Source of the DNA: Styela clava
Taxonomy: Eukaryota; Chordata; Ascidiacea; Stolidobranchia; Styelidae
Assembly (NCBI RefSeq): GCF_964204865.1
Contig: NC_135259.1
Coordinates: 5,218,974-5,282,973 of the forward strand
Direction of reading: 5' to 3'
DNA length: 64,000 nt
In this document: piece after piece, positions 1 through 64,000 of the stretch
How the letters are laid out: the number at the start of each line of letters is the position of its first letter
How positions within the stretch are numbered: the stretch's first letter is position 1
Translations under genes and position numbers: made by a program
The notes under the pieces: model-generated
What the model was told of the DNA's origin: nothing
The model's database searches: none
What the model saw: the letters and a program-made list of their open reading frames with translations, nothing else

Positions 1-412
1 TTTCTTATTTAAATGCACATAAAAAGATATAGGATAAAATTTTGATGACCCTGTGGATTCTCACAGTCACAACCTGTGATTGTGACCACACTAACGGTCA
101 ATTGCTCTGGTATATACAGACTAGTATGCAATCTATACAAAATGAGTCTTTAAATCACGCTTTCGTCGTCAATTAACGCCTTGTATGGCACACAAAATTG
201 TAACTCGAGAGTCCGAATTTAGGTATGGCTAAATAAGCTCTGAGGAATTTGTTCTACAAAACTCGTTAGAAACAATTTATAAATTTCATCGAAAATATGA
301 AATTATTTACATCTATTTTAAATAAATGGGATCAGTATTAACTTAATAGTAAACTAGCACATGAAGATCAAATTCAGTTCATGTTTTAGTTTAGTAATTT
401 ATCTACCTCAGA

Positions 413-1297
413 ATGTGGATTGAATTGTCTGATGGAAAAGAAAGCGATTGGGATACATCTTTTAAAATATGTCAAAGAGCGTTTCAAAATGATTCGTTCT
501 ATATGTATACTCATCCAGATGCGGAAATACGACGGAAATTTTTAGCAGTGTACTACAATGACACATATCTTGGACATTTGAAAGAGGGTTATGGATTGTT
601 ATCTTTACTTAAAGTGAAAGAAGGCAATGAAATAAAAATAATTGGTGCGATAGCTGGTTCATACATTTCAGGAAAAGAACTCAGCAAAGAAGACGATGAT
701 CGCTTGTCTCAGATCGATAAGGAAAGTTGGGAAAGGTATAAAAGGTAAGAACGTTTTTATTTTAAATTATACAATTTGAGGATTTTTTACAATTCTGCAG
801 ATTCTTACTCAAAATATTATGTTAGTTTCTTAGAATAGGATTTTACCTTCCCTAATTCAATAAATATTTCATTCAGGCACGCGGAATGGGAGGAACAATC
901 ATACGAAAACGAATTCGGAGAATTGGGTGAAAAATTAGGGGTTACTGTTATTTATGGAATTTTTCACGCTATTGATGACGGATATAGAGGAAAAGGAATA
1001 GGATCAAAATTTTTACTGAAAGCAATGCAAATGCAAAGTGATGAAGTAATGAGACGCGAAAAATTAGCAGGAATACCTAATTCAAAAATGCCTTTTTCCT
1101 ACGCTATTTCTGACCATCCAAAATCTAGAAATTTTTGTAAAAAGATCGGCATGATTGAATTGGCTCAAGTGAGATCTTACCAACCAGCTGATTTATGCAA
1201 AGAGCTTTCGTATATGTGGATTTTTGTTCTTCCATCTTTGCCTTTAAGTTATATCAATGCTGCCAAAAAAATTTTTGTTCTGCCAGCAAACCTGTGA
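413..1297 (+). CDS. GNAT-family N-acetyltransferase, type 1, copy A
   Basis: Two exons, 413-744 and 877-1297, joined by a 132-bp GT-AG intron in phase 2, give 250 codons plus TGA. The protein starts MWIELSDGKESDW. Exon 2 carries the acetyl-CoA binding motif A as DDGYRGKGIGSKFL (R148-G-K-G-I-G153), which defines the GNAT fold; a conserved N-terminal block (FKICQRAFQND, YTHPD, IRRKFL) is shared with every copy in the window. GNATs move an acetyl group from acetyl-CoA to an amine; the acceptor cannot be told from sequence. No signal peptide or membrane helix is seen, so a cytosolic enzyme is likely. The ATG is preceded by CTACCTCAG|A, which looks like a splice acceptor one base before the start, so a 5' leader is probably spliced on. 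It differs from copy B at four residues. Confidence 0.85.
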
Positions 1298-2240
1298 ATG
1301 TCTCGATAAATATTACAATGTCCTAATGGATTATTCAAAGCGTTGGGACAAAATAAGTGTCTGTGTGTGTGGTATGAAAATATATGGAGCTTTTAGCAAT
1401 TTGAGTCTTTTGCGCTAGACAATTCAAAACCGAATCTTGGTGAACTTCACAAAATCAAGTATAGTGAAAGGAAACGACGACAGTCGCTTGAAATAGCTCT
1501 GATTTGAGAATCAATGCCATAATCGCAGGATTTCATCTTAAATGTGTGTCTTTCATCTCTATATACACGACAGTTAATTAGAAAATATTCCATTGTCTCC
1601 TAAAAAAAAAAAAAAATGAGTAAAAAATGGCTTGTTGCTTAGTATGATACATCTTGGTAACTGCCGAACATTCCCATCAGTCAAATACAACAGAGAAAAA
1701 TGTTTTTAATACCTGGTCACACAAAATCAAGCCTTAAACGAAATCAATTTTTTGAGTTGACAAAAGCGCTGAATATATAATATTTTAAATTATACAACAA
1801 TTAGAAATATGCGAGAGAATTTCGATTGACATATAGAATACTATTTGAATTATATTTAACTTATTTTCTTAATTTGACACGCCACGGCATGTTGTGATGC
1901 ATAGCAGACAAACGGCGACTCGAACCAGGGCACATTAGCAGTGGTTTTTCATATTGAATTCAATCACGCCTGACTATTCCATATGTTAATAAAAGTCATT
2001 CAAATCATTTGATTTGAAACTTCATACATTACTTACGCAAACCACGAAGTTTTTTCGTCTTATACTACACAAGCTAACACAGGGGATCAAATAGTGTTGT
2101 CGGTGTTGGAATAATTTTAAAAATTCATTGGCATTTTCTGTTTTTGTTCAAACCTTGCGTAACGGAAATGCCTCATTTATCAATATCCAAACCTAAACCC
2201 AATAAAACGTTTTTTCCAGTCGCGTTCTGAAGTCGGTCTC
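1298..2240. other. Non-coding spacer between GNAT 1 and relic block, unit A
   Basis: No gene is seen. It holds a short TG run near 1360, an A-run at 1602-1615, and a tRNA-like B-box in reverse near 1915 that could belong to an old SINE. Unit B has the same sequence. Unit C has replaced most of it with other DNA that includes a GNAT exon scrap. Confidence 0.6.
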
Positions 2241-2600
2241 TAAACAATTGTACGCGTTGCTACATTTTTTGCACAAGAATATACTGTATCGAGTACTGAT
2301 ATTTACTTGTTTTTACTACTGATCAGTTACTACTAACGGAGATATTAGGAATGACATCGTCAAAAAATACGAAGAGGTAAAGTAAGTAATTATTTGTGTA
2401 GCATTGTCGAAAATATTTATTCAGCATTTTTGTAAGCATGGGATAAACCAATCTTGTCTTAATTATACATCGAAAAGTGTGACATACGCATTGTTATATC
2501 CCAAACGCGGCCTCATCATCTGTGGCCTGTTTCGCATTTGGCATCTGCTGGAGGTTAAATCAAAAACGCATTTGGTGTTGTCTAATCATAAAAATGTTTT
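2240..2600 (+). mobile_element. Dispersed repeat R1, unit A copy
   Basis: The block is found in units A, B (11381-11741) and C (about 19780-20130). A clearly older copy lies in reverse orientation inside the unit C insertion (22445-22770). Shared words include GAATATACTG, TTTACTACTGATC, TAATTATTTGTGTAGCAT and GGGATAAACCAATCTTGTCT. It contains a short ATG frame ending in a donor-like AAGAG|GTAAAG, and the inverted copy has GAGAG|GTAAGT at the matching place, as if derived from the first exon of a mobile gene. The family was not identified. Being present twice in opposite orientations with strong divergence supports a transposon origin. Confidence 0.5.
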
Positions 2601-2637
2601 GACATAGAAAAATGAAAATCGAATGCGATATCTATTA

Positions 2638-3449
2638 GCTCAGGTTGGCTTATGCATGATAACTAAATATTAATGTTATGACCTGACATTATAAATCCCG
2701 CCTAAACAGTATTACAAAAAAAGATGTCTCTATGTCAGAAAATTTAGTAATTACCCTTCTCACATTTGGTAATAAATCAACCTGCAGTGATTTGTAAACT
2801 GTAAACATGAGTTTGAAAAAAAGCTGACCAATTCAAACAGATTTTTAACTGGATATAGGAGAGTAGAGGGTTGATGGTAATTGAACTGAGAATTAGCATT
2901 CACATACTTTTGATGTCTTCTTCAACCTTCTTCGTCGATATCAGCAAAACGACTTTCTCCATCAAAACTTCATCTTCCTCCATTGAGCATGCTGTCGCTC
3001 CAACTATTTTGATTTTGTCAGCTTTCCTCGTTTTAATGAGTGGGCTCAGGTTGGCTTATGCATGATAACTAAATATTAATGTTATGACCTGACATTATAA
3101 ATCCCGCCTAAACAGTATTACAAAAAAAGATGTCTCTATGTCAGAAAATTTAGTAATTACCCTCCTCACATTTGGTAATAAATCAACCTGCAGTGATTTG
3201 TAAACTGTAAACATGAGTTTGAAAAAAAGCTGACCAATTCAAACAGATTTTTAACTGGATATAGGAGAGTAGAGGGTTGATGGTAATTGAACTGAGAATT
3301 AGCATTCACATACTTTTGATGTCTTCTTCAACCTTCTTCGTCGATATCAGCAAAACGACTTTCTCCATCAAAACTTCATCTTCCTCCATTGAGCATGCTG
3401 TCGCTCCAACTATTTTGATTTTGTCAGCTTTCCTCGTTTTAATGAGTGC
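2638..3449. repeat. 406-bp direct tandem duplication, unit A only
   Basis: The block beginning GCTCAGGTTGGCTTATGC at 2638 starts again at 3044 with a period of 406 bp; I saw only one or two base differences between copies. Units B and C have it once. The duplicated piece includes the 3' part of the antisense GNAT exon relic. The junction reads ATGAGTG-GGCTCAGG. Confidence 0.9.
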
Positions 3450-3638
3450 TAGAAATCCGCGGCCTTATTTAAATATTGCTGGATATAGATATTCATAACA
3501 CACAGCAAGAAATTTTTGTCTAATATTTGGATCAGGATGTGTTTAAATGTATAAAGGGTCATTATGAAAAGCTCGTTAGCATGTTTGAAAACTCGCCAAC
3601 CAGTCCCGTTCATTTCCTTCAAATAATTCAATTCACAT
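3313..3638 (-). pseudogene. GNAT exon 1 relic, antisense, unit A
   Basis: Read on the minus strand from 3638 the sequence keeps the GNAT exon 1 plan: a CAG acceptor, ATG, then recognisable IEL, NERDWLASF, RAFHNDPLYI, THPDPNIR, KFLAV, YEYLYPAIFK and KIKIVGATACSMEEDE. It is broken by stops at codon 2, in the CQR block, before THPD and after AIFK, then by a frameshift and a further stop in the final RFADIDEEG-RRHQK block. No exon 2 remnant follows. The 3' part is repeated at about 2907-3043 by the 406-bp duplication. It is a third GNAT type, inverted relative to the live genes and present at the same place in all three units. Confidence 0.85.
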
Positions 3639-3769
3639 GCTGAAAAAAATAAAATAGCAATGCTTAAATATATACCGTGAAGGCCAAGTCGAAATATTTT
3701 ACCCACAATAGCTCCAAAATCATATCCTGGACAAAGCTAGGATTGCGGAATAGCCACTGTAATTTACCA

Positions 3770-3900
3770 GTACCGGTACCGGTACCGGTACCACCCGGAC
3801 TGTACCAGCTTTGGTCTGAGACCGATAATGATTCATGCTTCTAGTACCACCCGGACTGTACCAGCTTTGGTCTGAGACCGATAATGATTCATGCTTCTAG
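3770..3900. repeat. ACCGGT-type microsatellite plus 56-bp tandem duplication
   Basis: A self-complementary run of GTACCG repeats spans 3770-3792. It is followed by a 56-bp block (3789-3844, starting TACCACCCGGACTG) that is repeated directly at 3845-3900. Unit B has the microsatellite (12505-12527) but the 56-bp block once only; unit C has a short version near 21819. Confidence 0.85.
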
Positions 3901-4752
3901 TCTCGATGTGAATCAAATGATTGAATAATCCACAAGTGTAATATCAAGTCTTTCACCGTACCGTATCATACCGTACTCCTTTTCCAAAAACTTTCAGACA
4001 TTTGCTGAGCACGAAATCCGCTGCTTGCGTTTATGGAATCGCTGCACGGTGCGCAATTTTTAATTTTCATGGCGTCATCACACAAAACTTCGTAGGGAAA
4101 AACGGATCTCATAGAGCCCAAAGGAATTTCAAAAATTAATTAAAGAAATAGCATTCTAGCGACAACAACAATCTTCAGCCACTAACAATTTCAAAGCTAT
4201 TTGTACAGTACTTGAAAAGAAAAGCAATGTTTTCACAAACAAGAAGAAAAGAAGAAGAAGAATACCAAATATACCAACAGCAACAACAAAAATTCGACAT
4301 AACAATCTATAGGTCCGATTTGTATCCAAGTGTCTAACAAACATGTCGCAAAAATATACTTTTATATTAAAGTGAAGAAATGAAAAAGCATGTTTTCTCG
4401 GATAACGAATCCATTTTGCATTGTCACCTCGGGATATAATATTGTGAAAATTGTGATTTCAATTGCATTATGAGTTATATGCAACGGCAATCGTTCAGAA
4501 ATCGTTAACATATCGTAAATCTTCTCGTCATGTTTACTTTACTCGTAGTTTTCGTATTCGTGCAATTCCAAATAAAAATTAAATCGCAATGCCCAATTAC
4601 GCTTGAATCAGCGAGTTATTTTAGAGGTTTTGGTCTTCGTTTATAATGCTTAGGCGTCTATTGCACGTATAAAATTATTATTCTTTTTGGTTGTGCCTTC
4701 GTATTCCTATTATTCGTGTTCGAACAATCAAAATTATTTTATTTAATTCAGA

Positions 4753-5682
4753 ATGTGGATTGAATTATCAGAACGCAAGGAAAGTGATTGGAGAAAATGT
4801 TTTAAAATATGTCAGAGAGCATTTCAAAATGATCCTTTCTACACTTACACACACCCGGATCCAGAAATTCGGCGAGAATTTTTGAAAGTCTATTTTGACT
4901 ATTTATATCCAGCTATTTTTCAAGATGGCAAAGGTATATTAGTTGTAATAAAAGCTGAAGACGAGGAAGGAATCAAAATAATTGGTGGAATGTCAGTTAC
5001 AATGTATCAGGATGAGGAATTAGAAAATGATCACACAGCTTTACTAGCAGTTGATAGAAACGGTTGGATGAAACATTCAAGGTAATACTTACTACTTATT
5101 TGATAAAACTTTACATTTAATGTGTTCAATGTTTTCAGTGCTCCAGTGCTCAATTTCGGCCAAAGGTGTTTGATATAGTACTTGTTCATCCCTCACATCA
5201 CTGTCTGGAATACCATAGAACAATTGTATTATTACCTATGATCCATTTGTTATATTTATAGACGTGATGACTGGGAATATAAAACCTATTACTATAAATT
5301 ACAAGAATTGGCAGACAAATTAGGTACAAACCTTATGCCTGGCGTGTTTCAAATAGTGGATGATGGCTACAGAGGAAAAGGAATTGGATCAAAATTCGTC
5401 ATGCAAGCGGTGCAGATGATGAGTGACGAAGTCGTAAAAAGAAAGCGTCTCGCTGGAATAGCAAACCCAAAACCTCCCCTGGCTCATTGCATCTGTGATC
5501 ATGAAAGGTCTAGGAATTTCACGAAGAAAAGTGGATTCATAGAAGTGGCTCAATTACGTACAAATAACGTTGGAGTTCTAGGCAAAGATACATCCCATAT
5601 ATGGATATTTTTACTTCCACCTGAGGATCCGAGTTGGATTTATGAAGCCAGAAAAATGTTTGCTCATTCATCGAATCTGTAA
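4753..5682 (+). CDS. GNAT-family N-acetyltransferase, type 2, copy A
   Basis: Two exons, 4753-5081 and 5262-5682, with a 180-bp phase-2 intron at the same place as in type 1, give 249 codons plus TAA. The protein begins MWIELSERKESDW and has the motif A block DDGYRGKGIGSKFV in exon 2, then HERSRNFTKKSGFIEVAQ, a typical C-terminal GNAT strand-helix. It is clearly paralogous to type 1; exon 2 is 421 nt in both. The ATG follows TTTAATTCAG|A, again acceptor-like. The coding sequence and intron look identical to copy B (13501-14430). The role is acetyl-CoA-dependent N-acetylation with unknown acceptor; no targeting signal is seen. Confidence 0.85.
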
Positions 5683-7262
5683 ACATTTCTTTTTGTGCTC
5701 CATACTTATCAGGCACATATAAGCATTGCGGAACTTATGTGAACTAACTCGAATTAAATAGTTTCTCAGCTGCCAATGTTTGACGGAATAATAGTCTGGA
5801 GGAAATTACTAACAGTCATGAGTTATACCCTTTATAAAAACCATGATTTTTTTGCAGAATAGATTACTGCCTTTTATTAAATTCTTGTGCTAATACTAAA
5901 AAACATTATCAGATTATTTTTTATGTCTTATGTCTTGATTGTCTTTGCAATATATATGATTTTGTGCAATATATTATATTCCATTTTCTTCGGATTTTTT
6001 GTATATAAATGAAATGACATATATTATATAAATATATATAACTATTTCTCGGAATAATGATTTTCTTTTATAGATACCAGTTACATTCCACTAAAAATAT
6101 TATGTTAGAAGTATTTTGGAATACTACTTCTCTTTATGATATTAGTCCTGTAACTGATTGCGTTTAGCAAACCGCATTAGTAAAGTATCGCGTTAATCGG
6201 TAGTTTTTACAAACCGCTTTTCTAGTAGAAAGTTATCTATGAATCATGCTGTTTTAGTATTTTCTTGACGCGTTGCGATAAAAAAGGTTACTCTGGTGTC
6301 AGTCGTATCGAGAGCAAGATTGTTTGTAAAATACATACGATAAATTCAATCGTATTTGATAGAAACATTCTTGATAAAAGATATATAACAGTTTACTTCT
6401 GTGAGAAAACTCATTTAAAAAATATCTATGACTTTAGTTTTATTATACACCTGTGCAAAACCAATGGATAACAATAAAATTTGATGCATGAAGAACATCT
6501 TTCGAATGGCAACTGATTGATACAAACAAAAAACTATATAAAAATGAAGACGAGAACAGAAGCATTTTATGTATTACATAACATATCCGGGGACTACTCA
6601 TTGCCAATTGAATTGAATAAATTTCACGCAAAATAAACGACGCACTGATTTTCTTAAACACAAACACAAAGAAGCCCAAGTTATTTTGCCATTAGTTAGG
6701 CTTAGTCAAACATAAATGCATGATTGCACTTTTGTTTTTCGTTGCTTGCCCACCTACCAGATTTGTATGTTGAAATTTACAAAGTATATGAATATATATC
6801 TGAGAAACAACTGATGAGCAAACATGCATACGATGGACACGAAACGAAACTTCTCAACAATGTGCTTTAGCTTGCATAAAACGAGATTTCAAGAACGTTT
6901 CAATAAAGAAGGCTACGGAATAGCACAAAATTGTTCTTATACTCGAATGACTTTATTATTCACTTACAAATATCTACTCTGATCAAGTTTGATGGAACGT
7001 TTAGTACTGTTTGTTCTTGACTACCCAAATCTGTGCGAGAAGTTTTCAGAAGAGTCAACCCTCAAAAATGGGCTCAAAGATGGCAATCCAAGCTGGTCTT
7101 ATTGAAAGGAGTCCACAACTAGGTTCCATGACACTGAGTAGGTTTTAAATCGCTGGTTAGTATTTTCTGGTTTCTGGAATAATTTCTTGTGAACCAATCA
7201 CATTCAGAGGTCAACTAATATTTAACAATGATGCACGTAAAAATGCTTCAATTTCCAGTTAC
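5683..7262. other. Non-coding spacer, unit A
   Basis: AT-rich 3' flank of GNAT type 2 up to the antisense receptor exon. It has TATA-like low-complexity runs near 5990-6050. The short frames here are not conserved as proteins between units, with different stops and lengths at 6443-6679, 15197-15433 and 26169-26405. No gene is called. Confidence 0.6.
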
Positions 7263-7606
7263 TCAAAGGACGGATCCAGCCGGAGTAGCTTGGTCTTCTG
7301 CTACCGTTATCTTGTCGTGCATTTCAATTTTAGTAAAATGTGTTGATTTGGAAGAACATCTTGACGTTCTCTGTGAAGAACATTGACTATCTTTTGTTCT
7401 CCGAATCTTTTTGTAAACCGCGTCAACCATGTCCGAATATAGAATAGGATTAAGAGCGCTGTTTATGGGCAAAAGAACGATTGCTGCCACAGCGTATGCT
7501 GTATCTTGAATATTCACTCCAGCCAGCTTGCAGAAGGACATTATGCAAATTGGGACCCAACAACAGAAATCAGTGATGATGAGACGAAGTATTTTTTTTT
7601 GCATTG
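7263..7606 (-). pseudogene. Orphan copy of receptor last exon (TM6-TM7, tail), unit A
   Basis: A 344-nt exon on the minus strand with a good acceptor (TTATTTTTCAG before CAATGC), open to a TGA at 7263-7265. It encodes TM6 with DFCCWVPICIMSFCK, TM7 with LLPINSALNPILYS and a Ser/Thr-rich tail, the same as exon 18 of the LDLa-LGR receptor at 26,989. No exons for TM1-TM5 lie between it and unit B, so alone it cannot make a receptor. The frame is fully open (differences from exon 18 include R for Q in IQRTK, C for G in SRG, T for S in QASP). It could be a relic, or a distant alternative last exon of the receptor transcript. Confidence 0.8.
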
Positions 7607-7719
7607 CTGAAAAATAAAACAAATTTATATAAAAAATTGATAATAATAATAATTCCAATAAGGAAAATCAACCCAGAAACAAATGAAATTAAGGTGTGGG
7701 TGGTTATTGCCAAGGCTGT

Positions 7720-8050
7720 AGATTCGGAGAAAGTTTACATCCAACTCCGGACTATGGGTTGTTACATTTTTCCTATTCCTACTCCAGCTCTGAACTTCGG
7801 GAAAATTAAATCGAAAAGCAAAAACTATGGCGTATGCAGGCCTTCTCTAATAGACTGTTGGGAACGCATCATAAATTTCATGCTTTTTGCGGATTGTTTT
7901 TGTTACCAATGCCAGTCTGAAATTCTTAATTCGGTGAATTCAGAATAATGAGTTAGAAAACAACGATCCCAGTTCCGACTCCGAATCCAATGGAAAAATG
8001 CCAAACTTTCAGCCCCGTCTCGACTCCATAGCTCAGCTTGCTAGAAACAC
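7720..8050 (+). repeat. Dispersed TCCGACTCC-rich repeat R2, unit A copy
   Basis: A block rich in words such as ACTCCGACTCC, TCCAACTCC and CGTCTCGACTCC. It recurs in B (about 16480-16800), in C (27460-27770) and, diverged but in the same order, at 52430-52770 outside the triplication. The last copy aligns through ATTCCTACT, AAAACTATGGCGTATGCA and its counterpart, and GGAACGC. The long frame that runs through it (7604-7948) is therefore repeat sequence, not a gene. Confidence 0.65.
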
Positions 8051-8090
8051 CTAGCCTTGAGCTCATTAGAACGTATGGAAGATATATATA

Positions 8091-9147
8091 TAGAAGTCAC
8101 AGCTGCGCTGTGTTAAGTTAGCAAAGTAGGTGTTTGAGGCTCTTTTATGTCTTCAGATAGCCGTAGTATTTCGTAGTAGTGCTTTTATTTTACCGCAAGT
8201 CGGCGCAAAGGCGAGTTACGATGAACACAATTAAATTAATATGGCAAGACATTTTAAATGCGCGTATTGTCCATGGATTGAGTATCTTAGGCAACAGAAA
8301 AAATTATTATCCGTTGGAAAAGTAGGCTGCTTAGGTCGGCATTATTGCGGCGCGATAGAGTGATACAGATTCGAAAAAGCGAATAATTTGCCTTTGGCCG
8401 GATTTTTACTTGGTAATGTTTGAATGTTGGGTTTGTTAATGGAACAGTTTAGTGATTAAAAAATTACACTATCGTTTTTTGTTTTTATAACAGTTCTCAA
8501 ACCCGGTATTTAATGCCTATGTCATATATTTAATGTCAAAGGAATGTCATTGTCAAGAAAGCAGAAATTTCAGAACTCTTTGAAATTAGGCCCATGAAAT
8601 CAATGAATTTATTTCAGATTTGATAATATAAATTTAAAATATTCAACAAGTATACAAAGTGTTTTTATGTTGCCAATGCAGAAAATTTGTTTAAGGGATT
8701 TTTTGAAAAAATATCTGAAATATCTTGGTTGAACATTGATTCCAAACATATCAAATCTCCATTTTCTATGTCCCCCCCCCCCGTTTTTTAAATGATACTG
8801 TTGAATCTTTCCTTAATTTTAAGGACATACTTCGATTAATTTAACAGAATTCCCCATTGTGCGTCAGGGTCTGTCCGAATGTGCCCCACTCGTGGGATAC
8901 AGTGGGAGACAAACGTTTTTTTTTTTCAAAGCATTTTGGCGGTGAGATGTATGTCGCGAGGGAATTTCTTAGTCGCTGAATAAAAACCACATTTACTCCT
9001 CTCCGCATTTGCCCCGCAAAATGAAATGAAGTTACAGAATATAGAACTCAAAATATGCAGAAGAAAAAAAAGTGTCTCAACCTTCCACACTTTCCCCTAC
9101 TCAGTTTCTAGCTACCGGAATATTCAATTATTTTCTTAATGAGGAAG
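8091..9147. other. Inter-unit spacer
   Basis: No gene is supported. It holds a C10 run at 8773-8782, a T-run near 8920, and a 34-codon ATG frame at 8221 that is also open in the next copy (one N/Y difference) but has no recognisable product. It is shared with 16,847-17,947. Confidence 0.5.
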
Positions 9148-9560
9148 ATTTTTTATTTAAATGCACATAAAAAGATGTAGGATAACATTTTGATGACCCT
9201 GTGGATTCTCACAGTCACAACCTGTGATTGTGACCACACTAACGGTCAATTGCTCTGGTATATACAGACTAGTATGCAATCTATACAAAATGAGTCTTTA
9301 AACCACGCTTTCGTCGTCAATTAACGCCTTGTATGGCACACAAAATTGTAACTCGAGAGTCCGAATTTAGGTATGGCTAAATAAGCTCTGAGGAATTTGT
9401 TCTACGAAACTCGTTAGAAACAATTTATAAATCTCATCGAAAATATGAAATTATTTACATCTATTTTAAATAAATGGGATCAGTATTAAATTAATAGTAT
9501 ACTAGCACATGAAGATCAAATACAGTTCATGTTTTAGTTTAGTAATTCATCTACCTCAGA

Positions 9561-10441
9561 ATGTGGATTGAATTGTCTGATGGAAAAGAAAACGATTGGG
9601 ATACATCTTTTAAAATATGTCAAAGAGCTTTTCAAAATGATTCGTTCTATATGTATACTCATCCAGATGCGGAAATACGACGGAAATTTTTAGCGGTGTA
9701 CTACAATGACACATATCTTGGACATTTGAAAGAGGGTTATGGATTGTTATCTTTACTTAAAGTGAAAGAAGGCAATGAAATAAAAATAATTGGTGCGATA
9801 GCTGGTTCATACATTACAGGAAAAGAACTCAGCAAAGAAGACGATGATCGCTTGTCTCAGATCGATAAGGAAAGTTGGGAAAGGTATAAAAGGTAAGAAC
9901 GTTTTTATTTTAAATTATACAATTTGAGGTTTACAATTTTGCAGATTCTTACTCAAAATATTATGTTAGTTTCTTAGAATAAGATTTTACCTTCCCTAAT
10001 TCAATAAATATTTCATTCAGGCACGCGGAATGGGAGGAACAATCATACGAAAACGAATTTGGAGAATTGGGTGAAAAATTAGGGGTTACTGTTATTTATG
10101 GAATTTTTCACGCTATTGATGACGGATATAGAGGAAAAGGAATAGGATCAAAATTTTTACTGAAAGCAATGCAAATGCAAAGTGATGAAGTAATGAGACG
10201 CGAAAAATTAGCAGGAATACCTAATACAAAAATGCCTTTTTCCTACGCTATTTCTGACCATCCAAAATCTAGAAACTTTTGTAAAAAGATCGGCATGATT
10301 GAATTGGCTCAAGTGAGATCGTACCAACCAGCTGATTTATGCAAAGAGCTTTCGTATATGTGGATTTTTGTTCTTCCATCTTTGCCTTCAAGTTATATCA
10401 ATGCTGCCAAAAAAATTTTTGTTCTGCCAGCAAACCTGTGA
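9561..10441 (+). CDS. GNAT-family N-acetyltransferase, type 1, copy B
   Basis: Exons 9561-9892 and 10021-10441 with a 128-bp phase-2 intron give 250 codons plus TGA. It is the same protein as copy A except N for S in KENDW, T for S in SYITGKE, T for S in IPNTKM and S for L in LPSSY. Motif A (DDGYRGKGIGSKFL) and the N-terminal FKICQRAFQND block are intact. The acceptor-like ACCTCAG|A lies directly before ATG. It is an intact gene, predicted to be an acetyl-CoA-dependent N-acetyltransferase of unknown substrate. Differences between A and B are few and include both silent and replacement changes, as expected for a recent duplicate. Confidence 0.85.
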
Positions 10442-11380
10442 ATGTCTCGATAAATAATACAATGTCCTAATGGATTATTCAAAGCGTTGGGACAAAATAA
10501 GTGTGTGTGTGTGTGGTATGAAAATATATGGAGCTTTTAGCAATTTGAGTCTTTTGCGCTAGACAATTCAAAACCGAATCTTGGTGAACTTCACAAAATC
10601 AAGTATAGTGAAAGGAAACGACGACAGTCGCTTGAAATAGCTCTGATTTGAGAATCAATGCCATAATCGCAGGATTTCATCTTAAATGTGTGTCTTTCAT
10701 CTCTATATACACGACAGTTCATTAGAAAATATTCCATTGTCTCGAAAAAAAAAAAAATGAGTAAAACATGGCTTGTTGCTTAGTATGATACATCTTGGTA
10801 ACTGCCGAACATCCCCATCAGTTAAATACAATAGAGAAAAATGTTTTTAATACCTGGTCACACAAAATCAAGCCTTAAACGAAATCAATTTTTTGAGTTG
10901 ACAAAAGCGCTGATTATATAATATTTTAAATTATACAACAATTAGAAGTATGCGAGAGAATTTCGATTGACATATAGAATACTATTTGAATTATATTTGA
11001 TTTATTTTCTTAATTTGACACGCCACGACATGTTGTGATGCATGGCAGACAAACGGCGACTCGAACCAGGGCACATTAGCAGTGGTTTTTCATATTGAAT
11101 TCAATCACGCCTGACTATTCCATATGTTAATAAAAGTCATTCAAATCATTTGATTTGAAACTTCATACATTACTTACGCAAACCACGAAGTTTTTTCGTC
11201 TTATACTACACAAGCTAACACAGGGGATCAAATAGTGTTGTCGGTGTTGGAATAACTTTAAAAATTCATTGGCATTTTCTGTTTTTGTTCAAACCTTGCG
11301 TAACGGAAATGCCTCATTTATCAATATCCAAACCTAAACCCAATAAAACGTTTTTTCCAGTCGCGTTCTGAAGTCGGTCT

Positions 11381-11741
11381 CTAAACAATTGTACGCGTTG
11401 CTACATTTTTTGCACAAGAATATACTGTATCGAGTACTGATATTTACTTGTTTTTACTACTGATCAGTTACTACTAACGGAGATATTAGGAATGACATCG
11501 TCAAAAAATACGAAGAGGTAAAGTAAGTAATTATTTGTGTAGCATTGTCGAAAATATTTATTCAGCATTTTTGTAAGCATGGGATAAACCAATCTTGTCT
11601 TAATTATACATCGAAAAGTGTGACATACGCATTGTTATATCCCAAACGCGGCCTCATCATCTGTGGCCTGTTTCGCATTTGGCATCTGCTGGAGGTTAAA
11701 TCAAAAACGCATTTGGTGTTGTCTAATCATAAAAATGTTTT
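11381..11741 (+). mobile_element. Dispersed repeat R1, unit B copy
   Basis: Near-identical to the unit A copy at 2240-2600. See also the diverged inverted copy at 22445-22770. It holds the same donor-like AAGAG|GTAAAG after a short ATG frame. Confidence 0.5.
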
Positions 11742-12047
11742 GACATGGAAAAATGAAAATCGAATGCGATATCTATTAGCTCAGGTTGGCTTATGCATGA
11801 TAACTAAATATTATTGTTATGGCCTGACATTATAAATCCCGCCTAAACAGTATTACAAAAAAAGATGTCTCTATGTCAGAAAATTTAGTAATTACCCTCC
11901 TCACATTTGGTAATAAATCAACCTGCAGTGATTTGTAAACTGTAAACATGAGTTTGAAAAAAAGCTGACCAATTCAAACAGATTTTTAACTGGATATAGG
12001 AGAGTAGAGGGTTGATGGTAATTGAACTGAGAATTAGCATTCACATA

Positions 12048-12373
12048 CTTTTGATGTCTTCTTCAACCTTCTTCGTCGATATCAGCAAAACGACTTTCTC
12101 CATCAAAACTTCATCTTCCTCCATTGAGCATGCTGTCGCTCCAACTATTTTGATTTTGTCAGCTTTCCTCGTTTTAATGAGTGCTGGAAATCCGCGCCCT
12201 TATTTAAATATTGCTGGATATAGATATTCATAACACACAGCAAGAAATTTTTGTCTAATATTTGGATCAGGATGTGTTTAAATGTATAAAGGGTCATTAT
12301 GAAAAGCTCGTTAGCATGTTTGAAAACTCGCCAACCAGTCCCGTTCATTACCATCAAATAACTCAATTCACAT
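12048..12373 (-). pseudogene. GNAT exon 1 relic, antisense, unit B
   Basis: The same relic as at 3313-3638: an acceptor-like TTTTTTCAG and ATG, then stops at codon 2 and later, with the KIKIVGATACSMEEDE and RFADIDEEG blocks still readable in shifted frames. Only one copy is present here, without the 406-bp duplication of unit A. Long open frames seen on either strand across this stretch (12012-12233 plus, 12145-12492 minus) are by-products of reading it out of frame. Confidence 0.8.
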
Positions 12374-13500
12374 GCTGAAAAAAATAAAAGAGCAATGCTT
12401 AAATATATACCGTGAAGGCCAAGTCGAAATATTTTACCCACAATAGCTCCAAAGTCATATCCTGGACAAAGCTGGGATTGCGGAATAGCCACTGTAATTT
12501 ACCAGTACCGGTACCGGTACCGGTACCACCCGGACTGTACCAGCTTTGGTCTGAGACCGATAATGATTCATGCTTCTAGTCTCGATGTAAATCAAATGAT
12601 TGAATAATCCACAAGTGTAATATCAAGTCTTTCACCGTACCGTATCATACCGTACTCCTTTTCCAAAAACTTTCAGACATTTGCTGAGCACGAAATCCGC
12701 TGCTTGCGTTTATGGAATCGCTGCACGGTGCGCAATTTTTAATTTTCATGGCGTCATCACACAAAACTTCGTAGGGAAAAACGGATCTCATAGAGCCCAA
12801 AGGAATTTCAAAAATTAATTAAAGAAATAGCATTCTAGCGACAACAACAATCTTCAGCCACTAACAATTTCAAAGCTATTTGTACAGTACTTGAAAAGAA
12901 AAGTAATTTTTTCACAAACAAGAAGAAAAGAAGAAGAAGAATACCAAATATACCAACAGCAACAACAAAAATTCGACACAACAATCTATAGGTCCGATTT
13001 GTATCCAAGTGTCTAACAAACATGTCGCAAAAATATACTTTTATATTAAAGTGAAGAAATGAAGAAGCATGTTTTCTCGGATAACGAATCCATTTTGCAT
13101 TGTCACCTCGGGATATAATATTGTGAAAATTGTGAAATTGTGATTTCAATTGCAATATGAGTTATATGCAACGGCAATCGTCCAGAAATCGTTAACATAT
13201 CGTAAATTCATTTCATTGGAGAACGTGGGACCGCGGAAAATATACGGTGTAGAAAATAGTCACAAGCTCTTCTCGTCATGTTTACTTTACTCGTATTTTT
13301 CGTATTCGTGCAATTCCAAATAAAAATTAAATCGCAATGCCCAATTACGCTTGAATCAGCGAGTTATTTTAGAGGTTTTGGTCTTCGTTTATAATGCTTA
13401 GGCGTCTATTGCACGTATAAAATTATTATTCTTTTTGGTTGTGCCTTCGTATTCCTATTATTCGTGTTCGAACAATCAAAATTATTTTATTTAATTCAGA

Positions 13501-14430
13501 ATGTGGATTGAATTATCAGAACGCAAGGAAAGTGATTGGAGAAAATGTTTTAAAATATGTCAGAGAGCATTTCAAAATGATCCTTTCTACACTTACACAC
13601 ACCCGGATCCAGAAATTCGGCGAGAATTTTTGAAAGTCTATTTTGACTATTTATATCCAGCTATTTTTCAAGATGGCAAAGGTATATTAGTTGTAATAAA
13701 AGCTGAAGACGAGGAAGGAATCAAAATAATTGGTGGAATGTCAGTTACAATGTATCAGGATGAGGAATTAGAAAATGATCACACAGCTTTACTAGCAGTT
13801 GATAGAAACGGTTGGATGAAACATTCAAGGTAATACTTACTACTTATTTGATAAAACTTTACATTTAATGTGTTCAATGTTTTCAGTGCTCCAGTGCTCA
13901 ATTTCGGCCAAAGGTGTTTGATATAGTACTTGTTCATCCCTCACATCACTGTCTGGAATACCATAGAACAATTGTATTATTACCTATGATCCATTTGTTA
14001 TATTTATAGACGTGATGACTGGGAATATAAAACCTATTACTATAAATTACAAGAATTGGCAGACAAATTAGGTACAAACCTTATGCCTGGCGTGTTTCAA
14101 ATAGTGGATGATGGCTACAGAGGAAAAGGAATTGGATCAAAATTCGTCATGCAAGCGGTGCAGATGATGAGTGACGAAGTCGTAAAAAGAAAGCGTCTCG
14201 CTGGAATAGCAAACCCAAAACCTCCCCTGGCTCATTGCATCTGTGATCATGAAAGGTCTAGGAATTTCACGAAGAAAAGTGGATTCATAGAAGTGGCTCA
14301 ATTACGTACAAATAACGTTGGAGTTCTAGGCAAAGATACATCCCATATATGGATATTTTTACTTCCACCTGAGGATCCGAGTTGGATTTATGAAGCCAGA
14401 AAAATGTTTGCTCATTCATCGAATCTGTAA
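13501..14430 (+). CDS. GNAT-family N-acetyltransferase, type 2, copy B
   Basis: Exons 13501-13829 and 14010-14430, 180-bp phase-2 intron, 249 codons plus TAA. I read no difference from copy A (4753-5682) in either exon or in the intron, whereas the surrounding spacer differs by substitutions and small indels. Motif A DDGYRGKGIGSKFV and the C-terminal HERSRNFTKKSGF block are present. Acceptor-like TTTAATTCAG|A precedes the ATG. Predicted cytosolic N-acetyltransferase, acceptor unknown. Confidence 0.85.
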
Positions 14431-16016
14431 ACATTTCTTTTTGTGCTCCATACTTATCTTATCAGGCACATATAAGCATTGCGGAACTTATGTGAACTAA
14501 CTCGAATTAAATAGTTTCTCAGCTGCCAATGTTTGATGGAATAATAGTCTGGAGGAAATTACTAACAGTCATGAGTTATACCCTTTATAAAAACCATGAT
14601 TTTTTTGCAGAATAGATTACTGCCTTTTATCAAATTCTTGTGCTAATACTAAAAAACATTATCAGATTATTTTTTATGTCTTATGTCTTGATTGTCTTTG
14701 CAATATATATGATTTTGTGCAATATATTATATTCCATTTTCTTCGGATTTTTTGTATATAAATGAAATGACATATATTATATAAATATATATAACTATTT
14801 CTCGGAATAATGATTTTCTTTTATAGATACCAGTTACATTCCACTAAAAATATTATGTTAGGAGTATTTTGGAATACTACTTCTCTTTATGATATTAGTC
14901 CTGTAACTGATTGCGTTTAGCAAACCGCATTAGTAAAGTATCGCGTTAATCGGTAGTTTTTACAAACCGCTTTTCTAGTAGAAAGTTATCTATGAATCAT
15001 GATGTTTTAGTATTTTCTTGACGCGTTGCGATAAAACAGATTACTCTGGTGTCAGTCGTATCGAGAGCAAGATTGTTTGTAAAATACATATGATAAAATC
15101 AATTGTATTTTATAGAAACATTCTTGATAAAAGATATATAACAGTTTACTTCTGTGAGAAAACTCATTTAAAAAAATATCTATGACCTTAGTTTTATTAT
15201 ACACAAGTGCAAAACCAACGGATAACAATAAAATTTGATGCATGAAGAACATCTTTCGAATGGCAACTGATTGATACAAACAAAAAACTATATAAAAATG
15301 AAGACAAGAACAGAAGCATTTTATGTATTACATAACATATCCGGGGACTACTCATTACCAATTGAATTGAATAAATTTCACGCAAAATAAACGACGTACT
15401 GATTTTCTTTAACACAAACACAAAGAAGCCCAAGTTATTTTGCCATTAGTTAGGCTTAGTCAAACATAAATGCATGATTGCACTTTTGTTTTTCGTTGCT
15501 TGCCCACCTACCAGATTTGTATGTTGAAATTTACAAAGTATATGAATATATATCTGAGAAACAACTGATGAGCAAACATGCATACGATGGACACGAAAGG
15601 AAACTTCTCAACAATGTGCTTTAGCTTGCATAAAACGAGATTTCAAGAACGTTTCAATAAAGAAGGCTACGGAATAGCACAAAATTGTTCTTATACTCGA
15701 ATGACTTTATTATTCACCTACAAATATCTACTCTGATCAAGTTTGATGGAACGTTTAGTACTGTTTGTTCTTGACTACCCAAATCTGTGCGAGAAGTTTT
15801 CAGAAGAGTCAACCCTCAAAAATGGGCTCAAAGATGGCAATCCAAGCTGGTCTTATTGAAAGGAGTCCACAACTAGGTTCCATGACACTGAGTAGGTTTT
15901 AAATCGCTGGTTAGTATTTTCTGGTTTCTGGAATAATTTCTTGTGAACCAATCACATTCAGAGGTCAACTAATATTTAACAATGATGCACGTAAAAATGC
16001 TTCAATTTCCAGTTAC

Positions 16017-16360
16017 TCAAAGGACGGATCCAGCCGGAGTAGCTTGGTCTTCTGCTACCGTTATCTTGTCGTGCATTTCAATTTTAGTAAAATGTGTTGA
16101 TTTGGAAGAACCTCTTTACGTTCTCTGTGAAGAACATTGACTATCTTTTGTTCTCCGAATCTTTTTGTAAACCGCGTCAACCATGTCCGAATATAGAATA
16201 GGATTAAGAGCACTGTTTATGGGCAAAAGAACGATTGCTGCCACAGCGTATGCTGTATCTTGAATATTCACTCCCGCCAGCTTGCAGAAGGACATTATGC
16301 AAATTGGGACCCAACAACAGAAATCAGTGATGATGAGACGAAGTATTTTTCTTTGCATTG
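16017..16360 (-). pseudogene. Orphan copy of receptor last exon, unit B (nonsense in tail)
   Basis: The same 344-nt exon as at 7263-7606 and 26,989-27,332, with an intact TTTTTCAG acceptor and intact TM6 and TM7 (CCWVPICIMSFCK, LLPINSALNPILYS). A TAA follows CSSQRT in the cytoplasmic tail, where the C copy reads TCA, so the last third of the tail is lost. No TM1-TM5 exons are near. It is most simply a decaying duplicate of exon 18, but the phase and acceptor would still allow use as a truncating alternative last exon. Confidence 0.8.
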
Positions 16361-16479
16361 CTGAAAAATAAAACAAATTTATATAAAAAATTGATAATAA
16401 TAATAATTCCGATAAGGAAAATCAACCCAGAAACAAATGAAATTAAGGTGTGGGTGGTTATTGCCAAGGCTGTAGATTC

Positions 16480-16800
16480 GGAGAAAGTTTACATCCAACT
16501 CTGGACTATGGGTTGTTACATTTTTCCTATTCCTACTCCAGCTCTGAACTTAGGGAAAATTAAATCGAAAAGCGAAAACTTTGGCGTATGCAGGCCTTCT
16601 CTAATAGACTGTTGGGAACGCATCATAAATTTCATGCTTTTTGCTGATTGCTCTTGTTACCAATGCCAGTCTGAAATTCTTAATTCGGTGAATTCAGAAT
16701 AATGAGTTAGAAAACAACGATCCCAGTTCCGACTCCGAATCCAATGGAAAAATGCCAAAATTTCAGCCCCGTCTCGACTCCACAGCTCAGCTTGCTAGAA
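16480..16800 (+). repeat. Dispersed repeat R2, unit B copy
   Basis: Unit B copy of the TCCGACTCC-rich repeat described at 7720-8050; the open frame 16358-16702 runs through it and is not a gene. Confidence 0.6.
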
Positions 16801-18363
16801 ACACCCAGCCTTGAGCTCATTAGAACGTATGGAAGATATATATATAGAAGTCACAGCTGCGCTGTGTTAAGTTAGAAAAGTAGGTGTTTGAGGCTCTTTT
16901 ATGTCTCAGATAGCCGTAGTATTTCGTAGTAGTGCTTTTATTTTACCGCAAGTCGGCGCAAAGGCGAGTTACGATGAACACAATTAAATTAATATGGCAA
17001 GACATTTTAAATGCGCGTATTGTCCATGGATTGAGTATCTTAGGCAACAGAAAATATTATTATCCGTTGGAAAAGTAGGCTGCTTAATTAAGTCGGCATT
17101 ATTGCGGCGCGATAGAGTGATACAGATTCGAAAAAGCGAATAATTTGCCTTTGGCCGGATTTTTACTTGGTAATATTTGAATGTTGGGTTTGTTAATGGA
17201 CGCAGTGAACAGTTTAGTGATTAAAAAATTACACTATCGTTTTTTGTTTTTTATAACAGTTCTCAAACCCGGTATTTAATGCCTATGTCATATATTTAAT
17301 GTCAAAGAAATGTCATCGTCAAGAATGCAGAGATTTTAGAACTCATTTTCAATTGATTGAAATTAGGCCCAATCCAAATGAAATCAATGGATTCATTTCA
17401 GATTTAATAATATAAATTTAAAATATTGAACAAGTCTACAATACAGAATCTTTAGATCCAAATGGCCCCAAAGTGTTTTTATGTTGCCAATGCAGAAAAT
17501 TGGTTTAAGGGATTTTTTGAAAAAATATCTGAAATATTTTGGTTGAACATTGATTCCAAAAATATTGGATCTCCAATTTCTATGTCCCCCCGTTTTTTAA
17601 ATGATACTGCTGAATCTTTCCTTAGTTTTAAGGACATACTTCGATGAATTTAACAGAATTCCCCATTGTGCGTCAGGGTCTGTCCGAATGTGCCCCACTC
17701 GTGGGATACAGTGGGAGACAAACGTTATTATTTTCAAAGCATTTTGGCGGTGAGATGTATGTCGCGAGGGAATTTCTTAGTCGCTGAATAAAAACCACAT
17801 TTACTCCTCTCCGCATTTGCACCGCAAAATGAAATGAAAGTACAGAATATATGACTCAAAATATGCAGATGAAAAAAAAGTGTCTCAACCTTCCACACTT
17901 TCCCCTACTCAGTTTCTAGCTACCGGAATATTCCATTATTTTCCTAATGAGGAAGATGTCTTATTTAAATGCACATAAAAAGATGTAAGATAAAATTTTG
18001 ATGACCCTGTGGATTCTCACAACCTGTGATTGTGACCACACTAACGGTCAATTGCTCTGGTATATACAGACTAGTATGCAATCTATACAAAATGAGTCTT
18101 TAAACCACGCTTTCGTCTTCAATTAACGCCTTGTATGGCACACAAAATTGTAACTCGAGAGTCCGAATTTAGGTATGGCTATTTAAAGCTCTGAGGACTT
18201 TGTACTACAAAACTCGTTAGAAACAATTTATAAATCTCATCGAAAATATGAAATTATTTACATCTATTTTAAATAAATGGGATTAGTATTAACTTAATAG
18301 TAAACTAGCACATGAAGATCAAATTCAGTTCATGTTTTAGTTTAGTAATTTATCTACCTCAGA

Positions 18364-19204
18364 ACGTGGATTGAATTGTCTGATGGAAAAGAAAAACGAT
18401 TGGGATACATCTTTTAAAATATGTCAAAGAGCGTTTCAAAATGATTCGTTCTATATGTATACTCATCCAGATGCGGAAATACGACGGAAATTTCTAGCGA
18501 TGTACTACAATGACACATATCTTGGACATTTGAAAGAGGGTTATGGATTGTTATCTTTACTTAAAGTGAAAGAAGGCAATGAAATAAAAATAATTGGTGG
18601 GATAGCTGGTTCATACATTTCAGGAAAAGAACTCAGCAAAGAAGACGATGATCGCTTGTCTCAGATCGATAAGGAAAGTTGGGAAAGGTATAAAAGTTAA
18701 GAACGTTTTTATTTTAAATTATACAATTTGAGGTTTACAATTTTGCAGATTCTTACTGAAAATATTATGTTAGTTTCTTAGAATCAGATTTTACCTTCCC
18801 TAATTCAATAAATATTTCATTCAGGCACGCGGAATGTGAGGAACAATCATACGAAAACGAATTCGGAGAATTGGGTGAAAAATTAGGGGTTACTGTTATT
18901 TATGGAATTTTTCACGCTATTGATGACAGATATAGAGGAAAAGGAATAGGATCAAAATTTTTACTGAAAGCAATGCAAATGCAAAGTGATGAAGTAATGA
19001 GACGCGAAAAATATTTCTCACCATCCAAAATCTAGAAACTTTTGTAAAAAGATCGGCATGATTGAATTGGCTCAAGTAAGATCTTACCAACCAGCTGATT
19101 TATGCAAAGAGCTTTCGTATATGTGGATTTTTGTTCTTCCATCTTTGCCTTCAAGTTATATCAATGCTGTCAAAAAATTTTTTGTTCTGCCAGCAAACCT
19201 GTGA
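18364..19204 (+). pseudogene. GNAT type 1, copy C, broken
   Basis: It aligns to copies A and B along both exons but has at least five lesions. The start ATG is ACG (18364-18366). An extra A in the run at about 18387-18394 shifts the frame. The exon 1 donor AAAAG|GTAAG reads AAAAG|TTAAG (18697). The motif A glycine in DDGYRG is changed to arginine (DDRYRG), and a tryptophan early in exon 2 is a cysteine. About 41 bases are missing after GCGAAAAA near 19,012, which again shifts the frame. It cannot encode the enzyme without repair and is decaying next to the intact type 2 copy. Confidence 0.9.
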
Positions 19205-19486
19205 ATGTCTCGATAAATATTACAATGGCCTAATGAATTATTCAAAGCGTTGGGACAAAATAGTGTGTTAGGCCACGAGAGAAAAAGGGTTGAGTACCAC
19301 TGGGACGTATGAATCATCATCGTCAATAGACCTGGTAAACCTAGGACAGACGGGGTCCCAGTACCTGCACTTATAAGTTACGGTCGCCGTTCTACAGTTT
19401 CAGCTTTGTTCAGGAGGTAATTTTAGGGAAATTTGGGTAAAGTATTCGTTTTGCATATATTTGAGCATTGCTATCTTGTTTTTTAG

Positions 19487-19710
19487 CATGTGGATTGAAT
19501 TATCTGATGGTAATGAAACTGACTGGTTGGCAAGTTTCAAAATATGTCAACGAGCTTTTCAAAATGATCCTCTATATATTTACACACACCCTGATCCGGA
19601 TATTAGACGAAAATACTTGCATCTTTAAAAAGTATGTCAAAGAGCGCTTCAAAACGATCTGTTCTATTTGTATACCCATCCAGATACAAAAATACGATGT
19701 AAATGATTCA
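19487..19710 (+). pseudogene. Chimeric GNAT exon 1 scraps
   Basis: A GNAT exon 1 starts after TTTTTTAGC at ATG 19487 and reads MWIELSDGNETDWLASFK, then CQRAFQNDPLYIYTHPD and DIRRKYLHL before a TAA. Directly after it, a second, independent piece of the same region resumes (CQRALQNDLFYLYTHPD, ending IRCK and TGA). So the CQRAFQND-to-IRRK segment occurs twice in a row from two different parents. No exon 2 follows; the sequence passes into repeat R1. It is found only in unit C, in the DNA that replaces the A/B spacer. Confidence 0.85.
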
Positions 19711-19779
19711 TATATCAATATCTAAATCTGAACCAAATAAAACGTTTTTGCCAGTCGCGTACTGCAGTCGGTTCTAAGC

Positions 19780-20130
19780 AATCTTACGCGTTGCTACATT
19801 TTTCGCACAAGAATATACTCTATCGAGCACTGATATTTATTCGTTTTTACTACTGATCAGTTACTACTAACGGAGATATTAGGAATGGCATCGTCAAAAA
19901 ATACGAAGAGGTATAATAATTAATTATTTGTGTAGCATTGTCGAAAATATTTATTCAGCATTTTTGTAAGCTTGGGATAAACCAATCTTGTCTTAATTAT
20001 ACATTGAAAAGTGTGACATACGCATTGTTATATCCCAAATGCGGCCTCATCATCTGTGGCCTGTTTCGCATTTGGCATCTGCTGGAGGTTAAATCAAAAA
20101 TGCATTTGGTGTTGTCTAATCATAAAAATC
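19780..20130 (+). mobile_element. Dispersed repeat R1, unit C copy
   Basis: Same block as at 2240-2600, with more substitutions. The short frame here starts ATGGCATCGTC where A and B read ATGACATCGTC. Confidence 0.45.
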
Positions 20131-21393
20131 TTTTGACATATTGTTACATCACTAATTTCACTGAATTGACTACTAATGTTATGACTAGCGAAGTTTTTGG
20201 TCCGGAATATATGCTGACAACATAATACATGGGCATCATAGAAAAATGAAAATCGAATGCGATATCTATTAGCTTAGGTTGGCTTATGCATGATAACTAA
20301 ATATTAATGTTATGGCCTGACATTATAAATCCCGCCGGCTGTTTTTTTTAAACCAGCCTAAACAGGATTACAAAAAAAGATGTCTCTTTGTCAGAAAATT
20401 TAGTAAAAACCCTCCTCACATTTGGTAATAAATCATCCTGCAGTGATTTGTAAATTGTTAAAATGAGTTTGAAAAAAACCAATTCAAACAGATTTTTAAC
20501 TGGATATAGAAGTATAGTATATAAGTATAAGTTTTTTTTCGACTCCATAATCAGCATAACAATACATTTGACAGATAAAAACAAATAAATAAAAACTGAT
20601 TACGAAATCAGGGGAGCAAACAAAACCTTAGATAAGGTTTATAACGTACAAAATATAAGATGGAAGGTTTTGCCAAGAGGAAGTGGTACGTGTTTACTCA
20701 CCTAAAATTATTATGTTATTTCACACACGCTCATATGCACCCACCAGCCACACACACACACAACCACTGAGAAGTTATTTAAGTAAGAATAAAACGCGAT
20801 AAATTTAGGGTATACTATACAGTAAACTAGAAAAGAATATTATCTGCCACACCATGTTGATATTTTTGTAATGGTTGACATTGCCAAATTGATAAGAATA
20901 AAGGGTTGATGGGATTTGAACTAAGAATTAGCATTCACATATTTCGTTACCAACATTATTGCAATACTGTACGGTACAGTACCGGTACCGTAGTAAGACA
21001 GCGTAAGGAAAAAATCGTAGCAAAGTACCGTAAGGACTTCGTTACGAACCATCGACGTTCGATGGCACGTGATCAAAAAGAAGAGGAGTGTCGGCTATGC
21101 GTCCGCAGAACGTTCGGTGACGTCGTAGCGAACAAAAACAAATCTCACAGAGCTAACAGAAATATTTGAAATAAATAAATGTAATAGCCTTCTGGAGAAA
21201 AATTTCGTCTTTAACCAGTAAAAATTTTGAAGCAATCGGTCCAGTAATGAAAGAGAAAAGCGGATTTTTAGATTTTCCACTAGATGTTCAAAAGTGTCAA
21301 AGAACAACAACAACAAGACCAACATAATATTGAAACGATCGTTATGTCCACTACGTGTCCAAAAAGTATTAGGTTGTTGTCAAGGGAATCATA

Positions 21394-21688
21394 CTGTTGA
21401 TGTCTTCTCCAACCTTCTTCGTCGATATCGGCAAAACGACCATAAGTTTTTTCCATCAAAATTTCATCTTCCTCCATTGAGCATGCTGTCGCTCCAACTA
21501 TTTTGTCCGCGCCCGTCTTTGAATATTGCTGGATATAGATATTCATAACACACAGCAAGAAATTTTCGTCTAATATTCGTACCAGGATGTGTTTAAATGT
21601 ATAAAGGGTCATTATGAAAAGCTCGTTGGCATATTTGAAAACTCGCCAACCTGTCCCGTTCATTACCATCAGATAATTCAACTCACAT
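21394..21688 (-). pseudogene. GNAT exon 1 relic, antisense, unit C
   Basis: Minus-strand GNAT exon 1 with ATG at 21688, TGA as codon 2, VELSDGNERDRLASF, ICQRAFHNDPLYI, a stop before THPG, NIRRKFLAV, YEYLYPAIFKDGRG, then a short deletion and frameshift into KIVGATACSMEEDEIL and FADIDEEGWRRHQQ. It has fewer stops than the A and B copies and keeps the tryptophan in the last block, so it is closer to the ancestral sequence. It is preceded on the minus strand by an acceptor-like TTTTTTCAGC. Confidence 0.85.
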
Positions 21689-22430
21689 GCTGAAAAAACA
21701 AAAGGACAATGCTTAAATATATACCGTGAAGACCAGGACGAAATATTTTACCCACAATTACCCCAAAATCATATCCTGAACGAAGCTGGAATTGTGGAAC
21801 AGACACCGTAATTTACCAGTACCGGTACCACGCGGACTGTCCCAGCTTTCTCAGGGTCTGGGACCGATAATGATTCATGCTTCTAGTCTCGATGTAAATC
21901 AAATGATTGAATGATCCACAGGTGTGATATCAAGTCTTTCACCGTACCGTAGCCTACTTGCAGTCTACCTTACATTTCCAAAAACCTTCAGACATTCGCT
22001 GAGCACGAAATCAGCTGATTGCGATTGTGGAATCGCTGCACGGTGCGCAATTTTTAATTTTCATGGCGTCATCACACAAAATTTCGTAGGGAAAAACGGA
22101 TCCCATAGAGCCCAAAGAAATTTTAGAAATTAATAAAAGAAATAGCATTCTAGCGACAACAACAATCTTCAGCCATTGACAATTTAAAAGCAATTGGTAC
22201 GATACTTGAAAAGAAAAGCAATTTTTTCACAAACAAGAAGAAAAGAAGAAGAATAATACCAAATATACCAACAGCAACAACAACAATTCGACATACAATC
22301 TATAAGTCCGATTTGTATCCAAGTGTCTAACAAACATGTCGCAAAAATATACTTTTATATTAAAGTGAAGAAATGAAAAAGCATGTTTCTCGGATAACGA
22401 ATCCATTTTGCATTGTCACCTCGGCATATA

Positions 22431-24092
22431 ACAATCCGCTTGCCACATTTATTGAAGCATACTTTAGACAAGATTAGTTTATCCCGTGGTCACGTAAATG
22501 CTTCGACACGAAATTTACATAAGGACCGTTTTGTTATTTCACCATAAATTGCGCCGAAAAATCAAACGTCGTAATTGCCATATGAATATTTTCGACAGGA
22601 CGGTTATGCTATACAAATAATTACTAACGTTACGTTGCTGGTACTTACCTCTCTGCATCATTTAACAATGTTATTTCAAATATTTTCGTTCGCGTTAACG
22701 GATCAGTAGTAAATAAATGTAAGTGCCAGTACTCGTGACAGTATATTATTGTTCGACAATAAGTTGCCAATCTTAATTTTTTTTAGATGCAACCGATAGA
22801 AGCACGCGACTAGCATAGGAGGTAAGGTTTAAACAATAATATAAAAATAAAAGATTCAAATGGCTTTTTGTGTAATTCAAAGTCTATTCACCACAGCTGT
22901 TGACGCGCATGAGTTAGTATTAGTCAACAGTGCCTGTTCCTCTGGACAATTCTCTGAGTTAATCATTAAAGCAGAGTTTTGAATGGTGCGTATTTGACAT
23001 CATTTGTAAATCCAGCAGCGTGTGTGATAGCCTAACAAATTTATGAGTTGACTCAAACGTGCAATTTCGAAATGGATACAAATGAGGAAAATACCAAGTA
23101 AGTGAAATAGCACAGAAAATATAATAATTGGTTAGACCGGACTTTGTGAGAGAAACCATTTGAAGGATTTCGACCGTCGCTACCAACGCTCTGAAACGAA
23201 TTCTAAGACTCACCTGTACGAATATCTTAGGGTTAGTTAAATTCCAAAATTGGACCATGTAGTGATTTGTAGCGAGTGAAATACGTTGTGTTTATCTGTT
23301 TGCACAATAATATTAATCTACGAATGATTTATCATTAGCTGACAATAAGCCACCAGACGATCAATTGTAAAATTATTTTACATTAAGTTAAACAAGTTGA
23401 ATTGATTTTGTTCTGGAAAAACATTTTCTTTTGCCTTCACTTTATGTATGTTCAGGCAGGCTAACATGTTTTTAATTCAGGATTTTGAATAAAATATCAA
23501 ATACTGATATATTTATTGGATTCCAAAACCATTTTATCAGAATTTCAAAGTTATAATTAATAACATCATAATTTTGTGTAAATGAGGTAAATTTCTATAT
23601 ATAACTGAGAATAAACATGAGAGCACAGCTTAAATTCATAGACACGGAGGTCACCCATCAGTCGGTACTGTTACCGAGATTGATGAAATGCAAAGTGGTG
23701 CCACGTGGTGGCGCAATGTACCAGAACAAGCCAGGTTTGGGATGTAAAACCATGCTCACAGGAATCAGAGTAAATTCAAAATTAAATGAAAGTAACATTT
23801 TTTCAGTGACTTTTAGTAGTAAATTCAAAACTCATTCGGACTACTAGTTGAAAGGAAAAACGATTTATCATAATAAAAACGTCAAAACCAAAACTCACAT
23901 CTTGGCTACCCATAAACATGTAATTAACAAGTTGAAAAATCAACGAAAAGTAATCTTTCTAAAGAAACCTAAAAAGATTTAACATTGAAATATTGAGCAC
24001 CTGTAGAATGATATGTAACACAAATTATACACTGTAAGAAAGATAATTTTAGATTTATTCTTTTATTCGAGTTCTTTGATACGAAGATTAGT
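22431..24092. mobile_element. About 1.66 kb insertion found only in unit C
   Basis: Units A and B run straight from the CACCTCGGGATATAA region to GTGATTTCAATTGCA, whereas C has about 1.66 kb between them. The left part (22445-22770) is a diverged, inverted copy of repeat R1. I see no clean terminal repeats or target duplication, so it may be nested or old, or it may be ancestral sequence deleted before A and B separated. The frame at 23617-23847 (76 codons) has no recognisable product. Confidence 0.5.
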
Positions 24093-24471
24093 TTTCATTA
24101 GTGAGAAATTGTGATTTCAATTGCATTATGAGTTATATGCAACGGCAATCGTCCAGAAATCGTTAACATATCGTAAATTCATTTCAATGGAGAACGTGGG
24201 TCCGCGGAAAATACACGATGTAGAAAATAGTCACAAGCTCTTCCCGTCATGTTTACTTTACTCGTATTTTTTGTATTCGTGCAATTCCAAATAAAAATTA
24301 AATCGCAATGCCCAATTACGCTTGAATCAGCGAGTTATTTTAGAGATTTTGGTCTTCGTTTATAATGCTTAGGCGTCTATTGCACGTATCAAATTATTAT
24401 TCTTTTTGGTTGTGCCTCCGTATTCCTATTATTCGTGTTCGAACAATCAAAAATATTTTATTTAATTCAGA

Positions 24472-25404
24472 ATGTGGATGGAATTATCAGATGGCAAGGA
24501 AAGTGATTGGAGAGATTGTTTTAAAATATGTCAGCGAGCATTTCAAAATGATCCTTTCTACACTTACACACACCCGGATCCAGCAATTCGGCGAGAATTT
24601 TTGAAAGTCTATTTTGACTATTTATACCCAGCTATTTTACAAGATGGCAAAGGTATATTAGTTGTAATAAAAGCTGAAGACGAGGAAGGAATCAAAATAA
24701 TTGGTGGAATGTCAGTTACAATGTATCAGGATGAGGAATTAGAAAATGATCACACAGCTTTACTAGCAGTTGATAGAAACGGTTGGATGAAACATTTGAG
24801 GTAATACTTACTACCTATTTGATAAAACTTTACATTTAATGTGTTCAATGTTTTCAGTGCTTCATTTTTTTTCAATTTCGGCCAAAGGTTTTTGATATAG
24901 TACTTGTTCATCCCTCACATCACTGTCTGGAATACCATAGAACAATTGTATTATTACCTATGATGCATTTGTTATATTTATAGACGTGATGACTGGGAAT
25001 GTGAAACCTATTACGAAAAATTACAAGAATTGGCAGACAAATTAGGTACAAACCTTATGCCTGGCGTGTTTCAAATAGTGGATGATGGCTACAGAGGAAA
25101 AGGAATTGGATCAAAATTCGTCATGCAAGCGGTGCAGATGATGAGTGACGAAGTCGTAAAAAGAAAGCGTCTCGCTGGAATAGCAAAACCTAAACCTCCC
25201 CTGGCTTATTGCATCTGTGATCATGAAAGGTCTAGGAATTTTACGAAGAAAAGTGGGTTCATAGAAGTGGCTCAATTACGTACAAACAACGTTGGAGTTC
25301 TAGGCAAAGATACATCCCATATATGGATATTTTTACTTCCACCTGAGGATCCGAGTTGGATTTATGAAGCCAGAAAAATGTTTGTTTATCCATCTAATCT
25401 GTAA
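24472..25404 (+). CDS. GNAT-family N-acetyltransferase, type 2, copy C
   Basis: Exons 24472-24800 and 24984-25404 with a 183-bp phase-2 intron give 249 codons plus TAA. It is intact and about ten residues different from copies A/B, for example MWME for MWIE, DGKE for ERKE, CETYYEK for YKTYYYK and VYPSNL for AHSSNL at the end. Motif A DDGYRGKGIGSKFV is present. TTTAATTCAG|A precedes the ATG as in the other copies. It lies convergent with the receptor gene, whose last exon ends about 1.6 kb to the right. Predicted N-acetyltransferase with unknown acceptor. Confidence 0.85.
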
Positions 25405-26988
25405 ACATTTCTTTTTGTGCTCCATACTTATCAGGCACATATAACATTGCGGAACTTATATGAACTACCTCGAATCAAATAGTTTTTCAGCTGCCAAAGT
25501 TTGATGGAATAATAGTCTAGAGGAAATTACAAACAGTCATGAGTTATACCCTTTACCCGTGATTTTTTTGCAGAATAGATTACTGCCTTTTATCAAATCC
25601 TTGTGCTTATACTAAAATACATTATCAGATTATTTTGTATGTCTTATGTCAGATTGTCTTTGCAATATATATGATTTTGTGCAATATAATATTATATTCC
25701 ATTTTCTTCGGATTTTTTTGTATATACTGTAAATGAAAAGACATACATTATATAAATATATATAACTATTTCTCGAAATAATGATTTTCTTTTATAGATA
25801 CCAGTTACATTCCACCAAAAATATTATGTTAAAAGTATTTTGGAATACTACTTCTCTTTAAGATATTAGTCCTGTAACTGATTGCGTTGAGCAAACCGCA
25901 TTAGTAAAGTATCGCGTTAATCGGTAGTTTCAACGAACCGCTTTTCAAGTAGAAAGTTATCTATAAATCATGATGTTTTAGTGTTTTCATGTCGCGCTGC
26001 GATAAAAAAGATTACTCTGGTGTCAGTCGTATCGAGAGCAAGATTGTTTATAAAATACATACGATAAATTCAATCGTATTTGATAGAAACATTCTTGATA
26101 AAAGATATATAACAGTTTACTTCTGTGGGAAAACTCATTTAAAAAAAATATCTATGACTTTGGATTTATTATACACCTGTGCAAAACCAATGGATAACAA
26201 TAAAATTTGATGCATGAAGAATATCTTTCGAATGGCAACTGATTGATACAAACAAAAAACTATATAAAAATGAAGACAAGAACAGAAGCATTTTATGTAT
26301 TACATAACATATCCGGGGACTACTCATTGCCAATTGAATTGAATAAATTTCACGCAAAATAAACGACGTACTGATTTTCATTAACACAAACACAAAGAAG
26401 CCCAAGTTATTTTGCCATTAGTTAGGCTTAGTCAAACATAAATGCATGATTGCACTTTTGTTTTTCGTTGCTTGCCCACCTACCAGATTTGTATGTTGAA
26501 ATTTACAAAGTATATAAATATATATATATCTGAAAAACAACTGATGAGCTGGGCATGGACGCAAAATGAAACTCCTCTTCATTGTGCTTGAGCTTGCATA
26601 AAACGAGATTTCAAGAACGATTCCATAAATAAGGCTACGAAAGAGCACAAAGTTGCTTTAACTCAAATGATCCTATTATTTACCTACAAAATTTCAAGTT
26701 TTCTTCTGATCAAGTTTGATGGAACGCTTAGTACTCTTTGTTCTTGACAACCCAAATCAGAAGAGCCCACCCTCAAAAATGGGCTCAAAGATGGCAATCC
26801 AAGCTGGTCTTATTGAAAGGAGTCAACTTTCAAGAAAATTATCACTAAGTTCCATGACACTGAGTAGGTTTTGAATCGCTGGTTAGTATTTTCAGGTTTC
26901 TGGAATAATTTCTTGTGAACCAATCACATTCAAAGGTCAACTAATATTTAACAATGATGCACGTAAAAATGCTTCAATTTCCAGTTAC

Positions 26989-29900
26989 TCAAAGAACGGA
27001 TCCAGCCGGAGAAGCTTGGTCTTCTGCTACCGTTATCTTGTCGTGCATTTCAATTTTAGTAAAATGTGTTGATTTGGAAGAACCTCTTGACGTTCTCTGT
27101 GAAGAACATTGACTATCTTTTGTTCTCTGAATCTTTTTGTAAACCGCGTCAACCATGTCCGAATATAGAATAGGATTAAGAGCACTGTTTATGGGCAAAA
27201 GAACGATTGCTGCCACAGCGTATGCTGTATCTTGAATATTCACTCCAGCCAGCTTGCAGAAGGACATTATGCAAATTGGGACCCAACAACAGAAATCAGT
27301 GATGATGAGACGAAGTATTTTTCTTTGCATTGCTGAAAAATAAAACAAATTAATATAAAAAATTGATAATGATAATAATTCCAATAAGGAAAATCAACCC
27401 AGAAACAAATGAAATTAAGTTGTGGGTGGTTATTGCGAAGGCTGTAGATTCGGGGAAAGTTTACATCCAACTCCGGACTATGGGTTGTTACATTTTTCCT
27501 ACTCCGACTCCAGCTCTGAACTTTGGGAAATTTAAATCAAAAAGCGAAAACTTTGGCGTATGCAGGCCTTCTCTAATAGACTGTTGTGAACGCATCATAA
27601 ATTTCATTCTTTTTGCTGATTGTTTTTGTTACCAATGCCAGTCTGAAATTCCTACTTCGGTGAATTCAGAATAATGAGTTAGAAAACAACGATCCCAGTT
27701 CCGACTCCGAATCCAATGAAAACATGCCAAACTTCCAGCCCCGTCTCGATTCTACAGCCCAGCTTGCTAGAGGCACCTAGCCTTGAGCTCAATAGAACGT
27801 AGGGAAGATATATTGCTTACACTAATTTTGTTAAATAGATAAATATTTACGGCAAGTATCAAAACAACAACGAAAACAAACAAAATATCTGTCACAAACA
27901 AACATAAGGAAATTATAATTCTATGCTAAATACAGGAGTGACAAATTTTTGTAAACGTTCTAGTAATATAACGAACATCGTAAGATATTAATTTAGGTAT
28001 ATATATCTGAAATCAAATCTACTTCGTGTGACACAATAAAATTGAAATATATGGATGTGTGTGGAGGTTTAAAGAATCGTCAAAATAGATTGCTTTTTTA
28101 TCAAAAATAAAATTATTCAAAATAATAGTGGAAATCAAAACGGATGCGTTCAAGTTTAAAAAATTACAAATTACATTGCTTTTTTATCTAAAATAAAATC
28201 ATCTAAAATAATAGCGAAACTCAAAACTAAAATAAAGCGAAAATAAATGCCACGCCTCCAACCTAAACCCCTTTTATGATGAACCTCATCATGCGTTTTA
28301 GTTTGGCTACGTCGAGAACTTATTCTTTTCCCTGTATAAAAGTTAGTTATTTGATATATAAATTCTGCCGTAATTTATTTTTGAAATTTTAAACATTTTA
28401 CACTTATAAAGAAAGATTCAAATTTTTATTATCGTACAATTATAACTTTATATTACAATAGGTTTAAAACAAACATATATATGAGATGGTTTGAAAACAA
28501 GTATGATTTTGTTACTTCATTCTTCTGAATAGAAACATATAGATATGGATTGATAATTCACTCAGATACTCATTGCTATAATTCACAATATATATGCAAT
28601 TTTATTAAAAACGATACGTACATTTCATATTTTTCTCATCATTTTTCTGCGGACCTCGTACGTTGACGTCTTTTCTTGACTTGAAATATATACTAATATA
28701 GGCAACCACAACAAAAGTGAAAGCCACAAAATTAAACAGGGTAAGAATGAATGAAAACACCCACGCAGGATCTGATCTTGTTATGAAAAATTTCGGGATA
28801 CAAACACTTGCTGTACTGTAATACCTGCAAATAAATTGAATTGTAAATTCCTTGAAATGTCACTTGAGTTCATTGCTGGGGTTAAATGAGAATTGTGTCA
28901 CGGCTCGTACATCCGGTACAGGATATATGACTCAGTGATATTGTCTGGCATTCGATCTTGCTTGAGTAAAAATCAAATCACAGAATCTTACTCGAACGCT
29001 TAGAACTAGTTAAATACAATACAAAGGTATAAAAAGTTTTCTGAGATTTGGTAAAATCGACTACCAAGAAATCAAATGCAATCCGAAACTGTTCGCAACT
29101 AAAACTGTTTATGCTATCATTTTTTTTTTCGGATTGCTTCACATGACTATTTTTCTGCCAAAAAGCAGTTAGGGTATTGCAGATTGTAGGCTTTCAGAAA
29201 TATTTACATTATGCTTCAATATAAAAACGTTTGTATTTCTGATTTAAAAAATGATCCTATTCAGTAAATCACTAATCAGTAACTTTGGATAGAAGAAACG
29301 TTGAATCTGTAATATAGTCAACTCACCCCCAATAAATCTCGGGATCAAAATAATTAAAATCAAAGTATTTTGTAGCATCATTCTTTAAATCGTCCCATGA
29401 TGCTTGTTCTAGGAATGTATTCAACTCTAAAAACACAATTAAGTGAATAATTTGTATTAGGCCTAATGTAAATGTTAAATAGTACGCCTGTCTTTAAGGT
29501 TATGTCCGCCATAACAACCGCATGTGAAAATGTAGGTATGCACTTGTCTGCATTTTGCCATAAACGACAGGTATAACAAACAATGAGATGTTGCAATAAC
29601 CTTAATTAATTGTGGGTTATAAAAATGGTTAAATATATGCAAAGTTTACTGTAATAGTTTACCTGCGACGTTAGCTTGAGAAATATTTTCTGATTTTGTC
29701 AATACCATTTGGCTAAACATCTGTTTGGTTGTTGCTAAAGGAGTTGAAATTGCAGTAGCAAATGGATTGTTTTTGAACTTTACGCCGCTTACAAATATTC
29801 TAGATAATCCTGGCGTTAGAGGTAATAATCCGAGAATCAGTGACGTCATCCATGAGCCCAGGATAAATATGAGCAAATGGCGTGGTGAGGGTTTCCTTGA

Positions 29901-32900
29901 TGACTGGAAAGGCTGAAATGTTTATAATATTTTATTTAATATTAAACAGATATATGAAGATGTGCTTTAGAACAGCGCTTACGAGACATCGTAAAATTCT
30001 AAGACCTCAAAGCTCACAAATCGAAACTTACACAAAGAGGTAATAAAATTAGAACATTTATAATAAAAACTCTGCATTATTACCTATATAAAATAGAGCA
30101 AAATCGTAAAAACAGCATAAAATGTTTTCACTTTCTTACATTAGAGATTGCATAAAGTCTACATCCGGTCAATAAAATCATTGTTATCACGGATGTTTCA
30201 CTCGCAGCGACAGATAATACGCCAAGTCCAATGCACGTCTTACTAGAACGCCACGCCAGGTCTCGACTGCAGTAATCACCCTGAATTAAGTTATACTGTA
30301 AATATTTACCTTAAACACTACAAGTTCATTCTTAATTGTGATAGATTGTGTGAGATCAAAGTTGGAAATAGTCATTGAGGTGATTCAAATTAGATTATTT
30401 ATTTTTCAAGTATTTGCAAAAATTTTATGCACCAGTTCTCGCTACGAACTCCCATCTGCTCGCACTATCTATTGTTAAAAAAAAGTGAAAAGTAACTTGA
30501 CTAAATTCATGATATTAACTTGTTACCAATGTCAATATATGATGTGGATACAACCCAGGTGAAGATAACTACATTATCCCCATTCAAAACCTATGGAACA
30601 ACCACAAACTGCGTTTTTTATTTGAATGATAATTTTGTTTAAAAATATAACAGTAGAATTAAACATTGTGTTTAAAATGCATCGGAAATTCCAAATCCAA
30701 ATCGTCTTTCAAAAGTCAAACACAAAAACGCTAAACTATAAAAATCAACCCTATGACTTTTGTAATTCTTACAATTTTCATTTTATTGTCTTAATAAAAA
30801 ATATTATACCTGCATTTTTAAGGTCATGACACAAAGAGAAATCAAATATATTCCCATCAAAAAATCAGCTAACGCCAGATTTAATATTAATAATCTGTTG
30901 GCTCTCATTGCTGGTGTTATTTTCGTCTTTTGACGAAGTTTAATAATTTCTCGTATTATGACGGCCTATAAATAAATAAAATTATTGAAACACACATATT
31001 AATACATTTTCACTCACAATTTGTTGTAAATTTACTCCATGGCATCTTTGGTAATAAAACTATCGAGAATCATGGTATGTAGTTTATTTATTTGTCGAAA
31101 TTGCACAGCAAAAATGTTAACAAAATAATTTAAATGTAGGAGACCTCATTTGTTTTGTTTTTGTCCATCTGAAATTTGTTATACTCAAAGATTCATACTA
31201 AAGAAAGAATCAACTTACGGCATTGCCTATTATTGCCAAAAGCGCCATAATCCATATTATTGTACGCAGTACAGAGCTCTCAATCAACTCATATCTTGAT
31301 GAAAATGCATCAATAGAAGTTGACTTATTAATGGTTGGACATTCATCACTCCAGTCTGAGCAGTCACCGATTCCGTCGCGTTTCTGAAATTTGGCCAAAA
31401 CTGAGAATAATCCGACAATTCATTTGAAATTTAGCTCTATATATCTCGTCATTTGTAATGGGCTAGTACATTTAATCGCGTATTTACTAAAACTATAGTG
31501 TAATCTAAAAAACATTAACAATCAAAAAGATGCGACTGGTTATGATTTTATTTTATAGTGCAAATTATTATATGGTTTCAATGTATTTAGTGGGCTTTTA
31601 CTATGCCTGATGTGACAAGCTTATCAATAATTTATTTTCTATAAAAAATATCAATTCATATTGCCAACTATTAACCAATGGAGTATTTTAAAATTTAGGA
31701 TAACACGTTATATTAGCCACAATTGCCTTCAAATTTTCCATAATTGATAAATGAAAGTTTATTTGGTACTTTCATATTTCCTTTTGTTTCATTGAATATG
31801 TACAATAAATGGAATCACTGCGTCGAATTTGCATTCCATTTTTTTCGATCTCTTGATCAACGGCCATATATGATACTTGACGGTAGATAGCCTGTCAGTA
31901 ATGAACTTCCCATGGTGTCCATATATTAGGTGATAGTTGTCGTACTTCTAGTACGTTTTTTACGTTTTTTCAGCTCCAAATTTCTTAGTATATAAAGTAT
32001 TGTATGTTTAATATATATGATATACCACTCAATAATTAATTATTCAATTAAATTTCTGACATCGTTTATTTTCAATAATAAATATGAGTTTCAATCTTCT
32101 TCTGCACAAAACTGAATTGGCGTTCATATACAAATACAAAGATCCTTAGCAAAACACATATTCTCTACAATACATATATATAATGAAAAAAATAGTTTTC
32201 AGAGAGATACCAAATGTAATACATCTAAGCTGACTGCCAATTTTACGTATGCATTATTTATGTGTCCTAACTCAACTATTTTGGAAACTTACAATTTTAA
32301 TTACAAATCATTTGTTCATTTCTCTATAAAGCAAGCTCAAATATTACATGACAATATCTTAGAACAGCGTTTCCCAACCTATGTTCCGCGATATTGCATC
32401 TTTCAAAAGCACACTACTGTTTCGCGAGCGTCTTCCGAGTGTTCCGTAGAAAACAAATCAAAAATACGTCTAAATGGGTCCCATGGCGATCTAGGGATTG
32501 TGAAGTTGTCGTCCAACTGACCGTTCAATATCGCGTCACCATCGACCTAAAGCGGACTAACTGAGGTAGGTAGGGTAGTGGCATTTTCCTTAACCGCCTA
32601 GCTTTTTGACTGTTAGGCTCATTATCAAGTTTGGAGACATCCTTTTGTTTTTTCGATTGGCAAACAAGTAGGTCTAAAGAACAAAGGCAAATGGTCAATT
32701 CTTCTTCCGCCATCTCTGCCTGGGTTTCCTTCAAATGCTGAGGCGATTACTTATGTTCGCTAAACTCGATTCAGCAGATAAATATATATACTGCAGCTCG
32801 CGACGTTGCAGCAAGTACGTCTATCCCTATTGAATGTAAACTAGTGGCAAACACTACGTAATGGAAAGTAAACGACATAGAAAGCTAAAATGAATTTGTT

Positions 32901-35900
32901 GATTCATATACACAGCATTTAAAATAAGAAACAATAAAACATTTATGGTAAATGCAATATGTAAAATATTCAATCATATTTTTGTTACGTTTAGCACAAT
33001 TTGTTAGTTTTCGTGGCGCATTTGGCAACACCCTTCGGGAACCGCTGCCATTTTTCTTTATGAATTTTACACTTTCATTTTTTGATGTTCCGCGAGGCAA
33101 GATAAAAAGTATAAGTGTTCCGGGGCCAAAAAAATTTGGGAAACGCTGTCTTAGAAGAATTAGCTTAAATTGCGACATCATAACAATACTGGTAAGCCAT
33201 GTTCAAAATGCTTCTCATATATTTTATATATTTGCAATACATCATACCTGGGAATTCATCACGTAAAGCGGTTGTCCATTTTCACAATAAAATCTGTCAT
33301 CAGTGCAGTTCATTTCATCTGTTTCATTGTCACAATTTTTTGAGAAATCACATAAATTCCTGCTGTCAATACTGATCTGAATTTATAATTCAAATTTTTC
33401 ATAATACGATATAATTTATTGTGGTTAAATCTTTCATATCCTGTATTAGTTTTCTAATATAATTGGTGTAGAAATTACCATTAATCCCCCTCGTACAGAG
33501 CAACGGAATCTGTTTGATCTTCCAGAATCTTTGCAAACGTCTGCAATTTCGTCTTTTCCATCTGTGCAATCTAATATACCATCACAAACTTTATCTTCGG
33601 ATATGCTTACATATCCAGGTCTTGTTGAATTACAGTAAAATCTGAAATTGTATTCAGGTTTTATTAAATTAAAAGATGAATGCCTCACGTTGCATGGCAA
33701 CGGATTTAAGTATGAATTTGAAAAGGAGTTATAGATCTATTTGTATTCCTTTATAATTTTAAGGGAAATCGAAGATGCTACTCACAAGATACCTTGAGTT
33801 GGAAATATTTTCAGTAACTTCGAAAATCACATATTAGTGTCCGATAAATTGGTCAATACCTTCAATTCGATACCCACAGGAGTGTTATTGTGCGAATTGT
33901 GTTATAGCTTATAAAAACCAAGTAAGTAATAACTTATATACTAAAATACTAATTCGTTTGGCAAAATTTTCAGTATTTCTGACTTAAACTTCTGATTTAG
34001 TACCGATAGTACAAAATATAAATCTGAATATCGTGTTATGTTAGCAAAAAATAGTAATAAAATTTGACTTTCATCTTCATGAATGAAAAACTTATGATAA
34101 TTTTGTGACCAACATTCACAATTTAGTATGGCTATGTTTACTCTCACCTGTAAAATTCATCGATGCAATGGCTTTCGTCATCTCCCATCAATTCACAATC
34201 TATAACACCATCGCAATATTTCTCGCCATCAATTTCTTTTGTGTAGTCATCCGGTAACACAGAACCCTGATAGCACAATTGTAAATTGTTAAAAGCAAAA
34301 GGAAAGTGATATTGCTTGTAGTTTGGCAAGATGATTCTGTTTTTGAAAGATGCTTTATATTTAACGCTTTCATTGTCATATAATGCTACATGATATGATT
34401 ACGTATATTATTTTCACGAGAAAACGAGCTATTTGAAGCAAGCATGTGCATGATAAACTGTTACATTTTTAACCGTCGTGAATTGCAAATGTTTCATCTG
34501 AATTTCAAAATAATTGTTGAACCCACAAGGACTGATTATGAATCGTTAAGAAGCGTTTACGGAATGATTATTAAGCACCCCCACAAAAAAAAAAACTGAC
34601 ACAAAGATTCAATTTAAAAATTAATGTTGCTTCTAAATATTAATTACACTATTCATTTTGTATAACAGAAACAAAATTCTTGTATTGCAACCTAATTCCA
34701 CTTTATATGTAATATGATTTATTCATGAACTGATTGCTTATCATTTAGCCTCCTAAAAATATGAGTGGTTACTATAGGCTATTATAAAATTCAATGAGAT
34801 AAGGTCCATAAGATTTGTCTTACATCGTCCGGCTTTTCGCACCACGTTCCATACAACGACTGCTTCAATGTTTTTGATGCACTTTCAACGCAAGTAAAAT
34901 TTGAAGGCTTTTCACTGCACGATGCAATACATTCATCTTCAGGATATTCCCACAATGTATTGATAACATACCCTGGGTCTTGTCTTGGTGGACATTCAGC
35001 CAAACCGTTACACGATACACCGTAATACCGACGACAAGATACGTCGTGATCGACGACGCATCTGATGTAAGATAATGTATATTTAACGATTTATCAAACG
35101 TAGGAACAGTGTAAAAATTGTTTATTTTGAAATTATTTTCAAAAAATTTAAACAATGTAAATTCCTTTCATCGTTGAGATTGAAGTGTTGAATTTATATA
35201 TACCTCATAACGAATACCTCGATTCGAATTCAAACGTATATTATAAATAGTAATTTTAAAATTGTTTCTTGCTGTAATTAAATGTAATTAAAGTATTTTG
35301 AATACCTGCATTTTTCTTGATTTTCTGCGTCTTTGCAAGCTAGTGTTCCATCACATAAACCTTCACTGAAAAATATTTAAAAAAAAGTTATAGTACACGC
35401 GAATTCATTAAATTAGAAACTAAAAAAAAATGATGCTCAATATTATTCCTCGAGTTTCAAAATAGAATTGTTTATCAAACCTCTCGTCCTCATCGCAATC
35501 CTTTACACCGTCACAAATTCTATGTCGTGAAATACATTTATCATTTTTGCACCTGACATCACCTATCTGACAATGAGTTGCATTGGTGGTTGTATCAACC
35601 GGCAGAAGCAAATTTTCCAACGACAATCCAAAGCTCTGTGAAAATGTTATCAGTGAACTTATAAGTTAGATTGGTCAGTTGGATTGTAGGATTGAATTGC
35701 AACATATTTGATGGATCGTTTTCGAAATCGTGCTCGATTTAAAACAATTATAAATATATATTTTATTAATATTGTATACTTTATATTTTACTAAAAAATG
35801 GTTTTACAACACGCGATTATTTGTTAGGACCAAACGTTTGAAAAACTTGCAGGGAATATTCAATTTTTTCTGTTTTGTTAACTAGTTTTAATTTTAAAAA

Positions 35901-38900
35901 CACGTGTAAATCTGAAACGGATTGTAAATTATGTGATCAGAGTTCAAACTCTACAAAATTCAAATTAACCTTATTCCGATGAACCGTGATTGTCTATATA
36001 ATACAAAAAATATAATTTATAAATATTACTTATGCATTAACAGAATTTGCACTTATGTCAGATTGTCGTAATGCTCCAGTCAGGTTTCATACCTTATAAT
36101 TGTTTTGAGTTATAATTTGATCACAGATGGCTGGTTTGTTCTTTTCGCAAAAACATTCATCTGATAAATCTGGACAGTCAATTATGTGATCACATATTGC
36201 AGACGAACGAACAATCATCGATTTATCCATACATTGAAAACATTTATCTCGAATGAGATATTCAGTTGGCTGTCTCTCGTTTCTGAAAAATAAATTATTT
36301 ATTATTGAATGTTTCTATCAATTATTTGTTTTCTTTTTTAATTTCTCTATATAGATTTTATCATACTATTATTTATGATTTCCATCATTTTCGCTCCCTA
36401 AAGTTCTGTGTCAAATCAAGGTCAAGCCATTTTTGCATAAATTGATGAGCAGCGCCATACATATACATTTACATACATTATCTGTCCTTCTGTTATGGCA
36501 ACTGACCAGAAAGGTTCCACTTTTTAATATTCTTGCTTTTTTCAGATACTTTTAGCGACAAAATAGCTTTTGAACTATAATGGAAAGTAATATAGGGTTT
36601 TCAATCTGGGTCTCGCAAAACTATAAACTATAAATAATATATCAAACTACATATGCCTAGTCATAACACACAGCGTATTTTGGTTCAAGATAATGATTGT
36701 TTTCAAATTAGATACTTTTTATACATTAAATAAAAAAATAAATGAGATTGGAATATCACGCTATACGTAGTTGATCAACAAAACAAAATCAACGTTGTCG
36801 AAATGGTATTACTATAGAATTTCATTTCATTAAATACTTTCGACTTGGGAAAAATTGATTGCAAGTTTTTGAAAATTGGCTTTGCTAAACCGTACCGCAT
36901 TTGTTCTTATGATAGCCAATAGCATTAAATATGTAGGAATTCTATTATACTGAATAAAAAAATTCCACCTCGACATGGCCGTCACGTTTTTAAAACATAT
37001 ATCCACACCACCATCACAATCTTCTACATCGTCATGAAGTAATTGCTGAGGCAACATACAAGTTGCCCCGTTTCTAACGCATTTGAATCCGATCCCATTA
37101 CTCCACTCGTGATCTTCAGGGCAGGCTGTACAAGGATTACTATCGCAAACTGACGTCCGAAGATAACAAGAACCATCCTATTAATGAATATCAGTTTCAT
37201 GACTAATTAGAGTTGAAATGTAAGAGGTACAAAGATAACTTAAGAGATTGACATATATAGTTCAACTATTTCTTTAGATCTAGATATTCAAAATTATTTT
37301 TCTATATAAATTATTTAACATACACTGAAAACTATAAAAATCGTCTACTTTTACAGTTCACAAATAGAGTTGGAGCATGATTTTCGGATTGTATATTCAC
37401 GCTTGGGTTGTTAAAATGATCATTTCACAAATTTTGTTTATAAATGAAAACGGTGATACACAGCTCTAGTCTAACATTTTCAACGCTAAAGTAATGCAAA
37501 ACGTTTCTAGCTATTAAATTTCTTACCGTGCATTTATAATGAGATTTACATTTCAGATCACAAGGAGATAAGTTTGAACAAGATACAATTCCATCACATA
37601 TTTGATCACGCGATACAACGCAAAAACCATCGTGTGAGTTTTCAGAATTTGTGCAACTGAAAGAAAGAAAAATATTGAAAAATAGACATTGTTGCTCCAA
37701 TCGTCGTAATCACTCTTATCGCTATATATCGCTATCGCGAAAATTTTGATTAAAGTGGTTTGTTTGGCAAACCTACATAATGTAGTATGTAAATAAACGC
37801 AGTCGATTTTATTGTTTAAATCGTTTAATTGTTTAAAATTTGTTATAGCAATAAAAACAACAACAATCTCTTTTTTATAAATTTATCAATTCCGTTTATT
37901 ACCATTTGTGCAAAAAAATAAATAAAAAAAAATTGCTGTACATATATTTTATGTGTTGACATTTTGCTTTTCATTTAATAAATAACTTATACATGAGTGG
38001 AATAAATGTTGAATAATACAAAAACACTGGATGGCCCGATTACTCACGAATACTTTTATTTTGGAACTTAAAAGCGTGTAACAGCTACAGGACTTTAACA
38101 AAAATATCAAATTATTAACAAAAATTTCCTTCTTGTCAGGACTAGATTTCAGAAGATTTTCTAAAATTCATCAAAATTTAAAATTGACTGACGGATAAGA
38201 ATAAGAAAAGTTATACTTTGGAATAATGTTACAATCTTCAGATTCCTATCGCTGTGGAACTTGATAAAAACACAAATTAAAACTTATAAATTATTATAAA
38301 ATAAAATATTGGATTAATCGAACGCGTTTGTTACAAAAAATGTGTATCCTAATGTCGAGATTTTAATTTGGATACCACTAGGCGCAGGTAGTTATAGTGA
38401 GATACAGCTCAATCCAGGAAACATTCCACAAAAATGGGTACTTACGAAATTCCATATTAAAAAAAAAAAAAAAAAAAATATATTCTAAATAAATTGAGCT
38501 AGACAAAAAAAGAGGAACTAGATTTCCAAACAAACTTGTGCAATTTCCCCAATGGATGAAATTCTCCCAGGGCTAATCCTGGTTCGTCTTCACCTCCTTT
38601 GCAGTCTGCATCACCATCACAAAAGCACTCGTATTTAATTCTTTTTGTATCGTTGCAATAGAAGAATTTTGTTTCTGTTATACAAAATGAATAGTGTAAT
38701 TATTATTTGAATACAACATCAATTTTTAAACTGATTATTTGTGTCGTTTTCTGGACGATTGATGAACATATTCCGATTGATTTCTAATTAGTCGTGGACG
38801 ATTCAACATTTCTTTTAAAATTGGAGTAATTTATAAAAGAACCATGGTGTCAATTTAAAGAAATATAATTTGGCCACGTGAAACATTAAACTAATAAGTT

Positions 38901-39757
38901 AGAAAATGCAAATTGTCTGATTCTACTTAATAATCTTGAAATGAGCGATGAAGCTTAATGATCCACTGTACTGAACACTTGCTCTTTTTTAAACAACAGT
39001 ATTGAGTATTAAATTAACAACAGCGCATCAGCATACGAAATGAAAATTTTCAAGTGTTTAATTGCTGCATTATTGCAACTAAACAACGTAATAACAGATT
39101 AAAAATACCTAATATTATGAAATTAAACCTAGTGCACAAATTCCAGAAAATTTATTCATGAATCTAATTCCATAATTGATGGCATAACTGATGCATAAAT
39201 GTTACATCTCTATAGCAAAATCGCTATATAGCATTTTGAAACACTGTTTATGGACTCTCAATTAATTGCAAAAAATTTGGAATTACATCGTGTCTGGTAA
39301 AAGGTTAGAAATATCATCATTCAATTTATTATCAACTAATTTTGTTCATGTGACAACTTCATACTCAACAAATTATCAAAATGTCGTTGGATTGGGATAA
39401 ATATTTATATTATTTAATTTATTGAATTATTTTAACCTAAATATGTAATTTATAATGTAATCTATGCCTTATATTTCCTCCCTTCTTTGCCGTGATAGAA
39501 AGGAAACCCTGCCCTTTCATGTATTAGTAGCTGATGGTTGTACGTAAATTTTTTAATGACTACTTTAATGACCTATTATTATATTATTGCATAATGTATA
39601 TTACGTGCTCCAATATTACTTTAAAAATCTTCGAATAATGCTGAACACATTTCTTACCATATTTCTCTCCTCGTGCATAGACATAAAACCCACTTTTAAA
39701 AGATATGGTACCTAATATTATTAACAGTTTTATAAGCTGTAACATATTCAGTTTCAT
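26989..39757 (-). CDS. LDLa-repeat seven-helix receptor, LGR/relaxin-receptor-like, no LRRs
   Basis: Eighteen minus-strand exons fit in phase: 39658-39757, 38536-38674, 37527-37656, 36969-37177, 36093-36282, 35481-35635, 35306-35365, 34824-35061, 34148-34266, 33479-33641, 33248-33376, 31219-31383, 30810-30965, 30140-30280, 29663-29912, 29327-29426, 28622-28824, 26989-27332; 2991 nt, 996 aa. Residues 1-28 are a signal peptide (MKLNMLQLIKLLIILG). About 70-560 hold roughly ten LDLa-like cysteine modules (for example ICDGVKDCDEDE, CDGILDCTDGKDE, GDCSDWSDEC); several are degenerate. The last LDLa runs straight into TM1, so there are no leucine-rich repeats. TM2 has NLALADFLMGIYL, TM7 has LPINSALNPILYS; YC after TM2 and VC before TM5 can form the usual disulfide. 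ECL2 is about 100 residues. Family knowledge places it near RXFP/GRL101 receptors; the ligand is unknown. The weakest splice is the exon 2 donor (AA|GTTTGT). AG lies 14 nt before the ATG. Confidence 0.85.
27460..27770 (+). repeat. Dispersed repeat R2, unit C copy (in receptor intron 17)
   Basis: Copy of the TCCGACTCC-rich block described at 7720-8050, lying in the last intron of the receptor gene, antisense to it. A frame at 27363-27674 runs through it and is not a gene. Confidence 0.6.
28085..28240. repeat. Diverged tandem repeat of about 90 bp
   Basis: Two neighbouring copies share ATTGCTTTTTTATC, AAAATAAAAT and AAAATAATAG at a spacing near 90 bp. They lie in receptor intron 17 just outside the duplicated unit. 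Confidence 0.6.
32365..33148. mobile_element. hAT-type non-autonomous DNA transposon in receptor intron 11
   Basis: The element is 784 bp. Its ends are a perfect 13-bp inverted repeat: CAGCGTTTCCCAA at 32365 and TTGGGAAACGCTG ending at 33148. It is flanked by an exact 8-bp target duplication, TCTTAGAA, at 32357-32364 and 33149-33156. An 8-bp duplication with CAGxG-type ends is the signature of the hAT superfamily. No transposase frame is present, so it was mobilised in trans. It sits between the two exons that share the last LDLa module. Confidence 0.92.
38458..38479. repeat. Poly(A) run in receptor intron 1-2 region
   Basis: An uninterrupted run of about 20 A on the plus strand lies just 3' (minus sense) of receptor exon 2. 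It could be the tail of a retroposed piece, but no body or target duplication was recognised. Confidence 0.6.
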
Positions 39758-42700
39758 AAATATAGAAAAATCTGAAGAAATAATTTAATGTCAATGATTT
39801 AAATTCAATAAGATATATAAAACAATTATCGCAAAAAAACACACAAGAGAGCAATGATCAAATATATTGGCACATATTTTTTCCTACAACCCAAATAACC
39901 CTAGTTCAAAACGAACAATTGTTACCAATTTATCAAAACCATAGGACATAGGTTGATTTCGTGTCCAAATGAAAGTTTGAAGGATTTATGAAAAGCTGAA
40001 TAATGAAAATAAAATTGTAATCATTTTATGCAAAGATCATTTGATTTTGCAGAATGCGTAAATTGATTTTGGTACACTATACCTACATGCAATACCAGGA
40101 AAAATCAAGAACATAAGCAAAACCGCAAGTGTTCCCACTTCTCAACAATATCCTGTTTTAATTCATCGTATAATCCAAAAAAATAAAGCAATCCTAAAAA
40201 TGCGACAAAACACTTGTTTGTAGAATCACATCAGAGTCGGATGTAATATAGTAAAATCGTGACATCAATTATGCAATGTATTGTAAATAAATTTATTCGA
40301 CAAAATATGTAATCAAAGTAATCAAATAAAACCATGAAATTTTATTTTCAAAAACTTTATATAAAATTTGTTTACGTAGTGAAATCTGCGTGACGATTAA
40401 ATTAAACCGTGACTACCAAATGGAATCTTTAACAAAGAAGAAAAATCCATTTTACAACCAAATTTCGTAATGTAATCTGATTACTCGCACTCATTTTTGT
40501 ACAGCAATGGCTTTATGCCTTTGTTTTTGTCTTTGTGTTTCAGGGAAAACCTACTAAAGTCCAATTTTATTAACCAAGTTAAATTTTAAATAAGTTTACA
40601 AATACGAATGCTTGACCTTCCCTGAAATTGTAATGGAATTAAATTTATTATCTTACAAAAATATGTGATTGAAACAATGCCACACACTGTTTTCAATGAA
40701 TTCTTGCTAGCTTTACCTCACACATGTATTGTGTTTTATCTATGGCGCTGGCGAGGTGAGTGTATAAGAATTCTGTTGCATTTATTTGATAATACATTGC
40801 GAAATCACCAAAGTTTTCAGAATGATTGATATATTAAATCATGCATTTTGTAGAAATTATGTTCTCAATGTTCTCTCAATGTCGCACTGGCTATACCTAA
40901 TCTTTCCATTTACTCATTATTTAGTTACGTATTTAATACTGTGCGCAAAAATTCAATTCAAATCCGCTAGAAAACTTCAAATCTATCAAAGCTCTTCGAA
41001 CCAAGTATGGCCATTGATGGAACGCTTCTACGAGACGTAATAAGTAACATTGTTTAATACTAATCTTTATTGCACAATTCCTTGAAATAGTAAAATCTAG
41101 TCTTAAACATGGTGCTGGTATTACAAAGACCTATCACAACAAAAGTGCGTTCGTTTATTCGTGTACTTCAGTCAATAACTAATCGATCAACCCTTTGAAC
41201 TTTGATGTAAGTAAATTGTTTGAAATTTTGAATCAAACCTTTTGTTTCCATGATATCACGTATTTTTATCTAAGGTGATGACTGTTTTTTAACAAACATC
41301 TCAATAATTAATGAGCAATATCGTATAATCTCTTAATTCGAATGCACTCAAAAAGTAATATATTGGGACAAAAGTGTTTACATTATGCATATAAACAATT
41401 CGAGTTTACAAACAAGATTAACCGTAACACTAATAGGAGCTCTTGAGATATACAACCTAAACTTTTATCGAAATGTCGTCGATGGCTGATGGAAAACTAA
41501 GCTTTATTATTTACAGCCTTTTACTATTCTATTCTTGAGAGACCATAACACCAAATTAAAAAAATCTCGGGGTAGAATCCGCCTGGTAACGCAATTACTG
41601 TAACAAAAATACAAACGAAACTCTATAAACCCCGATAACTTGCTTACTTCACAGCTGGCACAGTTCGTTCCACACATTCATTCCTAGTTATAACTTAACG
41701 TACTGACGAAGCACACGTTACCCTCAATGTAGATTACGCCGCTAAGAGTTGACGAGTTATGGTTTATATGGCTAACTTCCTATTCATTCTTTCCTATAAG
41801 TTGACTTACACTAATATTAGAATTCAACTCGGCCATTCATAGTCTGGATATAACAATTCGTAGAAAAAGCCTGCTTGATTGAAAATTGGCAGTCGTTAAG
41901 TTATTGTCTGTAACTAAGATCGACCAGCAATAAAACTACGTTCAACTGAAGCGATTAAGAGCTGATCAAGTCAGGCAAATCGTAAAAACTTGGCGAAAAT
42001 TTGTTTGGTGAAAATCAACGTTTTCAGTTTTTGTTGAAATTTCCACCAAAAGAGTATTTTGCGCTCCTATATTGATTCACATATAAGATGCAATTTAGTA
42101 TAGTTTTTCCATGATTTTTTGCATGGTGCTCATAGCCTTGCATATTGTTTACGCAATATAGACTTTGAAAATGCGATAAAGCTTGAGTATGCTTTCGTTT
42201 AACGCAAGCTCAGTCAACTAGCCATGCGTAGAGAACGCTTTAAGATTGTAATTATGGATAGCTTCTTCAAAAACTAACCATCTGTTTGAAATGTGACTCT
42301 GAAACCATGCTATACCTAAGAATCACTTCAGCTTTAGGTAAAATAAAATTTAAAATTATACGTCTATTCTAGGTAATTCTGTGCTAAGCCTGATTTCTTG
42401 ATTGTCAACAAAATATGGCATATCCGGAATAATACGAGATACGAAATACGTTGAAGTTTCTTGAGTACGGAATTTTAAACTGCTAAATATACACTCATGT
42501 TGTATTTTTATAACTTTTTGTGAAGCTAAAATCTTACTGAAGTCAGCGAAATACGATCCAAATACAAACACGAGGTCAAATTTTCCTTGAACAATTTCGC
42601 ATAAGATAACTGCTATCTAAACTTTATAGCTGTCACGTAAAATAATATCCCAATAATGCTTTTTTGAGTTCACCATTTTCACGTAGAATATGTAGATATA

Positions 42701-45700
42701 TTGCTAATTAACATTCCATGCCCCATAACAATAAGTGCGCCGGGAATCAATGCTTTGAGTTCTTAGATCTGATAATTTTGACCCTGGCTGGACTTTCATA
42801 TCTAAGCTACGCATCTCAAGAGACTGATCATAATAGACAACTTCGGAATGTTGACCTCAAATGCCAGACAACCAACACATCGAATGAAAAGATGTCACTT
42901 GGAGAAGTCTTTATATGCAAGAGTTGCCTTTTTCATTGAAGCATTTTTTTATAAGGGAACAAAGAATATATAATTTCAGTTAGCGTTATACGCTGTAATT
43001 TTAGAACCTAAAGTTAACGTTGCTTATATAGTGAAAATTTATACAAATAATGTGACCAGACAAAAATAGGTCTGTTTCCACAATTGGCTATATTCGGACG
43101 AATAAGATCGAACTCTAATGTAGCTTAGTGGTATTATTTCTAAAGAATAAAATGGCAAAAATGAGGATTAATAAAACACATGACGGCATATACCGCACTT
43201 ATCTTATTTGTCATCATTTTCCCTTGCGGATTGCCACCTTCATTCGTAGTGTAATGCATACTACTACCTAATCCTTACTGCTAAGAAATTTCAAAAATTA
43301 CAATGAATTTTCCCAGAAAACAAAGCAAGTCTATTGATTGCAGGACATTAAGAATTGAATATATTACAAACTGTAATGTACCCAAGTGACTTCTAATACT
43401 GTATACATCGCCGTGTAATTTTACAAGGAAAACCATGACATCGACAATCCATATTCTCATCAGCGTTTTGATACGCTGTGGGCTGCGGTATGAATCAAAT
43501 TGGCAACTATTCAACATTATGCCTACCGGCGATTTGCAATTGATGATTTTATCGCATTAAAATTAAATTCGACGTCGATGGCTAGTAGTATTGTTAGGCT
43601 ATCTAGCATAGTAGCTGAAATTTTCTCATCGTTGAACAGTATTGCGCAGAAGACTATCTTATCCGATACACAATTTAAGTTCAATTTGTCGTATTTTAAA
43701 TAGACATTGATCCTCTTGCGATACGACCTACTCACTCTTCATAGATTTTTTTCGGACGTTTAAATTTGCCGGGCCAGTAATTGAGTATCTAGCACAAAAG
43801 GTAAAATTTTATTAGGCTATTTGATTGTGGAAATTTACTCAGCAACAAGATGTATGATTTTAGTTTGAATCCTTGCTATACTTATACAAATATGTGGTAT
43901 TCAGAAATGTTGACTTCTGATACAATTGTAAAAATTGGTGGTTCTTTCCAACTCATCATTTTAAAAGTTAAAATCGTCTTCCAGTAGCAAAGTCAGTGTA
44001 GTAAAGGCAGTGCCCTTCAACTGAACAAAAAAAAACTTCAAAAACCTATTTAATATTCAATATTGACATGTTATTATTTATTATATTTAGCCTTTACATA
44101 ACAAAACTGAAAAAGAATAATAGGAAATTCTGTATATTTTTCCAACGTTGTTTTTTGGTATCAATTCATAAAATAGATTGCCCATGCATGATTCGAATCA
44201 CGAGACAGTTCTATAATTTCCTTACCCCGAAGACAGTTTAAGTTTTAATCACGTTCGCTCACGTTGTTTTCGCGATACCAGCAATATCAACTTAGGAAAA
44301 GACAACTATAATTCGAGTTCACATTACACTGTGATCGTACTATAAACCACCTGATATTCACGGCTCATATAATCATTCAAAGATGACACATTTAACTTGA
44401 ATTGCATAACTTTTTCGCTGGATATCGTTCTTTGTTTGGGTTTGCAATCAGGTTCATTTTCTCGACACAATTTTAGAGAGACTAAATGCCTGAATAGCTA
44501 AATCACATAAATATAATAAATCAACTTTGACATTGACTGACTCCGTTCTTCTGATGAATCACCATGGATGTAACAAAATGCCCATTTGTTCAATTTAAGC
44601 TCAAATTCGAACCCAAGCCAAAAGTCGGGTCGACAACTCTACGATTCCTTGTCAATCTAAGAGCATTGTGGCTTTTTTTAAGCTAGTGGGAATCGGTGTG
44701 ATTTGCTAATTTGCTTTATTCATTGTTATTAAACTGACACATGCAATGAAGAGGGTTCATTTAATTAAAAACTAAAAAAAATATAATACATTGCAAATCA
44801 ATGCAATATTCAATAAATCAAAAAAGCAATATACGTGAATAACTATATAGATAAAATAAGATATATTATGATATCATAAGTTAATCAGAATATAATTCCA
44901 GTTGACTATAACATACACATCGCGACAACTTATACGACTACTATTAATGGCGGTGCTCTCGAACATAGGAAACTTTTAAATTGCTCTGTTGAAAGTTGAC
45001 ATAAATTAAAACATGGGGGAAATCCCGCAATATCACAAAATGCTAATTTGTATTTATACTGAGACTAAAAATGATATTTTCAAGGCAGGAAAATAAACAA
45101 GGTGGGTTTTCTCTGTGGCACAATACCTGATTCTTAATCGAAACATTTTATTTTTTATTTTTCTAGCCGTTATTTACTTATTTGCAAACCGCTACTGATA
45201 TTTAAAACTGACTGATTTTTGCCATTCCGTCTCACATGATGACGTGTTAGTATCAAATCCCACGTTTATGGTCTAAAAATGAGTCAGCACGGTGTACGTC
45301 ACATGATAATGCGGTAATAAAAATAACGTCATGCATGACGTCACAGTGAATTTCTCTTTTGGCTTGAGAGACTTTGTACCGTTGCGTAGTTCATAAACCC
45401 ACAAAAAATGTTTATGAAATTTGCTTGCTGTTTTTAAATTTGGGTACCTCAATATTCCGAAAAGTATAGTATTTACTCTACTAATATGATGCTTTAAATT
45501 TATTTTTGCGGATCAATGAACAAAACTGCGTTCTATAAGCAGTTTGGTGTTTTATTCTCAATATGATTTAAGTCACCATAATGAATCAATATCCGAAGTC
45601 AATCATTCACGCTAGACATATTAAAAACAATTTTCAGTAAGCTCTTTAATCCATCATTATTTTTCATTATCATCGCATATTTTTTTGATAAAAACTTCCC

Positions 45701-46766
45701 ACGATCCTATAAGGTAAATCATGCTTTGACAAAAAAAGCGTGCACAAACGACACCGCAAGACTTATTGCCGTCTCATGCTTGTATGTTTGTAGGCCTACA
45801 GTTGAATAATTTTTCACTCTTATTCATTTTTGTTTGTTATAGATATATCAGAATGTCATTGTATATAAATAGGTCATTATAATATCTTCAAAGAAAACGA
45901 TTTGAACACAACGTGATGCAAAATAATTCATTATGTGAAAATAATTCTTTGTTAATTAGCGTGACGGTATACTGCTTTTCTACGTTTTCGGGGTATGACC
46001 GAAACAAAATCCCCAGTTGATAAATTTAATTTTGGTTCTTATAATCTTAAATATGAGGAGGTAAGACCATACCAAACCCGACTTTAGTAACTATAGCTAT
46101 AAAAACGAGTTTTTTGTCTATTCCGCTTCGATTCATATTATTGTAATTTGCAGTAAAATAGCAGGCGAATAAAGCTCGAAAAATGTCATTGCAAGGGGTT
46201 GCTTAATAGTTGGATCATTAAATTCATCAAATTCAAATCATTGAATTGTTGTGTCGTTAGCTTTACAATGAGTTACAAATTGGATCATTCTGCAGATCAT
46301 ACTCAAAAATCAGCATCAGAAATCATACAAAAACTAAGTATTGTTTCCGAGAACTAGCAGAAGCAATATTGCACAAAATAATAGGAATATACAATGTTGA
46401 TTTTGGAACAACAGAAAATTGATTCAATTACAGAGAAAATACAAAATTTGAAACGCACAGAATTCTTAAATCAACGCCGTGAATTAGTTAGGAAATCACA
46501 TAGTAAGCAGAAATGAGGTGAAAATCACAATAAACATTAAATTTAAAATCATAAATTCTTAGAACAAATACATTCCAAATGAATAAAAAGTCAGATATGT
46601 GATTGCTACTTGGCTCAGTTGGCTGCATGAATTAAAATTAATAGGATTTCTATAAAGCCTTTTTTAAGGAAGCAAAACAAAGTGATCCGGCAGGACACGG
46701 TCAAAACTAAATGCAAATATAAACATCGTTTGCCTTCACGCAGATTATAATACAGTGTCGATTAAA
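39758..46766. other. Gene-free interval of about 7 kb
   Basis: Upstream of the receptor's first coding exon and downstream of the P450 3' end. It is AT-rich with many stops in all frames. The short frames at 40786-41040, 42718-42939 and 43281-43735 overlap each other on both strands, have no recognisable domain and no flanking exons. The receptor promoter should lie here. The only striking motif cluster is the one near 45.3 kb. Confidence 0.6.
45237..45345. promoter_or_regulatory. CRE/AP-1-like site cluster
   Basis: Within about 110 bp there are TGATGACGTG at 45237, TGAGTCAGCA (AP-1/Maf-type) near 45280, TACGTCACATGAT near 45295, and a perfect 16-bp palindrome ACGTCATGCATGACGT at 45326-45341 that overlaps a full CRE, TGACGTCA (45336-45343). 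bZIP factors of the CREB/ATF, AP-1 and Maf groups bind such sites. It may be a distal element for the P450 (3' of it) or the receptor (5' of it), or chance in AT-rich DNA. Confidence 0.35.
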
Positions 46767-49531
46767 TCAGCGTCTTTCCGCAAAAACCTTATATGGGTTA
46801 GGGCGCAAGGTAAACATATTATATCCTTTTATATCAACTTCATCTGGCCGATCAAGAATAAAGTGATAACGTTGAAATAGCGTTGCGGTGATGAGAAATA
46901 ATTCCATTATCGCTAGCTGTTGTCCAAGGCATTGTCGAGCTCCGATCGAGAATGGAATTACGTTAGGGGATTTAATGAATTTTCCGTCTGCGGTAATATG
47001 GCGCCCTGGATCAAACTTTTCTGAATCTCCCCAAACCGATTTGTCATGGTGGATCCTAAAGATGTTGGAAACTACGATTGAACCTTTTGGAATATTGTAG
47101 CCCAGAATAGTATCTTCTTTAGCAGCAACATGAGGAATCCCAACCGGAGCAACAGGTCGAATTCGTAATGTTTCCTTTAAAAATAAAGCAAGACAAAACA
47201 TAAAAAAATCTTGGGAAATTATGTCAATTATGAAGACTAACAATGTGATACAATGTATTAATGTTATCAAATGCTGTCCCGTGCATTAAAAGCAAAAGTC
47301 ATGTTCGGTTCCGGTGCTGCAAATTTTTGAGATAAACATGTACACATATACAAAAAATCTGGTGTTGATTTATATTTACCGTTTAATGTTTCTGTAAAAT
47401 AAAACTATCAGCTAGCAAAGCAGTTGGGTGGACAGATGCATTTTCGATACCAGTCATCTTTATCACCCACTAGACGCACAGCGTACGCAGATGCGTATAA
47501 CATCAACTTTTTACAAGTTAAAATACTATTGTTTTGTGATAAATTGTAAAGAAATTGAAGAAAATAAGACAAGTAATTTTTTTTTAATAATTATCAGCAG
47601 CAAATCTTTTCACCTGGATCACGGCCCTGGTGTATGGCATCTTCTCTGATTTTGCTACACTTGCACGGCAGTCTTCTCCTAAAACGAGATCAATCTCTCG
47701 ATGCATGTGAGATTGAATCTCGGGATTAAGTGTGACGTATAACATCAACCAACAAAATGTAGTAGATGACGTTTCAGATCCAGCAAGAAAAAGATCACGA
47801 ACTAGTTTTATCAACTGATCGTGCACAAAACTTGTTTCCGTCTCAACAAATCTGTGGTCTGAGCCTGATATACAAAATACTGCGTAAGTGAAAATGTGCA
47901 CGCGGTGGACACACTTCTGCAATCAGATTTGTAAACCAAGAAGCATATTTTTGAACTGAAAGCAATCTGCATTTTCCAATTGCGTGCGGTCATTCACTAA
48001 TTATGATAATATTTCTATGGCATTTATGCGTGAGGCCACTTAGTGTTTGGGATGAAATAAAAATACAATTCAGTTTAAATAAATCCATTATTATGTCAAT
48101 ATGCCACAATAAATACACGGTAATTGTTATTCGCACTGCCAACATCAGATTTGTAAGTTTTGCTATTTGTGATACTGATTCATTCATACAGATCGAACAG
48201 GGATTAATTGATAACGAAATAAAAATGATGTTTACCTGCCGAATACGAGTGCCGTCTTGCACGATTCGTTGTTTCCATCTCGTTCAGAAAACAATCTATG
48301 ACATCACGAGGTTCAAACTTATCTCTCGATTTTCTGTGTTCTTCAATTTGCACTTTGATTTCCCGACACATGCTGTTGTTATAGTCATCTGATATTTTGT
48401 ATCCAAAAGAAAACGGGGGAATATACTGAGAACAAAGAACAAATGAATATCAATTTCAGCATTGAATTAGCGATGTTGAAGAACCATTATTACAAGAAAA
48501 CACGCAAAAACGACATAAAGTGTTTTATTTTTTCCATAATAAGCTTATACGTTTTGAACAAAAATCCCAACAAATTATAGATTTTCTTGTATTCGTGTAT
48601 GACGATATAGTTTTATGCTAATGATTGTTTTGAAATTGAATTACTAACTTTCAAGACAGGGACGAGGAAGATCAATCCGGTAAACTTATCGTAGGGGGTT
48701 CCTTCAATCAGAATTTTCAGCAGCCTTTTAAATTCTTCATTTTCTTCAGACAAGTTTTTGTTGAATACAAGCTTAGAAATAACACTTGATACTGATTCAT
48801 AAACAGCGGGTTCAATGCTAAACGCTTCTTCTCTCACACAATACTCTTCTACGCGTTCACAAATGTGCTCGCATTTTTCCAAGATTGCTGGTTCTATACT
48901 ACGCCTCCCCATGCCAAAGTCACGTAAAGCTGCTAGTCCAAAACGACGCTGCTCTTTAAGTTTATTTGTATTGTTGATAAAAAGAATTCCGTTGTCTCCG
49001 AGTAAGGGAGGCACGGAATTCATCAACCTATCTGAAAATATTTCACTCTTTTTTACAAACGCTTCGTGAACTGCTTCAATGCTACCGAGAAGTATAAAAT
49101 TTCTGCTTCCCAGTTTTACTTGACAAACCGGACCATATTTTTCGTTCCAATTGTACATTACTCTTTCAGAATGAAAGTTGAGTGACGGAAGACTCCCAAT
49201 AAACGGCCATCCTTTAGGGCCTAAAACAGAACAATAATTACAATTTTACAATGCCCCACTAACACATATGATTGCTTCACGACAAAACATCAGAAATTGT
49301 ACATCTGAGCATTTGTAAATTTAAAGTAATATTGAGCACGAATGCACCCTCGCATGCGTAATGTATAAGAAATATATAAATAAAATTACCAGGAGGCGGG
49401 TTAGTCATCATCTTTTCTCGATGTTTTATTAAAGAAATATAAAATGCAACTATGATCACAAGGATGGCGAATGACTGTGGGCTAACGTATTGTTTCAACA
49501 TGAAAAAACTCCAAAACTCGACTTCGTCCAT
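46767..49531 (-). CDS. Cytochrome P450, CYP2-like
   Basis: Five minus-strand exons fit in phase: 49390-49531, 48649-49220, 48236-48425, 47614-47864, 46767-47174; 1563 nt, 520 aa. The N-terminus has a membrane anchor (FAILVIIVAFYISLI) and the hinge PPPGPKGWPFIG, so it is an ER-bound microsomal enzyme. The I-helix reads FLAGSETSS (oxygen activation), the K-helix has ETLR (ExxR, E386/R389), a PERF-like FDPGRH follows, and the haem loop is PFSIGARQCLG with ligand Cys467. Length and DCFLNEM before the I-helix match the CYP2 clan. It would hydroxylate a hydrophobic substrate using NADPH-P450 reductase; the substrate and subfamily cannot be set by eye. Splice sites are ordinary, including a GTTAGT donor after exon 2. 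It appears intact. Confidence 0.92.
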
Positions 49532-50212
49532 ATCAGTAGATTAAATAGCTTTTAATAATCTGATATATTTACGATGAAACCTGATGGAAAGTAGAAGAAA
49601 ATGGTTTTGGGTTTACAATGACTAGACAAGTTCAGCTCTGATGAGACTGTTAAATGGATTTGACAGTGCTATTGCAGTGTCTGTTGCGCTATTGTTGACG
49701 CACAATCATGGTTGAAAGGAAAAAAACACTAATCAAAATGTTAGGTAGTTTAATATAAAAATACTCAACTATGTGACATGCTTATGTAATGATTATAACT
49801 TGCATGAACCACGGTCATAGATTACATCTAACTGTTATCTAAATACAAGATACACTAAGTAAATGAATGCTTATTCAGTTACGCGATCGTCTTAGACATA
49901 CAATAAATCAGTTTGGAAGTGGCACGTTTGCATTGTTCAAACACTTCTTTTGTTGAAACATTGAATTCAATGTTTAAGCTCGAACACGAAACTACAACAT
50001 CCACATTGAATTTCCAAAGTAAGCCTGAGACTTGAATTAGACTGATTAATTTTGATGTCTTTACATATATCGTATCAGTAGTCAGTCAGTATCCCCCGTA
50101 ACGTTGAAACTTACAATACAGCCTACATCGGTCTCTTCGTTTATAATTCTGATATAGCATCTGTAATATTACCAAAATATAAATTTCACAATATGGAATT
50201 TATAATCTTCAG

Positions 50213-50397
50213 GCACATATAAAACGAAATTCAACCTACGAGCATCAATATCATCAATATCGCCACAGTCCGAGAATACAAAGAGCTATTGTAAACAGAT
50301 AGATTTTGTGGATCACAGCCCGTTTGGAGATCTTGATGTATCAGAAGCAGATGCTATTGATGGCCCAAATATGGCATGTCATGAAATTTCTTTCTAG
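50213..50397 (+). CDS. Possible isolated terminal coding exon
   Basis: After an acceptor-like ATCTTCAG at 50212 a frame of 61 codons runs to TAG at 50395-50397, if one base comes from an upstream exon. The peptide has a protein-like composition (ASISSISPQSENTKSY, then IDFVDHSPFGDLDVSEAD). No partner exon was found upstream and no domain is recognised. It could be the tail of a lost gene or chance. Confidence 0.25.
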
Positions 50398-51433
50398 CTA
50401 ATAATTAACAGAGAAAGTTATTTGAAGAGAAAGTATTTGCCTGAATATGCCCACAATACGCCCCCAACAGTTAGAAACTAACTAAAGATTGAGGTTACTA
50501 CCGAACGTATGACATAATGACTGAAATTATGAATCGTCGCTCTTCTGCAATAAGCAGCAATCAGACGTGGCTAATTTAGAACGAGATGTGCTTGCACATT
50601 GAATTAATATTTATAACCACTGAAATGTCATGGTTGAATCGAGTTGAGTCATAATAATTTTCGTTAGAAGTCCCTAGAACAGCAAAAAATTTAAATGGTT
50701 ATAATAAAATCACTTCACTGTGTGTTGGTTAGTGTCTTCTCAAATTTCTCGATCATTGATGAATGGTTAACCGATAATTTAGTTAAGTTTTTGATGCGTT
50801 CCGAAATCGGATATACGGCTAATATAATGTAGATGGCTTCTGCTGTACGAAATTGACATTTTCCCCATAATTTAATAGGTAAACGTGCTTCTTTCTAATG
50901 TCTCATGCTCCTTATTGCATAAAACTTCAACTTTAAAAATAATACAAGTGATGTAACAAACAAGAATATATTTACAGTACTTATCGTATTGGTATATTCT
51001 ATGCTTGTTTAATGTCAAAGTCCAAACGATAAGCAAATAGGAAAGTTGTTTCTTATGATTCTTCAGACACGGTCCAAGTTAACTGTTGAAGACTTTCTAC
51101 GCTATGAGACTGTTTATTTCAAATGAGAGACCCCAGTTGAACGATTTCATTCGAAATTTACGATAACTTAAATGGTTATAAGTATATTTTAAAATAAATA
51201 AAAAATGAATAATAGCAATTAAAAATCAATGATAATATGTTCAATAAAGTTAATATTAAAAATGTGTAACATAAAAAGCAGATAACTGGTATTTTAAAAA
51301 CTTATAACAATTATATCATATCAATTAATTATTAATTACTTCATCGGAATCTTGGAACGACAAAAAATTTTGTTCAACAAAAAATGCTTACTATAGCAAA
51401 GCCCAGATCAACATGTTAGGTTATTTTTGGGCG

Positions 51434-51539
51434 CTCCCGAAGTATGTGCACCAAGATGGCGCACAACCTGAACCCTGACCTGAACCTGAACATACTATGT
51501 TCAGGTTGTGCGCCATCTTGGTGTACATACTTCTGGAGG
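51434..51539. repeat. Foldback (inverted repeat) element
   Basis: Arms of about 40 nt (51434-51473 and 51499-51539) centred on CACCAAGATGGCGCACAACC are near-perfect reverse complements with two or three mismatches. They are separated by about 25 nt that contains tandem CCTGAAC words. The GC-rich arms stand out from the AT-rich surroundings. The structure fits a small MITE or a hairpin-forming element; no target duplication was clear. Confidence 0.85.
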
Positions 51540-52429
51540 TCGTAATTTTGTATGTTGAGCTTGATATATTAATTCTTATGTTTATAATCTTACGACAGAC
51601 AAGTGTTTGAATTGGACTATTGCATTTTTTTTTACCAAAAGTGTTTGTTCATTTTGACTTTTTTTGACATTGAGCATTTAAAAATGATAACAAAAATAAA
51701 AAATTTAAAAAAGTCAAGTTACGCAAAAAGAAATACAATATAAATATGTTTTACAAATTGTATAATATTTATCGTGTTTATTCATACTAACGCAGCGGCA
51801 CCCAATCTTTTCGAGACCTTTTTTCTTTTGAATATTTTGAAACTTCATTTTTTCATTCTCAAAACCCATGTGTTCATGGATATATATCACAATTAATTAA
51901 GTCAAAAATATTGATAAAACTACACACAAATACAAGTAAAATGTCCGATAGGAAAGGCTTTGCTAAGGTATAATAATCACATTATATGACTCCCTTTGGA
52001 AAGCGCTTTATGAATGAACAGCAAGATATTTCTCATACTGCTCAAGTACTTATCATAATTTAAAAAAGTCTCTTCGATAATAATATATCAGGAGATGCAT
52101 TATCGAGTCAAACGCTTACATATTAGATATATAATAAAATAATATATATCATTTTAATCGCACAATGGCCCACTCAACTCCCATTGTCGCATATGTCTAT
52201 TGAAATAAGTATTCGATTAATAATCCTAATTAGGCCTAATTCTGAAGAATTCGATATGAATTAGTCATACCATTAATATCCTGGATATTAGAGTTGTAAA
52301 TTAAAAAAAAAACATACATGTCGTTAAATTATTAGAAATTATATTGTATTGCAGTCCTTGTTCATAAGAGGAAAAATAAATTGATTTAGATGTTACATAA
52401 ATCAAAGTTCAGCTGTGAAGTCAGGTAAA

Positions 52430-52770
52430 ATTAACAATAGACTTCGACCCCCGAATCCTGACAGAAAAATTTTTTGATTCCTACTTTGGCTCCGACTTAC
52501 CGAAGAAATCCAATTTTGATAAAAAATACTTTGGTATATGCAATCTTTCTTTAATGTAATATTTTGAACGCTTAGTCAAAGGTTTAATCTGGAGTTTCTA
52601 AAATTTTGTTTAATTATTGCCAGGAAATGACTGAAATTTTGTATCCAACTCTCGACTCCGTAATAATCAACTCCGGACTTCAAAATATATAAATTATAAA
52701 TATACGACGCCTAATCCAATAAAATCATAACAAACTCTGACTCCCGGTTTCGACTTCTCAGTCATATTTT
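52430..52770 (+). repeat. Dispersed repeat R2, copy outside the triplication
   Basis: Diverged relative of 7720-8050 with the same order of words: TTCCTACT, GGCTCCGACTTACCG, AATACTTTGGTATATGCA, TTTTGAACGC, CCAACTCTCGACTCCG and CTGACTCCCGG. It lies just 3' of the lectin gene. Confidence 0.5.
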
Positions 52771-52801
52771 AAATCAAACTTAAGTATATGAAACTACATT
52801 G

Positions 52802-55383
52802 TTAGGTTTCACAAATGAAACTAAGAGTGTTATCAAATGACTCAATGTTCATCATTCCTTTGTCCATTTGTTCTGTTTTTCTGATCATCATCACAACATT
52901 CGTTTTTGCTTCATCAGATGCTGGGAAATTTGAAAACCATGGTAACGACACATTTTTACCTGTAGTTAGCAAGATTGTATCGTTCTGTAAATTGGAAAAA
53001 TATGGGCTATCAAATTAGAACATTTAAAATATTATTATCAACAGTTACCAAAACCGAAACATTATCACAAAAACATTTTTATACGTGAAATGTAAAACTT
53101 GTAAATTTACATATAAATCATAAAATCCAAATAATGTGTAATTTAATATAATACAGAACACATAGGTCAATTCTATAAACAATAACCAACCTGATATGTC
53201 ATTCCTGTCCATGGGCTGATTCCAGATATCGTGGAGGGAACCATCGGGCGTGCATAGCTTTGTAACAAATTATAATGTGCAAGGTCATATATGTTTGCCA
53301 AGCTTGCTCCAGTTTCGTTGCAATTAACTGGGCATCTCTGAAATTGATTCCTGTTTTTTCATTGACAAATAATTGGAAGCATTTGCCTTTGTATACAACC
53401 CCACAGTTTTCTGTACAAAAAATTAAAAAAAAAATGTTTTTAGAAAAAACTTTTTTCTAATTTCAAAATAATTCTTGTTTGCGGATTTTATTTATTCCGA
53501 AAAATTTCGTGTTTAATCCAACTATTGATCTAAATAACTTTTTGTCGCTTTTGGAGTACAAATTTATAACAATGCGGAATTATTTATTATAATTCTGACA
53601 ATATATGTCCCATTGAAATCTATTCTATTTTGAATGTTTTTCATTTAGAATTCATCAATTATGAAGTTTAACACATTTAGTAAAATTTGGCGTCACGTTA
53701 AAATAGATCGTATATTGCCATAACAACACTTATTAATCGAAAATATTAGAATATTCAGTAGTTTTTGAATGAATTGAATACCAACTCAACACTGTTTAAC
53801 GGAATTTTTTAAAAGATGCTATTTTAAGAGTAAATAAAATAAGAATGCTAACTGCACTCTTCCGTTCTATAAATATAATTACCAGATGTAGTTAGAACTT
53901 CGAAAGCATCAATTTTTTGTACAGTAGTAGCTTTCTCAGTAGTTTCAATTTTGGTAGTAGTTGCATGAACTTCTCCGTGATGCTCAAAAGTAGTTTGTTC
54001 ATAGTCTACAAAAAAAAAAAAACAGAACTCATATTCACTTGACATAAACTATTTGTTTTACTTTTTCCGTAATCAAACGCTATAAATTTGAAAATTGTCA
54101 GGCTAAAATTCAGCACTTGTGTTAGGTGAGTTATTCTCAGACTCAACCTCATTTTGTTTGACATTATCAGATTTATCTTGATACAAACCGAAAAAAATGT
54201 GCAAAAAAGGTCCAAGAAGACTGTATTTAAAATATTCAATATAAAGACCTTCACTTTGGCGCCCAGTCAACGATCAATTTTTTAATTTAGGAATAAATCT
54301 CTACCTTCGTTAGTGATAGGAACATTTGTTGTATCTGGAACCAAAGTAGAACTTCCGTCGTCACGTGAAATAGAAGTGGTGACTTTGATACTTTCAAGTT
54401 TTTTCTCCATTTGTGATATACTTTCAAACAATGCTGCTATTTGATCTAAATCCAAACAAATTTATATATTTAGTTTGGTGACCCTGTAGAAAATGACAAT
54501 TGAGTGATGGAATAAATGGCAGAGATATGTAAAACGGAATATATATCACTAATTTAATGTGAAGGAGTCTGCCACAAAATTTTTACTTCAATAATTAATA
54601 AAAACAAACTTATTATGCCAGGTCACAATTTTGCATTGTATCGGTTCAATTATAATTTATCAATTTATTGCGTTGTATGATCACTTCATTTCCTTTTCAT
54701 TTGTTTTGTCTAAACTGGATGAACATGGTAATACATTCAGATTCATTTTTCAACTTTAAATTTATGAAGTTTGTTGAAACCTTGATTTTTCATGACTTGA
54801 GGGTACGTAATAGACAAAATATTAGGAATCCCTAAACTATCAACTAACCTTCTAGGTCTTTTACTTTATTTTTCCACATTTCATCCTAAAAAATGGAAAT
54901 TACAGTCTATTTAAAAATGTTTTTTTACTACTAAAAACTTTGTTTTCAAAATTGAATGCAGTAAAGCTAAGTCAAAAATACTTGAATGAAATCATGATTA
55001 ACTTAATCAAACTAGTAAAAATCATATTTAATTAATGGATAGAAGTTTAATATACCGTTAAACAACTCGGACTGCTCGGTAATTGCTTCACCCAAGTGGG
55101 TTGTCCATCGCATGTTACCGGAATCTAGCATTCATCGTTAACTGAAAACAAACAATATTGAATGCTGAAACAAAATCGCGCATTTGCATTTTGCACTAGT
55201 TTTAAAAAGGAATTACAATAAAGCAACTCTGTGTTAGTTTCTCACTTTTAAAAGAATTCCATTACCCAATACGATTTCGGAAAAGCTGTACAAACCTCGT
55301 TCCGCTGTTATCACTCCAGCAATGAGTAGAAGTTGAATAATCATTTGATAATACAAAGCCATTGGGCTTATTTCTACCGCCAT
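52802..55383 (-). pseudogene. Secreted coiled-coil C-type lectin, probably inactivated
   Basis: Seven minus-strand exons match in phase: 55296-55383, 55056-55141, 54849-54885, 54305-54445, 53883-54005, 53191-53410, 52802-52984; 878 nt, one short of 293 codons. Exon 1 gives a signal peptide (IIQLLLIAGVITA). Exon 2 is a short Cys pair block (CDGQPTWVKQLP). Exons 3-4 form a coiled coil (KVKDLEDQIAALFESI, QMEKKLESIK) for oligomerisation. Exon 5 is Thr-rich. Exons 6-7 are a C-type lectin domain: KGKCFQLFVNEKTGI, ETGASLANIYD, WTGMTYQ, then GKNVSLPWFSNFP and SFICET before TAA. Two lesions break it: TAG at codon 35 (55125-55127) and one missing base near 53,320 in the lectin exon (RDAQ to NETGAS). 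All splice sites still fit, so loss is recent, or a sequencing error or polymorphism is involved. Confidence 0.8.
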
Positions 55384-58370
55384 ACAGTTGTGCATGCATA
55401 CACTGGATAGTTGTTGGTACAGATTTGAATATTTATCATCTAGCTAATTTTTAAACAACTTATTCCACAAACCAAATTCGACCTTCTATTTTTAGCTACC
55501 AAAATGCATTTATATAGATAGTCATTGCCGAGTCACTTTATTCATTTCAACATACGGAAATAAACTCATATGAACTCATCCAAACCTGACATGAAAGAGC
55601 AAATGCTTTTTGTTATTGACGTGATATTCTTATTTGCGTGCAAAATATTTCCATGCAATAAAAATCAGTTAGTAAACTTGGCCCCGGATGTATTTAATCT
55701 AAAGCTAAGGCTGTACCTCGTTACAACTTACAACAATGATCAAAAGTAGTAAAAGAGATTGTTCGTTGATGTATGTAATTTAATAAAGAAAAAATTATTT
55801 ATACTTATACACATTATCAAAAATAACGAGTGTTGTTTAAACTGATAATGATAGCGCTAACAATAGTTAATGTAATTTTCATGAACAGAAACGGATTAAA
55901 AACTTTCAAGTAAAAATAGAATATTTCAAAATATCAGATGTATCTTGCTTTTTAGAGTTGCATATAAACTTCTTCTAGTCAACTGCAGGATGGATATTCA
56001 CTCTTACCGAACTACCGAACAGTTTACCATTAATAAAATAGGCAGGGTGATAATAAAACGCTTCGAATAGGGAAATGACGTGTAATGCGTATAAGCATAA
56101 GCACAAATTACCTTCATATAATTTTAGCAGAGCATATTATTATATCAGGAATCAAATTACCTTTATAAATTTCAATCGTACATATAATATCCCATATTTT
56201 GACAGAATATAAATAAGAATAGCCAAAATCAGATAATGATGTTTTGCTTACCAATGTGCAATTCATGCATTAAAAATGAAATAATAAACTGAAACCTACA
56301 TTTGAAATTACACGAGCGCTTACTGAATGCAGTTAAAAGCCTTAGGACACGGAGAAATTTATCATTTATTTCGTCATGTTCAGTCACTGTTAATGAAACT
56401 TTTCACATCATTGAAATATGCCCATATTATGGGATTGTTACCTGTTTTAGCTGTATTGCAAATAATTGTGATTTAAATTTTATATTATTTGATAAAGAGA
56501 CTCTTGATAAAAAATGTAAACAATTTGCATAAATATAAATTTTATATAATACACATTGACCTGTGATAATGAATGAAAATGATAATGAAGTGATAGCATT
56601 TTCCCTCGACTTCTATATTATCAGTTTATTTCCAGGATAGTAACTCATTTCAAAGCTTACGATTTGCCAATTGAAATATTTACAATTGTTTTCAATGTTG
56701 TTCAACCAACATTCGACCGGCGGAATAAATTGTCGGAAAACGCTTAGTGTGATAGGTTGTGAAACCAACACGTTCAACTCACTACAACAGCCTCAAAGGT
56801 TACAAAAAAAAATAGCTCTCCGAGAAACAGTTTACCGACTGCATGAAGTGTGACAATTCAGTGAAATGAGCAGTTAATCTACTTTGCGCTAAGAGAAGTA
56901 ACATGTGAGTAAAGTTTGAAGTACATTTTAACTGATTAATCCGCTATACATGTATTACACATAATAATATGACGCCTAAATAAACGATGTTTATGTTGTC
57001 GTTAGAACAAAAATCGCTTATGTTTTCAACTAATGGACCAATCTCTTTCATACTTTAGTAGATTCTAATAGGAGTTTCTTCCAGATATTGTTTACACTTC
57101 TACCTGGTGTTTCATTTTTTTTTCAATATATATTTATTAATATATAAAACACAGTTGATCGATAAATCTACAACATTATTATTTACTAATCATAGAGAAT
57201 ACACAATCTTAGTTCATCATATAAGATAATCAATTATTGTGCATACATCTTTGAATTTGCCATTTTTGTATGCAATGTATAGTGACAATATTTCTTATTA
57301 ATATATAAAACACAGTTAATCGGTACAGTTACATCATTATTAATCACAGGAGTTATACATGTATCATCATATGAATACCCTTATTTATTGGACATATATC
57401 TTATAACATTTTGTATTTTTCATGTTTCTTTATTTTGCTGTTCAATTTCCCTGGTGTTTTGTTCAATATGTTGCTGATTGTGAGAACATTTACCCCACCA
57501 CGCGGTTCTTCTTCAACGATTAGTTTCAGTTAAGATGACGCTTCGTAAATATGTGAATATAGTCAATTATTCACTTGTTTTGGCTTTTTTTTTGCTTTGT
57601 CATATTAGCAAGATTTTTTTTTACAGAAATCTAAAGAAAAATGATTGGTGGAGCTCAAATGATGCAAATAATTTTAACGATTAGATTTGCAGGCGCCAGA
57701 TTACGTAACGACCGTTGAGTACCCCTTAATGAAGAGTGTAAAAAAAAACTGAAGAGTGAGATATAACAAGAACCACTACTTCTTAAACTTATTTACCAAC
57801 GACACTCATTTTTTGTGACATTAATAAGATTTCTGTTTACACGCAAAATAAGTAGCTTCGTTTTTTTTTGCAAAGGAGTATTTATTAATAAATTGTTTGT
57901 TCGAAACCTTCGATGTATACATCCCAGTATAATTGAGAATTATTTATTTCGTTTGTGACGTTACAGTTCCATTTTTAGTATATTCAAGTCTTCACGAATG
58001 CCTGTAAAAATACCAAGGAAATTAACTCAAATTATTCGACAAAATGTTCCCATGCTATAGATAGGAAACATGGTATTCTTCATATTCTGCTTCCAGATCT
58101 TTCAAGAACTAGACAAATTTCCAATGTTTTTGTTCTCTATTTTCTCTGAATAATGTTGACAATGTTGGCCAACTGAATATACTTCATCATACAATTCTTT
58201 TTTGACAAATGATACAATTGCTGTTTCCCGGACACTGACGTCCAAAAAATTTACCTATATTTTAGGTAAACTTGTTTGAATGTTCATAAACATCGTCTTG
58301 ATTCAAAACTTTATCCTGGATAAAAACTGGCTGTCACGGGTTGTGATTTTGTGACGTGTCATGTAGTCAA
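55384..58370. other. Gene-free interval of about 3 kb
   Basis: AT-rich, many stops, no supported exon. It should hold the lectin promoter on its left side. A diverged direct repeat lies at 57135-57330. The short frames at 56302-56532 and 56671-56853 start at TTG and have no recognisable content. Confidence 0.55.
57135..57330. repeat. Diverged direct repeat, about 160-bp period
   Basis: TTATTAATATATAAAACACA at 57135 recurs at 57295, each followed by GTTRATCG and then a similar ATCATTATTA-type stretch. It is probably an old tandem duplication or two ends of one element. Confidence 0.55.
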
Positions 58371-58377
58371 TGTTTTC

Positions 58378-58470
58378 ATTGGTCTTTTGGTCCACGTGCG
58401 TGTGGGGTTTATGTGTGTGAAGTATGTTTAGGCCAATTATACCGCAGATCTATAGACATATATAAGCTGT
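58378..58470 (+). promoter_or_regulatory. Core promoter-like block: CCAAT, E-box, TATA
   Basis: In order on the plus strand: ATTGG (reverse CCAAT, 58378), CACGTG E-box (58393-58398), CCAAT (58433-58437) and TATATAAG (58459-58466). About 40 bp after the TATA box is the first ATG (58505), which opens only 13 codons. Spacing is as in an RNA polymerase II promoter with a start near 58,490. It could drive the open frame at 58,944. Confidence 0.45.
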
Positions 58471-58943
58471 TAAGCTCTGCATCATTGATTCTCTATCAGT
58501 CAGTATGGGTTCAGAGTTCAACGGTGTTAAACTGATTGTATCCTAATTTGAATAAGTAATACAAGGTATTATTACATTGGCGCAACGCACTAACTGACAA
58601 ACCGCATTAAAAACCACGAGAACGATTGATTGTTCACAACCACGCTTAAAAAACTTTTCAAACAAAAGTCTGAGCGACAACTATAATTCCAATTGCTTCC
58701 TCGCGTTAAGTTATTATCATTATCTAATGTTACAAAAATATAGAAAAAAAGTGAGAGCTAGAAAAACATTAATTTCATTTTCCTTTACAATGCACACTGG
58801 ACTATAGACCGAACTTTCAATCAGTCGTTGTCGCCATCCGTAATAAGGTATGTGCATTTCTCAAAGTCCTTATGAGCATCGGCATCTAATTAAAAAATGT
58901 TGTGTACAGTATATCGATACTCTTGTAGTTCCACGAAGTGGAC

Positions 58944-59300
58944 ATGAATGGAGTTGGTATTCGGAAAGTTATAGTCACAAAGCCATACAATTCTGCAAAT
59001 CTTTTGCAACATTTCGATGGGACAAAAATACTTTGTCCAAGTTATCCAAGTTACAAAATAATGTCAAATATCGCGTGGACACACCAGCGAAATTTATCCG
59101 TAATATTCAGAGAGATGTCTGAGGAAACAATGGGTAAATGTAAAATAGTTTGTGATCTAAAATATACAAATGTGACAAGCCAGTACGTTCACGCAGCGGA
59201 AAGATCTGACGAAACAAATGATGTTCAACATTTACTGTGCGTGACTTTGGATAGATTTTTGACAGTGTCGAAAACTGACACGTTTGATGTCATTATGTAG
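58944..59300 (+). CDS. Hypothetical 118-aa protein or terminal exon
   Basis: An ATG frame of 118 codons ends at TAG 59298-59300. It is open upstream to an acceptor-like TACTCTTGTAG at 58928, so it may be the last exon of a longer transcript. The start is MNGVGIRKVIVTKPYNS; four cysteines are spread over the length, with no signal peptide or membrane helix. A second frame overlaps it (to 59122) but is shorter. A promoter-like block lies 480 bp upstream and AATAAA 118 bp downstream, which supports a real transcription unit. No family is recognised. Confidence 0.4.
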   Translation: MNGVGIRKVIVTKPYNSANLLQHFDGTKILCPSYPSYKIMSNIAWTHQRNLSVIFREMSEETMGKCKIVCDLKYTNVTSQYVHAAERSDETNDVQHLLCVTLDRFLTVSKTDTFDVIM

Positions 59301-59417
59301 AATTGGGCGTGCGTGCTCCATACACGCAATCAACAATAGTCAAAGAATTTCTTGAGCAAATGTGTTCTGAATGTTTCAACTCCGTACAACAGTAGCACAA
59401 CTGATTTTATATCTTAC

Positions 59418-59423
59418 AATAAA
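59418..59423 (+). terminator. Poly(A) signal AATAAA
   Basis: A canonical AATAAA lies 118 bp after the stop of the 58,944-59,300 frame and fits the end of that transcript. Confidence 0.4.
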
Positions 59424-59429
59424 CTTAGA

Positions 59430-62400
59430 TTCCATATATATTACAGGTAAATATTGATCATTCGCAGACGAATGTGGATATAAATCTGATCATAATATCT
59501 TACAACTATTACATCTTCCAATTATGATTTTTTGTAATATTATAACTTTACTATCCATTGATAAATCATCCCTCCTCATTTTAATATATATTTAAATGAG
59601 ATATATAAAACAATAAAAATTGATTACGTCGATATTTTCGGGTTAATTCTAAAACGTAAAATGACGTGTGCAAATTCATTTGTCGTCTGTAATATATTTA
59701 CGCATCCTGCGTGCTGCGATAATAACATTTTTTAAAAGAGATTGACATCATTTATTTACAATAAAAATCGGCGAAATTTTAGGCTTTTGAATCGATTAAC
59801 CTCTAGTCTATACTGTACTGACTTTTACAGAACGCAAAAAACTTTATTGATTACTAAGAACAGGAAACTCAAAAGCAGACATTTTCATCGGCTTTTGAGT
59901 TGGTCCGCTAAGAATATATGGCAACGTAAATCATGAAGCAAACGTATCATCTATAGGTTTGATAAATAATTTTTCCCCGTATATGAAACAATTATTCCCA
60001 AAGAATGTGGGTCATATTATATCATTATAGATGAACTTCTGTTGACGTGACTTTTGTCATATTATAACGACTCATGGATGAAAAATGAAATTTCGTAAAA
60101 CTAATCTCCACGATATCGCCGATTGATGAAGATAAATATATTATTAATTTTTCCATCTCAATAATATAAAACGTAGTTTTTTACTCGTCTGGTTAACGTT
60201 CTATTCCAAAATTCAGTGTGTGTCAAATGGCAAATTCAATGCTAATTTTTTTCTTTAAAATGTTTTATTTTGATATTACCGAATTTTATATTACAATATG
60301 CCAATTTTGTACTTGTTTTGCCTATTTTGTTCCATTACAAGCAGTTTGCTGTTTTTTTTTTCGTGAAGTGCATTTGATTTTGTCAAAATTATCTCATACA
60401 GTTTTTAAAATTACGCAATACAAAGTTTTCTTTTTGAATCAGCAAAACAAATTACAAAATTCAATATTACATGAATTTCCACTTTAGACGTCGATAAGCC
60501 AATACATTGTTTTGCTGCCCCAATCACATTTGGTCATGAATGAAAAACAAATCAAAAGAAAATGCCCGTTGTTTCTCCTAGAGGTCACTACTTTTAAAGA
60601 AGATATATTCAAATAAAATCATTTCTTAACGTGTCTATTTAATTAGTCTTTGATCGATATAAATAATTCATTTATAATTCATGTTTGATAGAATTCGAAA
60701 ACAACGAATCCGTCCGAGGAAAACAGGTTGAGGTTTTTGAACAATTAATGCGCATCCCACATGGAATTTGCACTAAATATCGATTGCTGTTTTAGTTACG
60801 TTACTGAAAAAAGCACATTTTTTCAAATGAAAATCGTTATATAAATATCCACTTCTGTACAGCAAAAACATTTATATGTCAAATGAAGAGAGTTTTTTGC
60901 GCTTTCATTGCAAACTTGCAAGATAGAATTATGTAATAATAACGTCTATTTGAGTGCGAGAAGTTAAGGTAACAAATTTCATTTTTTTTGAGACATTCGA
61001 ATACAGTTTTACCGTCGATTGGTAAAATTTTCTCACTGGAGAGAACATTTTAAATGTTCCAGTAGAGCCGAAGTATCTGATGAGTAATATCTATTCTAGA
61101 ACATTCAAATTGTATATTCAAAATGAATATCCTCACAACAGAATTAATATGCTGTATAGAGAAAGAATAGTATAGACCTTGGTATAGCACAAGTCAACGA
61201 AAATATGATTATCTACGTTGGAAAATTGAGGCTGCCAACCTTGATACAATAGTTTTGACTATATTATGTGTGTTCCGGAACTAGGTTTCACGTTCCACAA
61301 ACTTATCCACAAGTTATCTTTCCAGTATCAGTACAAACAAATACATCGACGTAATTAAAATCTCATAAATAGAAACATAAACGTTGCCATTCATTTTTTA
61401 ATTTTTGAGAAAAGCGTCAACGTTTTCAATTATACCCATGGAAAAAAATCAAAAAAGGAAATAGTTTTAAAAATTATTTAAATTTTACGCAATTCACGCA
61501 GAGTTTTATCCTTTAATTTTAACGTTGGGAATTGACGCCCTGTTTACGTCGTTTGCGTGTGACAAGTTGGTTTGATAGGAAATGATTGATCGACACGAAA
61601 ACGCCTGTAAGATACACAAAACATATATTGTAACAAATATCGAAAAATTTTCTGGCATATAAATGTAGATCAGTGTTGTCAGTCATTTACAATAGTGATA
61701 TGGTCTGCCATTTTCCCAAACCCCGCCTGTGAACAATTTTATTTACAATACCATATATGTATCGGCAATAGACACTTGACCCATCAAATATTGTCATCGA
61801 GTCTTTTATCCTAAATGAAAAGTTAAATATACCTTGAAATTAAGGTTCAAATTTACTACTTTTTTGCAACACTGAGTTCAAATCACCTGGATGACATTAC
61901 TGTAGTGACACTGAAACGAACTCCACCCGGTACCTTCATTGTCATTGATGACAAATCTCCGTGAAATAATTTATAGCCATCTTTCGTCATTCTCACTTTA
62001 CACATAAAGGAAATTTTGGGGAGAAAACACACAAGGCATTAATCAGGATAATAGATGTTAAATCAATGTAACGACTGATTTACTATGATAGCTATAGTTA
62101 GGAATATGGGTTTACTTACTATGGTGTTATGACCCATAAAAATCATTTCTTACCTTCGCTCAGCTGCGAGTAGCACGCGCATGTATAAAATATCCGCGCA
62201 ACGTCAAATTTATTTTTAGTATTTCGAGTTTGATACAAGTAATCAATTCGACTCAATTTTTTTTTTCTGCAAAATCATAAATTTAAAATTTTTTTCCTGG
62301 TACAATTGATATTGTACAGCATGCGAGTCTTCGTGACAAGATGGCAAGGGAATACGAAGCATAGAGAAACGTGAGGTGTGCACAAACGTGCCTTTAATTA

Positions 62401-63238
62401 TCAATAACGAACGTTATTTTGCCTAAACTGTATGAAAATCGAATGGTTGTATTTAGAAAGAAAGTTGTAATGGTAGTATACAGAGGGGATTTCAAAGTCA
62501 GCATATTTCTATTGTATTGCATTCGCTGAATGTATTCGGGTTTTATAATTAAGTTGTACTATTGTATCACTTCATCATAAAATTGATTACAAATAATTGC
62601 TAAATTACCTCATATATTTAATTTTCTTTGACTGAAAACTCAACTATGTAGGACGTATGCTACTCAAACACAGTGTAATGTAAATATATTTAAATACTGC
62701 AATGAATAAATGAAACCATAGTTGCATAATTGTAATAGTTACTGCTGTTAGTTAAACTCCAAAGTGTTTGAATTTGTACTTAGGTATTTCGATGATTCAT
62801 GTCGCAAAATATTTATTGAATACATAGAATACCAGAAAAACACAAATTGCCCTTTTTTTGAGATTTGGTGGTAATCATCATCAAATCATTAAATTTTAAC
62901 ATAATGACATAATGAGGTGTAAAATTACTTGATGCATCAAAATTAAAAGATTATTCGTGAATTCACCAGATTCGCCTCCACATATCATCTCAATGATCAC
63001 TCAAATTCACAGTTATTTCATTTCGAGTGACAGTTTAAAACCTTTTGAAACCCAACTTGGCCTAACAATATGCAAGTTATAGTAAACTCCCTAAGTTATT
63101 CATATTATTGCTTGTCAGGAACAGTTTGTTGCAATAATTAAAGTAATGTAACAATAATTTGTAAATTAGATTAATTTTGTTTTGCTAATTTTGTAAACTA
63201 AATTTGTGCCTTCAGTGTTTATTTCAATATTTGAATAG
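59430..63238. other. Gene-free interval of about 3.8 kb
   Basis: AT-rich with many homopolymer T and A runs. The frames at 59742-59936 and 60218-60487 are low-complexity and unsupported by splice sites or domains. The promoter of the gene starting at 63,255 should lie at the right end. Confidence 0.55.
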
Positions 63239-63254
63239 GAGCAAAAACTTTAAC

Positions 63255-63864
63255 ATGAGGCTTACTATCATTTTCATCTATGTTTCAATATGCTTGATTG
63301 TAAGATTATTCGTCGAAGTTGAATCAGCTTGCAGGTAATTTATTTTATATTATGTTGGATTTTGATAATATTTTGACCAATTGAAATTTTTTATAGCTAG
63401 TCAAACTAGCATGAAAACGAGATAATTGATTTTAAGTAAATGCACGTTTCATAGTTTTCAGAAGAATCGATTCATCCTTAGATATACAAGTACATAAGGT
63501 TATATACTAGCATATACCATTTGTTAATTTTGGAGAACTGAAAGTGTAACCTATGTAACTCAATACTTATGTGAGATGAGATGAACCGACATCACATAGT
63601 ATAATGTTTGTTCAACCTTAGAGGCATAGGAGACAACTTCGTTAAATTTTTATATTTTATTGACGTTACCTCTTTTACCAGTCTTCCCTCTGTAAATAAG
63701 CTTGTAGTTTTCTAAGTAGATATTATGCAAATCCGACAGAAGCAACGCTTTTGTGTCAGGTGTTGTGCAGATAATAAATACTGAAATTAAAAACCATCAT
63801 AATATTTAACATTCATTTCATTTTAGTCACCATTCTTGCTTGGAGGAGGAAGCAAAAAGAGAAT
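63255..63864 (+). CDS. Secreted protein, 5' exons only (runs off window)
   Basis: Exon 1 (63255-63334) starts ATG and encodes a signal peptide, MRLTIIFIYVSICLIVRLFV, then EVESAC; donor CAG|GTAATT in phase 2. Exon 2 (63827-63864, 38 nt) has acceptor TTCATTTTAG and donor GAAT|GTGAGT and continues SHHSCLEEEAKRE in phase. Both junctions agree in frame, so this is very likely a real gene for a secreted, cysteine-bearing protein whose main domain lies beyond 64,000. An acceptor-like TTTGAATAG ends 16 nt before the ATG, so a 5' leader is probably spliced on. The product cannot be named from these residues. Confidence 0.65.
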
Positions 63865-64000
63865 GTGAGTGAATATTTCAGATGTATTTTATATCTTCAT
63901 CGATAGTATTTCATAAAAAATATAACTGATAGTCTTTGCCCAGAACGATCTAGAATCAGTTCTAAAATGTTCTTAATCTAACGCGCAAGACAGGCGTTGA

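Follow-up and report, generated by a model that had tools for sequence, protein, structure and literature searches.

A relaxin-receptor-like seven-helix receptor with LDLa modules, an enlarged exoloop 2 and no detectable leucine-rich repeats

We analysed a window of 64,000 nucleotides (the whole stretch of DNA under study) and found one real, intact-looking receptor gene on its minus strand, from 39757 to 26989, in which a cysteine-rich ectodomain with LDLa modules leads into a relaxin-receptor-like seven-helix part (Table 1). The gene comprises 18 exons and encodes 1002 aa with one terminal stop; 17 of 17 introns are GT-AG with compatible phases, the splice sites of this model having been chosen by eye. 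A preliminary description had placed a receptor gene here and on this strand, which the exons, splice sites and agreeing phases confirm; its count of 18 exons stands, whereas its length of 996 aa becomes 1002 aa on re-modelling. Also as described there, the final LDLa-like module is divided between exon 11 (33376-33248) and exon 12 (31383-31219), the latter also encoding TM1. The start in exon 1 is predicted rather than proven, based on a start codon, a hydrophobic stretch and splice sites, and neither exon 1 nor exon 2 is matched in the same-genome relatives on C2, C4 and C13.

Table 1 Features of the receptor gene and of two orphan exon copies in the window
Feature	Position	Strand	Basis or remark
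Exon 1	39658..39757	-	start codon, signal-peptide-like hydrophobic stretch, splice sites
Exons 2-3, LDLa modules	37527..38674 (38674-38536, 37656-37527)	-	Pfam LDLa 25.7 bits in exon-2 part
Exon 4, cysteine-rich	36951..37177	-	no Pfam family; 61-63% identity with relatives on C2, C4
Exon 5, weak LDLa module	36093..36282	-	15.3 bits, below cut-off; 45-59% identity in relatives
Exons 6-7, six-Cys LDLa module, then half-module	35306..35635	-	Pfam LDLa 24.2 bits
Exons 8-9, cysteine-rich stretch and CDG..DC module without some usual cysteines	34148..35061	-	no Pfam family
Exons 10-11, LDLa modules	33248..33641	-	exons 10-12: 43.7 bits, 3 stretches
Membrane-side LDLa remnant, first half (FYC..G.PL.V), exon 11	33248..33292	-	sequence comparison
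Intron 11	31384..33247	-	probed for hidden LRR exons
Membrane-side LDLa remnant, second half (DG..DC..WSDEC), exon 12	31336..31383	-	sequence comparison
Hinge and TM1, exon 12	31219..31335	-	gene model
Exons 13-15: TM2, TM3 (CRL instead of (D/E)RY), TM4	29663..30965	-	gene model, Pfam
Exoloop-2 enlargement, exon 15 part	29663..29810	-	loop measurement
Exoloop-2 enlargement, exon 16	29327..29426	-	gene model, loop measurement
Exon 17: loop cysteine (VCIP) and TM5	28622..28824	-	gene model
Exon 18: TM6, TM7 (NPILY), C-tail	26989..27332	-	gene model
Exon 18 duplicate, copy B	16017..16360	-	orphan; in-frame stop in tail
Exon 18 duplicate, copy C	7263..7606	-	orphan; open

Searched whole against Pfam up to E=1, the model returned 7tm_1 (1.8e-19), Ldl_recept_a (5.4e-11, four stretches) and ECSCR, the last of which is, at 0.13, a chance-level match. 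The ectodomain was also searched piece by piece. The LDLa modules had been described as continuous across exons 2-12, but only the pieces spanning exons 2-3, 6-7 and 10-12 exceeded the Pfam LDLa cut-off of 24.1 bits; exon 5 was weak, and no LDLa was found in exon 4 or in the exon 8-9 piece, both of which are cysteine-rich. Residues 1-575 hold 56 cysteines and are acidic (103 D/E versus 61 K/R). Read by eye, the LDLa modules of exons 10-11 lack the C1-C3 cysteine pair, and several modules have degenerated to the point where they may fail to adopt the LDLa fold. In the relatives, exon 3 is matched on C2 and C4, exon 4 has no match in the C13 stretch and exon 8 shows 33-40% identity.

The two orphan copies of exon 18 were considered as alternative last exons and rejected. 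Copies B and C differ at 5 of 344 positions in the exon and at 32 of 2455 in the non-coding flanks, about equally, and because of this and the stop in B they look like dead by-products of segmental duplication. The gene's own exon 18 differs from B at 5/344 and from C at 6/344, with flanks diverging by about 5.8% and 5.6% (Fisher p 0.0002 and 0.001). Constraint on the gene's own exon would explain part of this lower exon divergence; gene conversion, or constraint on the common ancestor of the two copies, may also have contributed.

At thresholds up to E=1, Pfam returned no LRR family for the complete model. A strict LRR regular expression had no match in the model or in intron 11 (over the full gene, two on the coding strand and none on the other); a loose one matched three times in the model, always in the helix part, and once in intron 11 (9 versus 7 by strand). 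None of these matches made a convincing case for an LRR exon. Of the 29 intron 11 frames of at least 25 aa, the two searched with Pfam contained no LRR. Relatives in the same genome include single frames of 724 aa and 808 aa, each with LDLa (three and five stretches, respectively) and 7tm_1 and without LRR by Pfam, and on C2, C4 and C13 matches to the LDLa exons and helix exons occur in the same order as in the receptor gene. Because such single-frame relatives exist, and because the region matching intron 11 spans only about 0.24-0.52 kb in four exon-split relatives, it is very unlikely that LRR exons were missed from the model. In four relatives scanned with 4.5-7 kb of added upstream flank, additional LDLa motifs are present (8, 6, 4 and 1 per stretch, counting those of the frame). 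Nothing in these stretches matched the LRR portions of the LRR receptor from this genome; the scan did recover that receptor itself, as a control.

Compared with solved structures (PDB), the helix part finds LGRs first: RXFP1 (4.2e-29), TSHR (2.1e-28) and LHCGR (4.5e-27). RXFP1 leads slightly; the TM1-TM4 half favours TSHR (73.9 versus 51.4 bits for RXFP1) and the second half RXFP1 (60.1 versus 34.8 bits for TSHR). In a tree built with the loop cut out, whose root was placed by choice on TSHR and LGR4 and in which RXFP1 and LGR4 are long branches, the receptor groups with RXFP1 and the own-genome LDLa+LRR receptor, while TSHR and LGR4 fall outside this group (100/97). Sixteen rows labelled LDLa-only, with LDLa Pfam-proven in part of them and taken from a genome whose 104 exon-level matches include more loci, split from four LRR-bearing rows at 99/99, and at 97/99 with the loop cut out, a cut that in four exon-split rows starts at the proline before TM4 and removes TM4 too. 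Arg3.50 and NPxxY are kept in 16/16 LDLa-only rows, and an acidic residue at 3.49 is absent in 16/16.

The single-frame relatives, the exon order and the tree support the proposal in the preliminary description of an LRR-less lineage of LGR-type receptors, and its claim that this receptor has no LRRs held up in the Pfam, regular-expression and intron 11 checks and among the same-genome relatives. The definition of an LGR calls for LRRs in the ectodomain, which this receptor lacks. It resembles GRL101-type receptors (type C2 LGRs) in its multiple LDLa modules and related helix part, but not in the LRRs that belong to that definition and that GRL101 has according to the available passages of PMC8286064. 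With RXFP1 and RXFP2 (type C1 LGRs) it shares the LDLa module, RXFP1 being its best solved helix match by a small margin; theirs, however, is a single LDLa at the far N-terminus followed by about ten LRRs (ten in the portions of PMC4561518 covered).

Measured from the TM4 proline to the loop cysteine, exoloop 2 of the receptor has 94 residues, versus 17 in RXFP1, which unlike the receptor carries EKY at 3.49-3.51. The loop is 82-95 residues long in all 12 LRR-less rows measured. Four LRR-bearing receptors have loops about 65-80 residues shorter: the own-genome receptor (18), RXFP1 (17), TSHR (13, with 3 residues unseen) and LGR4 (13). These 12 rows omit the four exon-split relatives, in which exon 16 was found weakly (E 7e-4, 0.003, 0.81 and 0.18). 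A Trp is common to 10 of the 12, and the ending ahead of the loop cysteine is shared. The comparison, which on the LRR side covers a single receptor of this genome and three of human, suggests a possible link between LRR loss and loop growth. About 25 residues before TM1, the membrane-side LDLa remnant is likewise conserved in relatives.

LRR-less LDLa receptors are not new: Kamesh et al. described 14 "LDLRR-GPCRs" in the sea squirt Ciona in 2008, and the available passages of that paper (PMC2396169) give them relaxin-receptor-like helices, 1-10 N-terminal LDL-A repeats, no LRR and a lineage-specific tunicate expansion, all as here. The receptor combines an INSL3/relaxin-receptor-like helix part with N-terminal LDL-A repeats and no LRR, features that, like a tunicate host, are among those defining LDLRR-GPCRs. 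On C9, home of the own-genome GRL101-like locus (LRR_8, a short exoloop 2 and four LDLa frames, of which three exceed the cut-off), a cellulose synthase frame and a GH6 frame lie about 2 kb apart; to our knowledge, this pair is carried among animals by tunicates only, and it points to the host that the definition requires. The present genome, at 376.6 Mb, is larger than that of Ciona, which is far smaller, and the two families are likened by description. By word search, the main text of PMC2396169 lacks the terms ECL2, insertion and intronless and has 'extracellular loop' in the references only; neither an enlarged exoloop 2 nor a membrane-side remnant is discussed in its receptor passages that were covered. 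The covered part of the open-licence PMC literature likewise mentions no exoloop 2 enlargement in LRR-less receptors and gives no ligand for those of tunicates, and the passages of PMC6267866, PMC4079206 and PMC2246102 on LDLa-bearing GPCRs of other animals describe no LRR-less relaxin-receptor-like member. New here are the relatives in this genome, the enlarged exoloop 2, the conserved membrane-side LDLa remnant and the same-genome GRL101-like LDLa+LRR locus with its short loop.

The gene model, the lack of detectable LRRs, the relatedness, the loop length and the conserved membrane-side module were computed directly. We consider it probable that the locus is a member of a large tunicate family derived from type C LGRs, with LRRs lost, a partly degenerate LDLa array and an enlarged exoloop 2, in which the array would capture an extracellular ligand and the membrane-side remnant would serve as built-in activator or gate working through that loop. 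The mechanism draws on RXFP1, in which, in the passages of PMC4837482 and PMC4561518 covered, LDLa is required for signalling and LDLa plus linker is modelled as contacting exoloop 2; this analogy bridges a large distance. The LRR arm that positions LDLa in RXFP1 is missing here, and the loop is longer. The preliminary description proposed that the LDLa modules by themselves bind ligand or serve as a tethered agonist; because its enlargement suggests that exoloop 2 belongs to the device, LDLa perhaps does not act alone. A bolder form, which we hold only tentatively, is that the LRR arm was replaced: exoloop 2 would have grown into a conserved mini-domain (82-95 residues) on which the remnant docks directly, a self-contained tethered-agonist switch without the LRR horseshoe.

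Alternatively, the modules could be an LDL-receptor-like cargo trap that senses lipoprotein or a large protein complex, exoloop 2 playing no special part. This was proposed by Kamesh et al., and most EST hits for the Ciona receptors came from blood tissue and haemocytes (PMC2396169, in the passages covered); the acidic ectodomain also fits. We nevertheless find it unlikely: it leaves unexplained why the loop is long in 12/12 rows but short in the own-genome LDLa+LRR receptor, and several modules lack canonical cysteines. A constitutively active or decoy receptor that no longer needs ligand binding is less probable still. In class A receptors, a neutral residue at 3.49 often increases basal activity, and Arg3.50 and NPxxY persist beside it in every LDLa-only row, but the own-genome LDLa+LRR receptor, with TRL, also lacks the acidic residue, so its loss is not special to LRR loss, and the ectodomain exons are conserved across relatives. 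Hardly credible is a gene-model artefact, with LRR exons missed or LDLa and helix exons belonging to two genes: the model is predicted and intron 11 measures 1.86 kb, but neither the model nor the two intron 11 frames yielded an LRR by Pfam, the corresponding stretch is short in four relatives, single-frame relatives exist, and one module is divided over exons 11 and 12 with matching phase.

A sizeable tunicate receptor expansion is documented. In relaxin receptors, the LRR arm makes binding hard to separate from activation by the built-in LDLa; a natural LRR-free family in which the loop that LDLa is proposed to contact is enlarged offers a minimal system for testing the activation model of relaxin receptors.

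We rebuilt the receptor gene as 18 exons encoding a protein of 1002 residues, with splice sites chosen by eye on three-frame translations; all 17 introns are bounded by GT-AG, and phases agree at every exon join. The protein begins with a hydrophobic, signal-like stretch, followed by a cysteine-rich ectodomain (56 cysteines among the first 575 residues) and, at the C-terminal end, the seven-helix part. A Pfam search of the whole model returned 7tm_1 (1.8e-19) and four stretches of Ldl_recept_a (5.4e-11), with no leucine-rich repeat (LRR) family up to E=1. Model and search thus agree with the preliminary description that a receptor with LDLa modules and seven helices, lacking LRRs, is encoded here. 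That description also had LDLa modules running through exons 2–12, which holds in part: in piecewise Pfam searches LDLa reached the cut-off in the pieces from exons 2–3, 6–7, and 10–12 and was weak in exon 5, but it was not found in exon 4 or the exon 8–9 piece. Because these matches are patchy, we read the ectodomain as LDLa-based, some of its cysteine-rich parts being degenerate or unrecognised.

Coordinates of the receptor gene, its relatives, and neighbouring features
Feature	Location	Strand	Detail
Receptor gene	window 39757-26989	minus	18 exons
Cytochrome P450 gene exons	window 46767-49245	minus	Pfam 2e-24 and 2.5e-40
Tandem segmental duplication	window 1-27813		carries orphan copies of receptor exon 18
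Matches within this duplication	window 24102-27813 with 13131-16841; 24239-27813 with 4520-8087		identity ~93.5%
Adjacent direct repeat	window 2638-3448		405 bases, 99.75%
3-kb copy	window 1-3042 and 9149-12183		98.5%
Acetyltransferase-like genes or fragments, tandem	window ~395, 4735, 9543, 13483, 18346, 19472, 24454	plus	weak Pfam support (Acetyltransf_7, E 0.0077, below cut-off)
GRL101-like LDLa+LRR+seven-helix locus (L012, L031)	own genome C9:16.1185-16.1256 Mb	minus
Receptor-relative array	own genome C19:10.98-11.06 Mb		five matches with seven-helix part in one frame, 490-513 aa (two of five fetched)
Receptor-relative array	own genome C2:17.486-17.566 Mb

The 405-base repeat and the 3-kb copy point either to duplication in the very recent past or to a join made during assembly.

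Searching the S. clava assembly (376.6 Mb, 379 contigs; window at C13:5218974-5282973) with the helix part returned 104 exon-level matches, counting those in the window itself. We retrieved 12 loci (L001–L012) whose helix part lies within a single frame or nearly so, together with several exon-split relatives. Two of these loci are single frames combining LDLa stretches with 7tm_1 and no LRR by Pfam: L001 (724 aa, three stretches) and L002 (808 aa, five stretches). LDLa exceeded the cut-off in L003 and L009 and fell slightly under it in L008, L010, and L011 (22.3–22.5 versus 24.1 bits); L005 had no LDLa at E 0.01, only a PRKCSH-like match (0.0095). These eight Pfam-searched relatives (L001–L003, L005, and L008–L011) all carry 7tm_1, and none has an LRR family. 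Since the frames of L003–L007 show just the last one or two modules, we scanned the upstream flanks of four loci (L001, L002, L003, and L008). Flank and frame together hold eight LDLa motifs at L001 (C1), six at L002 (C14), four at L003 (C19), and one at L008 (C9). None of the four matched the LRR parts of L012, in a search with the L012 locus as positive control, and an LRR expression found one to four stray matches per stretch, without the control's series at 72-base steps. The exon-split relatives (two on C2, one each on C13 and C4) have LDLa-exon and helix-exon matches that follow one another as they do in the window gene, with exons 11 and 12 spaced by approximately 243, 517, 332, and 248 bases as estimated from match ends. 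Exons 1 and 2 matched in none of these four and exon 4 in two; exons 9–10 were unmatched in the second C2 gene.

L012 itself holds LRR_8 and 7tm_1 within a single frame of 672 aa; directly upstream lies another LRR frame (334 aa), and farther upstream on the same strand are four LDLa frames, three of them above the Pfam cut-off. This architecture is like that of GRL101, as known here from frames of a putative single transcript. Contig C9 also carries one GH6 frame ~2 kb downstream of a frame matching Glyco_trans_2_3 and Cellulose_synt, a pair that among animals is, to our knowledge, a mark of tunicates.

By sequence, the solved structures closest to the helix part are RXFP1 (4.2e-29), TSHR (2.1e-28), and LHCGR (4.5e-27), a small margin; the TM1–TM4 half scores higher against TSHR and the TM5–TM7 half against RXFP1. 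All 16 rows labelled LDLa-only lack the acidic residue of (D/E)RY, as does L012; Arg3.50 is present in all 17, and NPxxY is kept in 16/16 LDLa-only rows. In a tree of these rows with human RXFP1, TSHR, and LGR4, a branch with support 99/99 sets the 16 LDLa-only rows apart; support is 97/99 with the exoloop-2 region removed, a flawed cut that in four exon-split rows began at a proline before TM4 and took TM4 with it. Another branch separates TSHR and LGR4 from all other rows (100/98 and 100/97). The tree, in which L012 is the only GRL101-like row, does not order L012, RXFP1, and the LDLa-only group among themselves. The simplest reading would be a single loss of LRRs inside type-C LGRs. The LRR-less lineage proposed in the preliminary description is supported here, though it is not new: Kamesh et al. 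2008 (PMC2396169) already described it. Other papers treat GRL101 in ambulacrarians (PMC8286064) and report loss of RXFP/LGR3-type receptors in urochordates (PMC11863921).

In every row except L007 (15/16), the ectodomain ends in a DG..DC....(S)DE pattern with C or W after it; the search pattern required the DC and DE letters, so their counts are not independent. Of the 15 rows, 11 close with Cys and 4 with Trp, and the D/N-G pair has D in 12/15 and N in 3. The residue before this pair, at the LDLa fourth-cysteine position, is non-Cys in the 13 rows read (matches of the exon-split rows C2a and C4p were trimmed there). Presumably this membrane-side module largely keeps the calcium-binding acids and not disulphides C1–C3 and C4–C6. 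In the window receptor it ends ~25 residues ahead of TM1 (residue 565 to 591).

The printed RXFP1 alignment skips query residues 168–245, between TM4 and the loop cysteine. The coding sequence of this enlarged exoloop 2 runs from the end of exon 15 through the whole of exon 16 into the start of exon 17. From TM4 proline to loop cysteine we counted 82–95 residues in 12/12 measured rows (window and L001–L011), whereas the loop is short in L012 (18), as in RXFP1 (17), TSHR (13, 3 unseen), and LGR4 (13). Given one Trp common to 10/12 rows and a common end ahead of the loop cysteine, the enlargement looks homologous, although most columns vary.

The window locus is a real, conserved receptor gene of a kind already published and little studied. 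In RXFP1, signalling requires the LDLa module whereas binding does not, and exoloop 2 is the proposed target of LDLa plus linker (PMC4561518, PMC4837482). In the window receptor the last LDLa module lies near TM1 and exoloop 2 is enlarged. Its LDLa array may capture ligand, and capture would then shift the membrane-side module on the enlarged exoloop 2, the part of the receptor worth following.
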